From the NCBI GenBank assembly GCA_020438845.1, contig JAGQTV010000102.1, forward strand, positions 83,705-147,704: a stretch of 64,000 nt of DNA, in the 5' to 3' direction. Shown here piece after piece: positions 1 through 64,000 of this stretch. Both the position numbers and the translations under genes were made by a program. Origin of the DNA: Mycobacterium sp. GTDB lineage: Bacteria; Actinomycetota; Actinomycetes; Mycobacteriales; Mycobacteriaceae. The first letter of the stretch is position 1. Every line of letters starts with the position of its first letter. The notes beneath the pieces are model-generated. The model was given only the letters and a program-made list of their open reading frames with translations. It had not been told where the DNA came from and did no database searches.

Positions 1-3000
1 ACATCGGCATCGGCCTGACCGGCGACCACCAGATCGGCTTCGGTGGCTTCAACTCCGGCACTGGGAACAAGGGGTTGTTCAACTCCGGAAGCGGAAACAA
101 GGGCTGGTTCAACTCCGGCAACGGCAATTCGGGCATCGGCAATTCCGGCGACCTCAACACCGGACACTTCAACGTCGGCGACGTCAACACTGGGTCCGTC
201 AACGTCGGCAGCCTCGACACCGGGTCGTTCAACGTCGGCAACTCCAATGGCGGCAGCTTCAACCCCGGCAACACCAATACCGGCTGGTTCAACCGCGGCG
301 ACCTCAACACCGGCTCGTTCAACTCCGGCAACTCGAACACCGGTTTTTACAACTCCGGTTATCTCAACACTGGCTTATTCAACTCCGGCAACGCGAACAA
401 CGGCTTCTTCCAGAAAGGCGACAACAAGAACTGGTTCCCGGGCATTCATGTCGCCTACACGGTCCCCGCGATGACTATCGATGAGACCTTGCCGATCGAT
501 ATCAACCAGCAGATCCCACTCGGACCGTTGACGGTGACGGTGGGGCCGACGACGGTCGACGCCCACGTCACCGGAAGCACCGGCCCGATTGAGATCACCA
601 TCCTCGACATCCCGGCCGGGCCGGGTTTCTTCAACACCGGAACGGTGGCCTCCTCAGGCTTTTTCAACACCGGCGCCGGCGGCGGTTCGGGTTTGCTGAA
701 CATCGGCGTCGGTCTGGTGTCGGGCTTCTTCAACGATGCCCTGCTGGCCGGTGAGGGCCTGTCTGGCTATTCCAGCACCGGGTCGGGTTCCGGTTTCGCG
801 AACCTGGGTTCGGCCTTGTCGGGCGCCCACAACACCAGTTCCCTCGACCCGTCCGTGCCGGCTTTCGTTTCGGGCTGGGGCAACATCGGGGTGATGATGT
901 CGGGAAGGTTCATCAATCAGCTGACCGGAACGCCGACATTCAACCTCGGCGCCGGGAACCTCGGGTTCGGCAATTTCGGCAAGGGCAACCTGGGCAGTCA
1001 CAATCTCGGTTGGGGTAATCAGGGCAGCGGCAACCTGGGTTCAGGCAACGTCGGTGACGGAAACCTCGGCTCGGGTAATACCGGAGACAAGAACCTCGGC
1101 GGCGGTAACGCCGGGTCCGGCAATGTCGGCACCGGGAACCTCGGTAGCAAGAACTTCGGCATCGGCAATAACGGCGACGGCAACTTCGGTGCCGGTAACA
1201 CCGGCAATGGCAATATCGGCTTCGGCAATACCGGCACGGGCAACATCGGCATAGGTTTGACCGGTGATCATCAATTCGGGTTCGGCGGGTTCAACTCCGG
1301 ATCAGGGAACAAGGGGTTGTTCAACTCCGGAAGCGGGAACAAGGGGTTCTTCAACTCCGGGGCCAACAACTGGGGACTCGGTAACTCTGGAAGCCTGAAC
1401 ACCGGGTTGTTCAACGCCGGTGACGGGAACTCCGGTACGGGCAATGTCGGTGATTTCAACACCGGCAGCCTCAATGCAGGCAGTTCCAACACCGGCCCCG
1501 TGAACGCCGGGGACACCAACAGCGGCTGGGCCAATCTCGGCGACCGCAACACCGGGTGGGCCAATGTCGGCGACGCCAATACCGGATGGGCGAATCTGGG
1601 GGATCTGAACACCGGCGGCGTCAATACCGGTGACGGAAACAACGGGCTGTTCTGGCGGCGCAACGGCGGCGGCCAGCTCCACATCGATCTCGGCGCCGAT
1701 CTCTCCCAGGTGCCGATCACCCTCAACGCCGACATCCCGGTCAACATCCCGATCACCGCGGTGCTCACCGATCCGATTTCGATCCCGAGCATCACTGTGC
1801 CCGCTAATCCGATCGCGACAAGCATCACCACACAGGTCGAACTGGCCCCAGGCATTAACGCCGACATAGTCCTGGACGTCACCGGGGCCCTCGGTCCGAT
1901 CACCTTCCCGGGCACGGATATCACCGTGCCGCAGCTGGTCGGAACCCTCGGCGGACCGGGGGTGTCGATCCCGGTCACGCTGAACGGAACCATCGGGCCG
2001 GGCCGGATCTCCTTCTTCCGCCTGGATGGGCCGGGATTCTTCAATTCCACCGACGCGCCCTCGTCCGGGTTGTTCAATTCCGGTAGCGGCGGGGGTTCGG
2101 GATTCCTGAACTCCGGCGCCGCAGGCATCTCAGGCCTGAACAATGAGGCGTTGCAGGCCGGGCTATCCGGCCACGGCAACGAGGGTTCGGGATCGGGCTT
2201 CTCCAACCTGGGTTCGGCGATCTCGGGCAAGCACAACACGAGTTCACTCAACGACCCGGCGCTGCCCGCTTATATCTCGGGCCTTCGCAACGTGGGAACC
2301 AACCTGTCAGGAATCTTCGTCAATGCGTGGGGCGCCAAGAGCGCTGGCCTCGCACACCACGGCAAGCGCGGCTGGCAGCTGGGCATCGACACGAACGTCG
2401 ATATCTCCGAGATTCCGATCAACTTCGACGGCAGCATCGGTCTCAACGTCCCGCTCAGCGCCAGCCTGACGGGCCCCATCACCGTCAGCGGCTTCACCAT
2501 CCCCACTATTCCCGGCGAACTGCAGCAGGGCTCGCAGATGACCATCACTGTCCCGGACCTCTTCGGGCCGGCCGTGATCCCACTGACAACCGACATCGGA
2601 ATCGGCCCAATCACGGTGCCCGACATCAGCCTCGTCTCCGCCGATCCACTGCTGTCTGGCCTGATCGGCGGCCCGGACACCACGATCCCGATCACGATCA
2701 GCGGTGCAATAGGCCCGAACTCGAACGGCGGATCGGCCCTCATCAGCCTCAACCGCACCGACACCCGTGGCTTCTCGGTGGACCTCAACGCCGACGTCGC
2801 CCAGACCCCGATCACGCTCAACGCCGACATCCCCGTCGACGTCCCCTTCGCCGCTGACTTCGGCGACCTCACCCTGCAGGGCGTCACCATCCCCGGCTTC
2901 GACGTCACCACCAGCAACTGGCAGACGCTGCGCAACGAGCCGGTTCCGTCACTGCTGGGCAGCTTCTACCTCGACTTCAATGCACCGGGCACCGTGCTGC

Positions 3001-3995
3001 CAGTCGGTGACATAACTCTGGACCCGGTGACGATCGGACTGCCAACCCTGACCGGCAACATTGGAGGACCTGGTGCAGGGTTGGGGCTTAATCTCGATGC
3101 CGGAATCGGCCCGTTCACGATCAACGCCCCGGTAGGTGTCAAGCTGCTGCCGAAGCCGTCGATCAACGTCGACCAGGTTCTGGTCAGCCAGATCCCGCTC
3201 TTCGCGAACCTCGGTGCCACGGCGGATGTGCCGGTCAGCCTCAGCGCTACACCGCTCACCGTCTCTGAGATCACCATTCCCCAGATCGCCATCGGCACCG
3301 CCCCCGTGGGTAACACTCTGCAGGGTTTGATCTTCCAGGGGGCGATCAAGGGCAATCCCACGCCGCCGTCCGCCGGCACTATTATTCGGAACCCGTGCAC
3401 TCGGGCTTGCATCGCGTTGCAGCTGTCGCCGGTGATCAACATCGGACCGATCACGGCCGGTCCCATCGAGCTCGGCTTCCCGGGTGACCAGGCGTTGTCA
3501 CTGACCATCGGCGGCCCGGACAAGGGCGTCGAGGCATCCGTGGCCGGAGCGCTGGGTCCGATCAACGTCTCGCTGGCGAACAAGGAGGTCGAGGCGTTCC
3601 CGTATTCCTACCTCGGCAATGTCGCCGTTGACGTCCCCATCGACGGCAGCACTGGCTCGCTCGACCTGCAGCAGTTCGACCTGTCGCTGCCTGTTCTGGC
3701 TCTGCTTTACCAGCGGGTGGGTTACTGCGCCGCAGGCGGGCTTACATGCACCAATCTGGACTTCAATCAGTTCCTCACCTACGTCAATGGAGGCAGCCCG
3801 CAAGGCTCCGCGCCGGGTCCATTCCCGCCGAGCACTTCGGTCGCGGGCTCCACCCTGATCGACGAGAACCTGGGTCAGCCCGTCGGACCCATGACTCTCA
3901 TCCCAAGCATGGCAATCAGCCAGGACATCAAAAACGACACCCCATTAAGTGGCAGCGGCACATTGGGGCCGTTCGCGTTGGGTTCTGTGGCGTAG
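1..3995 (+). CDS. PPE family protein with MPTR repeats, 5' end outside window
   Basis: The reading frame (codon 1 at position 3) is open from the window edge to the TAG at 3993-3995, so about 1,330 C-terminal residues of a larger protein are present. The PPE domain itself must lie upstream. The sequence alternates MPTR arrays of N-x-G-x-G pentapeptides (about 3-420, 600-920, 940-1,260 and 1,270-1,660) with a beta-rich part (1,660-3,990). In the beta-rich part a motif of the form [10 protein letters not shown] recurs near 1,712, 2,415, 2,808 and 3,200. Two close cysteine pairs occur near 3,395-3,412 and 3,726-3,750. PPE-MPTR proteins are exported by ESX type VII systems and are cell-surface or secreted; this is family knowledge. 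Many apparent frames on both strands here are shadows of the repeats. Confidence 0.93.
940..1660 (+). repeat. MPTR pentapeptide repeat array in the PPE gene
   Basis: About 48 consecutive 15-bp units encode N-x-G-x-G or F-N-x-G pentapeptides. The first half reads mostly as G-N-L-G-x/G-N-x-G units and the second as F-N-S-G/N-T-G units. The junction sequence starting at 1,243 repeats the sequence at position 1 (offset 1,242 bp) with a few third-position changes, so a whole module was duplicated. Confidence 0.9.
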
Positions 3996-4125
3996 TCGGC
4001 CCGAGCCCTAATCCCGTAAAGTCGCCTGGACATATCGGGGCGGAAACCGGATCGGTAGGCCCCGCGCTGTCGCCGCCCACCGCAGTCCAGAAAATGGGCG
4101 TTTACCGAGGGCCGTGGGGGACCTG

Positions 4126-4398
4126 TTACGGCCATACCCCGCCGGGTGGGGGACCGCCGCCGGGCGGGGACTGATTCTGCAGGATGCCCAGGCAGGTACC
4201 CAGCGACTTACCCGGAATGCACGGAATGCCCCCGACCGTCGGTAATGCGTTGGGCGTGTAGCACTGGCCGGTGATCGGGTCGGACATAAACCCGCTCGGG
4301 CAGGCATGCGCGCGTCCTGCAGTAGCCACTGGTAAGCCCAGGAAACCTACTGCGACGAACGTCACGAGTGCGAAGCGTCGTGCCCGGTCAGACGACAC
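4126..4398 (-). CDS. Small secreted hypothetical protein
   Basis: A 90-residue product with a clear Sec signal peptide: basic start (residues 1-8), hydrophobic core (about 9-25), and an A-x-A type cleavage site after about residue 32 (AHA). The mature part is about 58 residues with four cysteines (mature Cys-Pro start, then C46, C59, C68) and a Gly/Pro-rich C-terminus, so it is probably exported and disulfide-bonded. It converges on the PPE gene and diverges from the antiporter at 4,479. I recognise no named family. A longer frame on this strand (4,008-4,307) lacks a signal peptide and is a shadow. Confidence 0.72.
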   Translation of the reverse strand: MSSDRARRFALVTFVAVGFLGLPVATAGRAHACPSGFMSDPITGQCYTPNALPTVGGIPCIPGKSLGTCLGILQNQSPPGGGPPPGGVWP

Positions 4399-4478
4399 AT
4401 CACAAGTTTAGGCACATCAGACGCTCAGAGAGCGTACGTAGCCTGGAGCGCCGAGAAGGCCGTGTGAGAGGAGTGACT

Positions 4479-6026
4479 GTGGACACGCTGGCGAATTCCG
4501 TCTGGATCGCACTGATCGCCGCACTCGTCGCACTGTTCGTGCGGTCCCGCGGCTGGGGCATTGCACTGCCCTTACTTGCGTGCGGGCTGGTGGTCGGGGT
4601 GCTGCCGTGGGGGCCTTCCGCGCCTAATGAGCCGGAACTGATCCAGGTGCTGGTGCTGGCGCCGCTGGTTTTCGGCGAGGCGCTGTCATCGTCGTACGTG
4701 GACTTGAAGTCGGTCCGAAGGCCGGTGTTCGCGCTGGCCGTGGGCCTTGTCGCAGTCTCGACACTCGCAATCGGCGGGCTCACCTCAGTACTGCTGCCGG
4801 CGATCCCGGCGGCGATGGCATTGGCACTGGGCGCCATCTTGGCGCCGACCGATGCGGTGGTCGTAGCTTCCGCCGCACGGCGGGCCAACCTGCCGCCGAG
4901 GCTGGTGACCATCCTGGAGGGGGAAAGTCTGCTCAACGACGGCACTGGTCTGACGGCACTACGGGTAGCGACGCTGGCCGCGCTCGCAGGCTCGGTGAGT
5001 GGCGGGCAGGCGGCCTATCTGCTGTCGCAGACTGTGGCGTTGGGGGTTGCGTTCGGCCTGTTCGGGGGCTGGTTGTTGGTGTTGCTGCTCCGGCGAAGCG
5101 CCGACGTCGCCGGACATGGCGCCGTCCTGCTCGTCGCACCGGTGCCACTCTATTTGAGCGCCGAGACGGCGGGAGGATCGGGAATTTTGGCGGTCGTGTT
5201 GGCCGCGCTGATGGCCTCGCACGCGACCTATGCCGATCCGGCCTACGAGGGGCGCCTTCAGGTGACCGCAGTGTGGCGGGCGATCACGGTCCTGCTGCAG
5301 GCGCTCGCATTCTTCCTGCTGGGTTTGGAACTGCCCGCATCGTTGCGGCAACTGTCCGCATCGGACCGCGCGACGTTGTGGTGGGCTGTTCCGGCGATCG
5401 TGGCGGGGCTCATCGTCGTCCGCATGGTGGTGGTCTGGGCGGCTTTCGGACTCAGTCGGCTCACCGGTTTCGATACTCCGAGGCGCTGGAGCGGCGCCAC
5501 ACTCGTTGGCTGGGCGGGGGCTCGCGGGCCGGTGTCGGCACTGGCTGCCTTCTCGCTTCCGTTGGCGCTTCCGGCCCGCGACGTAGTTGTCGCCGCGGCA
5601 TTGCTGGCTGTCGCGGTGACGCTGCTGCTCTCCACCACGCTCACTCCGCTGGCGCGACTCCTGAAAATTCAGTCATCGGATACCGGCGCGGTTGAGAGCC
5701 GGCTGCGTTTGGCGATGGCGCAGGCGGCGTTGTCGAAGCTGGACTCCGCGACGGCTGAGGCCGACCGGCGCGACGAGCCCTTCCCGGCCATGGCGATCGC
5801 GGCGCTGCGAACCGCCACCGTCGACCGCGTCGGCGTATCGAAAGGGTCGGTCACTCGGCAGGGTCATGAGCGTGTGCGCGCACTTCAGGTGGAGATGTTC
5901 GAGGCCGAGCAACGAGAACTTCAGCGGCTGCGCTCTGAGAAGGAATTACCGGACTCGGCGGTGCGGCCATTGCTCGCCGAGGTTGACAGGCGGCTCGCAG
6001 CTGTCCGCAACACCGGCACCGGTTAG
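4479..6026 (+). CDS. CPA1-type Na+/H+ antiporter
   Basis: A 515-residue integral membrane protein with about 12 hydrophobic segments in the first 400 residues and a charged cytoplasmic tail (about 410-515). It carries the CPA1 signatures A-P-T-D-A-V-V-V-A and E-S-L-L-N-D-G-T-G-L, whose acidic and Asn-Asp residues form the cation/proton site in this family (YjcE/NhaP type). It should exchange cytoplasmic Na+ or K+ for protons. The frame is open further upstream, but the GTG at 4,479 has an AGGAG at 4,469-4,473 and leads directly into the first membrane helix, so I prefer it over GTG 4,464 or 4,473. Ion specificity cannot be read from sequence. Confidence 0.9.
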   Translation: MDTLANSVWIALIAALVALFVRSRGWGIALPLLACGLVVGVLPWGPSAPNEPELIQVLVLAPLVFGEALSSSYVDLKSVRRPVFALAVGLVAVSTLAIGGLTSVLLPAIPAAMALALGAILAPTDAVVVASAARRANLPPRLVTILEGESLLNDGTGLTALRVATLAALAGSVSGGQAAYLLSQTVALGVAFGLFGGWLLVLLLRRSADVAGHGAVLLVAPVPLYLSAETAGGSGILAVVLAALMASHATYADPAYEGRLQVTAVWRAITVLLQALAFFLLGLELPASLRQLSASDRATLWWAVPAIVAGLIVVRMVVVWAAFGLSRLTGFDTPRRWSGATLVGWAGARGPVSALAAFSLPLALPARDVVVAAALLAVAVTLLLSTTLTPLARLLKIQSSDTGAVESRLRLAMAQAALSKLDSATAEADRRDEPFPAMAIAALRTATVDRVGVSKGSVTRQGHERVRALQVEMFEAEQRELQRLRSEKELPDSAVRPLLAEVDRRLAAVRNTGTG

Positions 6027-6047
6027 CCCTCGCGGAGGGCCGCCCTG

Positions 6048-6875
6048 CTACTCGCCGGTGAAATTGGGAGTACGCCTGGCCAACAGCGCCGAGATGCCTT
6101 CCTTGAGATCCTTGGATGGCAGGAATGCGGAGTTCCATGCCGCCACGTAGCGCAGGCTGGCGGCGACATCGGCGGTGCGCTGCTCGTCGAGGACGTCCTT
6201 GATGCCGCGTACCACCAACGGGGAGTTCGCGGCGATGTCAGTGGCGGTGGCGTGCGCTGCGGCCAGCGCGGCTTCGGCGTCGGTGAACACCTCGTTGACC
6301 AGGCCGATCTTCTCCGCGCGGGCGGCGTCGATGTCCTTGCCGGTCAGTGCAAGTTCGCGCAGGTGGCCGTCATTGAGAATGTAGGGCAGCCGGGCGAGGC
6401 TGCCGACGTCGGCCACGATCGACAGTTTCACTTCGCGAACCGAGAACTTCGCGTCGGCGCTGGCGTAGCGGATGTCGACGGCACTGATGAGGTCGACGCC
6501 GCCGCCGATACACCAACCATGGATCGAGGCGATGGTGGGTGTTCGACAGTCCGCCACCGCGGTGATCGACTGCTGCATGCGTTTGAGCGTGGTGTGGAAT
6601 TCGGAGCGGGGCCGCGCCGAGACCTCCCCGGCGGACATCGTGTCCGCGAGTGTGTTTCCCATCGCCATGAGGTCCAAGCCGTAGCTGAAGTTGGCACCCG
6701 ACCCGGTCAACACGATCGCGCGAACTTCGGGGTTGACGTCAAGCTCGCCGAACACCGCCGGCAGCTCGGCCCAGAATGCGGGCCCCATGGCATTGCCCTT
6801 ACCCGGCCCGATCAGTGTCACCTGGGCGACGTTGTCTTTGACCTCGACTTCGAGAGATTCGTACCGCGCGCTCAT
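6048..6875 (-). CDS. echA21: Crotonase-family protein, EchA21-like dienoyl-CoA isomerase
   Basis: A 275-residue crotonase. The three acidic positions typical of delta3,5-delta2,4-dienoyl-CoA isomerase (ECH1) are present: Asp128 in GGGVDL, Glu148 in FSVREV and Asp156 in VADVG. Classical hydratases have Glu at the first position and no Asp at the third. The likely reaction is therefore double-bond isomerisation of dienoyl-CoAs during unsaturated fatty-acid beta-oxidation rather than plain hydration. The oxyanion-hole stretch (G-W-C-I-G-G-G) is intact. The hisC2-like gene stops 10 bp upstream on the same strand, in the order I recall for Rv3772/Rv3774 in M. tuberculosis. Confidence 0.88.
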   Translation of the reverse strand: MSARYESLEVEVKDNVAQVTLIGPGKGNAMGPAFWAELPAVFGELDVNPEVRAIVLTGSGANFSYGLDLMAMGNTLADTMSAGEVSARPRSEFHTTLKRMQQSITAVADCRTPTIASIHGWCIGGGVDLISAVDIRYASADAKFSVREVKLSIVADVGSLARLPYILNDGHLRELALTGKDIDAARAEKIGLVNEVFTDAEAALAAAHATATDIAANSPLVVRGIKDVLDEQRTADVAASLRYVAAWNSAFLPSKDLKEGISALLARRTPNFTGE

Positions 6876-6885
6876 GGCAAGAAGG

Positions 6886-7953
6886 CTATCCCGCCCAGGT
6901 CGTCGCGAACCGCAGGAACGCGTCGTTCTCGGCGGGGGCGCCGATGGTGACCCTGGCGCCGTCGTTGCCGTAGGGGCGCACCAGCACCCGGGCCTGCGCT
7001 GCAGCTTGGGTGAATGCGGCGGTGCGATCGCCCAGTGGCAGCCACACGAAGTTCGCCTGCGAGGCGGGGAAGGTGTAACCCAGTGCGGCCAATTCGGCGC
7101 TGACCCGTCGGCGTTCGGCCACCACCGCGTCGGTGCGCGCCATCAACTCCTCGACTGCCTGCAGCGAGGCGATCGCCGCGGCCTGAGAGATCGTGCTGGA
7201 GGTGAACGGCACGTAGACCTTGCCCAGGGCGGTGATCACCTCGGGATCGCCGACGGCATAACCCACCCGCAGTCCGGCCAGACCGTAGGCCTTCGAGAAG
7301 GTGCGCAAGACCACGACGTTGGGGTAGCTCAGGGCCAGGCCGAGGCTGTCGGGCAGCATTCCGTCGCGGATGTACTCCACGTAGGCCTCGTCGATGACGA
7401 CGACGATGTCGGAAGGGACGGCGGCGACGAACCGGGCTAATTCGTCGGGATCGACGACTGTGGACGTTGGGTTGTTGGGGTTGCAGACGAAGATCAGGCG
7501 GGTGGCATCGGTGATCGCGGCCAGCATGGCGTCGAGGTCGAAGGTGTGGTCGTTTAGCTGCACCTGCACCTGCACCGGCACCGCGCCTGCTACCCGCACC
7601 TGAAGTGGGTAGACCTCGAAGCTGCGCCAGCCGAACATGACCTCGTCGCCCACGCTGGAGGTGATCTGGACCAACTGCTGGCACAGGCTGACCGATCCGC
7701 AGCCGACGGCGATGTTCTCCGGAGCGAAGTCGCCGTCCTTGCTCAGGTGCCGGGCCAGATGCTCCTTGAGTTCGACATGGCCGTTGTCGGGATAGCGGTT
7801 GATCGTCTCAGCCGCTGCGGCGATGGCATCCCGAACGCCGGGAAGCGGGCCGTCGACGGTTTCGTTACTGGCGAGCTTGATCGCGCCCGGAACTGTCTTG
7901 CCCGGGGTGTAGGCCGGCAGGTCGGCCAATAACGGACGTAGGCGGGCTGTCAC
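6886..7953 (-). CDS. hisC2: Aromatic amino acid / histidinol-phosphate aminotransferase (HisC2)
   Basis: A 355-residue class II (fold type I) PLP aminotransferase starting at GTG 7,953. The PLP Schiff-base lysine is Lys221 in F-S-K-A-Y-G-L-A-G-L-R-V-G. The upstream N-P-N-N-P-T (about 158-163) and D-E-A-Y (188-191) motifs, which contact the cofactor, are intact. Close M. tuberculosis homologues (Rv3772) are annotated hisC2 and act on aromatic amino acids, transaminating phenylpyruvate or similar 2-oxo acids with an amino donor. It lies 10 bp upstream of the EchA21-like gene, probably cotranscribed. With tyrA at 33.8 kb, this window holds two steps of aromatic amino acid formation. Confidence 0.9.
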   Translation of the reverse strand: MTARLRPLLADLPAYTPGKTVPGAIKLASNETVDGPLPGVRDAIAAAAETINRYPDNGHVELKEHLARHLSKDGDFAPENIAVGCGSVSLCQQLVQITSSVGDEVMFGWRSFEVYPLQVRVAGAVPVQVQVQLNDHTFDLDAMLAAITDATRLIFVCNPNNPTSTVVDPDELARFVAAVPSDIVVVIDEAYVEYIRDGMLPDSLGLALSYPNVVVLRTFSKAYGLAGLRVGYAVGDPEVITALGKVYVPFTSSTISQAAAIASLQAVEELMARTDAVVAERRRVSAELAALGYTFPASQANFVWLPLGDRTAAFTQAAAQARVLVRPYGNDGARVTIGAPAENDAFLRFATTWAG

Positions 7954-8072
7954 CGGACTCAGTGTAGGAGGTGCTGCCCTGATGGCTTTGCCATCCCGGT
8001 ATGGCGCTGTGTAATCTCATCCTCCGGCGGTTCCGGTGCTGTTCGATGGCTCCGGTACGCTCATGTGGTTCA

Positions 8073-8161
8073 GGAGGCGTGCCAGAGCGGCCGAATGGGG
8101 CTCACTGCTAATGAGTTGTCCCCCCTCAAGGGGACCGGAGGTTCAAATCCTCTCGCCTCCG
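8073..8161 (+). tRNA. tRNA-Ser (anticodon GCT)
   Basis: An 89-nt class II tRNA. The acceptor strands GGAGGCG (8,073-8,079) and CGCCTCC (8,154-8,160) pair fully, with discriminator G at 8,161. The anticodon loop CTGCTAA gives anticodon GCT, the long variable arm has a CCCC/GGGG stem, and the T loop is GGTTCAAATCC. CCA is not encoded (CCG follows). Confidence 0.96.
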
Positions 8162-8199
8162 CCGCGGCTGAATGCTCAGCCACGAACAATTGAATGAAG

Positions 8200-8272
8200 G
8201 CGCCCGTAGCTCAACGGATAGAGCATCTGACTACGGATCAGAAGGTTAGGGGTTCGAATCCCTTCGGGCGCG
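8200..8272 (+). tRNA. tRNA-Arg (anticodon ACG)
   Basis: A 73-nt cloverleaf. The acceptor GCGCCCG (8,200-8,206) pairs with CGGGCGC (8,265-8,271), discriminator G 8,272. The anticodon loop CTACGGA gives ACG, whose A34 is the usual target of TadA deamination; a tadA gene lies at 35.3 kb. The gene is 38 bp downstream of tRNA-Ser(GCT), probably in one transcript. Confidence 0.96.
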
Positions 8273-8350
8273 CTTTCTAGCTGCGGAAACGGCTCAAGGC
8301 GTGGGGTGGAACCGTTCGGAATCCGCTGCATCCATCGTCTGCTTGAATTC

Positions 8351-9232
8351 TCAATCATCCACGCCAGCAGTCACTCCGCCTACAGCGCTTTCCTCCTGCC
8401 TGGTGTCGCGGCGGTTGAACTCCGGTCGCCGTTTCTCCGTGAACGCGGTCATTCCCTCGATCATGTCCGGACTACCGAGAGTGGCGTGGAAGGCCGCACG
8501 CTCGTCCCGGAGAGATTCGGCGAGGGTCCGATCCTCGCTGTTGACCAGGCATGGCAAGATCGCCGCCATCGCGGTGGCCGGAAGTGCGCTTAGTTCGCCA
8601 GCCAGATCTAGGGCCCGTTGCTTGAGCTCGGTGTTCGGGCACACCTCGGTGACCAAGCCCAGATTGAGAGCCTCGGGTCCCGATACGCTTCTGGCGCGCA
8701 GGATGAGATTCATCGCATGGTCACGGCCGATCGTGCGAACGAGTCGCGCGCTTCCTCCCCAGGCCGGCACCGACCCCAGGTGCAGTTCAGGCAACCCGAT
8801 TCGGGCTCCTTCTTTCGCGGCAAGCCGGAAGTGGCATGCCAGGGGCAACTCGAGCCCGCCGCCCAGGCAATGCCCGAACAGCGTCGCGACCCAGGGCTTT
8901 CTCATGTTCTCGATGGCGGACAACACGCGCAGTCGTTGATCGAGAATCTCGTCAACGCGCCGTCGGTCGCCCAGGGCGGGCGCCAACTCTTTCAGATTCA
9001 TGCCGACTGAAAAGTTCTGGTCACCCGCCGCAGTGAGCACGACGGAACGCACCGTGCCGTCCGCAGCGATTTCATCGACGAGGGGTTCGAGTTCGTTCAT
9101 GAAAGTGAAGGACATCCGGTTGTTCGGCGGGTCGTTGATCGTCACGACGCCCACCGGCCCTCGGTGTTCGTAGACGAGGCTGGTGTGAGTCAACCTCGGC
9201 GTCAAGCCGGCCGGCGGATCCCTAAGGGCCAC
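8351..9232 (-). CDS. Enoyl-CoA hydratase/isomerase family protein
   Basis: A 293-residue crotonase read from GTG 9,232. Both catalytic glutamates of a true hydratase are present: Glu128 in GGGLELP and Glu149 in GLPELHLG, with the oxyanion-hole glycines in F-G-H-C-L-G-G-G. It should add water to 2-enoyl-CoA thioesters. It is divergent from the DUF1330 gene with only 23 bp between start codons, so the two share a promoter region. Natural substrate unknown. Confidence 0.85.
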   Translation of the reverse strand: MALRDPPAGLTPRLTHTSLVYEHRGPVGVVTINDPPNNRMSFTFMNELEPLVDEIAADGTVRSVVLTAAGDQNFSVGMNLKELAPALGDRRRVDEILDQRLRVLSAIENMRKPWVATLFGHCLGGGLELPLACHFRLAAKEGARIGLPELHLGSVPAWGGSARLVRTIGRDHAMNLILRARSVSGPEALNLGLVTEVCPNTELKQRALDLAGELSALPATAMAAILPCLVNSEDRTLAESLRDERAAFHATLGSPDMIEGMTAFTEKRRPEFNRRDTRQEESAVGGVTAGVDD

Positions 9233-9255
9233 TCCGACGAACAGAAAGAACAGTC

Positions 9256-9636
9256 ATGGCAACCGAATCCGATGAACGTCCCGTCAACCTCAAGGCACTG
9301 GGAAAGTTGCCGAGTGGTACACCAGTAGTGATGGTCAACCTGCTGAAGTTCAAAAGCGCCGCTGGCCGAGACCACTATCTGCGGTACAGCCGGGAGGTGC
9401 AACCTCACCTCGACAGCGTTGGTGGAACCATTCGCTACGCCGGAACCAACCCGGTCAATGTCATCGGCGACGGTGAAACCCCATGGTGGGACGCCATTCT
9501 GGTCGTGGAGTACCCCTCACCGCAGGCTTTCACTAACATGGTGACCAGTCCGGGCTACCAACAGATCCACGGACATCGGGCAGCTGCCCTGACCCAGGGC
9601 GACCTCGTGGCTACCTCGCGCTGGGTTCTCGGCTAA
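9256..9636 (+). CDS. DUF1330 family protein
   Basis: A 126-residue soluble protein with the ferredoxin-like alpha/beta barrel pattern of DUF1330. The N-terminal V-V-M-V-N-L-L-K-F strand, the central R-Y-A-G-T-N and the strand ending in V-E-Y-P-S are typical of the family. No enzyme activity is established. It is transcribed divergently from the enoyl-CoA hydratase gene. The start ATG 9,256 has a weak purine-rich AGAAAGAA upstream. Confidence 0.75.
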   Translation: MATESDERPVNLKALGKLPSGTPVVMVNLLKFKSAAGRDHYLRYSREVQPHLDSVGGTIRYAGTNPVNVIGDGETPWWDAILVVEYPSPQAFTNMVTSPGYQQIHGHRAAALTQGDLVATSRWVLG

Positions 9637-9753
9637 CCCGTTCCCGCGCGGGGCGCGCCGGCGAGGTTTGCGCTGCCGAGCCGATGGGCAGGGCTGGGCG
9701 GCTTGAGATACTTGGAGATGAGAGTGGGTGGCGCCCCGAAGTCTTCATCGAAA

Positions 9754-9783
9754 ATCCTGCCCGACATTCCGCATGGGCAGGAT
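9754..9783. repeat. 9-bp inverted repeat upstream of rhodanese gene
   Basis: ATCCTGCCC (9,754-9,762) and GGGCAGGAT (9,775-9,783) are perfect inverted repeats with a 12-nt spacer. No T-tract follows, so it is not a standard intrinsic terminator. It lies 118 bp past the DUF1330 stop and 100 bp before the CsoR-like box, so it may be a protein-binding site or an RNA hairpin. The rest of 9,637-9,883 shows no gene. Confidence 0.5.
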
Positions 9784-9883
9784 AACCGTGGCGGCAAGGA
9801 ATTTCCTTGATCTGGTTCCCGGAAAATCATGGACCAGGCGAAAGTCGGGCACCAAGACCTGACAACGAACGTCTGCCCGTTGA

Positions 9884-9899
9884 ATACCCTTGGGGGTAT
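9884..9899 (+). promoter_or_regulatory. CsoR/CstR-like operator overlapping rhodanese start
   Basis: A perfect palindrome ATACCC-TTGG-GGGTAT covers the first two bases of the ATG at 9,898. CsoR-family repressors (Cu-sensing CsoR/RicR, persulfide-sensing CstR) bind G/C-tract palindromes of this ATACCC-N4-GGGTAT form; this is family knowledge. The controlled gene encodes a rhodanese, a typical CstR target, so a sulfur-responsive repressor is plausible. No csoR/cstR gene lies in this window. Confidence 0.55.
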
Positions 9900-10350
9900 G
9901 AAAAAGGTACCTCGAATCCTCGCCCTCACCACCTGCGCCCTCGGTCTCGCTCTGCCCGCCGCCGTCGCCGGTTGCTCGGCTGATCCTGCTGCCGGCGCAT
10001 CAGGGCCTGGCCTGGCTGCCGAACGGCCGGCCGGCTATCAGCGGGTGGGCGTCGCGGAGTTCGCTGGGATCATCGCCTCGCCGAGGGTCCAGATCATCGA
10101 CGTGCGGACACCCGAAGAGTTCGTCCAGGAGCACATCGCGGGCGCTGTCAACATCCCGATTCAGAGCAACACCTTCAAAGAACGCGTTGGCCAGCTCGAT
10201 CCCGCGGTTACCTACGCCGTCTACTGCCGCAGCGGCAACCGTTCCCAGGCCGCTGTGTCCGTGATGAAGGACGCCGGAATCGCGAGCATCTACGAACTGG
10301 CCAACGGGACGACGGGGTGGGCGGCTGCTGGACAACCGCTGGTGCGATAA
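9898..10350 (+). CDS. Rhodanese-domain lipoprotein
   Basis: A 150-residue product. Residues 1-26 form a lipoprotein signal with lipobox A-V-A-G-C, so the protein should be lipid-anchored outside the membrane. Residues about 50-150 are a rhodanese domain with the active-site loop C-R-S-G-N-R-S, whose cysteine carries persulfide sulfur, and the D-V-R-T-P-E-E-F and H-I-x-G-A-x-N-I-P motifs. The role is probably sulfur transfer or relay in the periplasm. A 23-codon upstream extension exists, but the ATG at 9,898 leads straight into the signal peptide. The overlapping CsoR-like palindrome suggests repression at the start site. Confidence 0.85.
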   Translation: MKKVPRILALTTCALGLALPAAVAGCSADPAAGASGPGLAAERPAGYQRVGVAEFAGIIASPRVQIIDVRTPEEFVQEHIAGAVNIPIQSNTFKERVGQLDPAVTYAVYCRSGNRSQAAVSVMKDAGIASIYELANGTTGWAAAGQPLVR

Positions 10351-10372
10351 GGACTCCAGGTGGTCGGGCGGA

Positions 10373-12289
10373 TCACGCCACTTTGAAGGCGCCCGTGATT
10401 GCGTTTGTGACGACCAGCACCTCGATCAGCGAAGCCGTGGTGACCAGGCCGACGCTGGCGGCCCACGGAAGCCCGATGGCGTTGACCAGCCCGGCGATCA
10501 CTTCGCCGCTGATCGCTTGCTGGATCCCGTCCAGGAACAGGTTGAAGGCGTAGGCGGGCAGAACCGCGACGATTGCGTTGACGATGTCGGCGGTGGGGAG
10601 CAGGGCTGCGTACAGCGAGGCAGCGGCGTTGGAGACGAACTGCGAGACGCCCGTAACGATCGCTTGGATCGTCGGGATGATCCCGCCTGCCGTCAGGGCG
10701 GGAAGCGAGGCCAAATTCTGACTGGCCGTAGACAAGTGTGATCCCAAGTCTTGCCACATGCTTCCGCCCGGTTTGATGTCGGCTACGAAATCTTTGATGC
10801 CCTGTTGGACGCCGGCGACCAAGAGTTGAACGGTCTCGCCCCAGTTCACGTGGGGCAGGAAGCCGAACGGGGTCTCCACGTTCGCGTCGCCCTTAGTGGA
10901 CCACCCGTACTTCGGATCGCCGTAGCCGAGGTTGACCAGCACCCGCAACCACGGCTGCATCAGATCGGCAATTGGTTTGCCGACAACCGGAATCGCCCGA
11001 ATAGGTGCGACTAGCGGCAGGTCCGCGGTCGGGATGACGTAGTACTTCTGCGTAGCCGAGGTGGTCGGCAGCTCGATGGCGTTGTCGATCTCCTCTTGAC
11101 TGAGTTCCAGGTAGAAGCCGTGGACGGTGGCGATGCCCAGTGCGGCGTTGAGGTCCGCCAGGAAATTGATGGGATATTGCGGGAAGTCGGCGAAGCCGTC
11201 GTACTCCCGCATGTAGTTGGCGACAGGGAACGAGTCCTCAGGTGTTCCGCCGTAGAACGGGATACCCAGGCTGGGCAGATTCAGGCCCGGAAAGCGGGAC
11301 AGAAAACCGCCGTTGGGATTCATTTCGTTGCCAATCAACACGAAATTGACGGGGGCGTCCGAGGGGATGCCGCACGTGGTGGTGTTGACACAACCGGCGT
11401 TGTCCGGGTTCATCACCAACGAGGAGATGATGGCGCTCTGCGAGTAGCCGAAGACGGTGAGGGTGTTGTCAGCTCCGATTTGGTGGAGTATCTCGTCATA
11501 GAGGATCTGGTTGCCCTGGTCGACTGAGGTGTTAAGCGGCAGCACCTTCACGTAGGGGTAGGGAGTGATCGGATACAACCCCTCGGGGGTGACCAGTTGC
11601 TGCGGGATGCTGCCAGCTGGGGCGTTGGGGTCGACGAACTTCGTGAATGCCGCCGCGATGTAGTCCGCGTCGGGTATCGGGACGCCGCTGCCTCCCATGA
11701 TCAGAGCGATGTTCTGGGCGGCAGCGGGCTGCACGACGGCTGCGGTGGCTGCGGCCGTCGTTTGGCGCAGAGCGTATGCGAATAGCGACCAGTCAAGCGG
11801 TGTTTCAGTGGGCGAGACCGGGGTGCCCTCAGGCAGTGCTGGGGCGGTGAGTGCGGCCGCCGCGACCGGTGCGTTGAGTGTTTCGGCGGTGTCCGCCGGC
11901 TGCGAAGCTGTCGCGGACGAATCGGTTGTGGTGGCTTGCGTCGGCGGGTCGGCGCTGGGGGCAGCGGACACAGACCGGTCGGGCAGGCTGCTGTGGTTCG
12001 CACCGTAGCCAGTTGCCCTGTGGGCTCGGACAGCGGAGACGGATGCGGCCGCCCCCGGCCTGCGGGCCAGACTCGACTTCGCCGCCGGTGAGCCCGCTGC
12101 CCGATTTGCGCCCGTCGCGGCTTTGCTGGATGCATGTGAACCGGCCGACCGGCCGGTACTGGCGTGCGATGTCGAGCCCGACGAGGTGTCGTCGGCCCAG
12201 GCGACTGCCGTCCCGTTGTAGATGGCTGCACCGACCCCGAGGGCGACCGCCAATCCACCTACCCGGCCAACGAATTTCGACGAATCCAT
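10373..12289 (-). CDS. Secreted serine hydrolase with PE-PPE domain, non-PE leader
   Basis: A 638-residue product. Residues 1-32 form a Sec-type signal ending in A-V-A-W-A-D-D, residues 33-165 are a Ser/Ala/Thr-rich linker, and residues about 190-420 match the PE-PPE (DUF, PF08237-type) alpha/beta hydrolase domain. The nucleophile elbow G-Y-S-Q-S has Ser283. The C-terminal third (about 480-638) contains several hydrophobic helices. This domain usually follows a PE or PPE domain in mycobacteria and has esterase activity in tested members. An SD-like AGGGGC precedes ATG 12,289. Probably cell-envelope or secreted; substrate unknown. Confidence 0.85.
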   Translation of the reverse strand: MDSSKFVGRVGGLAVALGVGAAIYNGTAVAWADDTSSGSTSHASTGRSAGSHASSKAATGANRAAGSPAAKSSLARRPGAAASVSAVRAHRATGYGANHSSLPDRSVSAAPSADPPTQATTTDSSATASQPADTAETLNAPVAAAALTAPALPEGTPVSPTETPLDWSLFAYALRQTTAAATAAVVQPAAAQNIALIMGGSGVPIPDADYIAAAFTKFVDPNAPAGSIPQQLVTPEGLYPITPYPYVKVLPLNTSVDQGNQILYDEILHQIGADNTLTVFGYSQSAIISSLVMNPDNAGCVNTTTCGIPSDAPVNFVLIGNEMNPNGGFLSRFPGLNLPSLGIPFYGGTPEDSFPVANYMREYDGFADFPQYPINFLADLNAALGIATVHGFYLELSQEEIDNAIELPTTSATQKYYVIPTADLPLVAPIRAIPVVGKPIADLMQPWLRVLVNLGYGDPKYGWSTKGDANVETPFGFLPHVNWGETVQLLVAGVQQGIKDFVADIKPGGSMWQDLGSHLSTASQNLASLPALTAGGIIPTIQAIVTGVSQFVSNAAASLYAALLPTADIVNAIVAVLPAYAFNLFLDGIQQAISGEVIAGLVNAIGLPWAASVGLVTTASLIEVLVVTNAITGAFKVA

Positions 12290-12403
12290 GGGACTGCCCC
12301 TCTAGCGCATATCGACGGTTACCGTGGAGCGGAGGTTAGCGTGAAGCGCTCCGAACCCGGCGAAGGCGCGCGGTAGGGATTCTGTGGCAGCGTTGGCCAG
12401 AGC

Positions 12404-13888
12404 TCAGTCTGCCGGGCAATCCGACCGCCGCGGCGGCAACGCCCCGTCGAGTAGATACGCGTCGACGATGTGCCTGACACAGAGGTTGAAGGACGGATAG
12501 ACCGAGTGCACGTCGGTGTCGGCCACCACCAGATGCGCCGAGACCAACTGATCGGCCAGCGCGACCGACCAATGCACGGGAGTGGCGCCATCGTTCAACG
12601 CCCCGATGACCAGGACGGGTGCGGCGCCCTCGCCGCGGACCCGCTGCGGGCCAACCGGATCGTGGGCGGCGAAGGTGCTGCAGCGCAGGCCCCCCCATGC
12701 GTTGGCCGATCCGAAGATCGGGGTATCGGCGTCCCACTGAGCTGCCAGTTGCGCGCTGCCGGACACATCAGGTGTAGGCGTCGAGTCATAGCAGTTGATG
12801 GCATAGAGGGCGTTCAACATGTTTGACGGATCCGAGTCCGGATCAACACGCAGTCCTCCCATGTCGATGAGGACGCTGTCGTCTCCGGCCAATGCCGTGC
12901 GTAGTCCGTCAAGTAATTCGGGGAACGAGTCCGGCGGCACGTACATGGCCGAACTCAACGCTGCCATCACGTCGGCGCGATTCGCCACCGCCGGGTCGGA
13001 GAGGGTCGTCGGCAGACCAAGGAGGTAGTCCTTGAGGAATTGTGTGGCCGCCGCGTGGTCGGCAGGCAGCGGACAGTCGCCGGAAGCGGTGCAGTAGTCC
13101 ACGAACCGCATCAATTGGGCTTCCAACGCCTGGGACTGGTCCCGGTTGTAGTCGGTGATGGACAGCGACGGGTCGATCGCGCTGTCGAGCACCATCCGCC
13201 CGACATGCTCGGGGAACATGTCGATGTAGAAGGCCCCCAACTTGGTGCCGTGTGACCAGCCGACGTAGTTCATCACTGGCTCGCCGAGTGCGATCCGGAT
13301 CGACTCCATGTCACGGGCTGAGTCACGGGTTCCGATATGTCCGATCAATTCAGGGTTACGGGCGGCGCAGCCGTCGGCGAAGGCCTGGGCCTGCTCGGCC
13401 CAAGCCAGGACTTCGGGCGCGGCCGGGTCTGTCGACCACTGCGCCGCTGCCAGTGCGCGGGCGTAGTCGCCCATCTGTTCCGCAGTTCGGCACCAGACCG
13501 GGCTGCTGCGAGCCACCGCTCGTCGATCCCAGCCCACAATGTCGTAGCTGGATTCCACGGCGTCGCTCAGTTGAGACTGCAGAGTCAGGATCTCGTCTAC
13601 CCCGGAAATCCCGGGGCCGCCGGGATCGACCACTATCGAGCCGAGCTTCGGACCTGGGCCGCGGGCGGGGATGCGGGCCAGTGCCAGCGTGATCATCGGC
13701 CCGGTCGGATCTGCGTAGTCCAGGGGAACCTGAAGGCTCGCGCACTCACGAACCTCGTCCGGAAGTTCTCCGCAGGGCGTCCACGTCAGCGTCGGAGCCG
13801 CGGCCGTAGCCGGGCTAGCCGGGAGGATACTCGCGGTGGCCACCAGAAAACTTCCGGCGATCGCAGTCAGGCTTCGGTATCGCGTCAT
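12404..13888 (-). CDS. Secreted TAP-type alpha/beta hydrolase (tripeptidyl aminopeptidase/carboxylesterase family)
   Basis: A 494-residue product with an N-terminal signal peptide (residues 1-30). It resembles the SlpD/SlpE/CaeA group: an alpha/beta hydrolase core with Ser212 in G-W-S-H-G-T, the oxyanion stretch D-P-G-G-P-G near 88-93, and a C-terminal TAP-like domain with the acid in G-A-L-N-D-G-A-T-P and histidine in D-T-D-V-H-S. M. tuberculosis relatives (Rv2223c, Rv2224c) are exported esterases/proteases. The ATG overlaps the stop of the upstream hydrolase gene by 4 bp (ATGA), so the two are translationally coupled. Confidence 0.88.
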   Translation of the reverse strand: MTRYRSLTAIAGSFLVATASILPASPATAAAPTLTWTPCGELPDEVRECASLQVPLDYADPTGPMITLALARIPARGPGPKLGSIVVDPGGPGISGVDEILTLQSQLSDAVESSYDIVGWDRRAVARSSPVWCRTAEQMGDYARALAAAQWSTDPAAPEVLAWAEQAQAFADGCAARNPELIGHIGTRDSARDMESIRIALGEPVMNYVGWSHGTKLGAFYIDMFPEHVGRMVLDSAIDPSLSITDYNRDQSQALEAQLMRFVDYCTASGDCPLPADHAAATQFLKDYLLGLPTTLSDPAVANRADVMAALSSAMYVPPDSFPELLDGLRTALAGDDSVLIDMGGLRVDPDSDPSNMLNALYAINCYDSTPTPDVSGSAQLAAQWDADTPIFGSANAWGGLRCSTFAAHDPVGPQRVRGEGAAPVLVIGALNDGATPVHWSVALADQLVSAHLVVADTDVHSVYPSFNLCVRHIVDAYLLDGALPPRRSDCPAD

Positions 13889-14685
13889 GAGCGGCTCGTT
13901 CTCAGGATTGTCTGTTCGACCAGGGCGCGGTCGTCGACCATTGCGGCGTGCCCCACTCCCGGTAGCACCATGAACGTGGCCCCGGGAAGACGGGCGTGGA
14001 CGGCCTCAGCGTAGCTCTCCAAAGGCAGCACTTCGTCGTGTTCGGCCCAGGCCACAGTGATGGGGCACGGCAACGGATCGAGCGGGGCCAATTGATGGTC
14101 ATCGTCGATGAAGAGCCACTCGGCGAGGGTGCAGCGGACCTGGTCGTCGATGACGTTCCGAGCCTGAGCCGGCGTCATTGAATCCGGTCTACGTAGGGCA
14201 GAACCCATCCACGCCTGCCGGCCCCGAGCGGTGCCCACCGCGGCTTTGATCAACGGGCGAACCATGCGGGCGATACGCGTGCTTCGGCGCAGCCCGTGCA
14301 TCACCAACGTGGCAGTACCGTCGCCCGGGGACCAGAAACCGGCGGGAGACAGGGCAAGCACCGTTGCGGCGCGGCCACGCCGGGCCAGTTCGATCGCCAC
14401 GTAGCCACCCAGCGAGTGCCCGGTCAGGTGCGGCCGATCCAGGCCTGCCTCGTCGAGTTGTCGCTCCGCGGCATCCACGACGTCGGTGAGGGTGGTGGGG
14501 CGGGACACTGGCGTCCCGCCACGGTGTCCCAGTGCGGTCGGTGTGTGCACTTCATGCACCTGCGACAGCGCTGGAACGAGCTCCTGCCAGGCCCGGCCGG
14601 ACGACGTCATGCCGTGCAGGAGCACCAAGGCGGGCTTGGGCTGGGTTGGGGATCCGCTCAGCGCACTGGCTGCCAGTTTGACCAT
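13885..14685 (-). CDS. Alpha/beta hydrolase
   Basis: A 266-residue hydrolase from the preferred ATG at 14,685; an in-frame start at 14,763 would overlap the preceding gene much more. It shows the oxyanion motif L-L-H-G-M-T near its N-terminus, the nucleophile elbow G-H-S-L-G-G, an acid in A-E-H-D-E-V and the terminal histidine in G-V-G-H-A-A-M. No signal peptide follows this start, so it is probably cytoplasmic. It is the middle gene of a run of three overlapping minus-strand genes. The substrate cannot be read from the sequence. Confidence 0.85.
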   Translation of the reverse strand: MVKLAASALSGSPTQPKPALVLLHGMTSSGRAWQELVPALSQVHEVHTPTALGHRGGTPVSRPTTLTDVVDAAERQLDEAGLDRPHLTGHSLGGYVAIELARRGRAATVLALSPAGFWSPGDGTATLVMHGLRRSTRIARMVRPLIKAAVGTARGRQAWMGSALRRPDSMTPAQARNVIDDQVRCTLAEWLFIDDDHQLAPLDPLPCPITVAWAEHDEVLPLESYAEAVHARLPGATFMVLPGVGHAAMVDDRALVEQTILRTSRS

Positions 14686-15281
14686 TCGGGACCAAAGTCC
14701 AGCGGGTACGAGGGGATCGGCTCGGTGCGCAGAATTTCCCGGAAGTGATCTCGCCAGCCCCACCAGCCTCGGACGTGAAAGATGTGTTGCTGCCAGCCCA
14801 ATTGGTAGGAACCCGGGATCTGTTCACCGCGGTTCTCAGGGGAAAACACTGCGATGGCCAGCAATCCGAGTGCCGCCGACGCGCGCAGTTGCAGATGTCC
14901 CTCGGAGATGTGGAATGCCGGCACTCCGTCGATATGAGGCATGATCTCGCAGCCGCCCGGAAAGTCGTTCTCATGGCCGTGCAGGTAGCGATGCGTTGCG
15001 AAGAGCAGGTCAGCGACGTCCGGGCGGCCGTCGGTTGCGTCGGACTGCACCCGAACCGGGAATCGGGAGCGGACGAGGTCGATATCAGGCGCCATCATCG
15101 CCGTGAAAATGTCGAGGTCATCGCGGACGGTTCGCTTGAACCGAGCGGCGACGCCCAAAGTCGGGTAGCGCTTGCGGGCGGTCTCATCGAGTGCTTCGCT
15201 GGCATGCCACATCGATTGACGCCATTGCCGCGCGCTCCAGTGGTTGAGCGAATCCCGAACTTGTTCTCCGACAGTCACCAC
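14658..15281 (-). CDS. Hypothetical protein, unknown function
   Basis: A 207-residue product from GTG 15,281 (GTG 15,278 equally possible; the frame is open to 15,374 but that would run through the divergent gene's LexA box). It is hydrophilic and Trp-rich with no signal or membrane segment. Notable features are a His-rich centre (A-T-H-R-Y-L-H-G-H-E-N) and a C-terminal H-V-R-G-W-W-G-W-R stretch. It overlaps the alpha/beta hydrolase gene by 28 bp, so it is probably in the same operon. I recognise no family. Confidence 0.65.
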   Translation of the reverse strand: MVTVGEQVRDSLNHWSARQWRQSMWHASEALDETARKRYPTLGVAARFKRTVRDDLDIFTAMMAPDIDLVRSRFPVRVQSDATDGRPDVADLLFATHRYLHGHENDFPGGCEIMPHIDGVPAFHISEGHLQLRASAALGLLAIAVFSPENRGEQIPGSYQLGWQQHIFHVRGWWGWRDHFREILRTEPIPSYPLDFGPEWSNWQPVR

Positions 15282-15339
15282 AGGAGAGTATCGGCCGCCT
15301 TGGGACGGCCTCCACTCTTGTCGGTCATGTCTGGCAATA

Positions 15340-15355
15340 TCGAACATATGTTCGG
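15340..15355 (+). promoter_or_regulatory. LexA (SOS) box
   Basis: TCGAACATATGTTCGG matches the mycobacterial SOS consensus TCGAAC-N4-GTTCGA in 15 of 16 positions. It covers the ATG at 15,348, an arrangement known for 13E12-type HNH genes in mycobacteria, and it lies 59 bp upstream of the divergent gene at 15,281, which LexA could also repress. Confidence 0.85.
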
Positions 15356-16823
15356 TACTGGTACGCAGGTTCATGACTATTGGGAGCCGCCCGATACGTC
15401 ACGGTCGCGCGAGTTGGTTGAGGAGTTAGTCGCCGCAAGCAGGGCAGAGAATCAAGCGGCCGCGAGGCGGTTGGCTGCGGTTGGAGAGTTATTCGAGATG
15501 CGGCGTGTTGAACACGGCGAGGAGGCCGACTGGGCGGTGGACACTTGGGCCGCGGTTGGGGCCGAAGTCGCGGCTGCATTGCGGGTGAGTCTTGGCAAAG
15601 CCGGCAGCTTCATGGCCTACGGGCTGGCCATGAGCAGACTGCCCGCGGTGGCGGCGGTATTCGCAGCGGGCGATATCGACCTGATGCTGTTCACCACGAT
15701 CGTCTACCGGACCGAGTTGATTACCGACCATGCGGTCCTGGCCGACGTCGACAGTCTGCTGGCACTGCGGGCTGCCCGGTGGCCGTCGATGACCCGCGGG
15801 AAGCTGACGGCCGAGATCGACCGGGTGATCAAGACCCGCGACCCGGATGCGGTACGCCGGACTCGGGAACGGGTCCGGGATCGTGACGTCACGGTCTGGC
15901 AGGGCGGTGAAGACACCGCCGACGTGTCGGGGCGCCTCTTCGCGGCTGATGCCGCGCTTTTGGACAAGCGTCTCGACGCGCTGGCTGCGACCGTGTGCGC
16001 GCAGGATCCACGGACCCTAGGACAGCGCCGCGCCGATGCCCTCGGGGCGCTGGCCGCAGGTGCCGACCGGCTGCGCTGCCAATGCGGCGGCCCAGACTGC
16101 TCGGCCACAACCGGAACCGCGTCGGGGGTGGTCATCCATGTAGTGGCCAACCGCTCCAGCCTGGACGGCGCCGACGACATTCCCGGTTATTTGCTCGGTG
16201 CCGATGCGCTGATCAGTGCCGATTTGCTCCGTGAGTTGGCTGCTGAAGCCAAGCTGCGGCCGCTCTTGCCCGCTGGGTCGCCTGTCGAAAAGGGTTACCG
16301 GCCTTCGCGCGCATTGGCTGATTTCGTACGCGCCAGGGACTTGACTTGCCGGGCGCCCGGCTGCGATCGTCCGGCTACGGTGTGCCAGCTTGACCACACC
16401 GTGCCGTTTCAGGACGGCGGAGTAACGCACGCCTCAAACATCAAGTGTCTCTGCATGGTTCACCATCTGATCAAAACGTTCTGGGGCTGGAAAGATCGCC
16501 AGTTGCCAGACGGAACCGTGATCTGGACCATCCCCGATGGGCAAACCTACGTCACCACCCCCGGCAGTGCTCTGCTGTTCCCGGCCCTTACGAACCCCAC
16601 CGGCAGCCTGCCGAAGCCGACGGCCCGCGAGCCCGTCGTGGGTGGCGACCGCGCCGCCATGATGCCGCGGCGCAAGACCACCCGAGCGCAGAATCGCGCG
16701 CGCCGGATTACCGCCGAGCGCAACGAAAACCATCTGGTCCGACGTCAACGCGACGCCGAAATCGCCTCCGTGCTCAAGGGATCCATCGATCCGAACCCCG
16801 AAGGGGACGACCCGCCCTTCTAG
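15348..16823 (+). CDS. 13E12 repeat family HNH endonuclease (DUF222 + HNH)
   Basis: A 491-residue protein. The DUF222 region spans about residues 20-310, followed by an HNH nuclease module (about 325-380). In that module C-R-A-P-G-C-D, the central L-D-H-T-V-P and L-C-M-V-H-H supply the zinc/metal ligands and catalytic His. A basic Arg/Lys-rich tail follows. The frame is open far upstream (to 14,745), but the ATG inside the LexA box gives the usual Met-Phe start of the family. The family is multicopy, LexA-regulated and of unknown biological role; DNA nicking or cleavage after DNA damage is inferred from the HNH motif. Confidence 0.9.
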   Translation: MFGTGTQVHDYWEPPDTSRSRELVEELVAASRAENQAAARRLAAVGELFEMRRVEHGEEADWAVDTWAAVGAEVAAALRVSLGKAGSFMAYGLAMSRLPAVAAVFAAGDIDLMLFTTIVYRTELITDHAVLADVDSLLALRAARWPSMTRGKLTAEIDRVIKTRDPDAVRRTRERVRDRDVTVWQGGEDTADVSGRLFAADAALLDKRLDALAATVCAQDPRTLGQRRADALGALAAGADRLRCQCGGPDCSATTGTASGVVIHVVANRSSLDGADDIPGYLLGADALISADLLRELAAEAKLRPLLPAGSPVEKGYRPSRALADFVRARDLTCRAPGCDRPATVCQLDHTVPFQDGGVTHASNIKCLCMVHHLIKTFWGWKDRQLPDGTVIWTIPDGQTYVTTPGSALLFPALTNPTGSLPKPTAREPVVGGDRAAMMPRRKTTRAQNRARRITAERNENHLVRRQRDAEIASVLKGSIDPNPEGDDPPF

Positions 16824-16825
16824 AC

Positions 16826-17587
16826 TCAGGCAATGGTCAGTCCGCCGTCGACGACGATGGTCTGACCGGTGACGTACCCGGCGCCGGGGGAGGCGAGCCA
16901 GACCGCGGTGGCCGCCAGTTCGGCGGCATCCCCCAGTCTGCCCAGAACAATCCGGGGCATCAGGCTGTCCAGGTAACCCGGCTTCAGATCGTCGGTCATT
17001 TCGCTGGCGAAGAACCCCGGAGCGATCGCGTTCACGCGAATCCCCTTGCGTCCGCTCCATTGTTGGGCCAGATCGCGGGTCAGGCCGATCACACCGGCCT
17101 TGGATGCGCTGTAAGCGGCTTGCGGAAGACCTCCGGTGGTCAACCCGAGAACGCTGGCGATGTTGACGATCGCACTGCCGGGTTTCATCACCCGCGCGCA
17201 GGCCTGGGCCATCCAGTAGGAACCGTTGAGGTTGACGTCGATGACGCTGCGGAACTCCTCGGGGGTCTCTCGGGTGGCCGGCACTGCGGTTCCGACGCCT
17301 GCGTTGTTGATCAGGATGTCTACCCGGCCGAATTCGGCCATCGCGGCGTCCACAAGTTGTTGGCACTGCTCGGGGTCGGCCACGTCGGTCTTGCGGAGAT
17401 AGGACCGGTGGCCGGCCTGCTCGACCAGTGCCGCGGTGCCCGCCATCTTCTCCACCCGCCGTGCCCCGAGCACCAGGTCCGCGCCGGCTTCGGCGAACCC
17501 CTGCGCGAAGGCGACGCCCAGACCCGATGAGGCTCCGGTGACGATCACGACCTTGCCGTCGAGGCGGAAGAAGTCCAACACGCTCAT
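16826..17587 (-). CDS. Short-chain dehydrogenase/reductase
   Basis: A 253-residue classical SDR. The NAD(P)-binding T-G-A-S-S-G-L-G is at 17-24, N-N-A-G at 94-97, and the catalytic triad Ser145, Tyr159 and Lys163 (Y-S-A-S-K) is intact. The C-terminal V-T-G-Q-T-I-V-V-D-G-G is typical of FabG-like members. It is the last of three coupled minus-strand genes, with a 4-bp overlap with the acyl-CoA dehydrogenase, so oxidation of a 3-hydroxyacyl or related alcohol intermediate is a reasonable guess. Confidence 0.9.
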   Translation of the reverse strand: MSVLDFFRLDGKVVIVTGASSGLGVAFAQGFAEAGADLVLGARRVEKMAGTAALVEQAGHRSYLRKTDVADPEQCQQLVDAAMAEFGRVDILINNAGVGTAVPATRETPEEFRSVIDVNLNGSYWMAQACARVMKPGSAIVNIASVLGLTTGGLPQAAYSASKAGVIGLTRDLAQQWSGRKGIRVNAIAPGFFASEMTDDLKPGYLDSLMPRIVLGRLGDAAELAATAVWLASPGAGYVTGQTIVVDGGLTIA

Positions 17588-18774
17588 CGGGTGCCTCCGC
17601 GGGGAGTGCGCAGAACCTGTCGGGCAATGGCGTACTTGTGCACTTCGGTGGGGCCGTCATAGAGCCGGAAGGCCCGCATATCGGAGAAGATCATCCCGAC
17701 CGGAGTCTCGTCGGAAATGCCCTGGCCGCCGAGAATCTGCACGCAACGGTCCGCCACCTTGAACAGTTCCTCGGAGACGAACGCCTTCACCATCGAACTC
17801 TCATGGCGGCCCTTGGCCCCGGTGTCCAGCGTCCAACACGCCCACCAGATCGCCAGTCGACACTGCTGGAGAGCAATTTCGTTGTCCGCCAACATGAATC
17901 CGACGCCCTCATGCTCGCCGAGGGGCTTACCGAAGGCGGTTCGGGAGCGGGCGTGCTCGACGGCGATCGACTGCGCACGGCAGGCGGCGCCAAGCCACCG
18001 CATGGCATGGGTCAGCCGGGCGGGGGTCAGCCGCAGTTGCGCATACCGCAACGCCTGGCCCACCTCGCCGAGCACCGCCGAGGCCGGCAGCCGAAGATTC
18101 TCGAATCGCACAACGCCGTGGCCCTCGACGTAATTGCGGTCCATGGTGTTCATCACGCGCTCGAGTTCGATACCCGGAGAATTCCCGTCGCACAAGAACA
18201 ACGTCGGGCCGTCCGCGCCGTGCGAGTTGGGGGCAACCCGCGCCATGATGATCCACGTCCGGGCCCCGTTGGCTCCGGTGATCAGCCACTTGCGGCCGTT
18301 GATCACGTAATCGGCCCCGTCAAACACCGCTTCGGTGCGCAACTGGCCGGGATCTGAACCGGCGCCCCCGGGTTCGGTCATCGCGAAAACCGAGCGCTGT
18401 CGGCCGTCGATCACCGGGACCAGGAATTCCTCCGTCTGCTGGGCGGTCGCGATCTTGGACAGCAGATACATGTTGCCCTCGTCGGGCGCGGCGCAGTTCA
18501 GAGCCACCGGGCCCAGTGTCGACCAACCGGCCGCCTCGAACAGCACCGCCTGTTCGCGGTGGGACGGCTCGCGGCCGCCGAATCGGCGTGGCGCCTGAAA
18601 GGTCAGCAGTCCCGCCTTGCGGGCCAGACCCACCAATTCGGTGCGCAGTTCCTCGTCGGGACCGTGGCGGGTCAGACGGGGATCCCTTTCGTAGGGAACG
18701 ATCGCATCGATGACGAAGCCGCGGATCTCGTCGCGCAGCGCCGCCAAATCCTCTGGAATGTCGAAGTCGATCAT
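17584..18774 (-). CDS. Acyl-CoA dehydrogenase
   Basis: A 396-residue flavoprotein from ATG 18,774, preceded by GGAGAG; the longer open frame upstream is a shadow. It has the FAD-binding signature A-M-T-E-P-G-G-A-G-S-D, the substrate-loop region and the C-terminal helices with Q-I-L-G-G-Q-G. The length is normal for the family. It overlaps its neighbours by 4 bp on each side (ATGA), so the phosphotransferase, dehydrogenase and SDR are one translationally coupled unit. The layout resembles ACAD10/ACAD11-type pairs, where a kinase-like domain cooperates with an acyl-CoA dehydrogenase in 4-hydroxy-acid catabolism. Confidence 0.9.
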   Translation of the reverse strand: MIDFDIPEDLAALRDEIRGFVIDAIVPYERDPRLTRHGPDEELRTELVGLARKAGLLTFQAPRRFGGREPSHREQAVLFEAAGWSTLGPVALNCAAPDEGNMYLLSKIATAQQTEEFLVPVIDGRQRSVFAMTEPGGAGSDPGQLRTEAVFDGADYVINGRKWLITGANGARTWIIMARVAPNSHGADGPTLFLCDGNSPGIELERVMNTMDRNYVEGHGVVRFENLRLPASAVLGEVGQALRYAQLRLTPARLTHAMRWLGAACRAQSIAVEHARSRTAFGKPLGEHEGVGFMLADNEIALQQCRLAIWWACWTLDTGAKGRHESSMVKAFVSEELFKVADRCVQILGGQGISDETPVGMIFSDMRAFRLYDGPTEVHKYAIARQVLRTPRGGTR

Positions 18775-19838
18775 TTCTCTCCATCCATGATCGCGACCGC
18801 GCGCTGGAACAGCCGCACGGTCGCGGTATGCAACATCTCGCCAATTTCCTTGGGCGCCTTGCCCGCTGCTGCACGGGCGTGAGATCCCTCGAGAATGATG
18901 CCCAGTTTGAAACAGGCCATTACCGTGTACCAGTCGATCTTCGACAGGTCGCGCGTGGTGTTGTGTGAATAGCGTTCCACCAGTTCGTCCGGGGTGGCCA
19001 GGCCACCTGCGGTCATCAACTCGTTGGGTAGCACCGGTTCCTGGCCGGGTCGGTACCACGTTGCCAGCATCCAGCCCAGGTCCAAAAGGGGATCCCCGAT
19101 CGTGCACATCTCCCAGTCGACGATTGCGACCACGTCGGATCCGGTGCGCGAGAACATGACGTTGGCAGCGTGATAGTCGCCGTGCATGATGCCGGGCTGA
19201 AAATGGTCTGGCTGATTGGCGGTCAGCCACGCGGCTACGCCGTTGACGTCGCCGATCTCCGGTCCTGGATAGTTGTCGAATCTGGCGTAGGACTCCAGTT
19301 CGGAAAGCCACCGTGGCACTTGGCGTTCCAGAAATCCCTCCGGCTTACCGAAGTCGCCGAGTCCGACGGCCACGTGGTCGACGGCGCCAAGGCGGGCGGC
19401 GGCATCGGCCATCGATAGCCCCATTCCGTGGCGCACCGCGGCGTCGGCGGCGTGCAAAGCGGGCAGGCCGGCACCGGCGTTGAAGCCGTCGACGGGTTCC
19501 ATCAGGTAGAACACCGCGCCTTCCGATTGAGATGAGGCGAGTACTGAGGGGTCTTCGCAGACCGCGATGATGCCTGCGTGCGGGACACCGGTTCCGGCCA
19601 GTGCGCGGAGCACTCGGGTCTCGCGCAGGATGACGGCGTTGGACACCGGCCGCAGATGACGGGGCCCGCGTCGGAACACGTACTGGCGACCTGATCTGGT
19701 GAACCGCAGCATGATGTTCTGGGTTCCGCCGGTGATCTCGCTGACGTCGGAAATGGGGCCGTCGCCCAGGCCCTGGTCTGACATCCAGGCGGTTATCCCA
19801 CCGATGTCGTGGGCCATTTCGGGGGTGAGGTCCTCCAC
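18771..19838 (-). CDS. Phosphotransferase of the APH/ACAD10-11 type
   Basis: A 355-residue aminoglycoside-phosphotransferase-fold protein. The catalytic loop I-M-H-G-D-Y-H-A-A-N-V-M and the Mg-binding I-V-D-W-E are intact, as is the N-terminal G-G-T-Q-N nucleotide loop. Actinobacterial members of this type have been annotated FadE36-like (Rv3761c) despite being kinases. Fused or adjacent to acyl-CoA dehydrogenases they are thought to phosphorylate 4-hydroxyacyl-CoAs before elimination. It is the first gene of the three-gene operon and the probable promoter lies between 19,838 and 19,854 or further upstream. Confidence 0.85.
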   Translation of the reverse strand: MEDLTPEMAHDIGGITAWMSDQGLGDGPISDVSEITGGTQNIMLRFTRSGRQYVFRRGPRHLRPVSNAVILRETRVLRALAGTGVPHAGIIAVCEDPSVLASSQSEGAVFYLMEPVDGFNAGAGLPALHAADAAVRHGMGLSMADAAARLGAVDHVAVGLGDFGKPEGFLERQVPRWLSELESYARFDNYPGPEIGDVNGVAAWLTANQPDHFQPGIMHGDYHAANVMFSRTGSDVVAIVDWEMCTIGDPLLDLGWMLATWYRPGQEPVLPNELMTAGGLATPDELVERYSHNTTRDLSKIDWYTVMACFKLGIILEGSHARAAAGKAPKEIGEMLHTATVRLFQRAVAIMDGEK

Positions 19839-19853
19839 GCAGGCGAAGCTACC

Positions 19854-21161
19854 TCACGGTCTGATGATGCCGCCTTTCGACCACTTCAACCTGCTATCGA
19901 TGGTGTTGAAGATGCTCCAGCCCACCAGCGTGCCCAAGGCGATCGACAGGATGGCGGCTCCAGTCGCTCCGAGGCTCGTCGCGCCGGGACCGGTGTCGCC
20001 GCTGGCTGCCTGCCCCACTGCCTCGAAGCTGAGCGCCCCGGGTACCAGAGACCAGAATGCTGCCAGCATCATCACGATGGCCGGTGGCGAGGTCCTGATC
20101 CGCGCGGCCAGCATCGCGAACGGCACCGCGACGATAGCCCCGACGAATCCGGAGTGGCTCGGCGACATCACCTGCCCTGCAGCAGCCTGGGCCAACAGCA
20201 CCACCCCGATCGCCGCCATCAGCCACAAAAATGATCCTGGCGGAGCGGACAGGTAGACGTACAGGCCGGCTGACACCACGACGATCGCCACGTACAGCGA
20301 CCAGGAACCCATCAGCGGGGCCTGGCTCTCCTGGGGAACGTAGCCGGCGATATGCAGACCGATCGCGACTCCGAACACCAGCAGCGCCAATTGGGACATC
20401 CCGTAGATCAGCCGGCTGGAACCGGAGATGATCTGGGTGCTGGCCAGCTCCATCGCCCCGATCGTCAGGGACATGCCCGGCAGCGTGGCAACCAGCGCCG
20501 GACTGATCACCCGAAGCAGTCCGTCATTGGCGGTGGCGTCCACGAACCAGACGGCCAGGACGGTGACCACCATTGCGGCGATGACCGGTAACACCGGCGC
20601 CAACGACGGGAAGGGGCGGGTCAGTTGGACGATCGCCCCCACAACCAGACCGAGGAACAGGTAGGCGGGTAAGGCCGACCAGGTCGGATTGATCACCAAG
20701 CCGAAGCCGACGGTGGTGACGGCGTATCCGAAAATATTAGCGGCGGTGCCGAAGCGGGGCCGCAGACTGCGGGCTTCCTCGATGGCCTCGATGGCATCCG
20801 CCGGGCTGATGGCACCGGCTGTGGCAAGGCTGGCGATGTCGTCGATTCGGCCGGCCATGTCCAACTGGAGACTCGAGTGGGTCGATCCCTCCAGCTCATA
20901 TCCGACGTCACCGATCTGGATCAACAGCACCGTCGGCAATGCCACCACGCGAACCGGTTTGTCGGTATAACGGCGCGCGATTTCCAGTAGTCGCGCCTCC
21001 ACCAGCAACGTGGGCTGGGCTACTTCGATCAGAGCGATCCCGATGGCTCGGAGCATGGCCGCTACCTCGGCCTCGTCCACGGAGCCGGGTTGCAGCAGAG
21101 GCGCGGGTGTGGTCTTGCGAAGAGCATTGACGATCCGCTGTCGGAGCTGGTGGAGGCTCAC
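19854..21161 (-). CDS. Threonine/serine exporter family (ThrE-like) membrane protein
   Basis: A 435-residue protein from GTG 21,161, whose GTGA overlaps the stop of the DUF1622 gene by 4 bp; ATG 21,203 is an alternative that would overlap by 46 bp. The N-terminal about 150 residues are soluble and match the ThrE N-domain, followed by about ten hydrophobic helices. The family exports threonine/serine using proton motive force; Rv3737 is the M. tuberculosis relative by recall. The pairing with DUF1622 suggests a common membrane function. Confidence 0.85.
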   Translation of the reverse strand: MSLHQLRQRIVNALRKTTPAPLLQPGSVDEAEVAAMLRAIGIALIEVAQPTLLVEARLLEIARRYTDKPVRVVALPTVLLIQIGDVGYELEGSTHSSLQLDMAGRIDDIASLATAGAISPADAIEAIEEARSLRPRFGTAANIFGYAVTTVGFGLVINPTWSALPAYLFLGLVVGAIVQLTRPFPSLAPVLPVIAAMVVTVLAVWFVDATANDGLLRVISPALVATLPGMSLTIGAMELASTQIISGSSRLIYGMSQLALLVFGVAIGLHIAGYVPQESQAPLMGSWSLYVAIVVVSAGLYVYLSAPPGSFLWLMAAIGVVLLAQAAAGQVMSPSHSGFVGAIVAVPFAMLAARIRTSPPAIVMMLAAFWSLVPGALSFEAVGQAASGDTGPGATSLGATGAAILSIALGTLVGWSIFNTIDSRLKWSKGGIIRP

Positions 21162-21523
21162 TTCTGGGCCGATTCGGCCTGTTGCTTCTTGCGCGACTGC
21201 CACGGCCAGTAGCCGGTGACCTCCATTTCCAGCGAGAAGCTCAGGAAGGTTCGAATGAGCACGATCCCACCCAGCACTGCGACGCTGCGCAGGTCGGGCC
21301 GGACGGCGACGGTGCGGATGATGTCGGCGGCGACCAGCAACTCCAGGCCGAGCAGGATCGACCGGCCGAGCTGCTGGCGAAACGGGCGGTAGACCTCGGG
21401 GATTCGGCGTCGTAGCCGGGATGCCGCAATAGACGCCGAAATCAGCACGCCGAAGGCGATCACCGCGACGCCGACGGCGTCGATGGCCTTGCCGACCGTA
21501 TCTATGACCTCGAAGAAGCTCAT
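21158..21523 (-). CDS. DUF1622 family membrane protein
   Basis: A 121-residue protein with three hydrophobic segments (about 15-35, 55-75 and 80-100) and the DUF1622 pattern: an Arg-rich loop, G-R-S-I-L-L-G-L-E-L-L-V-A-A-D-I-I-R-T-V, then R-T-F-L-S-F-S-L-E-M-E. The C-terminus is basic and Gln-rich. Function unknown. It is immediately upstream of and coupled to the ThrE-like gene and diverges from the response regulator across 41 bp. Confidence 0.82.
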   Translation of the reverse strand: MSFFEVIDTVGKAIDAVGVAVIAFGVLISASIAASRLRRRIPEVYRPFRQQLGRSILLGLELLVAADIIRTVAVRPDLRSVAVLGGIVLIRTFLSFSLEMEVTGYWPWQSRKKQQAESAQK

Positions 21524-21564
21524 CGGCGAATTCTAGGTAGTAGGCGGGGGCTCATACTGGGTGC

Positions 21565-22299
21565 ATGACCTCACCGGCGGGCGAACGAGTGGTCATGCGG
21601 CGCGCGGACGGGGGCCCGATCAGGGTCCTCGTCGTCGATGACGAGGCCGTGCTGGCCGAAATGGTGTCGATGGCATTGCGTTACGAGGGGTGGACCACCG
21701 TCACCGCCGGTGACGGTGCCGAGGCCTTGGCGGCGGCGCGGGAGAACCGCCCGGATGCCGTGGTGCTCGATGTGATGCTTCCCGACATGAGCGGTTTGGA
21801 GGTGCTGCGCATGCTCCGTGAGCAGATCCCGAACCTGCCCGTGTTGTTGCTGACCGCCAAGGACGGGGTCGAGGACCGTATCGCGGGTCTGACTGCCGGC
21901 GGTGATGACTACGTGACCAAGCCCTTCTCGCTCGAGGAGGTGGTGTTGCGGCTTCGCGGTCTGCTGCGCCGCACTGGCGCAAGTATCGACGAGAACAACG
22001 CCAAGATCGTGGTCGGTGATCTCGTTCTCGACGAGGACAGCCACGAGGTGAGCAGGGCCGGCGAATCCGTTTCGTTGACGTCCACCGAGTTCGAGTTGCT
22101 GCGCTTTCTGATGCGTAATCCCAAGCGGGTGCTGTCCAAGACGCAGATCCTCGACCACGTCTGGAGTTACGACTTCGGCGGTAAATCCAACATCGTCGAG
22201 CTTTACATCTCCTACTTGCGGAAAAAGATCGACAACGGGCGTGAGCCGATGATCCACACGTTGCGCGGGGCCGGATATGTCCTCAAACCCGCGATCTAG
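21565..22299 (+). CDS. tcrX: OmpR-family response regulator (TcrX-like)
   Basis: A 244-residue regulator. The receiver domain (about 19-135) has the acidic pocket Asp25-Asp26, phosphoacceptor Asp69 in V-V-L-D-V-M-L-P-D and the conserved V-T-K-P-F lysine. The C-terminal winged helix (about 150-242) has the T-S-T-E-F-E-L-L and G-A-G-Y-V-L patterns. The kinase gene overlaps its 3' end by 23 bp. Assignment to TcrX rests on neighbourhood (Rv3765c/Rv3764c) and likeness; another OmpR paralogue is possible. Confidence 0.85.
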   Translation: MTSPAGERVVMRRADGGPIRVLVVDDEAVLAEMVSMALRYEGWTTVTAGDGAEALAAARENRPDAVVLDVMLPDMSGLEVLRMLREQIPNLPVLLLTAKDGVEDRIAGLTAGGDDYVTKPFSLEEVVLRLRGLLRRTGASIDENNAKIVVGDLVLDEDSHEVSRAGESVSLTSTEFELLRFLMRNPKRVLSKTQILDHVWSYDFGGKSNIVELYISYLRKKIDNGREPMIHTLRGAGYVLKPAI

Positions 22300-23767
22300 A
22301 GCCTGGTCACTGCGGGCACGCCTACTGGCCGGCCAGATCCTGTTGCTGGCAGCCGTGTGTATCGGTGTCGCCGGTGCCACTGAACTCGCCCTGCGGCACT
22401 ACTTGATCGGTCAGCTCGACCACCAGTTGCGCGACACCGCACACCGCTCGGCGCTGATCTATGGCCCTCCGATGCCGCCCCCTCGTCCGCTACCCATTCC
22501 CCCGTCTCGCCCTCCCCCGTCGCGGCTCGGGCCGGGACCCGGGTTTCTCGACGCTCCCGGACAGCCGGTCGGAGTGGTGGCCGGCGTGGTGCGCGACGGC
22601 GTGACGGTCAGTTCCGGTGTGCTGGCCGGCGGGGGTGTCCGGGAGCAGGTTTCACCGGTCGCGATGAGTCAGTTGGCCGAATTCGCTGGCGAGCGTAAGC
22701 CGGTTACTCGCACGTTCGATGGACTCGGTCGTTATCGCGTGGTCGGCGCCAACACCCGGCGACCGGGCGAGAAACTGGTCGTCGGACTCAGCCTGAGCCA
22801 TGTTGAACAGACACTGGTGCGGGTGGCGCTGATTTTCGCGGTGGTGACGGCAGCTGCCCTGGCGGTTGCGACAACCGCCGGTGTTCTCATCATCAGACGA
22901 GCCCTGGCCCCGTTGACCCGGGTAGCCGCAGCAGCGGGCGAGGTGGCGAATCTTCCCCTTGATCGTGGTGAGGTGGCCTTGCCGGTCCGAGTTCCCGATT
23001 CGGACGCGAACCCGCGCACCGAAGTCGGGCGCTTGGGCTTGGCGCTGAACCGGATGCTCGACCACATCGCGGCAGCGTTGTCGGCGCGGCAGGCCAGCGA
23101 GAGCCGGGTGCGTCAGTTTGTCGCCGATGCCAGCCATGAACTGCGTACGCCGCTGGCCGCCATCCGCGGCTACACCGAACTGGCGCAACGAAAGAGAGCC
23201 GAGTTGCCGGACGACGTGGCACATGCCATCGCCAGGGTGGAGTCCGAAGCCGACCGAATGACGCGGCTGGTCGAAGACCTGCTGCTGCTGGCCCGACTGG
23301 ACGCCGGGCGACCGCTGGAACGCGAATCGGTCGACCTGTCGAGGTTGTGCGCCGATGCCGTCAGCGACGCTCACGCGGCCGGCCCGGACCATCAGTGGTA
23401 CCTCGATGTTCCCGCCGACCCGCTGGATGTTCCAGGTGATGCCGCCCGGCTGCATCAGGTGGTCGCCAACCTCCTGGCCAACGCTCGGATACACACCCCG
23501 ACCGGCACAGCTGTGACGCTGTCGCTGGAGGCGCGAACCGACTGCGCCGTCCTGAAAGTTTCCGATAACGGACCCGGCATCCCGGCCGATCTTCAGGCTT
23601 TTGAGCGGTTCGCACGCGGCGATACCTCTCGTTCCCGTAAGGCTGGATCTACCGGACTGGGTTTGGCCATCGCGTCGGCGGTGGTTCGCGCGCACGGCGG
23701 CGTCATCGAAGTGCGCAGTGTGCCCGGAGAGACGGAGTTCACCGTGCGACTACCGCGCTTCTCATAG
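22277..23767 (+). CDS. tcrY: Sensor histidine kinase (TcrY-like)
   Basis: A 496-residue kinase with TM1 at about 13-35, an extracytoplasmic region 36-180 that includes a striking proline-rich run (64-86), TM2 at about 182-207, HAMP 208-270, HisKA with phospho-acceptor His287 in A-S-H-E-L-R-T-P-L, and HATPase_c (about 385-495) with N, G1 (D-N-G-P-G-I) and G2 (S-T-G-L-G-L-A) boxes. Autophosphorylation and transfer to the regulator encoded just upstream are expected. ATG 22,277 lies inside the regulator gene, giving coupled expression. The stimulus is unknown. Confidence 0.87.
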   Translation: MSSNPRSRAWSLRARLLAGQILLLAAVCIGVAGATELALRHYLIGQLDHQLRDTAHRSALIYGPPMPPPRPLPIPPSRPPPSRLGPGPGFLDAPGQPVGVVAGVVRDGVTVSSGVLAGGGVREQVSPVAMSQLAEFAGERKPVTRTFDGLGRYRVVGANTRRPGEKLVVGLSLSHVEQTLVRVALIFAVVTAAALAVATTAGVLIIRRALAPLTRVAAAAGEVANLPLDRGEVALPVRVPDSDANPRTEVGRLGLALNRMLDHIAAALSARQASESRVRQFVADASHELRTPLAAIRGYTELAQRKRAELPDDVAHAIARVESEADRMTRLVEDLLLLARLDAGRPLERESVDLSRLCADAVSDAHAAGPDHQWYLDVPADPLDVPGDAARLHQVVANLLANARIHTPTGTAVTLSLEARTDCAVLKVSDNGPGIPADLQAFERFARGDTSRSRKAGSTGLGLAIASAVVRAHGGVIEVRSVPGETEFTVRLPRFS

Positions 23768-23822
23768 CGGGGGCACAGCCAGGGCCAATTCCTTACCCAC
23801 GCTTGGTCCCGATGCTCGAAAC

Positions 23823-25007
23823 GTGACCACTGCCGAGCGTGATGTTCCGATTCTCGACGTCGTGGTGCCGGTGCACAACGAGCAGACCGTGCTGGCCCAT
23901 TCGATTCACCGGCTCCACGAGCATCTCAGCCAGACCTTCCCGCTGTCGTTCCGTATCACCATCGCCGACAACGCCAGCGTCGATGGCACCGCTGCGGTGG
24001 CAGCCGGCCTTGCTGCAGAACTGCCTGGAGTGCGCGTGGTGCGTCTTGCGGAAAAGGGTCGAGGCCGCGCCCTGCGTACAGTCTGGTCGTCGTCGGACGC
24101 CCCTGTGCTTGCATACATGGACGTCGACCTGTCCACCGACTTGGGGGCGCTGTCCACACTGGTTGCGCCGGTGGCGTCCGGGCATTCTGAACTGGCAATC
24201 GGCACCCGGCTCGGGCGGGGCTCGCGGGTGGTGCGCGGCGCCAAGCGGGAGATCATTTCGCGGTGCTACAACCTCATCCTCCGGGCGGCGTTGGCCGTCC
24301 GGTTCAGTGATGCCCAGTGCGGTTTCAAAGCTATCCGCGCTGACGTTGCGCAACGACTGCTCCCCCATGTCGAGGACACCGGCTGGTTCTTCGACACTGA
24401 ACTGCTGGTGCTCGCACAGCGAAGCGGATTGCGGATTCACGAGGTGCCGGTCGACTGGGTTGACGATGAGAACAGTCGAGTCGACCTCGTCGCCACCGCC
24501 GTCGCCGACCTGAAGGGAGTGGTGCGACTACTGAAAGGCTTTGCAACAGGCGATATTCCGATGCAGGCTATCCGCGCTCAGTTTGGAGACCGCGCTGGGG
24601 CGCCGCGCTCACTGCTTCATCAGAGTGTGCGCTTCGCCGCGGTGGGCGTCATGTCGACAGTGGCCTACCTTCTGATCTTCCTGTTACTTCGCCCCTTCGG
24701 AGCCCAGAGTGCCAATCTCGTAGCTCTCCTGTTAACGGCAATCGCCAATACCGCTGCCAACCGGTGGTTCACGTTCGGAGTGCGCGGGCGAAATGCTCTG
24801 GTGCGCCATCAATTCGAGGGATTGACCGTATTTGGGATCGGTCTGGCGCTAACCGGTGGAGCGCTGGCGCTGCTCCACTACGTCGTAGAGCCGTCAAGGG
24901 CTTTCGAACTTCTGGTGTTGATGCTGGCCAATCTGATCGCCACCGTCGTGCGGTTCGCGTTGCTGCGGGGCTGGGTATTCCACCCGCGTCGAGTAGGAGC
25001 GAATTGA
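23823..25007 (+). CDS. GT2 glycosyltransferase fused to GtrA membrane domain
   Basis: A 394-residue protein from GTG 23,823, since longer frames run back into the kinase gene. Residues about 10-240 are a polyprenyl-phosphate sugar transferase of GT2 type with V-V-P-V-H-N-E near the start, A-D-N-A-S-V-D-G-T and the Asp motif M-D-V-D-L-S-T-D. Residues about 270-390 form a four-helix GtrA domain. It should make an undecaprenyl/decaprenyl-phosphate-linked sugar and flip or present it. It is coupled by a one-base TGATG overlap to the GT39 gene, matching YkcC/YkcB pairs. The two-component system upstream may control the set. Confidence 0.87.
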   Translation: MTTAERDVPILDVVVPVHNEQTVLAHSIHRLHEHLSQTFPLSFRITIADNASVDGTAAVAAGLAAELPGVRVVRLAEKGRGRALRTVWSSSDAPVLAYMDVDLSTDLGALSTLVAPVASGHSELAIGTRLGRGSRVVRGAKREIISRCYNLILRAALAVRFSDAQCGFKAIRADVAQRLLPHVEDTGWFFDTELLVLAQRSGLRIHEVPVDWVDDENSRVDLVATAVADLKGVVRLLKGFATGDIPMQAIRAQFGDRAGAPRSLLHQSVRFAAVGVMSTVAYLLIFLLLRPFGAQSANLVALLLTAIANTAANRWFTFGVRGRNALVRHQFEGLTVFGIGLALTGGALALLHYVVEPSRAFELLVLMLANLIATVVRFALLRGWVFHPRRVGAN

Positions 25008-26812
25008 TGAACGTCAAAGCGCGCCTTTCGCTGTGGTCGCTGATCGGCCTCACCGCTCTGCTCTATCTGTGGGGGCTGGGTTCTGCGGGCTGGGCTAATG
25101 AGTACTACGCGGCAGCGGCGCAGGCCGGAACCCAGAGTTGGAAGGCGCTGCTGTTCGGTTCGCTGGACGCAGGGAATTCGATCACCGTCGACAAGCCGCC
25201 GGCGTCGCTCTGGGTGATGGGCTTGTCCGGACGTCTGTTCGGCTTCGGCCACTGGTCGATGCTTGTGCCGCAGGCGCTCATGGGAGTCGCGGCCGTAGTG
25301 CTGGTTTACGGGGCGGTGCGGCGGGTCAGCGGCCACGGTGCCGGGCTGTTGGCGGGTGCGGTGCTGGCGTTAACCCCGGTTGCGACGTTGATGTTCCGCT
25401 ACAACAACCCTGACGCACTCCTTGTCCTGTTGCTGGTGGTCGCTGCGTACTGCGTGATCCGCGCTCTGGAGAGCGCCCCGCTCCGCTGGACTGTGCTGGC
25501 AGGGGCGGCGCTCGGGTTCGCTTTCCTGAGCAAGCTCCTGCAGGCATTGCTGGTGAGCCCTGCGATCGCTGCGGTGGTTCTCGTTGCGCTGCCCGGTGGC
25601 ATGTGGGCGCGGATCCGAACTCTCTGTGCCGGCCTCGCTGCCATGGTCATCAGCGCGGGGTGGTACGTCGCATTGGTCTCGTTGTGGCCCAGCAACTTTC
25701 GGCCCCACATCGGCGGATCTACCGACAACAGCCTCATTGAGCTGACGCTGGGTTACAACGGCCTGGGTCGCGTCTTCGGCGGCAACGGCAATCCGATCGG
25801 CCTTTCACCGGGCGCGCCCGGTGATTCCACGCCGCCGATGTTCGGTGGTCAGACTGGGCTCACCCGGTTGTTCGGTTCCGAGATGGGTACGGAAATAAGC
25901 TGGTTGCTACCCGCAGCACTGATCGGTTTGGCCGCAGCGATGTGGCAGACCCGTCGGGCGCCGCGCACCGACCGCTTACGTGGCGCGCTCCTGCTGTGGG
26001 GTGGCTGGCTGCTGGTGACTGCACTGGTGTTCAGCTTCATGAAGGGGATCATGCACCCCTACTACACGGTGGCACTGGCCCCAGCAGTCGCGGCGCTGGT
26101 CGGAACCGGAGTCATCGAACTCTGGCGCCGGCGGCAATCCGCATCTGCGCGGTGGACGCTGGCCGTCATGCTGGCAGTTACCGGCGTGTGGACCTTCGTG
26201 CTGCTGTGGCGCACCCCGGACTGGTTGCCGGGATTGCGCTGGGTGCTGCTGGTAATGGCCCTTGCTCTGGCCGCAGTAGTGGGCTTGTCCGCCCAGCGAT
26301 CTGGTCGGTGGACTGCGATGCTGGCTGCGACGGGGTTGCTGGTCGGCCTCGGCGGGGCGGCCGCCTACACGGTGGACACGGTGTTCGCCGGGGGCAGTGG
26401 ACCGATCCCGGTCTCCGGCCCCCACCGCTTTCAGCCGGTTGGCCAGGGCCCGGTCGATGGGCCACGCGCCGCCGATGACACCGCTCTGATCGACCTCATT
26501 GAACGTACCGACAACCGTTGGGCCGCAGCCACCGTGGGATCTCACACCGCAGCCGGTCTGGAATTGGCTACCGGGGCGTCGGTGATGTCGATAGGTGGCT
26601 TCAACGGCGGCGACCCGTCACCGACCCTGCAACAGTTCCAGTCCTACGTCGCCCAGAGGCAGATTCGATACTTCGTCGCCAGCCCAGAGGATCACCGGGG
26701 GCCTGGCCCCGAGTCGGCCGTGGGCACCGAGATCACCCGCTGGGTCAAGCAGGTCTTCATTCCCCGGGAAGTCGGCGGCACGGAGGTCTATGACCTGACG
26801 GTCAGTTGCTGA
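25007..26812 (+). CDS. GT39-type (ArnT/YkcB-like) membrane glycosyltransferase
   Basis: A 601-residue polytopic protein with 11-13 hydrophobic segments. The V-D-K-P-P motif in the first periplasmic loop and R-Y-N-N-P-D-A-L are typical of GT-C enzymes that take sugar from a polyprenyl phosphate donor. The soluble C-terminus (about 495-601) is unusual in sequence. It should use the lipid-linked sugar made by the GT2-GtrA protein encoded directly upstream to modify an envelope acceptor, such as a protein, lipid or polymer. Acceptor not identifiable. Longer 5' extensions overlap the GT2 gene and are rejected. Confidence 0.86.
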   Translation: MNVKARLSLWSLIGLTALLYLWGLGSAGWANEYYAAAAQAGTQSWKALLFGSLDAGNSITVDKPPASLWVMGLSGRLFGFGHWSMLVPQALMGVAAVVLVYGAVRRVSGHGAGLLAGAVLALTPVATLMFRYNNPDALLVLLLVVAAYCVIRALESAPLRWTVLAGAALGFAFLSKLLQALLVSPAIAAVVLVALPGGMWARIRTLCAGLAAMVISAGWYVALVSLWPSNFRPHIGGSTDNSLIELTLGYNGLGRVFGGNGNPIGLSPGAPGDSTPPMFGGQTGLTRLFGSEMGTEISWLLPAALIGLAAAMWQTRRAPRTDRLRGALLLWGGWLLVTALVFSFMKGIMHPYYTVALAPAVAALVGTGVIELWRRRQSASARWTLAVMLAVTGVWTFVLLWRTPDWLPGLRWVLLVMALALAAVVGLSAQRSGRWTAMLAATGLLVGLGGAAAYTVDTVFAGGSGPIPVSGPHRFQPVGQGPVDGPRAADDTALIDLIERTDNRWAAATVGSHTAAGLELATGASVMSIGGFNGGDPSPTLQQFQSYVAQRQIRYFVASPEDHRGPGPESAVGTEITRWVKQVFIPREVGGTEVYDLTVSC

Positions 26813-26831
26813 ATGCGGAAGAATCGGCGTC

Positions 26832-28655
26832 ATGCAATTGCCATTCGAGGACACCCGAGACTTCGCCGACGCCGACCGGGGATTCCTCGGCGCATTGGAA
26901 CCCTGCGTCATCACTGCCGCCGACGGCCGCGTGGTGTGGGATAACGACTCTTACGCCTTTCTGGACGGTGAGGCGCCGCCAACGGTGAATCCCAGCCTGT
27001 GGCGCCAGTCCCAACTATGTGCCAAGCAGGGCCTCTACGAGGTGGTGGAGGGCATCTACCAGGTTCGCGGTCTGGACCTGTCCAACGTGACCTTCGTCGA
27101 GGGCGACACCGGGATCATCGTCATCGACCCGCTGATCTGCACCGAGACCGCTGCCGCCGCGCTGGCTCTGTACCGGCGTCATCGGGGTGATCGTGAGGTC
27201 CGTGCAGTCATCTACACCCACAGTCACGTCGACCACTTCGGCGGCGTGCTGGGTGTGACGACGCAGGCCGACGTCGACGCAGGGAAGGTCGCCGTCCTCG
27301 CCCCGGAGGGTTTCATCGGGCACGCCGTGCAGGAGAACATCTATGCGGGTACGGCGATGACCCGCCGGGCCGCCTATATGTACGGCACCCTGCTCGACCG
27401 GGGACCCGGTGGTCAAGTGGGATGTGGTCTGGGCCAGAACACCTCGACCGGTGAAGTCGCCGTGATCGTGCCTACCCTCGATATCACCACCACCGGTGAG
27501 ATCCACACCGTCGACGGTGTGGAGATCGAGTTTCAGATGGCGCCCGGTAGCGAGGCGCCCGCGGAGATGCACTTCTACTTCCCGAGGTTCCGGGCGCTGT
27601 GCATGGCCGAGAACGCCACACATAACCTGCACAACCTGTTAACCCTGCGTGGTGCCCTGGTCCGCGACCCGCACGCCTGGGCGGGGTATCTCACCGCCGC
27701 CATCGACACCTTCGGCGAACGCGCCGACGTCGTGTTCGCATCGCACCACTGGCCGACCTGGGGCGGTGAGCGCATTGTGGAATACCTTTCGCTGCAACGA
27801 GATTTGTATTCCTACTTGCACGATCAGACAGTTCGTCGACTCAACCAAGGTTTTACCGGCATCGAGATCGCCGAGGACTTCGACATGCCGCCCGCACTGG
27901 AGAAGGCCTGGCATACGCATGGCTACTACGGCTCGGTGAGCCATAACGTCAAGGCGGTCTACCAGCGCTACATGGGTTGGTTCGACGGCAACCCGGGGCG
28001 GCTGTGGCAGCACCCTCCAGAGGCTGCGGCACCCCGTTACGTCGATGCGATGGGGGGTGTTGACCGAGTGGTACAGATTGCCCAAGAAGCCTTCAATTCG
28101 GGTGATTATCGTTGGGCGGCGTCCCTTTTGGACCATGTGATGTTCACCGATGAGAACCACGCCGGCGCGCGTTCGCTCTACGCCGACACCCTTGAGCAAC
28201 TGGGCTTCGGCGCCGAGTGCGCGCCGTGGCGCAACTTCTTCCTATCCGGTGCCACCGAGCTGCGCACCGGCAACTTCGGCACGCCGGTGAGCACCGCATC
28301 GACCAGCATGCTCAGCCAGCTCACGCCGGATCAGATGTTGGACATTCTGAAACTCTCGGTGAACGGGCCCCGGGCCTGGGATCTGGACCTGGCCGTGGAC
28401 ATCTTCTTCGCCGACCTGGACGCCAACTACCGGCTGACACTGCGCAACGGGGTCCTGGTGCACCGCAAACGACCGGCGGAGCCCGAATCGGCGGCAGCGA
28501 CGGTAAGGCTGGCCAGCAAGATGCGGCTGATGGCGGCGGCCATGGGTGACTTGAGCTCACCGGGTCTGGAGATCGCCGGCGACACCGGCGCGTTGCAGAC
28601 CCTGATGAGTGTTGTGGACAAGCCGGACCCGGGTTTCAACATCATCACCCCGTAG
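26832..28655 (+). CDS. Alkyl/aryl sulfatase, metallo-beta-lactamase fold
   Basis: A 607-residue enzyme. Zinc ligands are in T-H-S-H-V-D-H-F-G-G (129-138), with further ligands in the E-N-A-T-H-N stretch near 260. The C-terminal half carries the alkyl-sulfatase dimerisation helices (about 370-490) and an SCP2-like lipid-binding domain (about 495-607). This is the SdsA1/BDS1 architecture, which removes sulfate from primary or secondary alkyl sulfates. Rv3762c is the apparent M. tuberculosis relative. No signal peptide, so cytoplasmic. It starts 19 bp after the GT39 stop. Confidence 0.9.
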   Translation: MQLPFEDTRDFADADRGFLGALEPCVITAADGRVVWDNDSYAFLDGEAPPTVNPSLWRQSQLCAKQGLYEVVEGIYQVRGLDLSNVTFVEGDTGIIVIDPLICTETAAAALALYRRHRGDREVRAVIYTHSHVDHFGGVLGVTTQADVDAGKVAVLAPEGFIGHAVQENIYAGTAMTRRAAYMYGTLLDRGPGGQVGCGLGQNTSTGEVAVIVPTLDITTTGEIHTVDGVEIEFQMAPGSEAPAEMHFYFPRFRALCMAENATHNLHNLLTLRGALVRDPHAWAGYLTAAIDTFGERADVVFASHHWPTWGGERIVEYLSLQRDLYSYLHDQTVRRLNQGFTGIEIAEDFDMPPALEKAWHTHGYYGSVSHNVKAVYQRYMGWFDGNPGRLWQHPPEAAAPRYVDAMGGVDRVVQIAQEAFNSGDYRWAASLLDHVMFTDENHAGARSLYADTLEQLGFGAECAPWRNFFLSGATELRTGNFGTPVSTASTSMLSQLTPDQMLDILKLSVNGPRAWDLDLAVDIFFADLDANYRLTLRNGVLVHRKRPAEPESAAATVRLASKMRLMAAAMGDLSSPGLEIAGDTGALQTLMSVVDKPDPGFNIITP

Positions 28656-28670
28656 GGCTGGCGACCACGC

Positions 28671-29279
28671 ATGCAATTGCTCCTGATCAGGCATGCGCTG
28701 CCGCAGCGCACCGCAGCCGGGGAAGGCTCCGATCCGGAACTGGACGATCTGGGCTGGGAACAGGCCCGTCGGTTGCCCCAGGCACTGGCACGCTTTCCGA
28801 TCAGCAGACTGGTCAGCAGTCCGCAGATCCGGGCGATCCAAACGGCCGAGCCGGTGGCCGACTCGCGGGCTATGGCCATGGAGGTCGACGAACGTCTGGC
28901 GGAGTACGACCGTGGGCTGTCGCACTACGTGCCGATCGAGGAGGTCCGTGCCGAACGGCCGGGGGATTGGGCCCGGATGGCGCTCGGCCACCTGCCGGAG
29001 AGTGTCGACTCCGGGGCGTTCCGCAGCCGGGTGAGAGCAGCGCTGGCCGACATCGTCGATTCCACGGACCACAGGGAGACCGCAGCAGTTGTCAGCCATG
29101 GCGGGGTGATCAACGTGATCCTGCACGAAATCCTTGGCACGGCAAGGCTGTTGTCCTTCCCGATCGACTACGCCTCAGTGACGCAGTTACGGCATTCCCG
29201 GGAGGGCCGGACCACGGTGGCAAGCGTCAACGTCATCGAACACGTCTGGGACCTGTTGCCCCGAAACCGGGTTCGGTGA
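28671..29279 (+). CDS. Histidine phosphatase family protein
   Basis: A 202-residue phosphoglycerate-mutase-like phosphatase. The phospho-histidine loop is L-I-R-H-A (His8; the usual RHG has Ala here) and the second catalytic histidine is in V-V-S-H-G-G near residue 143. It lies 15 bp after the alkylsulfatase gene and is probably cotranscribed. Substrate not identifiable; members act on small phosphorylated metabolites. Confidence 0.87.
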   Translation: MQLLLIRHALPQRTAAGEGSDPELDDLGWEQARRLPQALARFPISRLVSSPQIRAIQTAEPVADSRAMAMEVDERLAEYDRGLSHYVPIEEVRAERPGDWARMALGHLPESVDSGAFRSRVRAALADIVDSTDHRETAAVVSHGGVINVILHEILGTARLLSFPIDYASVTQLRHSREGRTTVASVNVIEHVWDLLPRNRVR

Positions 29280-29297
29280 GTTTTCCGAGAGGCTCTG

Positions 29298-29657
29298 TTA
29301 TCGGCTGAGCGCAACCTTGAGGTTCTTCTTGGCTGCCCGCCGCAACTGGTACATCCGGGCAGCGCTAACGAGCCCGGTGAGCAGGCCACCGCCGATCGCG
29401 GCCAGCAGGATAGCCACGCCGAGGGGCAGGCTCCAGCGCCAGGTCAAGAATGTCAGCGTCACCGACTCGGTGTTCTGGGTGATGAAGATCAGCAGGACGA
29501 TCAGGACCAGGAAGCCGAGGATCAGCGACGTCCACAGTGCACCGGCCCGGGTGAGTCCGACTTCGGCGGTTGCCGGAGCGTCAGTCCCGGAGTCGCTCAC
29601 AACCGGGGGTAACGGCTCGTCGGGCGTCGGCTGGGGATCGTTGCTCATGTCGTCCAT
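29298..29657 (-). CDS. LapA-domain membrane protein (Rv3760-like)
   Basis: A 119-residue protein from ATG 29,657 (AAAGGCGA upstream; ATG 29,648 is an alternative). An acidic, Pro-rich N-terminus (1-33) precedes two hydrophobic segments (about 42-62 and 78-102) and a basic cytoplasmic tail ending in K-K-N-L-K-V-A-L-S-R. The I-T-Q-N-T-E-S-V-T-L-T-F-L stretch is the LapA signature. In other bacteria LapA-like proteins take part in lipopolysaccharide assembly control; no such role is known in mycobacteria. Confidence 0.8.
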   Translation of the reverse strand: MDDMSNDPQPTPDEPLPPVVSDSGTDAPATAEVGLTRAGALWTSLILGFLVLIVLLIFITQNTESVTLTFLTWRWSLPLGVAILLAAIGGGLLTGLVSAARMYQLRRAAKKNLKVALSR

Positions 29658-29723
29658 CTTCGCCTTTCCGGGGTCGCGCGGGGATACGAACCGATAAAAG
29701 GCCCGGCGGGTTAGGGTCGATGG

Positions 29724-30674
29724 GTGAAGATGAGCCGACGCTTGGGTGCGGCTGTTGTCGCTGCGGCGTCGGTGATGCCGGTGGCCGGGTGCGGAAGTTC
29801 CAACCCGCTGGGTGGGGGAGCGGCCTCGGCCGACCTGAGATCGATCACCATCGGGTCGGCGGATTTCCCGGAATCGAAGATCGTCGCCGAACTGTACGCG
29901 CAGGCTCTGGAGGCCAACGAGTTCACTGTGGCGCGTCGCCTCGGCATCGGCAGCCGCGAGACCTACATCCCGGCACTTCGTGACCAATCCATAGACCTGA
30001 TCGGCGATTACACCGGAAACCTGCTGCAGTACTTTCAGCCGAACAGCACCGTCACACAACCCGATGAGGTCGAGTTGGCGTTGTTCCGGGCGCTCCCGGG
30101 CGACCTGTCGATCCTTCCGCCCGCGCCGGCCGATGACACCGATACCGTGACCGTGACCAGGGCAACCGCCCAGAAGTGGAATCTGACGAGCATCGGCGAT
30201 CTCGCCGCGCATTCTGCTGAGGTGAAATTCGGGGCACCGTCGGAGTTTCTCAACCGTGCTCAGGGCCTGCCGGGGCTGAAGGCCAGGTACGGCCTCGATA
30301 TCAAGGCGGACAATTTCGTCGCCATAAGCGACGGCGGCGGTCCGGCAACGGTTCGGGCATTGGTCGACGGCACCGTCACTGCGGCCAATATATTCAGCAC
30401 GTCGCCGGCGATCCCACAGAACGACCTCGTGATACTGACGGACCCCAAACACAACTTCTTGGCCGGGAACGTCGTTCCCTTGGTCAGTTCGCAGAAGAAG
30501 TCCGACCCGCTCAAAACCGTCCTGGACGCGGTGTCGAACAGGCTGACCACCGACGACCTTGTCGAACTCAACACCGAAGTATCGGGGAACTCCGGTATCG
30601 ATCCCGACGAAGCGGCGAAAAAATGGTTGCAGGACAAGGGATTAGACAAACCTGTCGAATCTGCCGGGAAGTAG
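29724..30674 (+). CDS. proX: Glycine betaine/proline-type ABC substrate-binding lipoprotein
   Basis: A 316-residue product from GTG 29,724 (ATG 29,730 also possible). Lipobox P-V-A-G-C follows the hydrophobic signal, so the protein is lipid-anchored. The rest is an OpuAC/ProX-type two-lobed binding protein, with I-T-I-G-S-A-D-F-P-E-S at the N-terminal lobe and I-G-D-Y-T-G-N-L-L-Q-Y in the binding region. It should capture quaternary ammonium or related compatible solutes for the ProVWZ transporter encoded next. The proV gene begins 13 bp downstream. Confidence 0.9.
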   Translation: MKMSRRLGAAVVAAASVMPVAGCGSSNPLGGGAASADLRSITIGSADFPESKIVAELYAQALEANEFTVARRLGIGSRETYIPALRDQSIDLIGDYTGNLLQYFQPNSTVTQPDEVELALFRALPGDLSILPPAPADDTDTVTVTRATAQKWNLTSIGDLAAHSAEVKFGAPSEFLNRAQGLPGLKARYGLDIKADNFVAISDGGGPATVRALVDGTVTAANIFSTSPAIPQNDLVILTDPKHNFLAGNVVPLVSSQKKSDPLKTVLDAVSNRLTTDDLVELNTEVSGNSGIDPDEAAKKWLQDKGLDKPVESAGK

Positions 30675-30687
30675 GCCGACAGCGAAG

Positions 30688-31800
30688 ATGATCACGTTCA
30701 CCGGCGTGACCAAGCGTTACCCCGACGGCACCGTCGCGGTCGACGACCTGACCCTGGAGGTGCCCGCGGGCACCCTCACCGTCTTCGTCGGGCCATCGGG
30801 GTGCGGCAAGACGACCTCCATGCGAATGATCAACCGGATGATCGATCCGACGTCGGGCACGGTCGCCGTTGATGGTCAGGATGTGTCCGACACCGATCCG
30901 GTGAAGTTGCGGCGGGGTATCGGGTACGTGATCCAGAGCGGTGGACTGATGCCGCACCAGAGGGTGATCGACAATGTCGCCACAGTGCCGGTGCTCAAGG
31001 GGCAATCGCGGCGGAAGGCGCGGCAGGCGGCCTATGAAGTGCTTGAGCGGGTGGGTCTGGACCCCGAGTTGGGGAGGCGGTATCCCGCGCAACTCTCCGG
31101 CGGCCAGCAGCAACGGGTCGGGGTGGCCCGGGCGTTGGCCGCCGACCCGCCGATTCTGCTGATGGACGAACCGTTCTCCGCGGTCGACCCAGTGGTGCGT
31201 GAGGAGTTGCAGGCCGAAATCCTGCGCCTGCAATCCGAATTGCGCAAGACCATCGTCTTCGTCACCCACGACATCGATGAGGCGATAAAGCTCGGCGACG
31301 CCGTTGCTGTGTTCGGCCGCGGCGGGGTGCTCCAGCAATACGACTCGCCCCCCCGGTTGCTGTCGAGCCCGGCCAACGACTTTGTCTCGGCGTTCATCGG
31401 CGCCGATCGCGGCTACCGGGCGTTGCAGTTCTGCACCGCCGCCGACCTCGTGCTGCAGCCCATTCCCATGGTGACCGAAAGCGAGATCGATGCGCTGCAC
31501 CTCGTCGAAGACGAGTGGTATCTGGTTGTCCGCGAAGATGGCTCGCCGTACGGCTGGATCGATGCACCCGGAACCGACCGACATCGGGGTGGCGGTCTGC
31601 TCTACGACAGCGTCACCGCCGGCGGCTCGCTGTTCCGCCCGGACGGAACGCTGCGGGCGGCGCTGGACGCTGCGCTGTCCTCCCCGGCCGGCATCGGGGT
31701 GGCCGTCGACGACGACGGCGCGGTCATCGGCGGAGTGCCGGCCGACGATGTGATCGACGCACTTGAAGACCAGCGCCGCGCGGGTTCGCAGGCTGGATAA
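30688..31800 (+). CDS. proV: ABC transporter ATP-binding protein for compatible solutes
   Basis: A 370-residue ATPase with Walker A G-P-S-G-C-G-K-T (35-42), signature L-S-G-G-Q-Q-Q-R, Walker B I-L-L-M-D-E-P-F and the H-loop V-T-H-D. The last about 120 residues resemble a degenerate CBS region, which in ProV/OpuA proteins senses ionic strength. It energises uptake through the two permeases encoded downstream. Confidence 0.92.
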   Translation: MITFTGVTKRYPDGTVAVDDLTLEVPAGTLTVFVGPSGCGKTTSMRMINRMIDPTSGTVAVDGQDVSDTDPVKLRRGIGYVIQSGGLMPHQRVIDNVATVPVLKGQSRRKARQAAYEVLERVGLDPELGRRYPAQLSGGQQQRVGVARALAADPPILLMDEPFSAVDPVVREELQAEILRLQSELRKTIVFVTHDIDEAIKLGDAVAVFGRGGVLQQYDSPPRLLSSPANDFVSAFIGADRGYRALQFCTAADLVLQPIPMVTESEIDALHLVEDEWYLVVREDGSPYGWIDAPGTDRHRGGGLLYDSVTAGGSLFRPDGTLRAALDAALSSPAGIGVAVDDDGAVIGGVPADDVIDALEDQRRAGSQAG

Positions 31801-31816
31801 GGGCAGGACTGAATCT

Positions 31817-32476
31817 GTGCATTATCTGCTCACCCATCTGCATGCCGGTTGGGCGCTGACGCTCATTCACGTCCGGCTGGCGTTGATCCCGGTGCTGTTG
31901 GGGTTGCTGATCGCCGTGCCGCTGGGCGCATTCACCTGGCCACGGCCGGCGCTGCGGCGGCTCACCACGGTATCGGCCAGCATCATCTTCACAATCCCTT
32001 CGCTGGCGCTGTTCGTCATCCTGCCGTTGATCATTCCCACCCGGATCCTCGACGAGGCGAACGTCATCGTCGCGCTCACGCTCTACACCACCGCTCTGCT
32101 GGTGCGCGCAGTCCCTGAGGCGCTCGACGCCGTGCCCGGCCATGTCCGCGACGCGGCTGCGGCCACCGGCTACACGCGGCTCGGGCAATTTCTCAAAGTG
32201 GAACTGCCGCTGTCGATACCGGTTCTGGTCGCCGGGATTCGAGTGGTCGCCGTCACCAATATCTCGATGGTGGCCGTCGGTTCGGTTATCGGAATCGGAG
32301 GTCTCGGGGTCTGGTTCACCGAGGGGTACCAGGCCGACAAGAGCGATCAGATCGTCGCCGGGATCATCGCGATCTTCGTGCTGGCGGTCGTGCTCGACAT
32401 CGCCATCCTGCTGATCGGCCGAACGCTCACCCCGTGGGTCAGAGCGCACTCCCGGAAAACCGGTGTGGCGGGATGA
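31817..32476 (+). CDS. proW: ABC transporter permease (compatible solutes)
   Basis: A 219-residue permease from GTG 31,817, preceded by AGGA; the longer frame overlaps proV. It has five to six membrane helices and the E-A-A-like coupling loop A-A-A-A-T-G-Y-T-R-L. It forms the channel with ProZ, whose ATG overlaps its stop by 4 bp. Confidence 0.9.
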   Translation: MHYLLTHLHAGWALTLIHVRLALIPVLLGLLIAVPLGAFTWPRPALRRLTTVSASIIFTIPSLALFVILPLIIPTRILDEANVIVALTLYTTALLVRAVPEALDAVPGHVRDAAAATGYTRLGQFLKVELPLSIPVLVAGIRVVAVTNISMVAVGSVIGIGGLGVWFTEGYQADKSDQIVAGIIAIFVLAVVLDIAILLIGRTLTPWVRAHSRKTGVAG

Positions 32477-33237
32477 ACTTCCTTCAGCAGGCGCTGACCT
32501 ACATCTTCACCGCCGAAAACTGGAACGGCAAAGCCGGCATGGGGGCTCGGACTCTTGAGCACCTGCAGTACACCGGGGTCGCAGTTGGGGTATCGGTGCT
32601 GATCGCGGTCCCGCTCGGCCTCTTCATCGGCCACACGGGCCGCGGTTCCATTCTCTTGGTCACCGCCGTCAACGCACTCCGGGCGCTGCCGACGCTGGGG
32701 GTGCTGCTTCTCGGTGTGTTGCTCTGGGGGCTGGGATTGTTGCCGCCCACGGTCGCTCTGACCCTATTGGGCGTGCCGCCACTTCTGGCCGGTACCTATG
32801 CCGGTATCGCCAACGTGGACCCCAAAATCGTCGACGCCGCGCGGTCGATGGGTATGACGGGCCGCCAGGTTCTCACCGGTGTGGAGATCCCCAACGCGCT
32901 TCCGCTGATCCTCGGCGGCCTGCGTACCGCGACGCTGCAGGTAGTGGGCACTGCCACAGTGGCGGCGTACGCGAGCCTGGGCGGGCTCGGCCGCTATCTG
33001 ATCGATGGGATCAAGGTCCGCCAGTTCCATATCGCATTGGTGGGCGCGCTGTTGGTAACAGTGCTCGCCCTGCTGCTCGACGGTCTGCTGGCGCTGGCGG
33101 TATGGGCTTCGATGCCGGGCGCGGGGCGCCTCGCTGGACGCTTGCCGCAGCCCTTGCTCGATGACGAGGCGAAGGTGGAGTCTGGGCGGGATGCGCACGC
33201 TTCCGGGGTCTCGTCGCATACGGTAGAGGGGTGGTAA
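32473..33237 (+). CDS. proZ: ABC transporter permease (compatible solutes)
   Basis: A 254-residue permease from ATG 32,473 (ATGA overlap with proW). It has six hydrophobic segments, the coupling loop D-A-A-R-S-M-G-M-T and a hydrophilic C-terminal tail (about 215-254). It completes the proXVWZ importer, in the same gene order as Rv3759c-Rv3756c. The next gene overlaps its end by 7 bp. Confidence 0.9.
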   Translation: MNFLQQALTYIFTAENWNGKAGMGARTLEHLQYTGVAVGVSVLIAVPLGLFIGHTGRGSILLVTAVNALRALPTLGVLLLGVLLWGLGLLPPTVALTLLGVPPLLAGTYAGIANVDPKIVDAARSMGMTGRQVLTGVEIPNALPLILGGLRTATLQVVGTATVAAYASLGGLGRYLIDGIKVRQFHIALVGALLVTVLALLLDGLLALAVWASMPGAGRLAGRLPQPLLDDEAKVESGRDAHASGVSSHTVEGW

Positions 33238-33818
33238 GAGCAGACGACCGGGATTGGCCGGCGATCCTGACCTGGCGCTCTCACGACGTCACGCGGCTCG
33301 AGTCCACCCGGATTCACCTCAGCGGAAGCCGGATCAGGGCGGTGGGACGGATAGTCGCCGCCCGCAGCGGGACCAACCCGGCGTTCAGCGCGTCCTATGA
33401 CCTGGTGACCGACGACAGGGGCGTCACGAAGCGGCTGTCACTCGATGTCACCCTCGCTGACCGGGACCGGCAGCTGTCGATCGCCCGTGACGAGGAGAGC
33501 AAGTGGCTCATCTCCGGCTACGAGGGCGAGTCCCGCGGTGACTACGGTGGCGCGATGGACGTCGACGTCGTGCTGAGTCCGTTCTTCAACGCCCTGCCGA
33601 TCCGTCGGTTGGGGCTGCACCGCGCGGCCGAGTCGGTTCGGGTCCCAGTCCTCTACGTGAACCTGCCCGAATTGACCGTGGCTCCGGTGACTATCAGTTA
33701 CACCAGCACGGGGCCGGGCAGCGGGATCAAGTTGGTGTCCCCGGTTGCCGATACCACCGTCGTCGTCGACGACAACGGCTTCATCCTGGATTACCCGGGC
33801 CTGGCAGAGCGGATCTGA
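33231..33818 (+). CDS. Putative glycolipid-binding family protein (DUF1089)
   Basis: A 195-residue protein from GTG 33,231 overlapping proZ by 7 bp. A beta-rich fold of the DUF1089 family is indicated by the N-terminal [13 protein letters not shown] and the closing [19 protein letters not shown] motifs. Family members are described as putative glycolipid binding; the reaction, if any, is unknown. Its 3' end overlaps the convergent tyrA gene by 38 bp. Confidence 0.82.
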
Positions 33819-34740
33819 TCACCCCGCCGGCCCGGCCGGCGGCGGCCAGGGTTTCGCGCCAATTCTCTTCGCCGAGAGCGACACCGACGATGTCGGATCG
33901 CGAAAGGCTCTCGAAACGCATTCGAGCGGCGTGCCCGGCATCGACCAACTCGGCCACCGAGTGCCTGTCGGCCAACGAGTCTCGGGTCCGGTGCAACAGT
34001 GCCAGCGTGTGGTCGAGAGCGGGCAGCAGTTGGTCGGCGTTGGCTTCACACATGGCGCGCACCAGATCCGGGGCGGTGGCAGCGACCCGGGTTCCATCCC
34101 GGAACGATCCGGCTGCCAAGGCGAATCCCAATGGCACCTGGCCGGCGGTGGCGGCCAGTGCCTCGGCAAGTAGGTGCGGCAGGTGCGAGATCGCTGCCGC
34201 CGCGCGGTCGTGCTCGACGGACTCAGCCGGGACGACAACAGCGCCGCAATCGAGGGCCAAGTTCATCACCATCGCCCACACCGGTGCGTCGACATGCTCG
34301 TCGACGGTGATCACCCAAGGCGCCCCGACGAAGAGCCTGGCGTCTCCGGCCAGCCAGCCGGAATGGGCGGTGCCGGCCATCGGATGGCCGCCGACGTAGC
34401 GCTTGAGGAGTCCCGCGGACCGCACCTGCTGCAAAACCGGATTCTTGACACTGATGACGTCGGTGATCGGGCAATCCGGGGCGATCTGTTTGATGTGGTC
34501 CAGCAGCCAGCCGACCGCGGGCATCGGGACTGCCACCACAATCAGCGCCTGACGTGCGGAAGCCCACGCCAATGCCTCGGTGAGATCGGCGGTCGCGGTG
34601 AACCCGTCCGATCGGGCCGCTGCAACTCCGTCCGCCGAGCGGTTGTAGCCAAGCGCCTCACGGCCCGCCGCCACGGCGGCGCGAAGCACCGACCCGCCGA
34701 TCAGGCCCAACCCGAGCACGCATACGGGTGTTTTTCCCAC
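33781..34740 (-). CDS. tyrA: Prephenate dehydrogenase
   Basis: A 319-residue enzyme from GTG 34,740, which gives the expected [12 protein letters not shown] Rossmann start within 16 residues; the frame continues to 34,803 but that extension has no family likeness. The conserved [12 protein letters not shown] and S-H-L-P-H-L stretches bind prephenate. It converts prephenate to 4-hydroxyphenylpyruvate with NAD, for tyrosine synthesis. It is divergent from the tadA operon (93 bp between starts) and overlaps the DUF1089 gene tail-to-tail. Confidence 0.9.
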
Positions 34741-34833
34741 ACCGCACAGGTTGGCATATGAGCGAAGCTGCGCCGGCACCCAGGACTCCAGTTGTCTGGT
34801 CAACCCGGCCGCTCAGCGACTAGCGTTGCGGGG

Positions 34834-35316
34834 ATGGAATCCTCCGGCTTCGCCGTGGCCGTTGTGCGGGAGAACTCGACGTGGCGTTGTTCACCGATGA
34901 GCCCCAAGGCGTTGACCAGCTTGTCGACTGCGGAGACCGAGCTACGGGAACTGCGCAGCGGCGGAGCGGTTTTCGGGCTGCTCGACATCGACGATGAATT
35001 CTTCCTGATCGTCCGTCCGGCCCCGTCCGGAACACGTCTGCTGCTCTCGGACGCCACCGCGGCACTGGACTACGACATCGCTGCCGAAGCATTGGAGATG
35101 CTCGCCGCCGACATCGCGCCCGAGGAGCTCGAAGACTCCGATCCATTCGAGCAGGGTGACCTGGCGGTGCTGGCCGACGTCGGCCTGCCCGACGCGGTGC
35201 TCAGCGTCATTCTCAACGAGACCGATCTGTACGCCGATGAGCAGCTGGGCCGCATCGCTCGGGAGATGGGCTTCGCCGAACAGCTGTCGGCGGTTCTTGA
35301 CCGTCTCGGGCGGTGA
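34834..35316 (+). CDS. tRNA adenosine deaminase-associated protein
   Basis: A 160-residue acidic protein from ATG 34,834. It belongs to an actinobacterial family found next to tadA (Rv3753c in M. tuberculosis). No catalytic motif is visible; the central D-I-D-D-E-F-F-L-I-V-R and the acidic helix following it are the best conserved parts by recall. It overlaps tadA by 4 bp, so coupled synthesis with TadA is likely. The molecular role is unknown. Confidence 0.85.
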   Translation: MESSGFAVAVVRENSTWRCSPMSPKALTSLSTAETELRELRSGGAVFGLLDIDDEFFLIVRPAPSGTRLLLSDATAALDYDIAAEALEMLAADIAPEELEDSDPFEQGDLAVLADVGLPDAVLSVILNETDLYADEQLGRIAREMGFAEQLSAVLDRLGR

Positions 35317-35870
35317 GCGCACCCGGTGCTGCGCCGGACGAAGAGCTGATCCGCGCTGCGATTGCTGCGGCCCGCCAGGCCGGACCGGAGGACGTGCCGA
35401 TCGGCGCAGTGCTCTTCGGCTCAGACGGAGCCGAACTGGCCCGGGCGGCCAACGCCCGGGAGGAGTTGGGCGACCCCACGGCGCACGCGGAGATTCTCGC
35501 GCTCAGGGCTGCCGCCAGGGTGCTTGGTGACGGCTGGCGATTGGAGGGCACCACCCTTGCGGTGACGGTCGAGCCCTGCACCATGTGTGCGGGAGCGCTG
35601 GTGATGGCCCGGGTGGGCCGCCTGGTCTTCGGTGCGTGGGAGCCCAAGACCGGGGCGGCCGGTTCGTTGTGGGACGTGGTTCGGGACCGGCGTCTGACGC
35701 ATCGTCCGCAGGTGCGCGGCGGGGTACTGGCCGAGGATTGCGCCGCATTGCTGGACGATTTCTTCGCCCGCCATCGCGATTTGGGCTCCTTCGGGCCGGA
35801 CCGTAAGATTCCTCCCGGTGGCGTGTCCGAGCGGCCTAAGGAGCACGCCTCGAAAGCGTGTGACGGGTAA
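35313..35870 (+). CDS. tadA: tRNA-specific adenosine deaminase
   Basis: A deaminase with zinc ligands His58 in H-A-E (Glu60 is the proton shuttle) and Cys89/Cys92 in P-C-T-M-C. It converts A34 to inosine in tRNA-Arg(ACG), whose gene is at 8,200. There is no stop codon at the usual end of the protein (about 152-168 residues), so translation runs 54 nt into the tRNA-Ser gene and ends at 35,868-35,870 after 185 residues. The last 18 codons are therefore tRNA sequence read as protein (V-S-E-R-P-K-E-H-A-S-K-A). This extension probably has no function. Confidence 0.93.
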   Translation: MSAPGAAPDEELIRAAIAAARQAGPEDVPIGAVLFGSDGAELARAANAREELGDPTAHAEILALRAAARVLGDGWRLEGTTLAVTVEPCTMCAGALVMARVGRLVFGAWEPKTGAAGSLWDVVRDRRLTHRPQVRGGVLAEDCAALLDDFFARHRDLGSFGPDRKIPPGGVSERPKEHASKACDG

Positions 35871-35907
35871 CCCCCGTCCGAGGGTTCAAATCCCTCCGCC
35901 ACCGCCA
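35817..35907 (+). tRNA. tRNA-Ser (anticodon CGA)
   Basis: The acceptor GGTGGCG (35,817-35,823) pairs with CGCCACC (35,897-35,903), discriminator G 35,904, and CCA is apparently encoded at 35,905-35,907. The anticodon loop CTCGAAA gives CGA, with a long variable arm ACGGGTAACCCCCGT. Its first 54 nt overlap the end of tadA. A terminator follows immediately, and its 3' end is duplicated 657 bp downstream. Confidence 0.96.
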
Positions 35908-35917
35908 TAGCCCTGAA
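35894..35917 (+). repeat. att-like direct repeat, left copy (tRNA-Ser 3' end)
   Basis: A 24-bp segment covering the tRNA acceptor 3' strand, CCA and the first arm of the terminator. It recurs at 36,551-36,574 with 22 of 24 identities. Such duplications are left by site-specific integration of tRNA-targeting elements. Confidence 0.65.
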
Positions 35918-35946
35918 CCCTGCAACGCAGGTAAGGGGCTATTTTT
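35907..35946 (+). terminator. Intrinsic terminator after tRNA-Ser(CGA)
   Basis: ATAGCCC (35,907-35,913) pairs with GGGCTAT (35,936-35,942), with an inner CCTGC/GCAGG stem, followed by a run of five T (35,942-35,946). It should end the tadA/tRNA-Ser transcript. Confidence 0.85.
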
Positions 35947-36036
35947 CTGTTGGCTGACCGGCAGTGTGCCCTTCCGGTGCCGTTCCTGCACCAAGGGCCG
36001 GGGCTTCGACTACGGCGGCCCGTAGGCTTATCGCCT

Positions 36037-36492
36037 ATGAACACAAATGACGATGAATTCAAAGAAGCCCTGTTCGGCAAGGTCGGCGCCAAAAATACAC
36101 CCAAGGCATACATTGCTGCACTCAGGCGACTCCTGAAGACATCGGTGGCGTATCTGGGGGAGGTCGACGGGACGAAGAGGCGGGTGTACTGGATTAATGG
36201 CCGCAGTCTTGGCTGGCTTGAATGCCGTGGATCGCATGACTTGGGCGCAACTATCGACGGGCAGGTGATTCAACTGAACGTTGCGTACGTCGCACTGAAG
36301 GTCGATATCGACAGATCGAACGACAAGGCCGAGTCTGGACGTGTCCTGTCCATTTCAGCGTCACACGGCGACCGGATCAAGTTGGACGCATCGCCGGCCT
36401 CGGTGCCGGACTCCGAGGAGCGTGAAAAAATCGAGACATTCATTGATCAGGTCTTGTCAGCGATTGCAGGGCACAGCATTAGTGGAACGTGA
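36037..36492 (+). CDS. Hypothetical protein in possible integrated segment
   Basis: A 151-residue soluble protein from ATG 36,037; an upstream extension to 35,950 would enter the terminator region. It is rich in Lys, Asp and Asn and uses AT-rich codons (aaa, aat, gaa, att) more than its neighbours, which suggests foreign origin. It has no signal, membrane segment or recognisable catalytic motif. The N-terminal half contains K-A-Y-I-A-A-L-R-R-L-L-K-T-S and a Y-W-I-N-G-R-S-L-G-W-L-E strand pattern. It is the only gene between the two att-like repeats. Confidence 0.7.
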   Translation: MNTNDDEFKEALFGKVGAKNTPKAYIAALRRLLKTSVAYLGEVDGTKRRVYWINGRSLGWLECRGSHDLGATIDGQVIQLNVAYVALKVDIDRSNDKAESGRVLSISASHGDRIKLDASPASVPDSEEREKIETFIDQVLSAIAGHSISGT

Positions 36493-36550
36493 TTTCGCAG
36501 GTCAGCACCATCCGGGCAGTCTCACGGCCGCGCCGGATTAGGAATTAAAA

Positions 36551-36574
36551 CTCTGCCACCGCCATGGCCCTGAA
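36551..36574 (+). repeat. att-like direct repeat, right copy
   Basis: It repeats the tRNA-Ser(CGA) 3' end and flanking bases with two mismatches (C to T at its 4th, A to G at its 16th position). The intervening 633 bp hold one AT-richer gene and no integrase. Confidence 0.65.
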
Positions 36575-36598
36575 GGCTCCGCCGCAGACCCCCCTCCG

Positions 36599-37000
36599 CT
36601 AGAAAATCGGGGCGGGGATGTAGAGGTAGGGCGGGCTCGACGAGTTCGGATCCCAGGGATTTGGGGTGCAACCGTTGATGACCGGGCAGCCGGGAAACAC
36701 CGGAGGCGGCACGGGCCATGGCGGTGGCGGCGGGGTCGGACTCGGAGGGGGCGGAGGCGGCGCGTCCGGTGGCAGTTCCGGGGGCAGGCCGGGGAACGGA
36801 CGTACCGGTGGGGGAATCTGTGAACAGTCCGGGTTGCACATCCACCATGTGGTATCCGACTGTTGGAAGCACACGGAGTATCCGTACCAGGGCTCGCATG
36901 TCCGGGTGTCGTCGGCGTGAGCGGACACCGGCATGAGGAATGCCATCGCGACACAGCTTGTGCCGACCGAGGCTATCGGGCGGCCCAGTCTTTTCCTCAT
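36599..37000 (-). CDS. Secreted proline-rich hypothetical protein
   Basis: A 133-residue product. A signal peptide (residues 1-29, cleavage after A-H-A) is followed by a cysteine-containing segment (C35, C44, C55, C59) and a long proline-rich region (62-103), then an aromatic C-terminus with P-Y-L-Y-I-P. Probably secreted or wall-associated. Similar short Pro-rich exported proteins are common in mycobacteria without assigned function. Confidence 0.72.
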   Translation of the reverse strand: MRKRLGRPIASVGTSCVAMAFLMPVSAHADDTRTCEPWYGYSVCFQQSDTTWWMCNPDCSQIPPPVRPFPGLPPELPPDAPPPPPPSPTPPPPPWPVPPPVFPGCPVINGCTPNPWDPNSSSPPYLYIPAPIF

Positions 37001-37079
37001 GCCGCGATACCCTAATTCTTCTCCCGCAGTCGGAAGGTCGGTTTTCGCCGGTCTCGGATGTCCTTAACTGGGCGACGTG

Positions 37080-40000
37080 TTACCCCACGTTCTTGTCATC
37101 GCCGGGCAGTGGCGGGTCGAGTATCGGTTTGCCGTATCGGTAGCCCTGCACCCAGTCGTAGCCGAGGGAGAGCAGTGCCTGCTCCTGCTCCGCGGTCTCG
37201 ACGCCCTCGGCGATCATTCGCATCCCGAGGTCAGAGACCAGCTGGATCGCCCAGCGAGCGACGACCTCCTCGCCGGGATTGCCGTGCAGCCGATCGACAA
37301 ACGTGCGATCCAACTTGACCGCGTCGGCCGGCAGGTTCTGCAGATAGGCCAGCGAGGAGTAGCCGGTTCCGAAGTCGTCGATGGCTACCTTCACCCCGAG
37401 TGAGCGAAGTGCGATCAACAACTGCCTCAGACGGCCGGATTCCCCGACCACCGCTGACTCGGTCAACTCGATGGTCAGGCGCTCTGGGGGGATCGCGTAG
37501 CGCTCGATCAGTTCGGCGAGGTCGCTGATGTACCGCGCGTCGAGCGTCTTGGCACTGACGTTGATCGCCAGGTGGAACTCCCGGCTACGGTCGCGCAGCA
37601 GTTCTGCGCAGCGCGCGACAGCGCGCTCGGCGATCTGCCGATCGAGCTGGCGGATCTGACCCGTCTCCTCGGCGAGCTGGACGAACTCGGTGGGCGCAAA
37701 GGCGCCGGTGTCGGGTTGGCGCCAGCGGGCCAGCGCCTCGGCGCCGATGATCTGGCCGGTTCGCAGGGAGATGACGGGTTGGAACGCTGGAATCAGCTGA
37801 TCGTTCTCCAGCGCCCGATAGAGCTCCTGTTCGAGTTTCAGCCGCTGGACCGCCTGGCGTGAGAAGTCGTCCTCGTAGATCGCGACACGTGACCCGCCGG
37901 CACGTTTGGCCGAGTACATGGCCAGGTCGCCGCGTCGGAGCAGGTCGTCGGCTGCGACGGCATCGGTGTCGCCATCCTCATTGATGACGGCGCCGACGCT
38001 GAAGTGCACCACATGCGTGGAGCCGCCCAAGGTCAACGGATCCCGGAACGCTGTCACGATCGCCTCGGCGAGCCGCAAAACCAGATCGGGGGTGACATCG
38101 CGCAGGAGCACGACGAACTCGTCGCCGCCGAGGCGGAACACGGTGCCGGACCGTGCGACGTGTTCGGAGGTCACTGCCTCGAGCCGCTTGGCGGCGCTCT
38201 GCAGCACCAGGTCGCCCTGGGCGTGTCCGAATGCGTCGTTGAGCTGTTTGAAGCGATCGAGGTCGAGGAACAGCAGGCTGCGTTTTGTTACGGCAGCGTG
38301 CCGAGCCGATCCGGATCGCGTCTCGTTGTCGATCGTCATCGACAGGGCGCGGCGGTTGCCCAGCCCGGTGAGGGGATCGATGGTCGCCTCGAAAGCGAGC
38401 TGCCGGTAGGAGTACTCGAGCTGGCCGGACTGCACCGCCTGGTAGAGCCCCTCGGCCGCGGTTCGATCGTTGTCGGACCATGGGCGGCTGCGGCTGTCCA
38501 GGTGACCGGCCGCGGTCAAGGGCCGGCGGAACCAGGCCAGGTAGTCCGGAGTGCCAGGCAGCCGGGCCACGATGGCCCCCGCGGTATCGGAGGTGGCCAG
38601 TTCGGGCATGTCGGCGGCCAGGCAGTCGGTCACCTGCACCAGACTCGGCCCGGCTGAACTCAGTTCACGCACCTGCCGGTCGAGGGTGTCCTGGTCGGGC
38701 GTATCCCCGAGGCGGTATACCTTGCGGCCCATCCGAACCACCAGCCCGTCGGCCTGCACTGCCGTCAAGGCGTCGGCGCCGAGGGCTTGGATGCATTGGA
38801 TGGGGTCGGCGCCGACGGTGAGGTTCCGCCGGAGTTCCTCGGTCAGCGCCGTCAGTCGCTCGATGATCTTGTAGGCCGTGATGTCATGCGCGACAATGGT
38901 CAGTCGGTTTTGGTCCAGTTTGGACGGTCCTTCCTGACGCAGCACGGTGAGGCTTACTTCACGCTGATGCCCGCCTTCTTCCGTGAGCGTCGATTCACCG
39001 GACCACATTCCATCCCGCAACGCGGTGGGCACTGCCACCTCCCGCAGCTGGTCGAGAGCAACACTGTCGAACAGCGATCCAATAGTGCTCGGCAGAGGAT
39101 CGTGATCGGAGAGACCCAACAAGCCCCGCCAGGCTCGGTTGAGGTGTTGCAGGCCTCCGCCTAGTCCGAAAATCGCGACGAAGTCTGGAGTATTTTCGAC
39201 GATCTGCATGAACCCCGACAGCGATTTGTTCCTGGAACGCAGATCGGCGGTCATCTGAAGGGCGATTTCTTCACGGGCCAGGACTTCGAGTCGCTCGCGA
39301 GACCTGTTGCTCCGCTGCCTCAACTTGACGACCCAGTAGCTCAGGGCCGCTATCACGCAAGACACCACAACGCTGACCGCCCCGATGCTTCTGACTACGC
39401 GCGTGCTGTCAGGCGTGGCCGTGACAGCGACCTGCCACGTCGAACCCGGCACGGAAAACTCCTTGGTGGCGACGTACTGGCCCGGCGCCTCCGGCGAACC
39501 GAAGACGTCGACGACATCACCTGAGGGCGAGCGAGAGCGGATGTACACGTCGGCCTTCAGCGCCGCCGCCGTGGCAGGGTCAGCCACAGTGCTGTAGTCA
39601 AGCAAGGCACTGGACAACCCCCAGTAGGTTCCATCCTCGAGGAAGACGGGGGTTCGGTAGACGAAGGCCCGCCCACCCTGAACCAGGTTGATCGGACCGG
39701 TCAGGACCGATTTCCCGGCGGCGATTTGATCTTTGATGGGGTCCCACTGTGCCGGGGTTGCAGCGAGGTCCAGTCCGATGGCGGCCTCATTGCCCTTCAG
39801 CGGCCACACCGCTTCGATCACGTTGCCGGGGGCGATGCTGAGCGATTTGAGGGAACGTCCCTCCTCGGTGCTTTGGTTCAGCAGTTGCAGTGCGAAGGTC
39901 CTTAAGTCGTCAGGGATGGGTCGACCTTGCTTGGCGACTATCTGGGCGCGCACTGCGTCGGCTGGCCCGGTGACCGCCCCCAGCGCCATCTGGACAGTGT

Positions 40001-40160
40001 TGGCGAGCGTACCGGCCGCCTCCACAGCCCTGGCGTCGGCGGCAGCTTCCTCGGCTTTTACTGCATAGAGTCCAACGATTCCGCCGACCGTCAACCCCAG
40101 CAACAGCACCCCAGCGGCGACAAGCCAGCGACGCGCCCCGGGGGAAAGGAGGCGTCGCAT
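37080..40160 (-). CDS. CHASE-PAS-GGDEF-EAL c-di-GMP signalling protein
   Basis: A 1,026-residue membrane protein. TM1 is at about 13-35, an extracytoplasmic CHASE-like sensor at 40-255, TM2 at about 265-285, a PAS domain near 305-425, a GAF-like stretch 440-600, GGDEF (about 610-770) with the intact R-L-G-G-D-E-F, and EAL (about 785-1,020) with G-A-E-A-L-A-R-W, I-N-V-S, E-L-T-E-S, D-D-F-G-T-G-Y-S-S-L, K-L-D and A-E-G-V-E-T. Both the diguanylate cyclase and phosphodiesterase motifs are complete, so it could make and degrade c-di-GMP in response to an external ligand. It is monocistronic. Confidence 0.92.
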   Translation of the reverse strand: MRRLLSPGARRWLVAAGVLLLGLTVGGIVGLYAVKAEEAAADARAVEAAGTLANTVQMALGAVTGPADAVRAQIVAKQGRPIPDDLRTFALQLLNQSTEEGRSLKSLSIAPGNVIEAVWPLKGNEAAIGLDLAATPAQWDPIKDQIAAGKSVLTGPINLVQGGRAFVYRTPVFLEDGTYWGLSSALLDYSTVADPATAAALKADVYIRSRSPSGDVVDVFGSPEAPGQYVATKEFSVPGSTWQVAVTATPDSTRVVRSIGAVSVVVSCVIAALSYWVVKLRQRSNRSRERLEVLAREEIALQMTADLRSRNKSLSGFMQIVENTPDFVAIFGLGGGLQHLNRAWRGLLGLSDHDPLPSTIGSLFDSVALDQLREVAVPTALRDGMWSGESTLTEEGGHQREVSLTVLRQEGPSKLDQNRLTIVAHDITAYKIIERLTALTEELRRNLTVGADPIQCIQALGADALTAVQADGLVVRMGRKVYRLGDTPDQDTLDRQVRELSSAGPSLVQVTDCLAADMPELATSDTAGAIVARLPGTPDYLAWFRRPLTAAGHLDSRSRPWSDNDRTAAEGLYQAVQSGQLEYSYRQLAFEATIDPLTGLGNRRALSMTIDNETRSGSARHAAVTKRSLLFLDLDRFKQLNDAFGHAQGDLVLQSAAKRLEAVTSEHVARSGTVFRLGGDEFVVLLRDVTPDLVLRLAEAIVTAFRDPLTLGGSTHVVHFSVGAVINEDGDTDAVAADDLLRRGDLAMYSAKRAGGSRVAIYEDDFSRQAVQRLKLEQELYRALENDQLIPAFQPVISLRTGQIIGAEALARWRQPDTGAFAPTEFVQLAEETGQIRQLDRQIAERAVARCAELLRDRSREFHLAINVSAKTLDARYISDLAELIERYAIPPERLTIELTESAVVGESGRLRQLLIALRSLGVKVAIDDFGTGYSSLAYLQNLPADAVKLDRTFVDRLHGNPGEEVVARWAIQLVSDLGMRMIAEGVETAEQEQALLSLGYDWVQGYRYGKPILDPPLPGDDKNVG

Positions 40161-40357
40161 TGGCCCAAGATAAGCCTGATGCCGCGATCTGATGGGGGCT
40201 TGCCCACAAATCTACCCACAATCGACACCGAGTGACGGGATGGCATCGCGATGGCCTTTGCGTAACGTGATTCAGCACGCCGCCACCGTCAACCACGTCC
40301 TACCCGATCGGGCCTATTCTGGAGTTGGTTGACCCTTCAGTGTCCAGGGGGACAAGC

Positions 40358-40648
40358 ATGGTGAATCTTTCACTCGCCGGCCGGCGATTCGTCGTTGGTG
40401 CTTTGCTTGCGGCGATTGCGGCAGTGCCGGCCGTCGCGGTTCTTGCCGACGGCTCTCCGCCGCCGCGGGTGCTGGCCGACTGCAACGACATCGTCGATAC
40501 GACCGACAGCTTTTCGATGAACTGTGTGCCTACCGTCATCCCCGATGTCAGCGACCAACTGACTGAGGAAGAGGTAGCGCAACCCGGCTGGGGAGCAACG
40601 CCGGGCGGTGGCGGCGGACAAGGACCCGGGGGCGGACCGCACCGCTAG
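40358..40648 (+). CDS. Small secreted hypothetical protein
   Basis: A 96-residue product from ATG 40,358, preceded by GGGGGAC. The signal peptide spans about 1-31 (core A-L-L-A-A-I-A-A-V-P-A-V-A-V). The mature part has two cysteines (D-C-N and N-C-V) and a Gly-rich tail. No family recognised. Its stop overlaps the stop of the convergent lipoprotein gene. Confidence 0.7.
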   Translation: MVNLSLAGRRFVVGALLAAIAAVPAVAVLADGSPPPRVLADCNDIVDTTDSFSMNCVPTVIPDVSDQLTEEEVAQPGWGATPGGGGGQGPGGGPHR

Positions 40649-41232
40649 CCGGGGCGCAGGTCGGTATCGAGGATCGCTTTCGCGCGATGCAGATGGTCGA
40701 CCGCCCGGGACAGGTAGTCCTGATAGTTGGCCGCGTCCGCGTGCTGCCGTCCGATGATGAACCTCAGGCAGGCACGCGTTGCCACGTTGATGTCGTCGAT
40801 CATCCTCTGCAATTCAGCGGTCAGCCCCTTGTCGGGGGTTGGCAGATGCTGCTGCAGCCCGATGATGTTGGTGTCGTGCAGTTGCTCACATCCCGAGCGC
40901 ACCGCCGCCTCGTCGCCTGTTTCGGACCCGTCCCAAATATGTTGCAGCGCTTGAGCGGATTCCTTGAAGTGGTTGCGCGCACCAGCTTCCCATTCCCGCA
41001 TGGCGGCGTCGGTTGACGGGGTTGTGGGCGCGGACGGCGTGGTGAGCCCGACGGCCGGCGCTGACTGACTCGGGGCGGCCCGCTCAGAGGGGTGTCCGCA
41101 ACCCGACAGCAACGGCGCCAGCCCCGCCAGCAACGAAGCCAGCCCCGCCAGCAACGAAGCCAGCCGAGCGCCGAACACCAGCGATTCGGTGCACCGCCTC
41201 CTCACAGTTCCCCACACTGCGACCGATCGCAT
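40645..41232 (-). CDS. Putative lipoprotein with repeat-containing signal peptide
   Basis: A 195-residue product. The N-terminus has Arg residues, then a hydrophobic stretch built from a 21-bp tandem repeat (A-S-L-L-A-G-L twice, then A-P-L-L-S-G-C) ending in lipobox L-L-S-G-C. The mature part has a Ser/Thr/Pro linker and a helical domain (about 80-190) with D-D-I-N-V-A-T-R-A-C. Membrane-anchored lipoprotein of unknown function. A start at GTG further in is possible because the first 20 residues are long for a signal. Confidence 0.75.
   Translation of the reverse strand: MRSVAVWGTVRRRCTESLVFGARLASLLAGLASLLAGLAPLLSGCGHPSERAAPSQSAPAVGLTTPSAPTTPSTDAAMREWEAGARNHFKESAQALQHIWDGSETGDEAAVRSGCEQLHDTNIIGLQQHLPTPDKGLTAELQRMIDDINVATRACLRFIIGRQHADAANYQDYLSRAVDHLHRAKAILDTDLRPG
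41118..41159. repeat. 21-bp tandem repeat in lipoprotein signal peptide
   Basis: Two perfect 21-bp copies (41,118-41,138 and 41,139-41,159) plus a partial unit encode the heptad A-S-L-L-A-G-L in the hydrophobic core of the signal peptide. Copy number changes would alter the core length in seven-residue steps. Confidence 0.8.
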
Positions 41233-41242
41233 CGGTTGAACA

Positions 41243-41256
41243 GGGTCTTTAGGCCC
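41243..41256 (+). promoter_or_regulatory. Possible DosR box between lipoprotein and WS/DGAT genes
   Basis: GGGTCTTTAGGCCC matches the palindromic core of the DosR motif (GGGACTWWAGTCCC) at 12 of 14 positions. It lies 125 bp upstream of the WS/DGAT start and 11 bp upstream of the divergent lipoprotein start. Triacylglycerol synthase genes such as tgs1 are DosR targets in M. tuberculosis. Confidence 0.35.
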
Positions 41257-41380
41257 GAGTGGTGACCTGGCCGCCGTGAGCAGCGCAGCGTGATTATTCC
41301 CTCAAAGCCTCGCGATGCGGCGTGCGACCCGCTTCAATTGAGAACATTGAGAACAGGAAACATCGAAGACAGGGACATCA

Positions 41381-42913
41381 ATGGAACTGATATCACCGGT
41401 TGATTCGATGTTCCTGCTTGCGGAGTCGCGCGAGCACCCCATGCATGTCGGTGGTCTGCAATTGTTCGAGCCCCCCGCGGGCGTCGGGCCCGACTACGTG
41501 CGCAACATGTACCTCGACCTGATCCACCGGGACGACGTCTCCCTGACCTTCCGTAAGCACCCCTCCGAGCTGTTCGGCGGGATCGCCAATCTTGCATGGG
41601 CCTTCGATCATGAGATCGACTTGGAGTACCACATGCGGCGCTCGGCGCTGCCCTCACCGGGCCGCGTACGTGAGCTGCTGGAACTCACCTCACGGATGCA
41701 CGGCACGCTGCTGGACCGGCACCGTCCGCTATGGGAGTCCCATCTGATCGAAGGCCTCACCGATGGCCGTTTCGCGGTCTACACCAAGATTCATCACGCG
41801 CTCGTCGACGGTGTCAGCGCGATGCGGTTGATGCGCCGGTCGTTGTCCACCGATCCCGAGGACAGCGAGGTGCGGGTGCCGTGGGGCACCAACAAGAGAC
41901 AGTCCAGCCGGGTCCCCCGGGGAGTGGCGCAGGGTGTCTCACTTCTGGGTGGACTCGCGAAAGCCGCAGGCTCGGTGGTCGAGCTCGGGCCTTCGACGTA
42001 CACGCTGGCGCGCCGCGGGCTGCTGGAGCAGCAGTTGACCCTGCCGTTCGGAGCACCGCGGACGATGTTCAACGTGCCGATCGGCGGCGCACGACGGGTG
42101 GCTGCCCAGTCCTGGCCGATGGCCAGGGTCATGGCCATCAAGAAGGCTGCCGGGGTCACGGTCAACGATGTGGTGCTGGCCATGTGCGGGGGCGCGTTGC
42201 GAGCCTATCTGCTCGAGCAGAACGCGCTTCCGGACCGGCCTCTGATCGCGATGGTGCCGGTGAGTTTGCGTGACGATGACTCCAGTGGCGGTAACCAGGT
42301 GGGAGCGTTACTGGCGGATCTGGCTACCCATCTTCCGGATCCGGCCAAGCGACTGGAGGCGGTCAGCGCGTCCATGCGCAGCAACAAGCAGTTGTTCAGC
42401 CAGCTGCCGAAGTTGCAGCAGTTGGCGTTGTCGGCCTTCAACGTTTCGCCGCTACTGCTGAGCATGGTGGCACCGGCTCTCGGTTCGGCGGCACCACCGT
42501 TCAACTTGGTGATCTCCAACGTGCCGGGAACGCGGGAACCCTTGTACTGGAATGGCTCTCGGCTGAACGGCAATTATCCGTTGTCGATCGCCCTGGACGG
42601 CCAGGCGATGAACATCACGCTGACCAACAATGCCGACAACCTCGATTTCGGCCTGGTCGGGTGCCGGCGCAGTGTGCCGAGCCTGCAACGGCTGCTGGGC
42701 CATCTCGAGGACTCGCTGACCGACCTCGAGCGCGCAGTGGGGGCCCCGGTGAATAAGGCCGGCAGCGCCAAGAGGGCCCCAGTGAAGAAGGCTCCAGTGA
42801 AGAAGGCTCCAGTGAAGAAGGCTCCTGCAAAAAAGGCTCCCGCGAAGAAAGCGGCGGCCCCCAGTGAGAGGACCGCCGCTTCCGCGAACAGTGAAGAACC
42901 AGCTTCCCGCTAG
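41381..42913 (+). CDS. Wax ester synthase/diacylglycerol acyltransferase (WS/DGAT)
   Basis: A 510-residue acyltransferase. The catalytic H-H-A-L-V-D-G motif is at 138-144, and the P-L-W-E-S and N-D-V-V-L-A motifs of the family are present. It should esterify diacylglycerol or long-chain alcohol with acyl-CoA, building storage lipid at the membrane. Residues about 457-510 form an extra tail of P-V-K-K-A/P-A-K-K-A repeats ending in a Ser/Ala-rich segment, not part of the enzyme core. It overlaps the lpqH-like gene tail-to-tail by 4 bp. Confidence 0.9.
   Translation: MELISPVDSMFLLAESREHPMHVGGLQLFEPPAGVGPDYVRNMYLDLIHRDDVSLTFRKHPSELFGGIANLAWAFDHEIDLEYHMRRSALPSPGRVRELLELTSRMHGTLLDRHRPLWESHLIEGLTDGRFAVYTKIHHALVDGVSAMRLMRRSLSTDPEDSEVRVPWGTNKRQSSRVPRGVAQGVSLLGGLAKAAGSVVELGPSTYTLARRGLLEQQLTLPFGAPRTMFNVPIGGARRVAAQSWPMARVMAIKKAAGVTVNDVVLAMCGGALRAYLLEQNALPDRPLIAMVPVSLRDDDSSGGNQVGALLADLATHLPDPAKRLEAVSASMRSNKQLFSQLPKLQQLALSAFNVSPLLLSMVAPALGSAAPPFNLVISNVPGTREPLYWNGSRLNGNYPLSIALDGQAMNITLTNNADNLDFGLVGCRRSVPSLQRLLGHLEDSLTDLERAVGAPVNKAGSAKRAPVKKAPVKKAPVKKAPAKKAPAKKAAAPSERTAASANSEEPASR
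42779..42855 (+). repeat. 15-bp tandem repeats encoding Lys/Ala/Pro tail
   Basis: Five units of 15 bp (consensus CCAGTGAAGAAGGCT) encode P-V-K-K-A or P-A-K-K-A. The first three are perfect copies, the last two diverge. The resulting tail resembles the basic repeats of mycobacterial HupB in composition. Confidence 0.88.
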
Positions 42914-43410
42914 GGGCAGGTGACGCTGATCTCGAACGGCTTGGTCATCGGCTGCATCGGGTTGGCCATGTCAACGCCGGTGGCAGTGCCCTTGATCGTG
43001 TAGGTCTTTCCGTCCTTGGTTGCCGACGCCTCGCCGCCCGGCGCACCCTCTTGGAAGCCCAGTGCCACGCCGTTGACGTTGCCCAAGCCCACCGAGTTCA
43101 CCTTGGAGCCGTCTTCGGCCATCATGACGCCGATGCCGGTGGTCGGGTTTCCGATGGCGATGTTGAAGTTGTCGCCGACCGTCGAGCACACCACCTGGCC
43201 GTCGACGTCCTGAGGCGCACCGTCGATGGTGACCTTGGCGGTACCCGAACCCGCCGATGCAGTCACCGAGCCCGAGGTCATCGACGCCGACGCAGTAGCC
43301 GAAGGCTTGCTCGATTCGCTCGCCTTCTCCTCCTTCTTGCTGGAGCAGCCGGACAGACCAGCCACCACGATCGCGGCACCGCATACGGCAACCGTCACAC
43401 CACGCACCAC
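42910..43410 (-). CDS. lpqH: LpqH-like 19 kDa lipoprotein antigen
   Basis: A 166-residue lipoprotein from GTG 43,410, with AAGGAG six bases upstream. Lipobox L-S-G-C is followed by S-S-K-K-E-E-K, a Ser/Ala/Thr-rich linker (residues 30-58) and a beta-rich LpqH domain with V-V-C-S-T...T-I-K-G-T-A-T-G-V-D. The two cysteines C74 and C165 fit the family's disulfide. LpqH is a surface TLR2 agonist; the linker is the usual O-glycosylation zone. Whether this is the orthologue of Rv3763 or a paralogue cannot be decided here. Confidence 0.88.
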   Translation of the reverse strand: MVRGVTVAVCGAAIVVAGLSGCSSKKEEKASESSKPSATASASMTSGSVTASAGSGTAKVTIDGAPQDVDGQVVCSTVGDNFNIAIGNPTTGIGVMMAEDGSKVNSVGLGNVNGVALGFQEGAPGGEASATKDGKTYTIKGTATGVDMANPMQPMTKPFEISVTCP

Positions 43411-43532
43411 AGTTTTCTCCTTCTGTTTGCTACGGCCGGAACGGGCCGCCGCGGACCATTATCTGCCGAATACGGGCGGAAAGGGAATGCCCTTTGCGCT
43501 GTTGGTCCAGCCACCGGGTATCGCTTGGTTAG

Positions 43533-44777
<1,245 letters not shown>

Positions 44778-44797
44778 GAGGGCATGAGAGGGCACGG

Positions 44798-44848
44798 GGA
44801 AAAACCGAAAAATTGAAGGATCGAAAGCCGCAGCCTCTGTGGTCCTTC
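44798..44848 (-). terminator. Intrinsic terminator of the reverse transcriptase operon
   Basis: On the minus strand GAAGGA (44,848-44,843) and TCCTTC (44,820-44,815) enclose an inner CCACAG/CTGCGG-type stem (44,842-44,828). The hairpin is followed by AATTTTTCGGTTTTT (to about 44,799). A second small hairpin (CCGCAT-GA-ATGCGG, 44,858-44,871) lies between it and the RT stop. The 10-bp unit GGGCATGAGA is repeated next to the tgt stop at 44,771-44,790. Confidence 0.7.
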
Positions 44849-44912
44849 GCGAAACAGCCGCATGAATGCGGGGTCCGCGCCCTCGAAGACTATCGAACCG
44901 CACCCGTACCGG

Positions 44913-46262
44913 TCACCGCAAGTTCTTCAGGTGGACCAGGGAGACAAGACCCATCTGTCGGTGCAGCACAGCGGGCGGCAGGAGCCGGAAGCCCCGCACA
45001 CCGGGGCGGCCGGTTGCGGCCTGAGCGATCTTGCGGGCGATTCGGTAATCCATATCCTTGAGGACGCCCCGATCGGTGGTGGTGTCGAGTAAAGCCGGCA
45101 AGCCTGGAACCGCAAAGGGATTGGTGACGTCGAGCATGACGTTGGTCATCGCCACCAACTGTCGGGCCCGGTCTGCCACCGGTAAGCGGGCCAGGGCTGG
45201 TGTGGCCCCGTCGATCCGAGCTGTGATGCGATCCAGAAAGCGCCGCAGCCGGTGCGGGCCTACCGTGATGGCACCGGCGTGGTTCACCGACAACCCCAGG
45301 TAGTCGATCCGGTTGGTTCCTCGATAAGCGGGGTCCGCCTCGGCAGACCTGCCCGTCGCGCTCAGGGTGCTGCGAACTTCCTTTGCGGCCTTGCGTTTCA
45401 CGCCGAGTTCATCGACCAGCGAGTCGATGCGGGCATCGGTTTCCCGCAGTGCGTCGAGGTCGGGGTGAGCCAGCAGGAAATCGTCGTTGTACCGGGCGTA
45501 GAAGATGCCGTCGGTGGCCAGGATCGAATTGTCCATCGGGATGACCGCAAGATTCGCCAGTACGGGCACCATGGGGGTTCCCATGGCGACACCGCGCAAA
45601 CGGGTGAACTGGGTGCCGTCGGAATCGGTGACCACTGGGCGGGCCAGGCCAGTGATCAGATTCCAGGTGGTCTCCGAGGGTTCTCCGGTTGGGCTTCCCA
45701 GCCCGGCAACCTCGCGTAGCAGTGGCCAAAGTGGGGCATCGGGGCCCATCGGGAGGTTGTCGCCGTAGTGCTCGAAGTCGGACTGCAGGACATACAGCGG
45801 CGGCCCTTTGGGGCCCACCCGATCACGATGCGCTCGGATGAACGCGCCCAGGCCGCGCAATGCTCCGACGTTGGTCATCGCGGGCAGGTAGGAGTAGACG
45901 CCGGGCAGGCCGCGGGATCGCGCATTGCGGGTCAGAAGCTGGTACAGCGCCGACCCGACCACGTGGTCGGCGAAGACAGGCATGTGGGCGCAACGTTGTT
46001 TACCCTTTGTCTCCAGCACCCAGAGGTCGACTGGTTCCGGCGTATAGCGGCCGTCGGCCACGGCGCGGGCGATGGCCCGGGCCAGCCCGTGGCGGTTGGC
46101 GGCGGTGTCGAAATAGGTGACATCGGGGCCGGCGGTGGCATAGCCCTGACCACGTTGGCTCCGTTTGGCGAAAATCTTGAGGATGACGTCCTCATAGGCT
46201 TTCGGGTCGGCGAGGCTTCGGTCGATGTCGATGGGCGTGGGGCGCTGGACGTGGTCAGCCAT
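44913..46262 (-). CDS. Reverse transcriptase domain protein, unclassified
   Basis: A 449-residue protein. The RT core runs from about residue 85 to 345: fingers motif K-G-K-Q-R...A-D-H-V-V-G-S-A (86-105), motif A Q-S-D-F-E-H-Y with Asp162, motif B G-V-A-M-G-T-P-M-V-P-V-L-A-N-L (224-238), motif C Y-N-D-D with Asp260/Asp261 and thumb-proximal Y-L-G-L-S-V (321-326). All catalytic Asp are present; the usual Y-A-D-D is Y-N-D-D. No maturase or endonuclease domain follows, only about 100 helical residues. The ATG overlaps the membrane protein stop by 8 bp, and a terminator follows. GC content and codon use match the neighbours. Retron, DGR or DRT membership cannot be shown. Confidence 0.88.
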   Translation of the reverse strand: MADHVQRPTPIDIDRSLADPKAYEDVILKIFAKRSQRGQGYATAGPDVTYFDTAANRHGLARAIARAVADGRYTPEPVDLWVLETKGKQRCAHMPVFADHVVGSALYQLLTRNARSRGLPGVYSYLPAMTNVGALRGLGAFIRAHRDRVGPKGPPLYVLQSDFEHYGDNLPMGPDAPLWPLLREVAGLGSPTGEPSETTWNLITGLARPVVTDSDGTQFTRLRGVAMGTPMVPVLANLAVIPMDNSILATDGIFYARYNDDFLLAHPDLDALRETDARIDSLVDELGVKRKAAKEVRSTLSATGRSAEADPAYRGTNRIDYLGLSVNHAGAITVGPHRLRRFLDRITARIDGATPALARLPVADRARQLVAMTNVMLDVTNPFAVPGLPALLDTTTDRGVLKDMDYRIARKIAQAATGRPGVRGFRLLPPAVLHRQMGLVSLVHLKNLR

Positions 46263-48237
46263 CGGCTGCGCACCCGGCTTTCACGATGCGTCGCCAGGCC
46301 CGGAGTTGCTCGACTTCGGGCTCCGGTGGCAGCACGAACAGCAGTCGCAGCGTTCCCCGGCAGAACACCGGCGTGATGCGGCGACCGTCCAGGGGTACCT
46401 GGTCGGCTCCGTCCTCGAGGCTGGCCATCGCGGTGGGCAGGGCTCTGGCCAAGATGTTGTGTTCCACACCGCGCATGTTCTGGGCGCCGTCGAGTGTCTC
46501 GGTGTCGAAAGCGATCCCGTCGGCGAACAGCCGTCGGAATTGTGCGGTAAGGGCCTGCGGCGAATGCGGCTTACCCTCGTCCGGCGGGGTGGACGACCGC
46601 AGACTCATCGTGCCGCCGGTGGCGGTCTGGAGTGCAAGATGAGCGCTGGGCGCGCCGTCGACGGGCACGCGCTCGTAGAAGACCAGAGCCGTGGCTGAAC
46701 GGAACGCAAAATAACCCTTTCCGCCGAAGGTATCTCGCATCAGGGCCAGCACCGCCGACCGCTGTTTGCTGGTGATCGCTTGGGGAATGGCGCCGGTTCC
46801 CACTATGACCGGACCAGGTTCTGCTGCCAGTGCCTGCCGCCATTCGCCGTAACTCAACAGGGTGGGCAGCGGCGCGTCGCGGCGGTCCTGCAGGTGCTGC
46901 AGATTGATCAAGACGATGAGTTGGAGGAGCATTGCGGCGGTGATTTCGATCAGATCTGAGGCCGGATTCGGCTTCACCCACACCAGCCAGAGCAACGCAA
47001 TCAGCAGCAGGAAGGTAGCGATGTGGGCGCCGAATCGTCCCTCGGCAAAGAGGCGGATCTGGTATATGCCGATCACGCTGCGAACGACGAACAACGGGAT
47101 CAAGGCGAGCAGGAAACTGATCGGCACACCGTGCAGCAGGAAGCGGGCCAAGGCGAAGGCCAGCAGCCAGTAGAACAACGCGATGACCGGGGCCACCCAC
47201 AGCAGGGTGTGAAAGAAGCGGATCGCAAGCGGGCGAATGGCGGGTGCATTGCGTAGTCGAACGAAGTCGAAGTAGAAGATCCCGGCGCTCTCATAGGTGC
47301 CGCGGAACAGCGGCATGATCAGGTAGAAGAACTGGAACGCATTGATGTGCCGCCAAGCCGCCGACGCGGCGGTGAGGTCGAAGGTGCGGGTGTTGGTTCC
47401 GTAGAAGCCGACGAGCGCCAAAACAAGTACAGCGTCGAGACGCAGGCTCAGGCCCGACAGGGTCGTCTCCAGGCCGAGCATGGGCGGGATTTTCGGGAAC
47501 CGGCTCCAGAAGCCCCGATCGGCAAGACGTGGACGGATTCCCGTTAGGCGGTAGGCCTCCAGGCAGAAGTGCACGGTGATCCAGATGCTGATCGCGTTCG
47601 ACGCGATGATCGCGATGATGATCGCGGCGGCGGGGTAGTAGAAGAATCCAGCGCCGATCACTGCCAGTTGCACGAGGGTCGGCACGAACATCGACCAGGT
47701 GGGCTTGTGCACCCGCCGGGTCGCGTAGATGCCCGAATGCAACACCCGGACGGGCAACCCGATTGCGAGTTCGACGATGATCAGGAACGCGTAAAAGCGC
47801 CCGACCGGAGCCTCGCCGGCCAGGCTCGCTTTGTGCAGGACGAGTCCGCCGACGATCGTCGCGAGGAGAGCCGCAACTGCGCCGAGGAGGAACCAGCGGC
47901 CGATTTCGAGTTCGGCGGCGTCGCGTTCCCCGGACTTGGCGAAAGCCCGCAGGCGGTCTCGCATCACTTCCAGGAGTCCCCACCAACCGCCGGCCACGAT
48001 CAGGCTGCCGGCGCGAAGCACCATCACCGTGAAAGTCGCCACGCCGCCCAGCGCGGAAAGCAGAATGAAGAATTCCGCGACGTGTACGGCAAACCGGACC
48101 GTCGAAACCAGGAAGGGGAATCGCAATCGGTAGCGGAAATAGGCGAATAACCGGCCGGTGAGGAAGCTGGAGTACAGCGACACGACACGGTCCTGCTGGC
48201 CCGCGGTGCGCTCGAACCAGCGGTCGACTTCGTTCAC
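46255..48237 (-). CDS. Flippase-like polytopic membrane protein coupled to reverse transcriptase
   Basis: A 660-residue protein from GTG 48,237; the frame extends to 48,333 but that would overlap the divergent RNase T2 gene. The first about 460 residues contain 12-14 hydrophobic helices arranged like polysaccharide or lipid flippases (Wzx/MurJ/MATE type), with charged loops such as R-D-R-L-R-A-F-A-K-S-G. The last about 200 residues are a soluble domain with G-P-V-I-V-G-T-G-A-I-P, G-G-K-G-Y-F-A-F-R-S-A and C-R-G-T-L-R-L-L-F-V-L-P, which I do not recognise. It is coupled by an 8-bp overlap to the RT gene. Promoter most likely in 48,238-48,314. Confidence 0.8.
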   Translation of the reverse strand: MNEVDRWFERTAGQQDRVVSLYSSFLTGRLFAYFRYRLRFPFLVSTVRFAVHVAEFFILLSALGGVATFTVMVLRAGSLIVAGGWWGLLEVMRDRLRAFAKSGERDAAELEIGRWFLLGAVAALLATIVGGLVLHKASLAGEAPVGRFYAFLIIVELAIGLPVRVLHSGIYATRRVHKPTWSMFVPTLVQLAVIGAGFFYYPAAAIIIAIIASNAISIWITVHFCLEAYRLTGIRPRLADRGFWSRFPKIPPMLGLETTLSGLSLRLDAVLVLALVGFYGTNTRTFDLTAASAAWRHINAFQFFYLIMPLFRGTYESAGIFYFDFVRLRNAPAIRPLAIRFFHTLLWVAPVIALFYWLLAFALARFLLHGVPISFLLALIPLFVVRSVIGIYQIRLFAEGRFGAHIATFLLLIALLWLVWVKPNPASDLIEITAAMLLQLIVLINLQHLQDRRDAPLPTLLSYGEWRQALAAEPGPVIVGTGAIPQAITSKQRSAVLALMRDTFGGKGYFAFRSATALVFYERVPVDGAPSAHLALQTATGGTMSLRSSTPPDEGKPHSPQALTAQFRRLFADGIAFDTETLDGAQNMRGVEHNILARALPTAMASLEDGADQVPLDGRRITPVFCRGTLRLLFVLPPEPEVEQLRAWRRIVKAGCAADG

Positions 48238-48314
48238 GTTCCGGCCTGGCTCGATCCTGGTGGGTGTCTCGGTGGTGGACGTCGGGGCCCGTTGGCTGTT
48301 GAATAGAGTGCGCC

Positions 48315-49064
48315 ATGAAGCGGCGTGATGCAAAGGTATTAGCCATATCGGCCGGACTTTCGGTGGTCGTCGTCGCCGCCATCGTCTACAGCTTCATAAT
48401 CGATCGACGGCCGGAGGGGCCGGCGCCGGGGAGCAGTTCGTCGAGTTGGTTGACGATGACCTGGGGGCCGAGCCTCTGCATGGTGGAAGCCAAGAACGCA
48501 GGGTGCAAATCCGGTCATGTCGGCAAGATGGGACAGTCCCTCGTGCTGCACGGGCTGTGGCCGCAACCGTCGACGGAGCAGTACTGCGGCGTGCCTGTGC
48601 GCGGTGCGGACCGACGGTCGGTCGATTTGCCGGATGGGGTTCGAAATACGTTGCAGGACATGATGTCCGACGAAACCACGATGGCTCCGCACGAATGGTA
48701 CGCACACGGCACCTGCTCGGGAGTGACACCACCGGAGTACTTCGGCGTCGCCACCACCCTTGCGACGCAGGTGCGCTCGCTTCTGGACCCGGTTTTCGTG
48801 AATGCGAAAGGAGACCAGTTGTCACCCCGCGCCCTGCAGGAGAGCCTCGACGCCGCGTTCGGCGGCAGGGCAGGCAATAGAATTGGCCTGACCTGCCGCG
48901 ACGTCGACGGTCAGTCGATTGTCTACGAGATCCACCTGTCGCTCCCCTCCGTCGTCGACCTTCTCGCCGACCAAAAGGCCGACAACACGCTCGCACTCGG
49001 CGACTCGCTGGCGAAGGGCCCCGAGATTCCTCCCGGTTGCGGACAAGGTCGGGTGCCGGGATGA
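48315..49064 (+). CDS. RNase T2 family ribonuclease, membrane-anchored or secreted
   Basis: A 249-residue protein with an N-terminal hydrophobic helix (10-28), uncleaved or signal. RNase T2 sites: CAS-I V-L-H-G-L-W-P with His79, and CAS-II H-E-W-Y-A-H-G-T-C with His126, Glu127 and His131. The lysine normally between W and H in CAS-II is Ala130 here, which may lower activity. Six or more cysteines fit disulfide bonding outside the cytoplasm. It should cleave RNA to 2',3'-cyclic phosphates in the envelope or medium. It is divergent from the RT/membrane protein operon, 77 bp between starts, and 28 bp before the P450 gene. Confidence 0.85.
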   Translation: MKRRDAKVLAISAGLSVVVVAAIVYSFIIDRRPEGPAPGSSSSSWLTMTWGPSLCMVEAKNAGCKSGHVGKMGQSLVLHGLWPQPSTEQYCGVPVRGADRRSVDLPDGVRNTLQDMMSDETTMAPHEWYAHGTCSGVTPPEYFGVATTLATQVRSLLDPVFVNAKGDQLSPRALQESLDAAFGGRAGNRIGLTCRDVDGQSIVYEIHLSLPSVVDLLADQKADNTLALGDSLAKGPEIPPGCGQGRVPG

Positions 49065-49092
49065 CGGTTCCGGGGATGACGGGGGTTAGCGG

Positions 49093-50298
49093 ATGACACA
49101 GGCGCTGCTGGTGCAACTGCTCGAACCGGCCAACCGGGCGAACCCCTACCCGGTGTACGACCGACTTCGGGAAAGCGGCCCGCTACTGTTGCCGGAATCC
49201 AATCTCGTTGTGTTCTCGTCTTTTTCGGATTGCGAAAAGGTCTTGCGCAACCCGGCTTCGTGCAGCGACCGAATGAAGTCGACCTCGGCCCAACGATTGC
49301 TGGCCGCCGGCGAGAATCCTCGGCCCCTGGGTACGCCGGGCTTCCTGTTCCTCGACCCCCCGGACCACACTCGGTTGCGTCGCCTGGTCAGCAAGGCCTT
49401 CTCGCCCAGGGTGGTCAAGGCTCTCGAACCCGATATCGCGGATCTGGTCGACGGGCTGTTGGACGCAGTGGCCGAGAAGGGTCAGTTCGACGCAGTCCCG
49501 GACCTGGCCTACCCGCTCCCAGTCGCGGTGATCTGTCGACTGCTCGGCGTACCGCTGGACGACGAACCCGAATTCAGCAGGGCCTCGGGGCTGCTGGCCC
49601 AGGGCCTGGATCCTTTCATTGCATTCACCGGCGAAACACAGGGCTTCGATGAGCGACTGGAGGCCGGACTCTGGTTGCGGGCCTATCTTCGGGACCTGTT
49701 GCAACAGCGTCGTGCGCACCCCGCCGACGACCTGATGTCGGCGCTGATCGCTGTTGAGGAGTCCGGAGACCAGCTCACCGAAGATGAGATCGTTGCGACG
49801 TGCAACCTGCTGCTCATCGCGGGTCACGAGACGACGGTGAATCTCATCGCCAACGCGGTGTTGGCCATGTTGCGCAACCGCCAGTACTGGACCGCATTGG
49901 CAGACGACTCGGAGCGGGCCAGCGGGATCGTTGAGGAGACACTGCGTCTCGATCCGCCGGTGCAATTGGTCGGGCGGGTCGCCGGTGAGGACATGACAGT
50001 CGGCGACACTGACATCCCCAAAGGGGACAACATGATGCTGCTGCTGGCAGCCGCCCACCGCGACCCCGCGGTGGTCGACCGGCCGGGCGAATTCGACCCC
50101 ACTCGGCCCTCGATCCGCCACCTCGCTTTCGGTCTGGGGGCGCACTTCTGTCTGGGCTCCCCGCTGGCCCGACTGGAGGCTGCGGTTGCGCTGTCGGCGG
50201 TAACCAAACGGTTCTCCGGCGCGCAGCTGGCGGCAGAACCGGTCTACAAGCCGCACGTCACGCTACGCGGCATGGCCAGCCTGGAAGTCTCCCTCTAG
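49093..50298 (+). CDS. Cytochrome P450
   Basis: A 401-residue soluble P450. The heme thiolate is Cys353 in F-G-L-G-A-H-F-C-L-G, the I-helix oxygen motif A-G-H-E-T is at 243-247, and the K-helix E-E-T-L-R is at 281-285. Length and motifs are those of class I bacterial P450s that need ferredoxin and reductase, neither of which is encoded here. Substrate unknown. It overlaps gluQRS tail-to-tail by 4 bp and may be cotranscribed with the RNase T2 gene. Confidence 0.92.
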   Translation: MTQALLVQLLEPANRANPYPVYDRLRESGPLLLPESNLVVFSSFSDCEKVLRNPASCSDRMKSTSAQRLLAAGENPRPLGTPGFLFLDPPDHTRLRRLVSKAFSPRVVKALEPDIADLVDGLLDAVAEKGQFDAVPDLAYPLPVAVICRLLGVPLDDEPEFSRASGLLAQGLDPFIAFTGETQGFDERLEAGLWLRAYLRDLLQQRRAHPADDLMSALIAVEESGDQLTEDEIVATCNLLLIAGHETTVNLIANAVLAMLRNRQYWTALADDSERASGIVEETLRLDPPVQLVGRVAGEDMTVGDTDIPKGDNMMLLLAAAHRDPAVVDRPGEFDPTRPSIRHLAFGLGAHFCLGSPLARLEAAVALSAVTKRFSGAQLAAEPVYKPHVTLRGMASLEVSL

Positions 50299-51209
50299 AC
50301 GGACTCGCGGAAGATCCACGGCGAGCGTGGAAGCCGTGCCGGGTCGAACTGATCGAGCAACTCAGCCATGTTCGCCGCCGGGCAGCCCAGCGATTCCGTG
50401 ATCAAGGCGAACGCTCGTTGCGCTCCCAGTTCCGCGAGCGTCACCGCACCGTCCCGCTTGGCCAGTCGTTTGCCGTCGGCGTTGAGCGCCAGCGGAACGT
50501 GGGCGTACACCGGTTGCGGATGGCCGAGCAGAGCAGCCAGATAGGCCTGCCGGGGGGAGGACGCCAGCAGGTCGTCGCCGCGTACCACCTGGTCGACTCC
50601 CGAGGCGGCGTCGTCCACCACCACCGCCAGGTTGTAGGCCGCGACGCCGTCGCCGCGCCGGAGCACGAAGTCGTCCACCACCCCGGTGAACTCACCGTGC
50701 AGCAGGTCGGTCACCGTGAAGTGATCGACGCCCGCGCGCAGGCGCAATGCGGGTGACCGGCCCGCCGCCCGCTTGTCCGCGAGTTGGGCGGCGTGAAGCT
50801 CTCGGCAGGTGCCCGGATAGGCCCCTTCCGGGGCGTGCGGGGCTCGCGGTGCGTTGAGGATTTCCCTTCTGCTGCAGAAGCATTCGTAGACCAGCCCGTT
50901 CCGGGCCAGATCGTCGACGACGGTGTCGTAGTGGTCGGGGTGAGTCGACTGCCACTGTGGCTCCTCGTCCCAGGTGACTCCCATGGCGGCGAGGTCGGCC
51001 AACTGGCGCTCGGCGATGTCGTCATGGGTGCGGTCGTCAAGGTCCTCGACGCGGATCAGAAAGCGCCGACCCGTCGAACGGGCGAACAGCCAGGCCAGCA
51101 CGGCGGTGCGCAGGTTGCCGATGTGTAAGTCGGCCGACGGACTGGGCGCGAACCGGCCGGCCCCGGAGTTGGTGTGCCCGGAGTTGGTGTGCCCGGAGTT
51201 GGTGTGCAT
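50295..51209 (-). CDS. gluQRS: Glutamyl-queuosine tRNA-Asp synthetase
   Basis: A 304-residue truncated GluRS-like enzyme from ATG 51,209. H-I-G-N (29-32) is the HIGH-type motif in A-P-S-P-S-A-D-L-H-I-G-N, a zinc site is formed by Cys110, Cys112, Tyr131 and Cys135, and K-R-L-A-K-R-D-G is the KMSKS counterpart. The anticodon-binding domain is absent, as expected. It activates glutamate and attaches it to queuosine-34 of tRNA-Asp. The N-terminus has three H-T-N-S-G repeats from a 15-bp tandem repeat. It diverges from ligC with 28 bp between starts. Confidence 0.88.
   Translation of the reverse strand: MHTNSGHTNSGHTNSGAGRFAPSPSADLHIGNLRTAVLAWLFARSTGRRFLIRVEDLDDRTHDDIAERQLADLAAMGVTWDEEPQWQSTHPDHYDTVVDDLARNGLVYECFCSRREILNAPRAPHAPEGAYPGTCRELHAAQLADKRAAGRSPALRLRAGVDHFTVTDLLHGEFTGVVDDFVLRRGDGVAAYNLAVVVDDAASGVDQVVRGDDLLASSPRQAYLAALLGHPQPVYAHVPLALNADGKRLAKRDGAVTLAELGAQRAFALITESLGCPAANMAELLDQFDPARLPRSPWIFRESV
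51164..51207. repeat. 15-bp tandem repeat at the gluQRS start
   Basis: Three copies of CGGAGTTGGTGTGCC encode the H-T-N-S-G repeats directly after the initiator Met of GluQRS. The array lies 30 bp from the divergent ligC start. Confidence 0.88.
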
Positions 51210-51237
51210 CGCCGTCGAATGTACGACGATTGGTTCC

Positions 51238-52272
51238 GTGGACCTGCCCGTCGCACCTCCGGTGGAGCCGATGCTGGCCAAAGCGCAGGCGAAAGTTCCG
51301 TCCGAACCGGGAGTCTGGTCCTACGAACCGAAGTGGGACGGCTTCCGTGCTGTGGTGTTCCGCGACGGCGACGAGGTCGTCATGCAGTCGCGCAACGGCA
51401 AGGAGCTCGGCCGCTACTTCCCCGAACTGATCACTGCTCTGCGTGACGAACTGGCGCCGCGGTGCGTGCTGGACGGAGAGGTTGTGGTGCCCCGGGAGAT
51501 CGACGGTCGGGTGCGGCTGGACTGGGACTCCCTCTCGGGGCGTATCCACCCGGCAGAGAGTCGGGTGCGGATGCTTGCCGAACAGACACCCGCACACTTC
51601 ATCGGGTTCGACGCTCTGGCGGTCGGGGACCGGTCGCTGATGGCGGAGCCGTTTCGGGTGCGTAGGTCGGCGCTGACAGAGTCGGTTGGCGAAGGCGACT
51701 GGTGTCACGTCACCCGCACCACCGAGGATCCGGGGTTGGCGACCGGTTGGTTCGAGACCTTCGAGGGTGCGGGCCTCGACGGCGTGGTTGCCAAGCGGCT
51801 CGCGGGTCTCTACCTGCCGGGCAAACGGGAGATGGTGAAGGTCAAGCACGCGCGCGACGCGGACTGCGTCGTGATGGGCTACCGCATCCACAAGAGCGGT
51901 GTCGGTCTGGGCTCGCTGCTGCTCGGGCTGTATCGCGGCGACGGTGACATCGAGATGGTCGGTGGAGCGGCGTCCTTCAGCACCAGGGATCGGATCGCCC
52001 TACTGGCTGAACTGGAGCCGTTGCGCATCGGCGAGGGCATCGTCAACGACGGCGAACCCAGTAGGTGGAACGCGGCGGCCGACAAGCGGTGGATCCCGGT
52101 CCGCCGGGAGAGGGTTGCGCAGGTGGCCTACGACCAAATGGAGGGCAGTCGCTTCCGGCACACGGTGCGATTCCTGCGCTGGCGTCCGGACCGTGAACCG
52201 CGAAGCTGCACCTTCGACCAACTCGATGTTCCCGTGGACTACGACCTCTACGACGTCCTGGAGACCCGCTGA
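51238..52272 (+). CDS. ligC: ATP-dependent DNA ligase LigC
   Basis: A 344-residue ligase from GTG 51,238, giving the expected V-D-L-P-V-x-P-P start. The nucleotidyl lysine is Lys32 in E-P-K-W-D-G-F-R. Motifs III (F-I-G-F-D-A-L), IV (L-D-G-V-V-A-K-R) and V (M-V-K-V-K-H) are present, followed by an OB-fold (about 215-340). It seals nicks using ATP and in mycobacteria can support NHEJ/back-up repair with its neighbouring polymerase. Its TGA overlaps the polymerase ATG by one base. Confidence 0.92.
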   Translation: MDLPVAPPVEPMLAKAQAKVPSEPGVWSYEPKWDGFRAVVFRDGDEVVMQSRNGKELGRYFPELITALRDELAPRCVLDGEVVVPREIDGRVRLDWDSLSGRIHPAESRVRMLAEQTPAHFIGFDALAVGDRSLMAEPFRVRRSALTESVGEGDWCHVTRTTEDPGLATGWFETFEGAGLDGVVAKRLAGLYLPGKREMVKVKHARDADCVVMGYRIHKSGVGLGSLLLGLYRGDGDIEMVGGAASFSTRDRIALLAELEPLRIGEGIVNDGEPSRWNAAADKRWIPVRRERVAQVAYDQMEGSRFRHTVRFLRWRPDREPRSCTFDQLDVPVDYDLYDVLETR

Positions 52273-53324
52273 TGCCCTCGAACACGCCAGCTGAGGAGAT
52301 CGACGTCGACGGTGTCGCGGTCCGGGTCACCAACCGCGACAAGGTGTACTTCCCGCTGCTCGGTTCAGGAGGAACCAAGGGCGCGCTGATCGACTACTAC
52401 CGCACGGTGGCGTGTCGAGGCGAGCTGCTGACCGCGCTGCGGGACCGGCCGACGCACCTGCAACGCTTCCCCGATGGCATCGACGGAGAGCAGATCTTCC
52501 AGAAGCGTGTCCCGGAAAAACACCCCGACTACCTCAAGACTTGTCGGGTGACCTTCCCCTCCGGTCGCACCGCTGACGCGCTGATGGTGACCCATCCGTC
52601 AGCGGTTGTCTGGGCAGCTCAAATGGGCACCATAACGTTGCACCCGTGGCAGGTCCGGTGCCCCGACACAGACCATCCCGACGAACTGCGGATTGACCTC
52701 GACCCGCAACCGGGCACCGGCTTCGCCGAGGCCCGGACTGTGGCGGTGGACATCCTGAAACCGCTGCTCGACGAACTCGGTTTGGTCGGCTACCCCAAGA
52801 CCTCCGGCGGCCGCGGAGTGCACGTGTTCCTGCGGATCAGGACCGACTGGGACTTCGTTGCCGTCCGCCGCGCGGGAATCGCGCTGGCGCGGGAGGCGGA
52901 GCGAAGGGCACCGGACCTGGTGACGACGTCCTGGTGGAAGGAGGAGCGTGGCGAGAAGATCTTCATCGACTTCAATCAGAACGCACGGGACCGCACGTTT
53001 GCCGCCGCCTACTCGGTTCGGCCCACTCCGATCGCGACGGTATCGACGCCGTTGACGTGGGCTGAACTTGCCAATGCCGTAAGCCCGGATGACTACACCA
53101 TTGCGACCGTGCCCGCGCTGGTGGCCCGGCGCGGTGATCCGATGGCCGCGATGGACGCACTGGCACAGACGATCGAACCACTGCTGGCGATGGCCGCCGC
53201 TGACGCCGACCGCGGGCTGGGAGACCTGCCCTATCCGCCTAACTATCCGAAGATGCCCGGCGAACCCAAGCGGGTGCAACCAAGCCGAAATGCCGACCTG
53301 AACAGGAAAAACAAGTCGAAGTAG
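52272..53324 (+). CDS. LigD-like primase-polymerase (stand-alone PolDom)
   Basis: A 350-residue archaeo-eukaryotic primase-type polymerase, matching Rv3730c beside ligC. The metal ligands are Asp142 and Asp144 in I-D-L-D-P, with a third Asp in F-I-D-F-N-Q-N, and K-T-S-G-G-R-G-V-H-V-F binds the nucleotide. Stand-alone PolD proteins add ribo- or deoxynucleotides in gap filling and end-joining repair. It is coupled to ligC. The last 36 bp before its divergent tail (53,252-53,287) recur exactly at 54,225-54,260. Confidence 0.9.
   Translation: MPSNTPAEEIDVDGVAVRVTNRDKVYFPLLGSGGTKGALIDYYRTVACRGELLTALRDRPTHLQRFPDGIDGEQIFQKRVPEKHPDYLKTCRVTFPSGRTADALMVTHPSAVVWAAQMGTITLHPWQVRCPDTDHPDELRIDLDPQPGTGFAEARTVAVDILKPLLDELGLVGYPKTSGGRGVHVFLRIRTDWDFVAVRRAGIALAREAERRAPDLVTTSWWKEERGEKIFIDFNQNARDRTFAAAYSVRPTPIATVSTPLTWAELANAVSPDDYTIATVPALVARRGDPMAAMDALAQTIEPLLAMAAADADRGLGDLPYPPNYPKMPGEPKRVQPSRNADLNRKNKSK
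53252..53287 (+). repeat. 36-bp perfect repeat, left copy (polymerase gene 3' end)
   Basis: It encodes M-P-G-E-P-K-R-V-Q-P-S-R in the polymerase C-terminus. It is identical to 54,225-54,260, 973 bp downstream, in the same orientation. Confidence 0.9.
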
Positions 53325-53736
53325 CGTCACACGTGGCCCTGGGAAAGCCTGCGGGCCAGTATCAATCGCTACCCGCGCGTTCAAGGGAAGGCCGATCGCA
53401 CACGCGTGCTCGGCCAGTCGATCACCTGACCGCACTACTCGCCGCCTGGAACGGCCGAGGATTCCGCCGAACACGTGCGCACGCAGTGGCAATTGCTGCT
53501 CCCGGAACAACATCCGCTCATGCTGAACTCGCCTATCGAGGCGATCGTCCACAACGGCAAACTCCTCGAACGTCCCACCTACGTCACCCCACCGACTCCA
53601 CCATCGGACGGTGGACCATCAGCAAACCGGAACGGAGGTCGCCTGAAAGCACCTCGATCCATGGAATTGACATCGAATTGACAATGCCTCGCGCGCAAAG
53701 TGGGGCCGGTCCACAATGGTTTATCACGGGGACAAG
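53325..53736 (+). other. Intergenic stretch with a possible gene remnant
   Basis: No intact gene is convincing. From about 53,430 to the TGA at 53,679-53,681 one frame is open and reads protein-like (T-Q-W-Q-L-L-L-P-E-Q-H-P, S-P-I-E-A-I-V-H-N-G-K) but has no good start or ribosome-binding site. The tail is low-complexity Pro/Gly/Ser. A longer frame in another phase (53,333-53,758) has unusual composition. It may be the end of a decayed gene. Confidence 0.35.
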
Positions 53737-54057
53737 ATGGAGAGGGGAGCTGCATTGAGGTCAGCTCGGTATACAACAATCCGCTGCGGGTCGGCTTTCG
53801 GTGGAATTGGCCTCGTGATCGCAGGCCCAGCAATCGCTATCGGCATTGCCGCGTCCACCGGCACTGCTCCTGCGCAGGCTGATCCGGACTGCGCTCCACC
53901 TATGCAAGTGAACAGTGCTGGGGAATGCGTTACGAGCAACCCACTCGACGCGCGGTCGCCTGAGGGGGGATCCTCAGAGGCCTCGCAGGCTTGCGAAGCA
54001 GGCCAATTCGGATCGGAGTGGCTCAGCGTGCCGGTACAAGACCCCTGCACGAGCTGA
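53737..54057 (+). CDS. Small secreted hypothetical protein
   Basis: A 106-residue product from ATG 53,737 (GGGGAC upstream; ATG 53,716 adds seven residues). The signal peptide spans about 1-44, with hydrophobic core G-G-I-G-L-V-I-A-G-P-A-I-A-I-G-I-A and cleavage after A-Q-A. The mature part is about 60 residues with four cysteines in two pairs. No family recognised. It lies between the two 36-bp repeats. Confidence 0.65.
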   Translation: MERGAALRSARYTTIRCGSAFGGIGLVIAGPAIAIGIAASTGTAPAQADPDCAPPMQVNSAGECVTSNPLDARSPEGGSSEASQACEAGQFGSEWLSVPVQDPCTS

Positions 54058-54396
54058 CCAATCCCGTACCGGCGAGATCCCGCCAGGTGGCAGATCCGCT
54101 GGTGGACATGGTTGGGCTTCTCGGTTGCGGGGCGAACACTCGGCCGATAACTGGGCGCACAACGCAACTGCAATTCCTGCAAGATCCCTGGCCGGCATAA
54201 CGCCAAACCGGTGGGCACTCCGAGGATGCCCGGCGAACCCAAGCGGGTGCAACCAAGCCGGGCAGCCCACGGCAAGCCAGAGGTCGAAAAGTGATTGCTA
54301 TCAGCCCAGATAGGGCCGCCGTCTTTCGTGGAACAGCAAATGTGTGGTAGAACTTCAGCAAACAATCTTCATACGCGTCAGAGGGGTCCTGGACAC
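54058..54396. other. Gene-free stretch containing the second 36-bp repeat
   Basis: I see no intact gene here. The right repeat copy reads in frame as M-P-G-E-P-K-R-V-Q-P-S-R, then A-A-H-G-K-P-E-V-E-K and a TGA at 54,291-54,293, which looks like an alternative C-terminus of a LigD-like polymerase without the rest of the gene. Confidence 0.5.
54225..54260 (+). repeat. 36-bp perfect repeat, right copy
   Basis: It is identical to 53,252-53,287. The flanking sequence upstream is unrelated to the polymerase gene apart from a Pro-Arg/Pro-Lys codon pair just before the shared block. Confidence 0.9.
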
Positions 54397-56118
54397 ATGT
54401 CGAACGCTACTTGCAAGCGAGCCAGGAAGAGCCGCCTCCAACCGTACGCGTGGCTCGGTGCCGGTGCGGTGACGCTCAGTCTGGGTGCTGCGATGGTCGG
54501 CGGCACTGCCATCGCATTCGCGGATACCGGCACCGACTCTGCCTCCGCGTCGGACAGCTCTGCCACCGACACGTCGTCGCCGAAATCCTCCGCGGGCAAG
54601 AATTCGGCCACCAGGTCCTCACGGCGCAGCGCGCCTGATGCCTCGGCTGTCACCCGGCAGGCCAGGGGCCGCGCTGCGGTCGCACCGCCCGCTGCGCTGA
54701 CCAACGTGCCGAAGCCCGCCGCCGCCGTATCGCCCCGGTTGAGCCGCGGTTCGAAACCGAGCGCAGCCGCTGCCTCTAAATCAACCGCCTCGAACTCAAC
54801 TGCTGCGTCCCAAGCCTCCCCGGCCGCGGTGGCGAACCCGGCTGCCGATCCGTCCTACAACATGACGTCGTACCTGCCGGCGACGCCCATCGTTCCCGGT
54901 GCGCACGTGACCTTGGCGCTGGAGCAGATCGCTGCCGCGAAAACTGACCTCAACCAGGAGACCTTCGGTTCGGGCAAGGTCGTGGCGGGCGTTGCCGCGA
55001 TCGGCCCGCAACTGTTCCTTTCCGGGTCGGCCTTTGCGCTCGAGGCCTGGCAGACGCAGATGCCCAAAGCCCAGCAGAGGCTCGCCGACGCCCAGGGCAT
55101 CCCGGTCATGCACCAGATCGCACAGTTGAACCTGCAGATCACGATGGCGCTACCGACCCTCGCTCAGGTCGGTCTCTCCGGAGCGGCCCTGTTGATGCCG
55201 CTGGTGAACCTGCTGGGGGCGTCGACCGCCACAACCGAATCCCTGGTCAGCAGTGCTCGAAGCAACGGCAAGGTGTACGTATCCGTGCCGGTGACGATGA
55301 AGGCGAACACTGAGCCAGTCGTTTACATCTCGGTCAACGGCGGCAAGAAGGTCCCCGTGCTGGTGGATACCGGTTCGTCTGGCCTGGTGTTGACCCGCGA
55401 CGCCGTGGGCGCGGGTGACCTCGGCCCGGCGACCGGCACCGGCACCAGCGGTTACAGCGGCGGTCTGACCTACGACTACACCACCTACGACACGGTGGTC
55501 GACTTCGGCGGCGGCGCAGTCACCGAGCCCACCTCGGTCAACGTCGTCGACGCCGCCGACGCCCAGGCGTTCACGGACTACCTGGCGCCTGCGGGTGTTG
55601 TCGGTGTCCTTGGTGTGGGCGCCAACACTGCCGGCCCGGGCCCGAGTATCCCGACGACCTCGTTGCCTGGTGAACTCAGCGACGGCTTCACGCTCTACCA
55701 GAACAGGGGCCTCTTCGGTTTGCGTGGCGTGTTGATCTTCGGACCCAACCCATATCCGGTTCGGGTCTCGGTTCCAGGCACACCGGACGCCTACGTCCAG
55801 GTGGCGATCAACGACGGTCCTAAGCAGGATGCGAACGCGATCATCGACTCCGGCGGGGTGTACGGCACCCTGCCGGCCTATTTGATCGGTGGGGGATCCT
55901 CGGTGCCGTCGGGTACCAAGATCTCGGTCTACAACGGTGATGGATCGGTGCTGCTGTACACCTACACCGTCGGTGCCTCCGATGCGCCGACCGTGGTTGA
56001 TTCGGGCGAGTTGATGAACACCGGCTACATCCCGTTCCAGCAGGGGCCGGTCTACATCAATTACGCCGCTGACGCAGCGCCGGGCGGTATCGGCTCGACG
56101 GACTTCGTCTACCACTGA
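54397..56118 (+). CDS. Secreted pepsin-like aspartic protease (PecA-like catalytic domain)
   Basis: A 573-residue product from ATG 54,397. Residues 1-42 are a basic start and hydrophobic leader ending A-I-A-F-A-D, 43-150 a Ser/Ala/Thr-rich linker, and 150-270 a helical segment. Residues about 295-573 form a bilobal aspartic protease with Asp324 in V-D-T-G-S-S-G and Asp484 in I-I-D-S-G-G. Mycobacterial relatives with this domain (PecA/PE_PGRS35) carry a PE domain and cleave PE-PGRS substrates at the cell surface; here a Sec-type leader replaces it. The substrate is inferred only. Confidence 0.85.
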   Translation: MSNATCKRARKSRLQPYAWLGAGAVTLSLGAAMVGGTAIAFADTGTDSASASDSSATDTSSPKSSAGKNSATRSSRRSAPDASAVTRQARGRAAVAPPAALTNVPKPAAAVSPRLSRGSKPSAAAASKSTASNSTAASQASPAAVANPAADPSYNMTSYLPATPIVPGAHVTLALEQIAAAKTDLNQETFGSGKVVAGVAAIGPQLFLSGSAFALEAWQTQMPKAQQRLADAQGIPVMHQIAQLNLQITMALPTLAQVGLSGAALLMPLVNLLGASTATTESLVSSARSNGKVYVSVPVTMKANTEPVVYISVNGGKKVPVLVDTGSSGLVLTRDAVGAGDLGPATGTGTSGYSGGLTYDYTTYDTVVDFGGGAVTEPTSVNVVDAADAQAFTDYLAPAGVVGVLGVGANTAGPGPSIPTTSLPGELSDGFTLYQNRGLFGLRGVLIFGPNPYPVRVSVPGTPDAYVQVAINDGPKQDANAIIDSGGVYGTLPAYLIGGGSSVPSGTKISVYNGDGSVLLYTYTVGASDAPTVVDSGELMNTGYIPFQQGPVYINYAADAAPGGIGSTDFVYH

Positions 56119-56150
56119 CAGCGAGGTCTGTTACAGACCGCGCGGGCTAG

Positions 56151-56918
56151 TCAGCGGTTGAGGCGGTAGCGGCGCTTACCGGTCGGGCGCTTGTTGCGCA
56201 GACCGCCGGAGGTCTCGACGGTCGCAGAAGCCTCAACTGTTTCGGTGTCTGTCAGCTCCGTGATGTCAGCGTCGGTGACCTCGACTGCAGTCGTATCGAG
56301 TTCCGGCTCGGTGTCTGTTTCGGGCTCTGCCTGGGTGTCTGTTTCGGGCTCTGCCTGGGTGTCTGTTTCGGGCTCTGCCTGGGTGTCTGTTTCGAGTTCC
56401 GGTTCGAGGTCGGCATCTGCCTCCTCGGGTGTCGCACCCCGCTTGCCCCGCCGCCGCTTTTCCTTCTTCGGCTTGGGTGCCTTGGGCTCGGCCGGTGGTT
56501 TCTCGGCAACAAAGGACAGGGAGTAGGCAAGGACACCCAGAATCGCGATGGCACCCGCTGCGCCGTACACCGCGAACAGCCACACGCCGGCCGCGCCCAG
56601 GCCCAGCCAGATCTCGGCGATGGCGGGCACCAGGATCAGCGCCCCGCCCACGACCAGCAACAGTGCCGACCAGGCGCGAAACCTCAGTGCCAGTTCGGGA
56701 GTGTTCTCCGTCGGCTCGATCGAGCGCTGCAGGAGAAGGACCACCGGCACCGCCGCCAACGCGATCGGAACACCGGCTGCAATCCGGCCCGTGGTGGCGA
56801 GCGTGCCCGGGATGTCGCCGATAAGCACCCACCAGCGCGGGATCACGAAGAAGAAGTAAAGCAAGGCGCCGATCAGGATCAACGTGACGTGCAGGGCTGT
56901 GGCAGCGCGCCGCGTCAT
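56151..56918 (-). CDS. lucA: LucA-like membrane protein with acidic repeats
   Basis: A 255-residue protein from ATG 56,918 with GAGGAGGGG upstream. Four hydrophobic segments (about 10-32, 38-60, 80-100, 105-135) are followed by a basic Lys/Arg/Pro loop (K-P-K-K-E-K-R-R-R-G-K-R), three copies of A-E-P-E-T-D-T-Q and a basic C-terminus K-R-R-Y-R-L-N-R. Position next to serV and the aspartate aminotransferase gene fits Rv3723/LucA, which stabilises Mce1 and Mce4 importers for fatty acid and cholesterol uptake. The acidic repeats look like a lineage-specific addition. Confidence 0.82.
   Translation of the reverse strand: MTRRAATALHVTLILIGALLYFFFVIPRWWVLIGDIPGTLATTGRIAAGVPIALAAVPVVLLLQRSIEPTENTPELALRFRAWSALLLVVGGALILVPAIAEIWLGLGAAGVWLFAVYGAAGAIAILGVLAYSLSFVAEKPPAEPKAPKPKKEKRRRGKRGATPEEADADLEPELETDTQAEPETDTQAEPETDTQAEPETDTEPELDTTAVEVTDADITELTDTETVEASATVETSGGLRNKRPTGKRRYRLNR
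56311..56394. repeat. 24-bp tandem repeat in lucA 3' region
   Basis: Three perfect 24-bp copies (56,311-56,334, 56,335-56,358, 56,359-56,382) plus 12 bp encode the octapeptide A-E-P-E-T-D-T-Q on the minus strand. Confidence 0.92.
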
Positions 56919-56991
56919 GCCCCTCCTCGGTGGTATCAGGGGTCCGGGGTGCGACCCGCGCTGGAATTGCCGGTCGCACCCCGGACGGGTG

Positions 56992-57077
56992 CGGAGGATA
57001 GGGGATTTGAACCCCTGAGGGCTGTTAACCCAACCCGCGTTCCAGGCGAGCGCCATAGGCCACTAGGCGAATCCTCC
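56992..57077 (-). tRNA. serV: tRNA-Ser (anticodon GGA)
   Basis: On the minus strand the acceptor GGAGGAT (57,077-57,071) pairs with ATCCTCC (56,999-56,993), discriminator G at 56,992. The anticodon loop CTGGAAC gives GGA, with a long variable arm (GGTTGGGTTAACAGCCC). CCA is not encoded. The position between lucA and the Rv3722c homologue matches M. tuberculosis serV. Confidence 0.95.
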
Positions 57078-57122
57078 GTCGGCCATGTTAGCCGACCCGG
57101 CTGTACCCGGAATTCGCCTGCC

Positions 57123-57152
57123 TGTCACAGGCCCGAGCGGGAGTACTACACT
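57123..57152 (+). promoter_or_regulatory. Promoter of the 4.5S RNA gene
   Basis: The -10 TACACT is at 57,147-57,152 and a -35-like TGTCAC at 57,123-57,128, spacing 18 bp. Transcription would start near 57,159, the first base of the RNA stem. Confidence 0.5.
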
Positions 57153-57158
57153 CGCCAT

Positions 57159-57246
57159 GGACCCCGCGCGGCGTCCATCCTGTGAACTCCCCCAGGGCTG
57201 GAAGGCAGCAAGGGTCAACGGGCTCTGGCGGGTGCGCGGGGTCCCC
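57159..57246 (+). ncRNA. ffs: Signal recognition particle 4.5S RNA
   Basis: The closing stem GGACCCCGCG (57,159-57,168) pairs with CGCGGGGTCC (57,235-57,244). The SRP apical region contains the conserved GGAAGGCAGCAAGGGTCA (57,200-57,217) that binds Ffh. A short T-run (57,247-57,250) follows the stem. As part of SRP with Ffh it targets nascent membrane and exported proteins. Confidence 0.9.
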
Positions 57247-57255
57247 TTTTCGTGA

Positions 57256-58542
<1,287 letters not shown>

Positions 58543-58574
58543 GGGCTGTCAGGCGGGGTGGGTAGCCTGCTGAC

Positions 58575-60431
58575 GTGGCGCTCTACCGGAAGTACCGACC
58601 GGCGACCTTCGCTGAGGTGGTGGGCCAGGAACACGTCACCGAACCGCTGTCGACGGCGTTGGCGGCCGGCCGGATTAACCATGCCTACCTGTTCTCGGGC
58701 CCACGTGGCTGCGGCAAGACCTCCTCGGCGCGCATCCTCGCCCGCTCGCTGAACTGCGTGCAAGGTCCCACCCCGGCGCCGTGTGGGGTGTGCGACTCGT
58801 GTGTATCGCTGGGGACGGGCGGCAGCGGTTCAATCGACGTCGTCGAACTCGATGCGGCCAGCCACGGCGGTGTCGACGACACCCGTGAACTGCGCGACCG
58901 CGCCTTCTATGCGCCCGCGCAGAGCCGCTACCGCATCTTCATCGTCGACGAAGCGCACATGGTCACCACCGCGGGTTTCAATGCGCTGCTGAAGATTGTC
59001 GAGGAACCGCCGGAGCATCTGATCTTCGTCTTCGCCACCACCGAACCGGAGAAGGTCTTGCCGACCATCCGCTCGCGAACCCATCACTATCCTTTCCGGC
59101 TGCTGGCACCGCGGACCATGCGTGGTCTCATTGAAAGGATTCTGGATTCCGAGCACGTCGACGTCGACGACGCGGTGTTTCCGCTGGTCATCAGGGCTGG
59201 TGGTGGGTCGCCGCGCGATACCTTAAGCGTGCTCGATCAGCTGCTGGCCGGGGCGCAGGACAACCGGGTGCACTACCAGCGGGCGCTGGCCTTGCTCGGG
59301 GCCACCGACGTCGCGTTGATCGACGACGCCGTGGACGCCCTGGCCGCCGGGGACGCCGCAGCGTTGTTCGGCGCGGTCGAGTCGGTGATCGACGCCGGAC
59401 ATGACCCCCGTCGGTTCGCCACCGACCTGCTCGAACGTTTCCGCGACCTCATCGTCCTGCAGGCGGTTCCAGATGCCGCCAGCCGCGGCGTGGTGGATGC
59501 CCCCGCCGACGTATTGGACCGGATGCGCGACCAGGCAGCTCGCATCGGGTCGGCCACGCTGGCCCGGTACGCCGAGGTGGTGCACGCGGGCCTGGGCGAA
59601 ATGCGTGGGGCCACCGCTCCGCGACTGCTGCTTGAGGTGGTCTGCGCGCGGCTGTTGCTTCCGTCGGCCAGCGATACCGAATCCGCTCTGCTGCAACGGG
59701 TCGAGCGTATTGAGAAGCGACTTGATATCTCGATCCCGGCCACTGAGGCGGCTTCGAGTGCGCCCGCGGCGCCACCCAAGCAATACGTCCGGAAAACGCA
59801 GGCCCCGGCCCCTCAACAGCCCCGAACGGCTGAACCACGCCGAACTCCTGAACCACCCCAAACGGCTGAACCGCCCCAGCCGCCCGCTGCGCCGCCCGCA
59901 CCCCCTCCTGCGGCGGCACCACCGCGTCCCTCCGCACCCCCACCCGCGGCACCGCCCGCGCCCCCGGCTGCTGCGCAGCCTGATGCCGCGGCTGTTCGTC
60001 AGGTGTGGTCCACGGTGCGGGAGAAGGTGCGCGAGCGCAGTCGCACCACCGAGGTCATGCTCGCCGGGGCGATCGTAAGGGCCGTGGATGACCACACGCT
60101 GGTGCTGTCACACGAGTCGGCGCCTTTGGCCAAGCGGTTGTGCGAGCAGCGCAACGCCGACGTGATCCGGGAGGCCCTCAAGGACGTCCTCGGGGTGGAC
60201 TGGCGGGTGCGCTGCGAGGTCGGTGCCGGCCTGTCGCTACCGGTCGTCGAGGCCACCGAGCCTCCCGTACCGGCATCCCAGCCCGACCCGGCGCAGCGAC
60301 AGCGCGCCGAAGAGGACAGCATGATCGCCGAAGTGGGACGCGACGAGGATGCCACACCCCGACGCGACCCCGAGGAAGCCGCGCTGGAGTTGTTGCAGGC
60401 CGAACTAGGAGCTCGGCGCATCGACGGCTGA
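58575..60431 (+). CDS. dnaX: DNA polymerase III subunits gamma/tau
   Basis: A 618-residue clamp-loader protein from GTG 58,575. Walker A G-P-R-G-C-G-K-T-S is at 42-50, the zinc module has Cys61, Cys70, Cys73 and Cys76, and Walker B is I-V-D-E-A-H (124-129). Domains II-III run to about 375. A Pro/Ala/Thr-rich linker (about 395-475) with repeated E-P-P-Q-T-A-E-like units is followed by the tau-type C-terminal domain (475-618). It loads the beta clamp and links polymerase cores. Confidence 0.94.
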   Translation: MALYRKYRPATFAEVVGQEHVTEPLSTALAAGRINHAYLFSGPRGCGKTSSARILARSLNCVQGPTPAPCGVCDSCVSLGTGGSGSIDVVELDAASHGGVDDTRELRDRAFYAPAQSRYRIFIVDEAHMVTTAGFNALLKIVEEPPEHLIFVFATTEPEKVLPTIRSRTHHYPFRLLAPRTMRGLIERILDSEHVDVDDAVFPLVIRAGGGSPRDTLSVLDQLLAGAQDNRVHYQRALALLGATDVALIDDAVDALAAGDAAALFGAVESVIDAGHDPRRFATDLLERFRDLIVLQAVPDAASRGVVDAPADVLDRMRDQAARIGSATLARYAEVVHAGLGEMRGATAPRLLLEVVCARLLLPSASDTESALLQRVERIEKRLDISIPATEAASSAPAAPPKQYVRKTQAPAPQQPRTAEPRRTPEPPQTAEPPQPPAAPPAPPPAAAPPRPSAPPPAAPPAPPAAAQPDAAAVRQVWSTVREKVRERSRTTEVMLAGAIVRAVDDHTLVLSHESAPLAKRLCEQRNADVIREALKDVLGVDWRVRCEVGAGLSLPVVEATEPPVPASQPDPAQRQRAEEDSMIAEVGRDEDATPRRDPEEAALELLQAELGARRIDG

Positions 60432-60441
60432 GCGGCAGCGG

Positions 60442-61728
60442 TCAGGGATTCCACCAAGGTCGCAGCGGCAGCCCGTTGTCGTTGCCTTTGCGGTCAAGCT
60501 TGACCGCCAGAACCTGGTGCAGCTGAACGGTGTTGGTTTCGAAACCAAGCCGCGAACCGGCCATGTAGAGACCCCACAGTTTGGCAACAGGTAGTCCTAC
60601 CTCGGCTACCGCCTCATCCCAATGTGCGACGAGATTGCGGCACCAGTCCCGTAGCGTCAGTGCATAGTGTTGGCGGAGATTCTCTTCATGAACCACCTCC
60701 AGGCCCACGTTTTGAGCTTCGGTGATGATCCGTCCCGAGCCGGTCAGCTCCCCGTCGGGGAAGATATACCGATCAATGAATTGTCCTGTGGCCCAAGCGC
60801 TATGGTTATCGGCCCGAGTGATGCAGTGGTTGAGCAGAAGACCGCCGTGACGGAGCTTTGACTGCAGGAACCGGAAGTACGACGGATAGTTGGCAACCCC
60901 GATGTGTTCGGTCAGCCCGATCGAGGACACCGCGTCGAAACCGCTCTCAAGCACGTCACGGTAATCGCTGTGTCGGATCTCGGCGTGGTCGGTCAGGCCC
61001 TCCTCCGCCAGTGCCTTCTGTCCCCACAGCGCCTGCTCGCGAGACAACGTCACGCCGATCACCTGAACCCCGCGCTGCGCCGCGTACCGCACCATGCCGC
61101 CCCAGCCGCAGCCGACGTCGAGCAACCGGTTCCCGGGCCGCAGCCGGAGCTTCTCAAACACCAGCCGGTACTTGTTGTCCTGGGCCTGCTCCAGCGTTGC
61201 CCCGGCATCGGAATAGCACGCGCAGGTGTAAGTCATCGAGGGTCCCAGTACCCATTCATAGAACTGATTGGACACGTCGTAGTGGTGTTGGATCGCCTCT
61301 GCGTCGCGCTTGCGGCTGTGCCGCAAACCCTCCGCGAAACGGCGCCAGCGCGGCCGTGCCTCCTGGGCGGGCGGGGCGATCGGTATCAGATGCCCAATGC
61401 CCAGCGAGCGGATCACCTCGAACAGCACCCGAGCCGGGGGCCGTTTCACGTCGAAGGCCGCCATCGCTTTCAGTAGTTCGTAGGGGTCACCCGGGTGGAC
61501 TCCGAGAAGCCGGAGGTCACCGGAGATGTATGCGCGGGCCAGGCCCAACTCCCCGGGGGCCGTGGCAAGGTAAGTGGTGCCGCGCGGGCTCTCCAGGTGT
61601 AACCCGAACTGAGCTTCGGCTGGGCCTGCGGTGCTGTTGTCGTAGGCGCTGAACTGCAGCGGAAGGTCTCCACCGGCCAGTAGCTGCACGCTCTCGGCCA
61701 AACTCAGCTTGCCTGCCGAGATCGTCAT
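60442..61728 (-). CDS. tmsB: SAM methyltransferase for 10-methylstearate (TmsB/BfaB; Rv3720 type)
   Basis: A 428-residue cyclopropane-fatty-acyl-synthase-family enzyme. The SAM site L-L-D-V-G-C-G-W-G-G is at 202-211, and H-H-Y-D-V-S-N-Q-F-Y (148-157) is the family substrate motif. With the neighbouring flavoprotein it is expected to methylate oleoyl chains of phospholipids and yield tuberculostearic acid; this is known for the tmsAB/bfaAB pair. Its ATG overlaps the flavoprotein stop by 4 bp. A cyclopropane-forming activity is the alternative. Confidence 0.83.
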   Translation of the reverse strand: MTISAGKLSLAESVQLLAGGDLPLQFSAYDNSTAGPAEAQFGLHLESPRGTTYLATAPGELGLARAYISGDLRLLGVHPGDPYELLKAMAAFDVKRPPARVLFEVIRSLGIGHLIPIAPPAQEARPRWRRFAEGLRHSRKRDAEAIQHHYDVSNQFYEWVLGPSMTYTCACYSDAGATLEQAQDNKYRLVFEKLRLRPGNRLLDVGCGWGGMVRYAAQRGVQVIGVTLSREQALWGQKALAEEGLTDHAEIRHSDYRDVLESGFDAVSSIGLTEHIGVANYPSYFRFLQSKLRHGGLLLNHCITRADNHSAWATGQFIDRYIFPDGELTGSGRIITEAQNVGLEVVHEENLRQHYALTLRDWCRNLVAHWDEAVAEVGLPVAKLWGLYMAGSRLGFETNTVQLHQVLAVKLDRKGNDNGLPLRPWWNP

Positions 61729-63107
61729 TGGTGCTGTACCGCCTTGTCATAGAGTTCGAGCAGGCGCGAGTCGGGATCGTAAGCCTTCTTCACCCTCTGA
61801 TAGTCGTTCCCACCGTAAAGCAGGTCAAACTCTGGGCGAGGGTAGTAGGCATCGGAATACAACGACTTGCGCCCGTCTAGATCGCTGACTTTGCGTTCTA
61901 TGCGGCGGTTGGTTTCTCCCGCACTGCCCTCCCCCGGACTGCCCTCGGCTGGGACCGATGACCAGAAGCCGACGTTGACGTAGGTACGCCCGAACTGCAA
62001 CGGGAACAGCGGCCAGCCGTCCGGATCCCGCAGCCGTAGCGGGCACAGCCACACCGGTTCGATGGGCACTTCGGCCAGAAACCAGCTCACGAATTCCTGG
62101 CAATGGGCGATCGGCACCTCGACGTCCTGCACCACCCGCTCCCGTGGTGGCCGTCCATGCCAGGCCTCGATGCGGTCGGCCACACCGAATCGCTGATCGA
62201 GGGCGATCAGCTTCCAATAGACGCTGCTCCGCCGGTAGCGCCGCGGCCAGAGCCGCCGTATCACCGGGTGCTGCGCCCCGAAGGCGCGGGAACACCAGAA
62301 CCAGTCGGTGTCCCAGCGCCAAAGGTAGTCGTGGATGGTCATCCGGTCGGGCTTTTCGCCGGCGGCATGCTGTATCGAGCGGTAGTAGATCTCTTGGCCG
62401 GTGTAGTCGCTGACCGGGCCGGGTGCGTCGGTCCGGGTGCCCAGGCAGAGGTAGCTTTCATCGGCGCTGAAAACCACGCCGTCGAGGTAGTCGACGGGCG
62501 TTCCGTCGTGACTGCCGGTGGCGACTATCTGGTCCATCGCCTCGACAAGCGCAGCCACGCTGTGAAAACGCAGGTGCGTGAGGGCGACGTAGGGCTTGAC
62601 CGGCTCCAGTTCGATCTTCAGTCGCACGGCATAGCCGAGCGAGCCGTAGGAATTCGGAAATGCCCGGAACAGGTCCGAGTTCTGGTCGCGGCTGACGGTC
62701 AGGATCTCGCCGGCCCCCGTCAGGATGTCCATTTCCAGGACCGATTCGTGCGGCATTCCGTTCCGGAACGAAGCCGATTCGATGCCCAACCCGGTCACGG
62801 CGCCACCGAGGGTGATGGTCTTCAATTGCGGAACCACCAAGGGGGACAACCCGGACCGCAAGGTGGCGGCCACCAAAGTCTCGTAAGTGCACATGCCATC
62901 AACCTCGGCCGTGCGGGTCGCCTCGTCGACTGCGATGACGCCGGTCAGCCCTGAGGTGTCCAGACCGGGGGCGTCATGCCGCGCGCGAGAACGAAACAGG
63001 TTGGATGTGGGCTTTTTCAGTCTTACCGGCGCACCGGGCGGGATGGCGCGATAGCTCTCCAGCAACCGGTGCCGCCCACTCCTGTGAGCCAACAGGCCTT
63101 CGGTCAC
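61725..63107 (-). CDS. tmsA: FAD-linked reductase for 10-methylstearate (TmsA/BfaA; Rv3719 type)
   Basis: A 460-residue protein from GTG 63,107. An N-terminal PCMH-type FAD-binding domain (about 25-190) contains T-L-G-G-A-V-T-G-L-G-I-E-S and G-S-L-G-Y-A-V-R-L-K. The remainder resembles DHCR24-like oxidoreductases (W-P-L-F-P-L-Q-F-G-R-T-Y-V-N). In the tms pathway it reduces the 10-methylene intermediate made by the methyltransferase encoded next. It is probably cytosolic or membrane-peripheral. The two genes are translationally coupled. Confidence 0.83.
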   Translation of the reverse strand: MTEGLLAHRSGRHRLLESYRAIPPGAPVRLKKPTSNLFRSRARHDAPGLDTSGLTGVIAVDEATRTAEVDGMCTYETLVAATLRSGLSPLVVPQLKTITLGGAVTGLGIESASFRNGMPHESVLEMDILTGAGEILTVSRDQNSDLFRAFPNSYGSLGYAVRLKIELEPVKPYVALTHLRFHSVAALVEAMDQIVATGSHDGTPVDYLDGVVFSADESYLCLGTRTDAPGPVSDYTGQEIYYRSIQHAAGEKPDRMTIHDYLWRWDTDWFWCSRAFGAQHPVIRRLWPRRYRRSSVYWKLIALDQRFGVADRIEAWHGRPPRERVVQDVEVPIAHCQEFVSWFLAEVPIEPVWLCPLRLRDPDGWPLFPLQFGRTYVNVGFWSSVPAEGSPGEGSAGETNRRIERKVSDLDGRKSLYSDAYYPRPEFDLLYGGNDYQRVKKAYDPDSRLLELYDKAVQHQ

Positions 63108-63199
63108 GTTGACTACGCTAGTCAGCGAACCGCGCCCGACGCTACTTCTGGCCGGCCGGGATTAGCCCACAGCGATGAATTTTGATGGGAGGAGTTGTG

Positions 63200-63643
63200 A
63201 TGGGAAATGTCAGTGCTTCCAGCACCGTCCTGATCGATGCGGATCCGGCTACCGTGCTCGATGCAGTCGCCGACTATCAGGGCGTGCGACCGAAGATTTT
63301 GTCGCCGCAGTACAGCGAATATCGGGTGCTTCAGGGTGGCCACGGCAGGGGAACCGTCGCGAGCTGGAAGCTGCAGGCCACCAAATCGCGGGTACGGAAG
63401 GTGCAGGCCGATGTTGACGTCGCCGGGCACACCGTCATCGAGAAGGACGCCAATTCGTCGATGGTCACCAACTGGACGGTCTCCCCGGCCGGCCCCGGCT
63501 CCAGTGTCACGGTCAAGACCACCTGGAACGGCGCAGACGGCGTGAAGGGTTTCTTCGAGAAGACCTTCGCTCCGCTGGGCCTGCGCAAGATCCAGGACGA
63601 GGTGCTCGCGAACCTCAAGAAAGAGGTCGAGACTACTCGCTAG
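63200..63643 (+). CDS. SRPBCC family protein (Rv3718c type)
   Basis: A 147-residue START/Bet v1-fold protein from ATG 63,200, with a strong GGGAGGAG upstream; GTG 63,197 is an alternative. The N-terminal A-S-S-T-V-L-I-D-A-D-P-A-T-V and C-terminal helix (F-F-E-K-T-F-A-P-L-G-L-R-K-I-Q-D-E) are typical of polyketide-cyclase/SRPBCC proteins, which bind hydrophobic ligands in a central cavity. It diverges from tmsA; a lipid-related role is plausible but unproven. Confidence 0.85.
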   Translation: MGNVSASSTVLIDADPATVLDAVADYQGVRPKILSPQYSEYRVLQGGHGRGTVASWKLQATKSRVRKVQADVDVAGHTVIEKDANSSMVTNWTVSPAGPGSSVTVKTTWNGADGVKGFFEKTFAPLGLRKIQDEVLANLKKEVETTR

Positions 63644-63729
63644 ACACCGACCATCGGTGCCCGGATTCCTGCCGGTGGGACTGTTCAGATTCGGTAGACG
63701 GCTATCGAAATCGTCACGTAGGAACTGCG

Positions 63730-63897
63730 GTGATTGGGGACGCAATGCGAAGCGACGCAGAAGAGATGCTTGACGCGATCACTGACCGGGCGGCCCTCAA
63801 GCTTGATCGCGAGGGCAAGATCGTCCGGTTGGGTGCCGCCGCGCGCGCTTTTTTGGGCTACTCGGACGGGGAAGCCCTCTCTGTCAACCTGGGGTGA
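63730..63897 (+). pseudogene. Truncated PAS-domain gene fragment
   Basis: A 55-codon frame from GTG 63,730 (no strong ribosome-binding site) reads A-L-K-L-D-R-E-G-K-I-V-R-L-G-A-A-A-R-A-F-L-G-Y-S-D-G-E-A-L, the first half of a PAS domain, then stops at 63,895-63,897. The bases that follow do not continue the PAS fold in any frame I can follow with confidence. It is probably a remnant of a PAS sensor gene. 63,898-64,000 shows nothing recognisable before the window ends. Confidence 0.45.
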
Positions 63898-64000
63898 GGC
63901 ACCCGCTCCCTGACAATTAGTGACCGTGAGGGCGGGGATGGAGAGGCTCCCTGAAATGACAACCATGTTGACGACGTTGGCTTGTGCGGCCGGGATGGAA

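Follow-up and report, generated by a model that had tools for sequence, protein, structure and literature searches.

What does a bacterial reverse transcriptase (RT) do whose gene overlaps that of a membrane protein? The pair in question lies in a 64,000-nt stretch of DNA from Mycobacterium sp. (contig JAGQTV010000102.1), hereafter the window, within which all positions are numbered. A first-pass annotation had described a two-gene unit of RT and membrane protein (MP), closed by a hairpin and free of the known RT partners, and had suggested a role in immunity or signalling. We compared 41 loci (38 actinobacterial, mostly from Mycobacterium, and 3 from Rhizobiaceae), and judged by sequence the unit is larger: besides the MP and RT genes, it comprises an RNase T2 gene and a predicted structured RNA, for which a separate promoter is also predicted, making a module of four parts (Table 1).

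Table 1 Features of the module in the window.
Feature	Position	Strand	Basis
Predicted structured RNA, ~97 nt	44788..44884	-	36-copy alignment; model match 44778-44893
Helix P1	44884-44875 / 44797-44788	-	RNA alignment
Helix P2	44871-44867 / 44862-44858	-	RNA alignment
Helix P3	44848-44842 / 44821-44815	-	RNA alignment
Helix P4	44837-44833 / 44828-44824	-	RNA alignment
Single-stranded U-rich segment, A-B-A' repeat (UUUUUC-GG-UUUUUC), predicted template	44798..44814	-	direct-repeat test
-10-like hexamer TTCGAT, predicted RNA promoter	44892..44897	-	promoter-like site scan
-35-like hexamer TTGCGG, within last RT codons; spacer 18	44916..44921	-	promoter-like site scan
RT (449 aa) with motif A Asp162, YNDD (258-261) and candidate priming residue Ser441	44913..46262	-	ORF
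MP C-terminal domain, about residues 457-660, predicted cytosolic	46255..46869	-	model and loop charges
MP (660 aa); residues 19-456 predicted to adopt a MOP-superfamily fold	46255..48237	-	ORF and model
Intergenic stretch between divergent RNase T2 and MP genes	48238..48314	.	77 bp; 19-671 bp among other loci listed
Gene for a divergent RNase T2 (249 aa) whose N-terminal segment is hydrophobic (by eye)	48315..49064	+	PF00445

In the window, the MP gene lies upstream and the RT gene second, with the 8-bp overlap of ORF calls that had been described at the outset. Each of the 38 loci with both ORFs complete shows an overlap, which spans 8 bp in 21 loci and 11-38 bp in the other 17, lengths that vary with the start codon picked by the script. 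MP is present in 40 of the 41 loci, the sole exception being a contig that begins inside the RT gene, and RT, MP and RNA element occur in the identical 17 of 148 genus genomes. The proposed tie between RT and membrane gene was thus borne out, and RT homologues lacking the membrane gene, the case that speaks against such a tie, were seen in no locus with enough DNA. The unit does not end with these two genes: the RNA element is found just 3' of RT in 41/41 loci, and the RNase T2 gene adjoins MP in 38, while the remaining 3 contigs stop short of it. RNase T2 is encoded in the same 17 genus genomes and in 2 more, so that 17 of 19 RNase-bearing genomes hold the RT-RNA-membrane module. A two-gene operon without RNA is ruled out by the linked RNase T2 gene and the conserved, covarying RNA element; the shared-family count bearing on that reading drew its figures from the 8 of 41 loci listed, and the mirror-tree comparison took in 35 of the 41. 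Beyond the genus, close relatives of RT and of MP were found in 2 of 396 phylum genomes (one search each), and among 297 genomes of the order to which a Rhizobiaceae carrier belongs, that carrier alone (1 genome) had the close family. GC content resembles that of the surroundings, as noted before (window 0.649, RT 0.654, MP 0.639, RNase 0.637).

The RT retains its catalytic residues. Asp162 and the Tyr-Asn-Asp-Asp motif, which had been singled out in the window, are identical in 31/31 aligned rows, which combine the window copy with 30 of the 41 loci. Alignments A1 and A2 both have this composition; A5 has 27 rows. The structure model reached a pLDDT of 89.8, and Pfam RVT_1 scored 27.9 bits, below its cut-off of 29.6. 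To which class does the enzyme belong? No PADLOC or NCBIfam family fits it. The Drt9 (UG28) profile gave 49.2 bits, compared to 591.1 and 582.7 for two of three DRT9 RTs from the genus, and although Drt9 is matched by all 31 relatives, so are the generic RT, Cas1_IIIb, UG4 and UG26 profiles. Scores were 34.1 bits with the UG17 (DRT10) profile (true member L110: 439.1), 27.3 with Drt3a, 30.5 with NCBIfam retron_St85 (cut-off 235), 45.3 with TIGR04416 for group II RT/maturases (cut-off 300) and at most 25.1 with PADLOC retron RT profiles among the best 25 listed. Membership in Drt9, UG17, Drt2, Drt3a, retron St85 or group II is thus ruled out by score, and by profile comparison the lineage falls outside the profiled RT classes. 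For group II intron RNA, no Rfam family was found in 44700-48400 up to E 5; for DGR template/variable repeats, a search for direct repeats of at least 30 nt in 40000-53000, which gapped or strongly diverged copies could escape, gave only a 15-nt coding tandem.

The nearest class is probably DRT9, on account of three results: its RT ranked first in a PDB profile search (E 2.4e-7), it ranked first in Foldseek with the RT model, and the module RTs form its sister group in a tree with support 94/98, a join that carries a long-branch warning and stands below star level in a set of 10 module RTs and 28 others that we chose from available loci, with no retron, DGR or G2L4 rows. Other comparisons rank differently. 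A single-sequence PDB search placed G2L4 first, VIA-align with the RT model placed DGR, GsI-IIC and G2L4 slightly above DRT9, and a profile of the RT family scored one group II RT at 48.8 bits versus 35.0-41.6 for DRT9 RTs; fold comparison of the model points to no single class. Of the initial view that the RT stands outside known classes and partner sets, the first half agrees with our finding that it fits no class tested, whereas a partner RNA is visible.

This RNA includes the T-tract hairpin that had been read as closing the unit; the hairpin is present, but it belongs to the covarying element. We aligned the window copy with those of 35 loci (A4), excluding L025, L027, L033, L051, L059 and L060 as near-copies. 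Across the 36 copies, 94.8% of helix cells are paired and 11 of 27 pairs are altered on both sides. A model built from actinobacteria only (A6, which is A4 minus the 3 Rhizobiaceae) recovers the element in 3/3 Rhizobiaceae loci, at the corresponding position and with 59-62 bits, and a promoter-like site tracks the RNA rather than the RT stop, its -35-like hexamer being intergenic where the RT-RNA gap is larger (11 loci). Covariation, Rhizobiaceae matches and a promoter-like site that follows the RNA argue for the predicted RNA. The RNA model has no match in the UG17 locus or in any of the three DRT9 loci, and Rfam, searched over 44700-48400 up to E 5, holds no family for the element, the sole match being STnc450, which falls within the RT gene (E 0.6).

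P3 with the U-run behind it also resembles a terminator. As the element is invariably 3' of RT, it could represent an elaborate terminator or 3'-UTR element of the RT message, with the RT making DNA independently of it, either on other RNAs or, in the manner of Abi-type RTs, with no template. We consider this unlikely: the 3' strand of P1, which covaries (both sides altered in 5 of 10 P1 pairs), lies past the U-run, the loop hardly varies between two phyla, and the promoter-like site precedes the element in 32/36 copies, compared to a mean of 0.32 and a maximum of 3 in 1000 shuffles. An RT with a linked structured RNA in two phyla might also be a selfish retroelement that copies and spreads its own RNA, and genome G018 indeed holds one additional, degenerate RNA copy. 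Since DNA of both flanks accompanies this copy, it is a decayed segmental duplication, and retroposition is ruled out. In 16 of 17 carriers the genome contains a single match to the RNA, the repeat search described above gave nothing but the short coding tandem, and MP and RNase T2 would be left unaccounted for; hence we regard a selfish element as very improbable.

If the RNA is a genuine partner of the RT, its U-rich segment may be the template. Among 26 distinct segments out of 36 rows, the direct-repeat test for an A-B-A' arrangement gave 139 versus 93.6 (sd 4.0) for shuffled segments, a value reached by 0/2000 shuffles, and at sequence level the segment lies directly 3' of stem-loop P3. 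This enrichment and a position matching that of the DRT10 template suggest a templating role. Two U-runs are parted by other bases in 24 of the 26 segments. The base after both runs co-changes suggestively (Fisher p 0.078; 5/24 segments break the pattern), a test that omits the 2 segments without two U-runs (L029, L034).

MP is predicted from its structure model to contain a 12-helix core of the MOP (MATE/Wzx/MurJ) fold and a cytosolic C-terminal domain, with 27.9 K+R per protein in inner loops versus 2.6 in outer loops (loops assigned manually from the model). In sequence, MP stands apart from MATE, WzxE and MurJ: whole MP has no match up to E 1 in Pfam, PADLOC or NCBIfam, nor a MOP-family sequence match among PDB chains up to E 10, and the additional cytosolic domain sets it further apart. 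Nor did any of 31 relatives match a MOP family. The C-terminal 200 residues had been called unrecognised, and we agree: no Pfam family was found for this domain of the window protein, 31 relatives gave only five scattered single-member matches (best E 0.005), and its profile retrieved no PDB sequence better than E 0.36. The structure prediction that had been proposed for it yielded a mixed alpha/beta domain and no fold match, since fold searches of the whole MP model align residues 19-456 only. In a search admitting proteins of 0.55-1.75 times MP length, all 34 clusters with the domain are proteins of 562-747 aa without Pfam domains; by these searches, the domain is private to the MP family.

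The fourth part, RNase T2, scored 52.7 bits with PF00445 (cut-off 26). His79, Glu127 and His131, which we take to be the catalytic residues, are invariant in 22/22 rows (alignment A3, window plus 21 loci) and align with RNase MC1. Profile and residues liken the protein to the RNase T2 family (E. coli RNase I, RNase MC1), in contrast to which it is tied to an RT-RNA-membrane module. N-terminal segment and family make an anchorage outside the inner membrane likely. An extracytoplasmic RNase T2, a membrane protein with a predicted transporter fold and ordinary, non-defence genes as the window's own neighbours of the module would also fit a function in extracellular RNA or envelope traffic instead of phage defence, with RNase T2 cutting outside RNA, MP moving the products or lipid-linked cargo, and RT using or recording them. 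We judge such a function improbable: the module has an RNA of its own with a template-like segment inside it, which suggests that the product is fixed, the distribution is patchy (17/148), and RNA is not a known cargo of MOP transporters.

How, then, could the four parts act together? The published accounts of related defence systems offer a model. DRT9 (UG28) combines an RT with a poly-U RNA encoded upstream of it and makes protein-primed poly-dA (PMC12483538). DRT10 (UG17) comprises an RNA, a SLATT protein and an RT and makes tandem-repeat cDNA, primed by a C-terminal Ser, from a template directly 3' of a stem-loop (PMC12632851). In DRT3, which has two RTs, repeat cDNA is templated by an RNA that lies downstream of an RT gene (PMC13174585). 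Membrane partners are noted for DRT1, DRT3, DRT9 and DRT10, and control of membrane proteins by repeat DNA is among the main proposals made for DRT9 and DRT10 (PMC12483538, PMC12632851).

Given the genomic linkage of RT, MP, RNA and RNase T2, we propose by analogy, at roughly even confidence, that the module works like DRT9/DRT10 defence, the RT repeatedly copying the U-rich A-B-A' segment into A-rich repeat DNA that would control MP. Synthesis would be primed by the C-terminal hydroxyl of Ser441 (eight residues from the end; 30 of the 31 rows have Ser here and 1 has Thr), P3 would delimit the template on its 5' side, and repeats, in the window version (CCGAAAAA)n, would arise through re-annealing at A'; these three steps are modelled on DRT10. 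The repeat DNA, made in the cytosol, would bind the cytosolic domain of MP and open, shut or retarget its flippase-like core, halting growth of the infected cell. RNase T2 would target RNA beyond the membrane, a place where its role in a repeat-DNA model is not clear-cut.

The module resembles each of these systems in part. It shares with DRT9 a U-rich template-like segment and, as some DRT9 systems have SLATT partners, a membrane protein. It differs in its interrupted U-runs, in an RNA located 3' of RT rather than upstream, in its MOP-type MP and RNase T2, and at the RT C-terminus, where DRT9 has Tyr primers whereas the last Tyr conserved in the 31 rows is residue 313 of 449, with Ser/Thr conserved at 441. 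With DRT10 it has in common the combination of RNA, membrane protein and RT, the placement of the template-like A-B-A' segment and a conserved C-terminal Ser, here the candidate primer; in contrast, MP has a predicted MOP fold and no SLATT match in Pfam or PADLOC, the RNA lies 3' of RT and not upstream of the membrane gene, and an RNase T2 is added. A downstream RNA, the template of repeat cDNA in DRT3, is shared with that system, but the module has one RT instead of two.

So far, only a few DRT classes are known to make repeat DNA on an RNA template. Here an RNase T2 and a MOP-type fold are joined with an RT whose lineage lies beyond the profiled classes; in the literature covered, to which the UG/Abi survey by Mestre and colleagues did not belong, we found no account of this unit or of these three together. 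With RT and RNA locked to a membrane protein that bears its own cytosolic domain, the proposed control of a membrane protein by repeat DNA becomes directly testable in one compact module. Perhaps the module is a virus-defence alarm acting on MP. More tentatively, and with some doubt, it might represent a telomerase-like new class of bacterial RT with its own 3'-encoded RNA, whose Ser-primed A-rich repeats are read by the private domain of a MOP-fold flippase and which is coupled to RNase T2 across the membrane, forming an immune or signalling circuit across the envelope. Of the role suggested in the first-pass annotation, an immunity-type function is plausible. No mobile carriers were found in IMG/VR or in phage records; on plasmids, a search at E 1e-5 gave a single match, a record annotated as CRISPR cas1 with 26% identity, and at E 10 only distant RTs appeared among the 60 of 344 records listed. 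Neighbour scans of 10 hand-picked proteins each found defence genes adjoining the module in 3 hand-picked loci.

The pair of open reading frames reported in the first-pass annotation, a reverse transcriptase (RT) gene and a membrane protein (MP) gene, could be reproduced in coordinates, strand, order (MP first) and overlap, but turned out to be too small a unit, since an RNase T2 gene and a conserved RNA element also belong to it. The proposed pairing itself is conserved: MP adjoins RT in 40 of 41 related loci and the RNase T2 gene adjoins MP in 38; loci without a neighbouring MP or RNase T2 gene are contigs ending inside MP or RT. An all-ORF comparison found the RT, MP and RNase families in 41, 39 and 38 loci, respectively, and, in the 8 of the 41 loci for which the counts are listed, every other ORF family in at most 14. 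The flanks of this module vary, with a tRNA-guanine transglycosylase (TGT) neighbour in 13/41 loci. Those of the window are also found in Mycobacterium-titled loci, which, together with the shared genus of the 147 other genomes searched, suggests that the window belongs to Mycobacterium in the broad sense.

Features of the module and its surroundings in the window
Feature	Position	Strand	Remark
ORF	41381-42913		ends in Lys/Ala/Pro-rich tail
15-nt tandem repeat	42770-42844		codes for this tail
TGT gene	43533-44777		module flank
RNA element (predicted)	44788-44884	-	3' of RT
Last RT codons	44913-44942		contain -35-like hexamer
RT	44913-46262	-	ORF, second in pair
MP, 660 residues	46255-48237	-	ORF, first in pair; 8-bp overlap with RT
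RNase T2 gene	48315-49064	opposite to RT/MP	adjoins MP
Short Glu/Gln-tRNA-synthetase-like gene	50295-51281		module flank; perhaps GluQ-RS

The 41 loci, obtained from a contig scan, are titled Mycobacterium, Mycolicibacterium or Mycobacteriaceae (30), actinobacteria only (7), Rhizobiaceae (3) and Bifidobacterium breve (1; a metagenome bin, perhaps mislabelled). Within the genus, the close RT family occurs in 17 of 148 genomes (that of the window and 147 others), which also carry MP and the RNA element; RNase T2 is present in all of these and in two more. In the latter two (L103 in genome G106, L104 in G098), the fetched DNA contains RNase T2 without MP, RT or RNA. In G106 the gene is flanked by TGT and P450 genes, so that its site is that of the module in the window; 9.7 kb of surrounding DNA gave no match to MP, RT or the RNA, and this state probably reflects partial loss of the module. 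Pairwise distances across 35 loci correlate (RT-MP 0.87, RT-RNase 0.77, MP-RNase 0.87), for which common descent alone could suffice. Three more RT matches in the genus (L019, L020 and L021; genomes G141, G116 and G082) are of the DRT9 type, two by the Drt9 profile (591 bits for L019, 583 for L021) and L020 by its placement in the same clade of the tree.

The window RT, the sole RVT_1 match in its own genome, matches this Pfam profile weakly (27.9 bits, cut-off 29.6), and its predicted structure is confident (pLDDT 89.8), with residues 12-449 aligning to solved RTs. Asp162 and the YNDD motif are identical in all 31 aligned rows, and position 441 of 449 is Ser or Thr in each of them. A cluster search (E up to 1e-5) yielded 316 clusters; among the best 120, database names, where shown, were 'hypothetical protein', 'reverse transcriptase domain-containing protein' or 'Retron-type reverse transcriptase'.

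Directly 3' of RT, an element of about 97 nt is kept in 41/41 loci. In its predicted fold, P1 forms the outer stem around two hairpins, P2 and P3/P4; the loop of P3/P4 reads ACAGAGGYTG, and the U-rich single strand after this hairpin is closed off by P1. The single-sequence fold has a z of -2.37, and 94.8% of cells pair in the consensus structure of 36 rows. Two-sided changes occur in 11 of 27 pairs, a number reached by 1 of 500 shuffles (mean 6.6), and in 66 cells (shuffle mean 21.3; 0 of 500). Slid structures yield no more than 5 such pairs and 15 such cells. Both controls carry some bias, because shuffling takes no account of how the rows are related and the structure itself derives from these rows. 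Prediction provides a stronger test: built from the 33 actinobacterial rows (including that of the window), a model located the element in the corresponding position in 3/3 loci of Rhizobiaceae, with 59-62 bits and E about 1e-12. Rfam holds no family for it. A degenerate second copy in genome G018 (L109:8109-8222, contig C46; 41 bits) is a relic of segmental duplication, as flanks match on both sides.

Upstream of the RNA, 32 of 36 copies carry a promoter-like site (TTG[CT]NN, spacer mostly 17-18, T[A/T]NNNT), compared with a maximum of 3 in 1000 mononucleotide shuffles. In 20 loci, with the RNA close to the RT stop, the -35 falls within the final RT codons; in 11 loci, with a larger gap, the hexamer is intergenic and keeps its distance from the RNA (one locus is undecided). 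The site thus follows the RNA. In the window the final RT codons contain the -35-like hexamer, so that coding and predicted promoter constraints overlap.

The single strand that separates P3 from the 3' strand of P1 contains two U-runs, reading UUUUUC-GG-UUUUUC in the window, UUUUUGC-CG-UUUUUGC in locus L056 and UUUG-CUC-UUUG in Rhizobiaceae. The summed longest direct repeat of 26 distinct segments is 139 versus 93.6 (sd 4.0) after shuffling (0 of 2000), in rows that are related to one another. In 19/24 segments the two U-runs are followed by the same base, the co-change of this base being suggestive only (Fisher p = 0.078).

DRT10 makes repeat cDNA, with a C-terminal serine as primer, from an A-B-A' segment located 3' of a stem-loop (PMC12632851); DRT9 uses a poly-U template (PMC12483538); and in DRT3 (PMC13174585) the RNA is encoded downstream of an RT. 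The module resembles DRT10 in its A-B-A'-like segment 3' of P3 and DRT3 in the position of its RNA. The conserved Ser/Thr 441 near the RT C-terminus is a candidate for a DRT10-like primer, and the U-rich template-like segment may correspond to the poly-U template of DRT9. By analogy, a DRT9/DRT10-like function appears most likely, in which the RNA would give rise to repeat DNA, the DNA would act on MP and MP would stop the cell; the part that fits this model least well is RNase T2. The combination of RT, template RNA and membrane partner is of a kind known since DRT10; for this RT lineage, its RNA, the membrane partner with its predicted MOP fold and the RNase T2, we found no description in the literature searched, which left out most subscription papers.

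A defence role gains likelihood from the patchy, multi-site distribution and from three loci, chosen by hand, in which the module has known defence genes nearby: in L058 the Wadjet genes JetC (2100 bits) and, in part, JetA; in L048 a GmrSD-type gene together with an MzaB-like ATPase; and in L052 McrBC. It loses likelihood from the ordinary genes that neighbour the module in the window. The TGT gene and the Glu/Gln-tRNA-synthetase-like gene that flank it there may both concern queuosine. Five further hand-picked neighbours (L031, L041, L053, L054, L056) are helicase, nuclease-helicase, deaminase, methyltransferase and kinase-like genes. The Wadjet genes (L058:119-5799) lie directly beside the module, with a distance of 10 bp between the end of JetC and RNase T2. 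Elsewhere in the phylum, a 570-aa ORF (L067:916-2628, genome G228) appears to be an RT-Cas4 fusion, as its residues 16-288 match an RT profile (317 bits) and residues 370-558 a Cas4d profile (171 bits).
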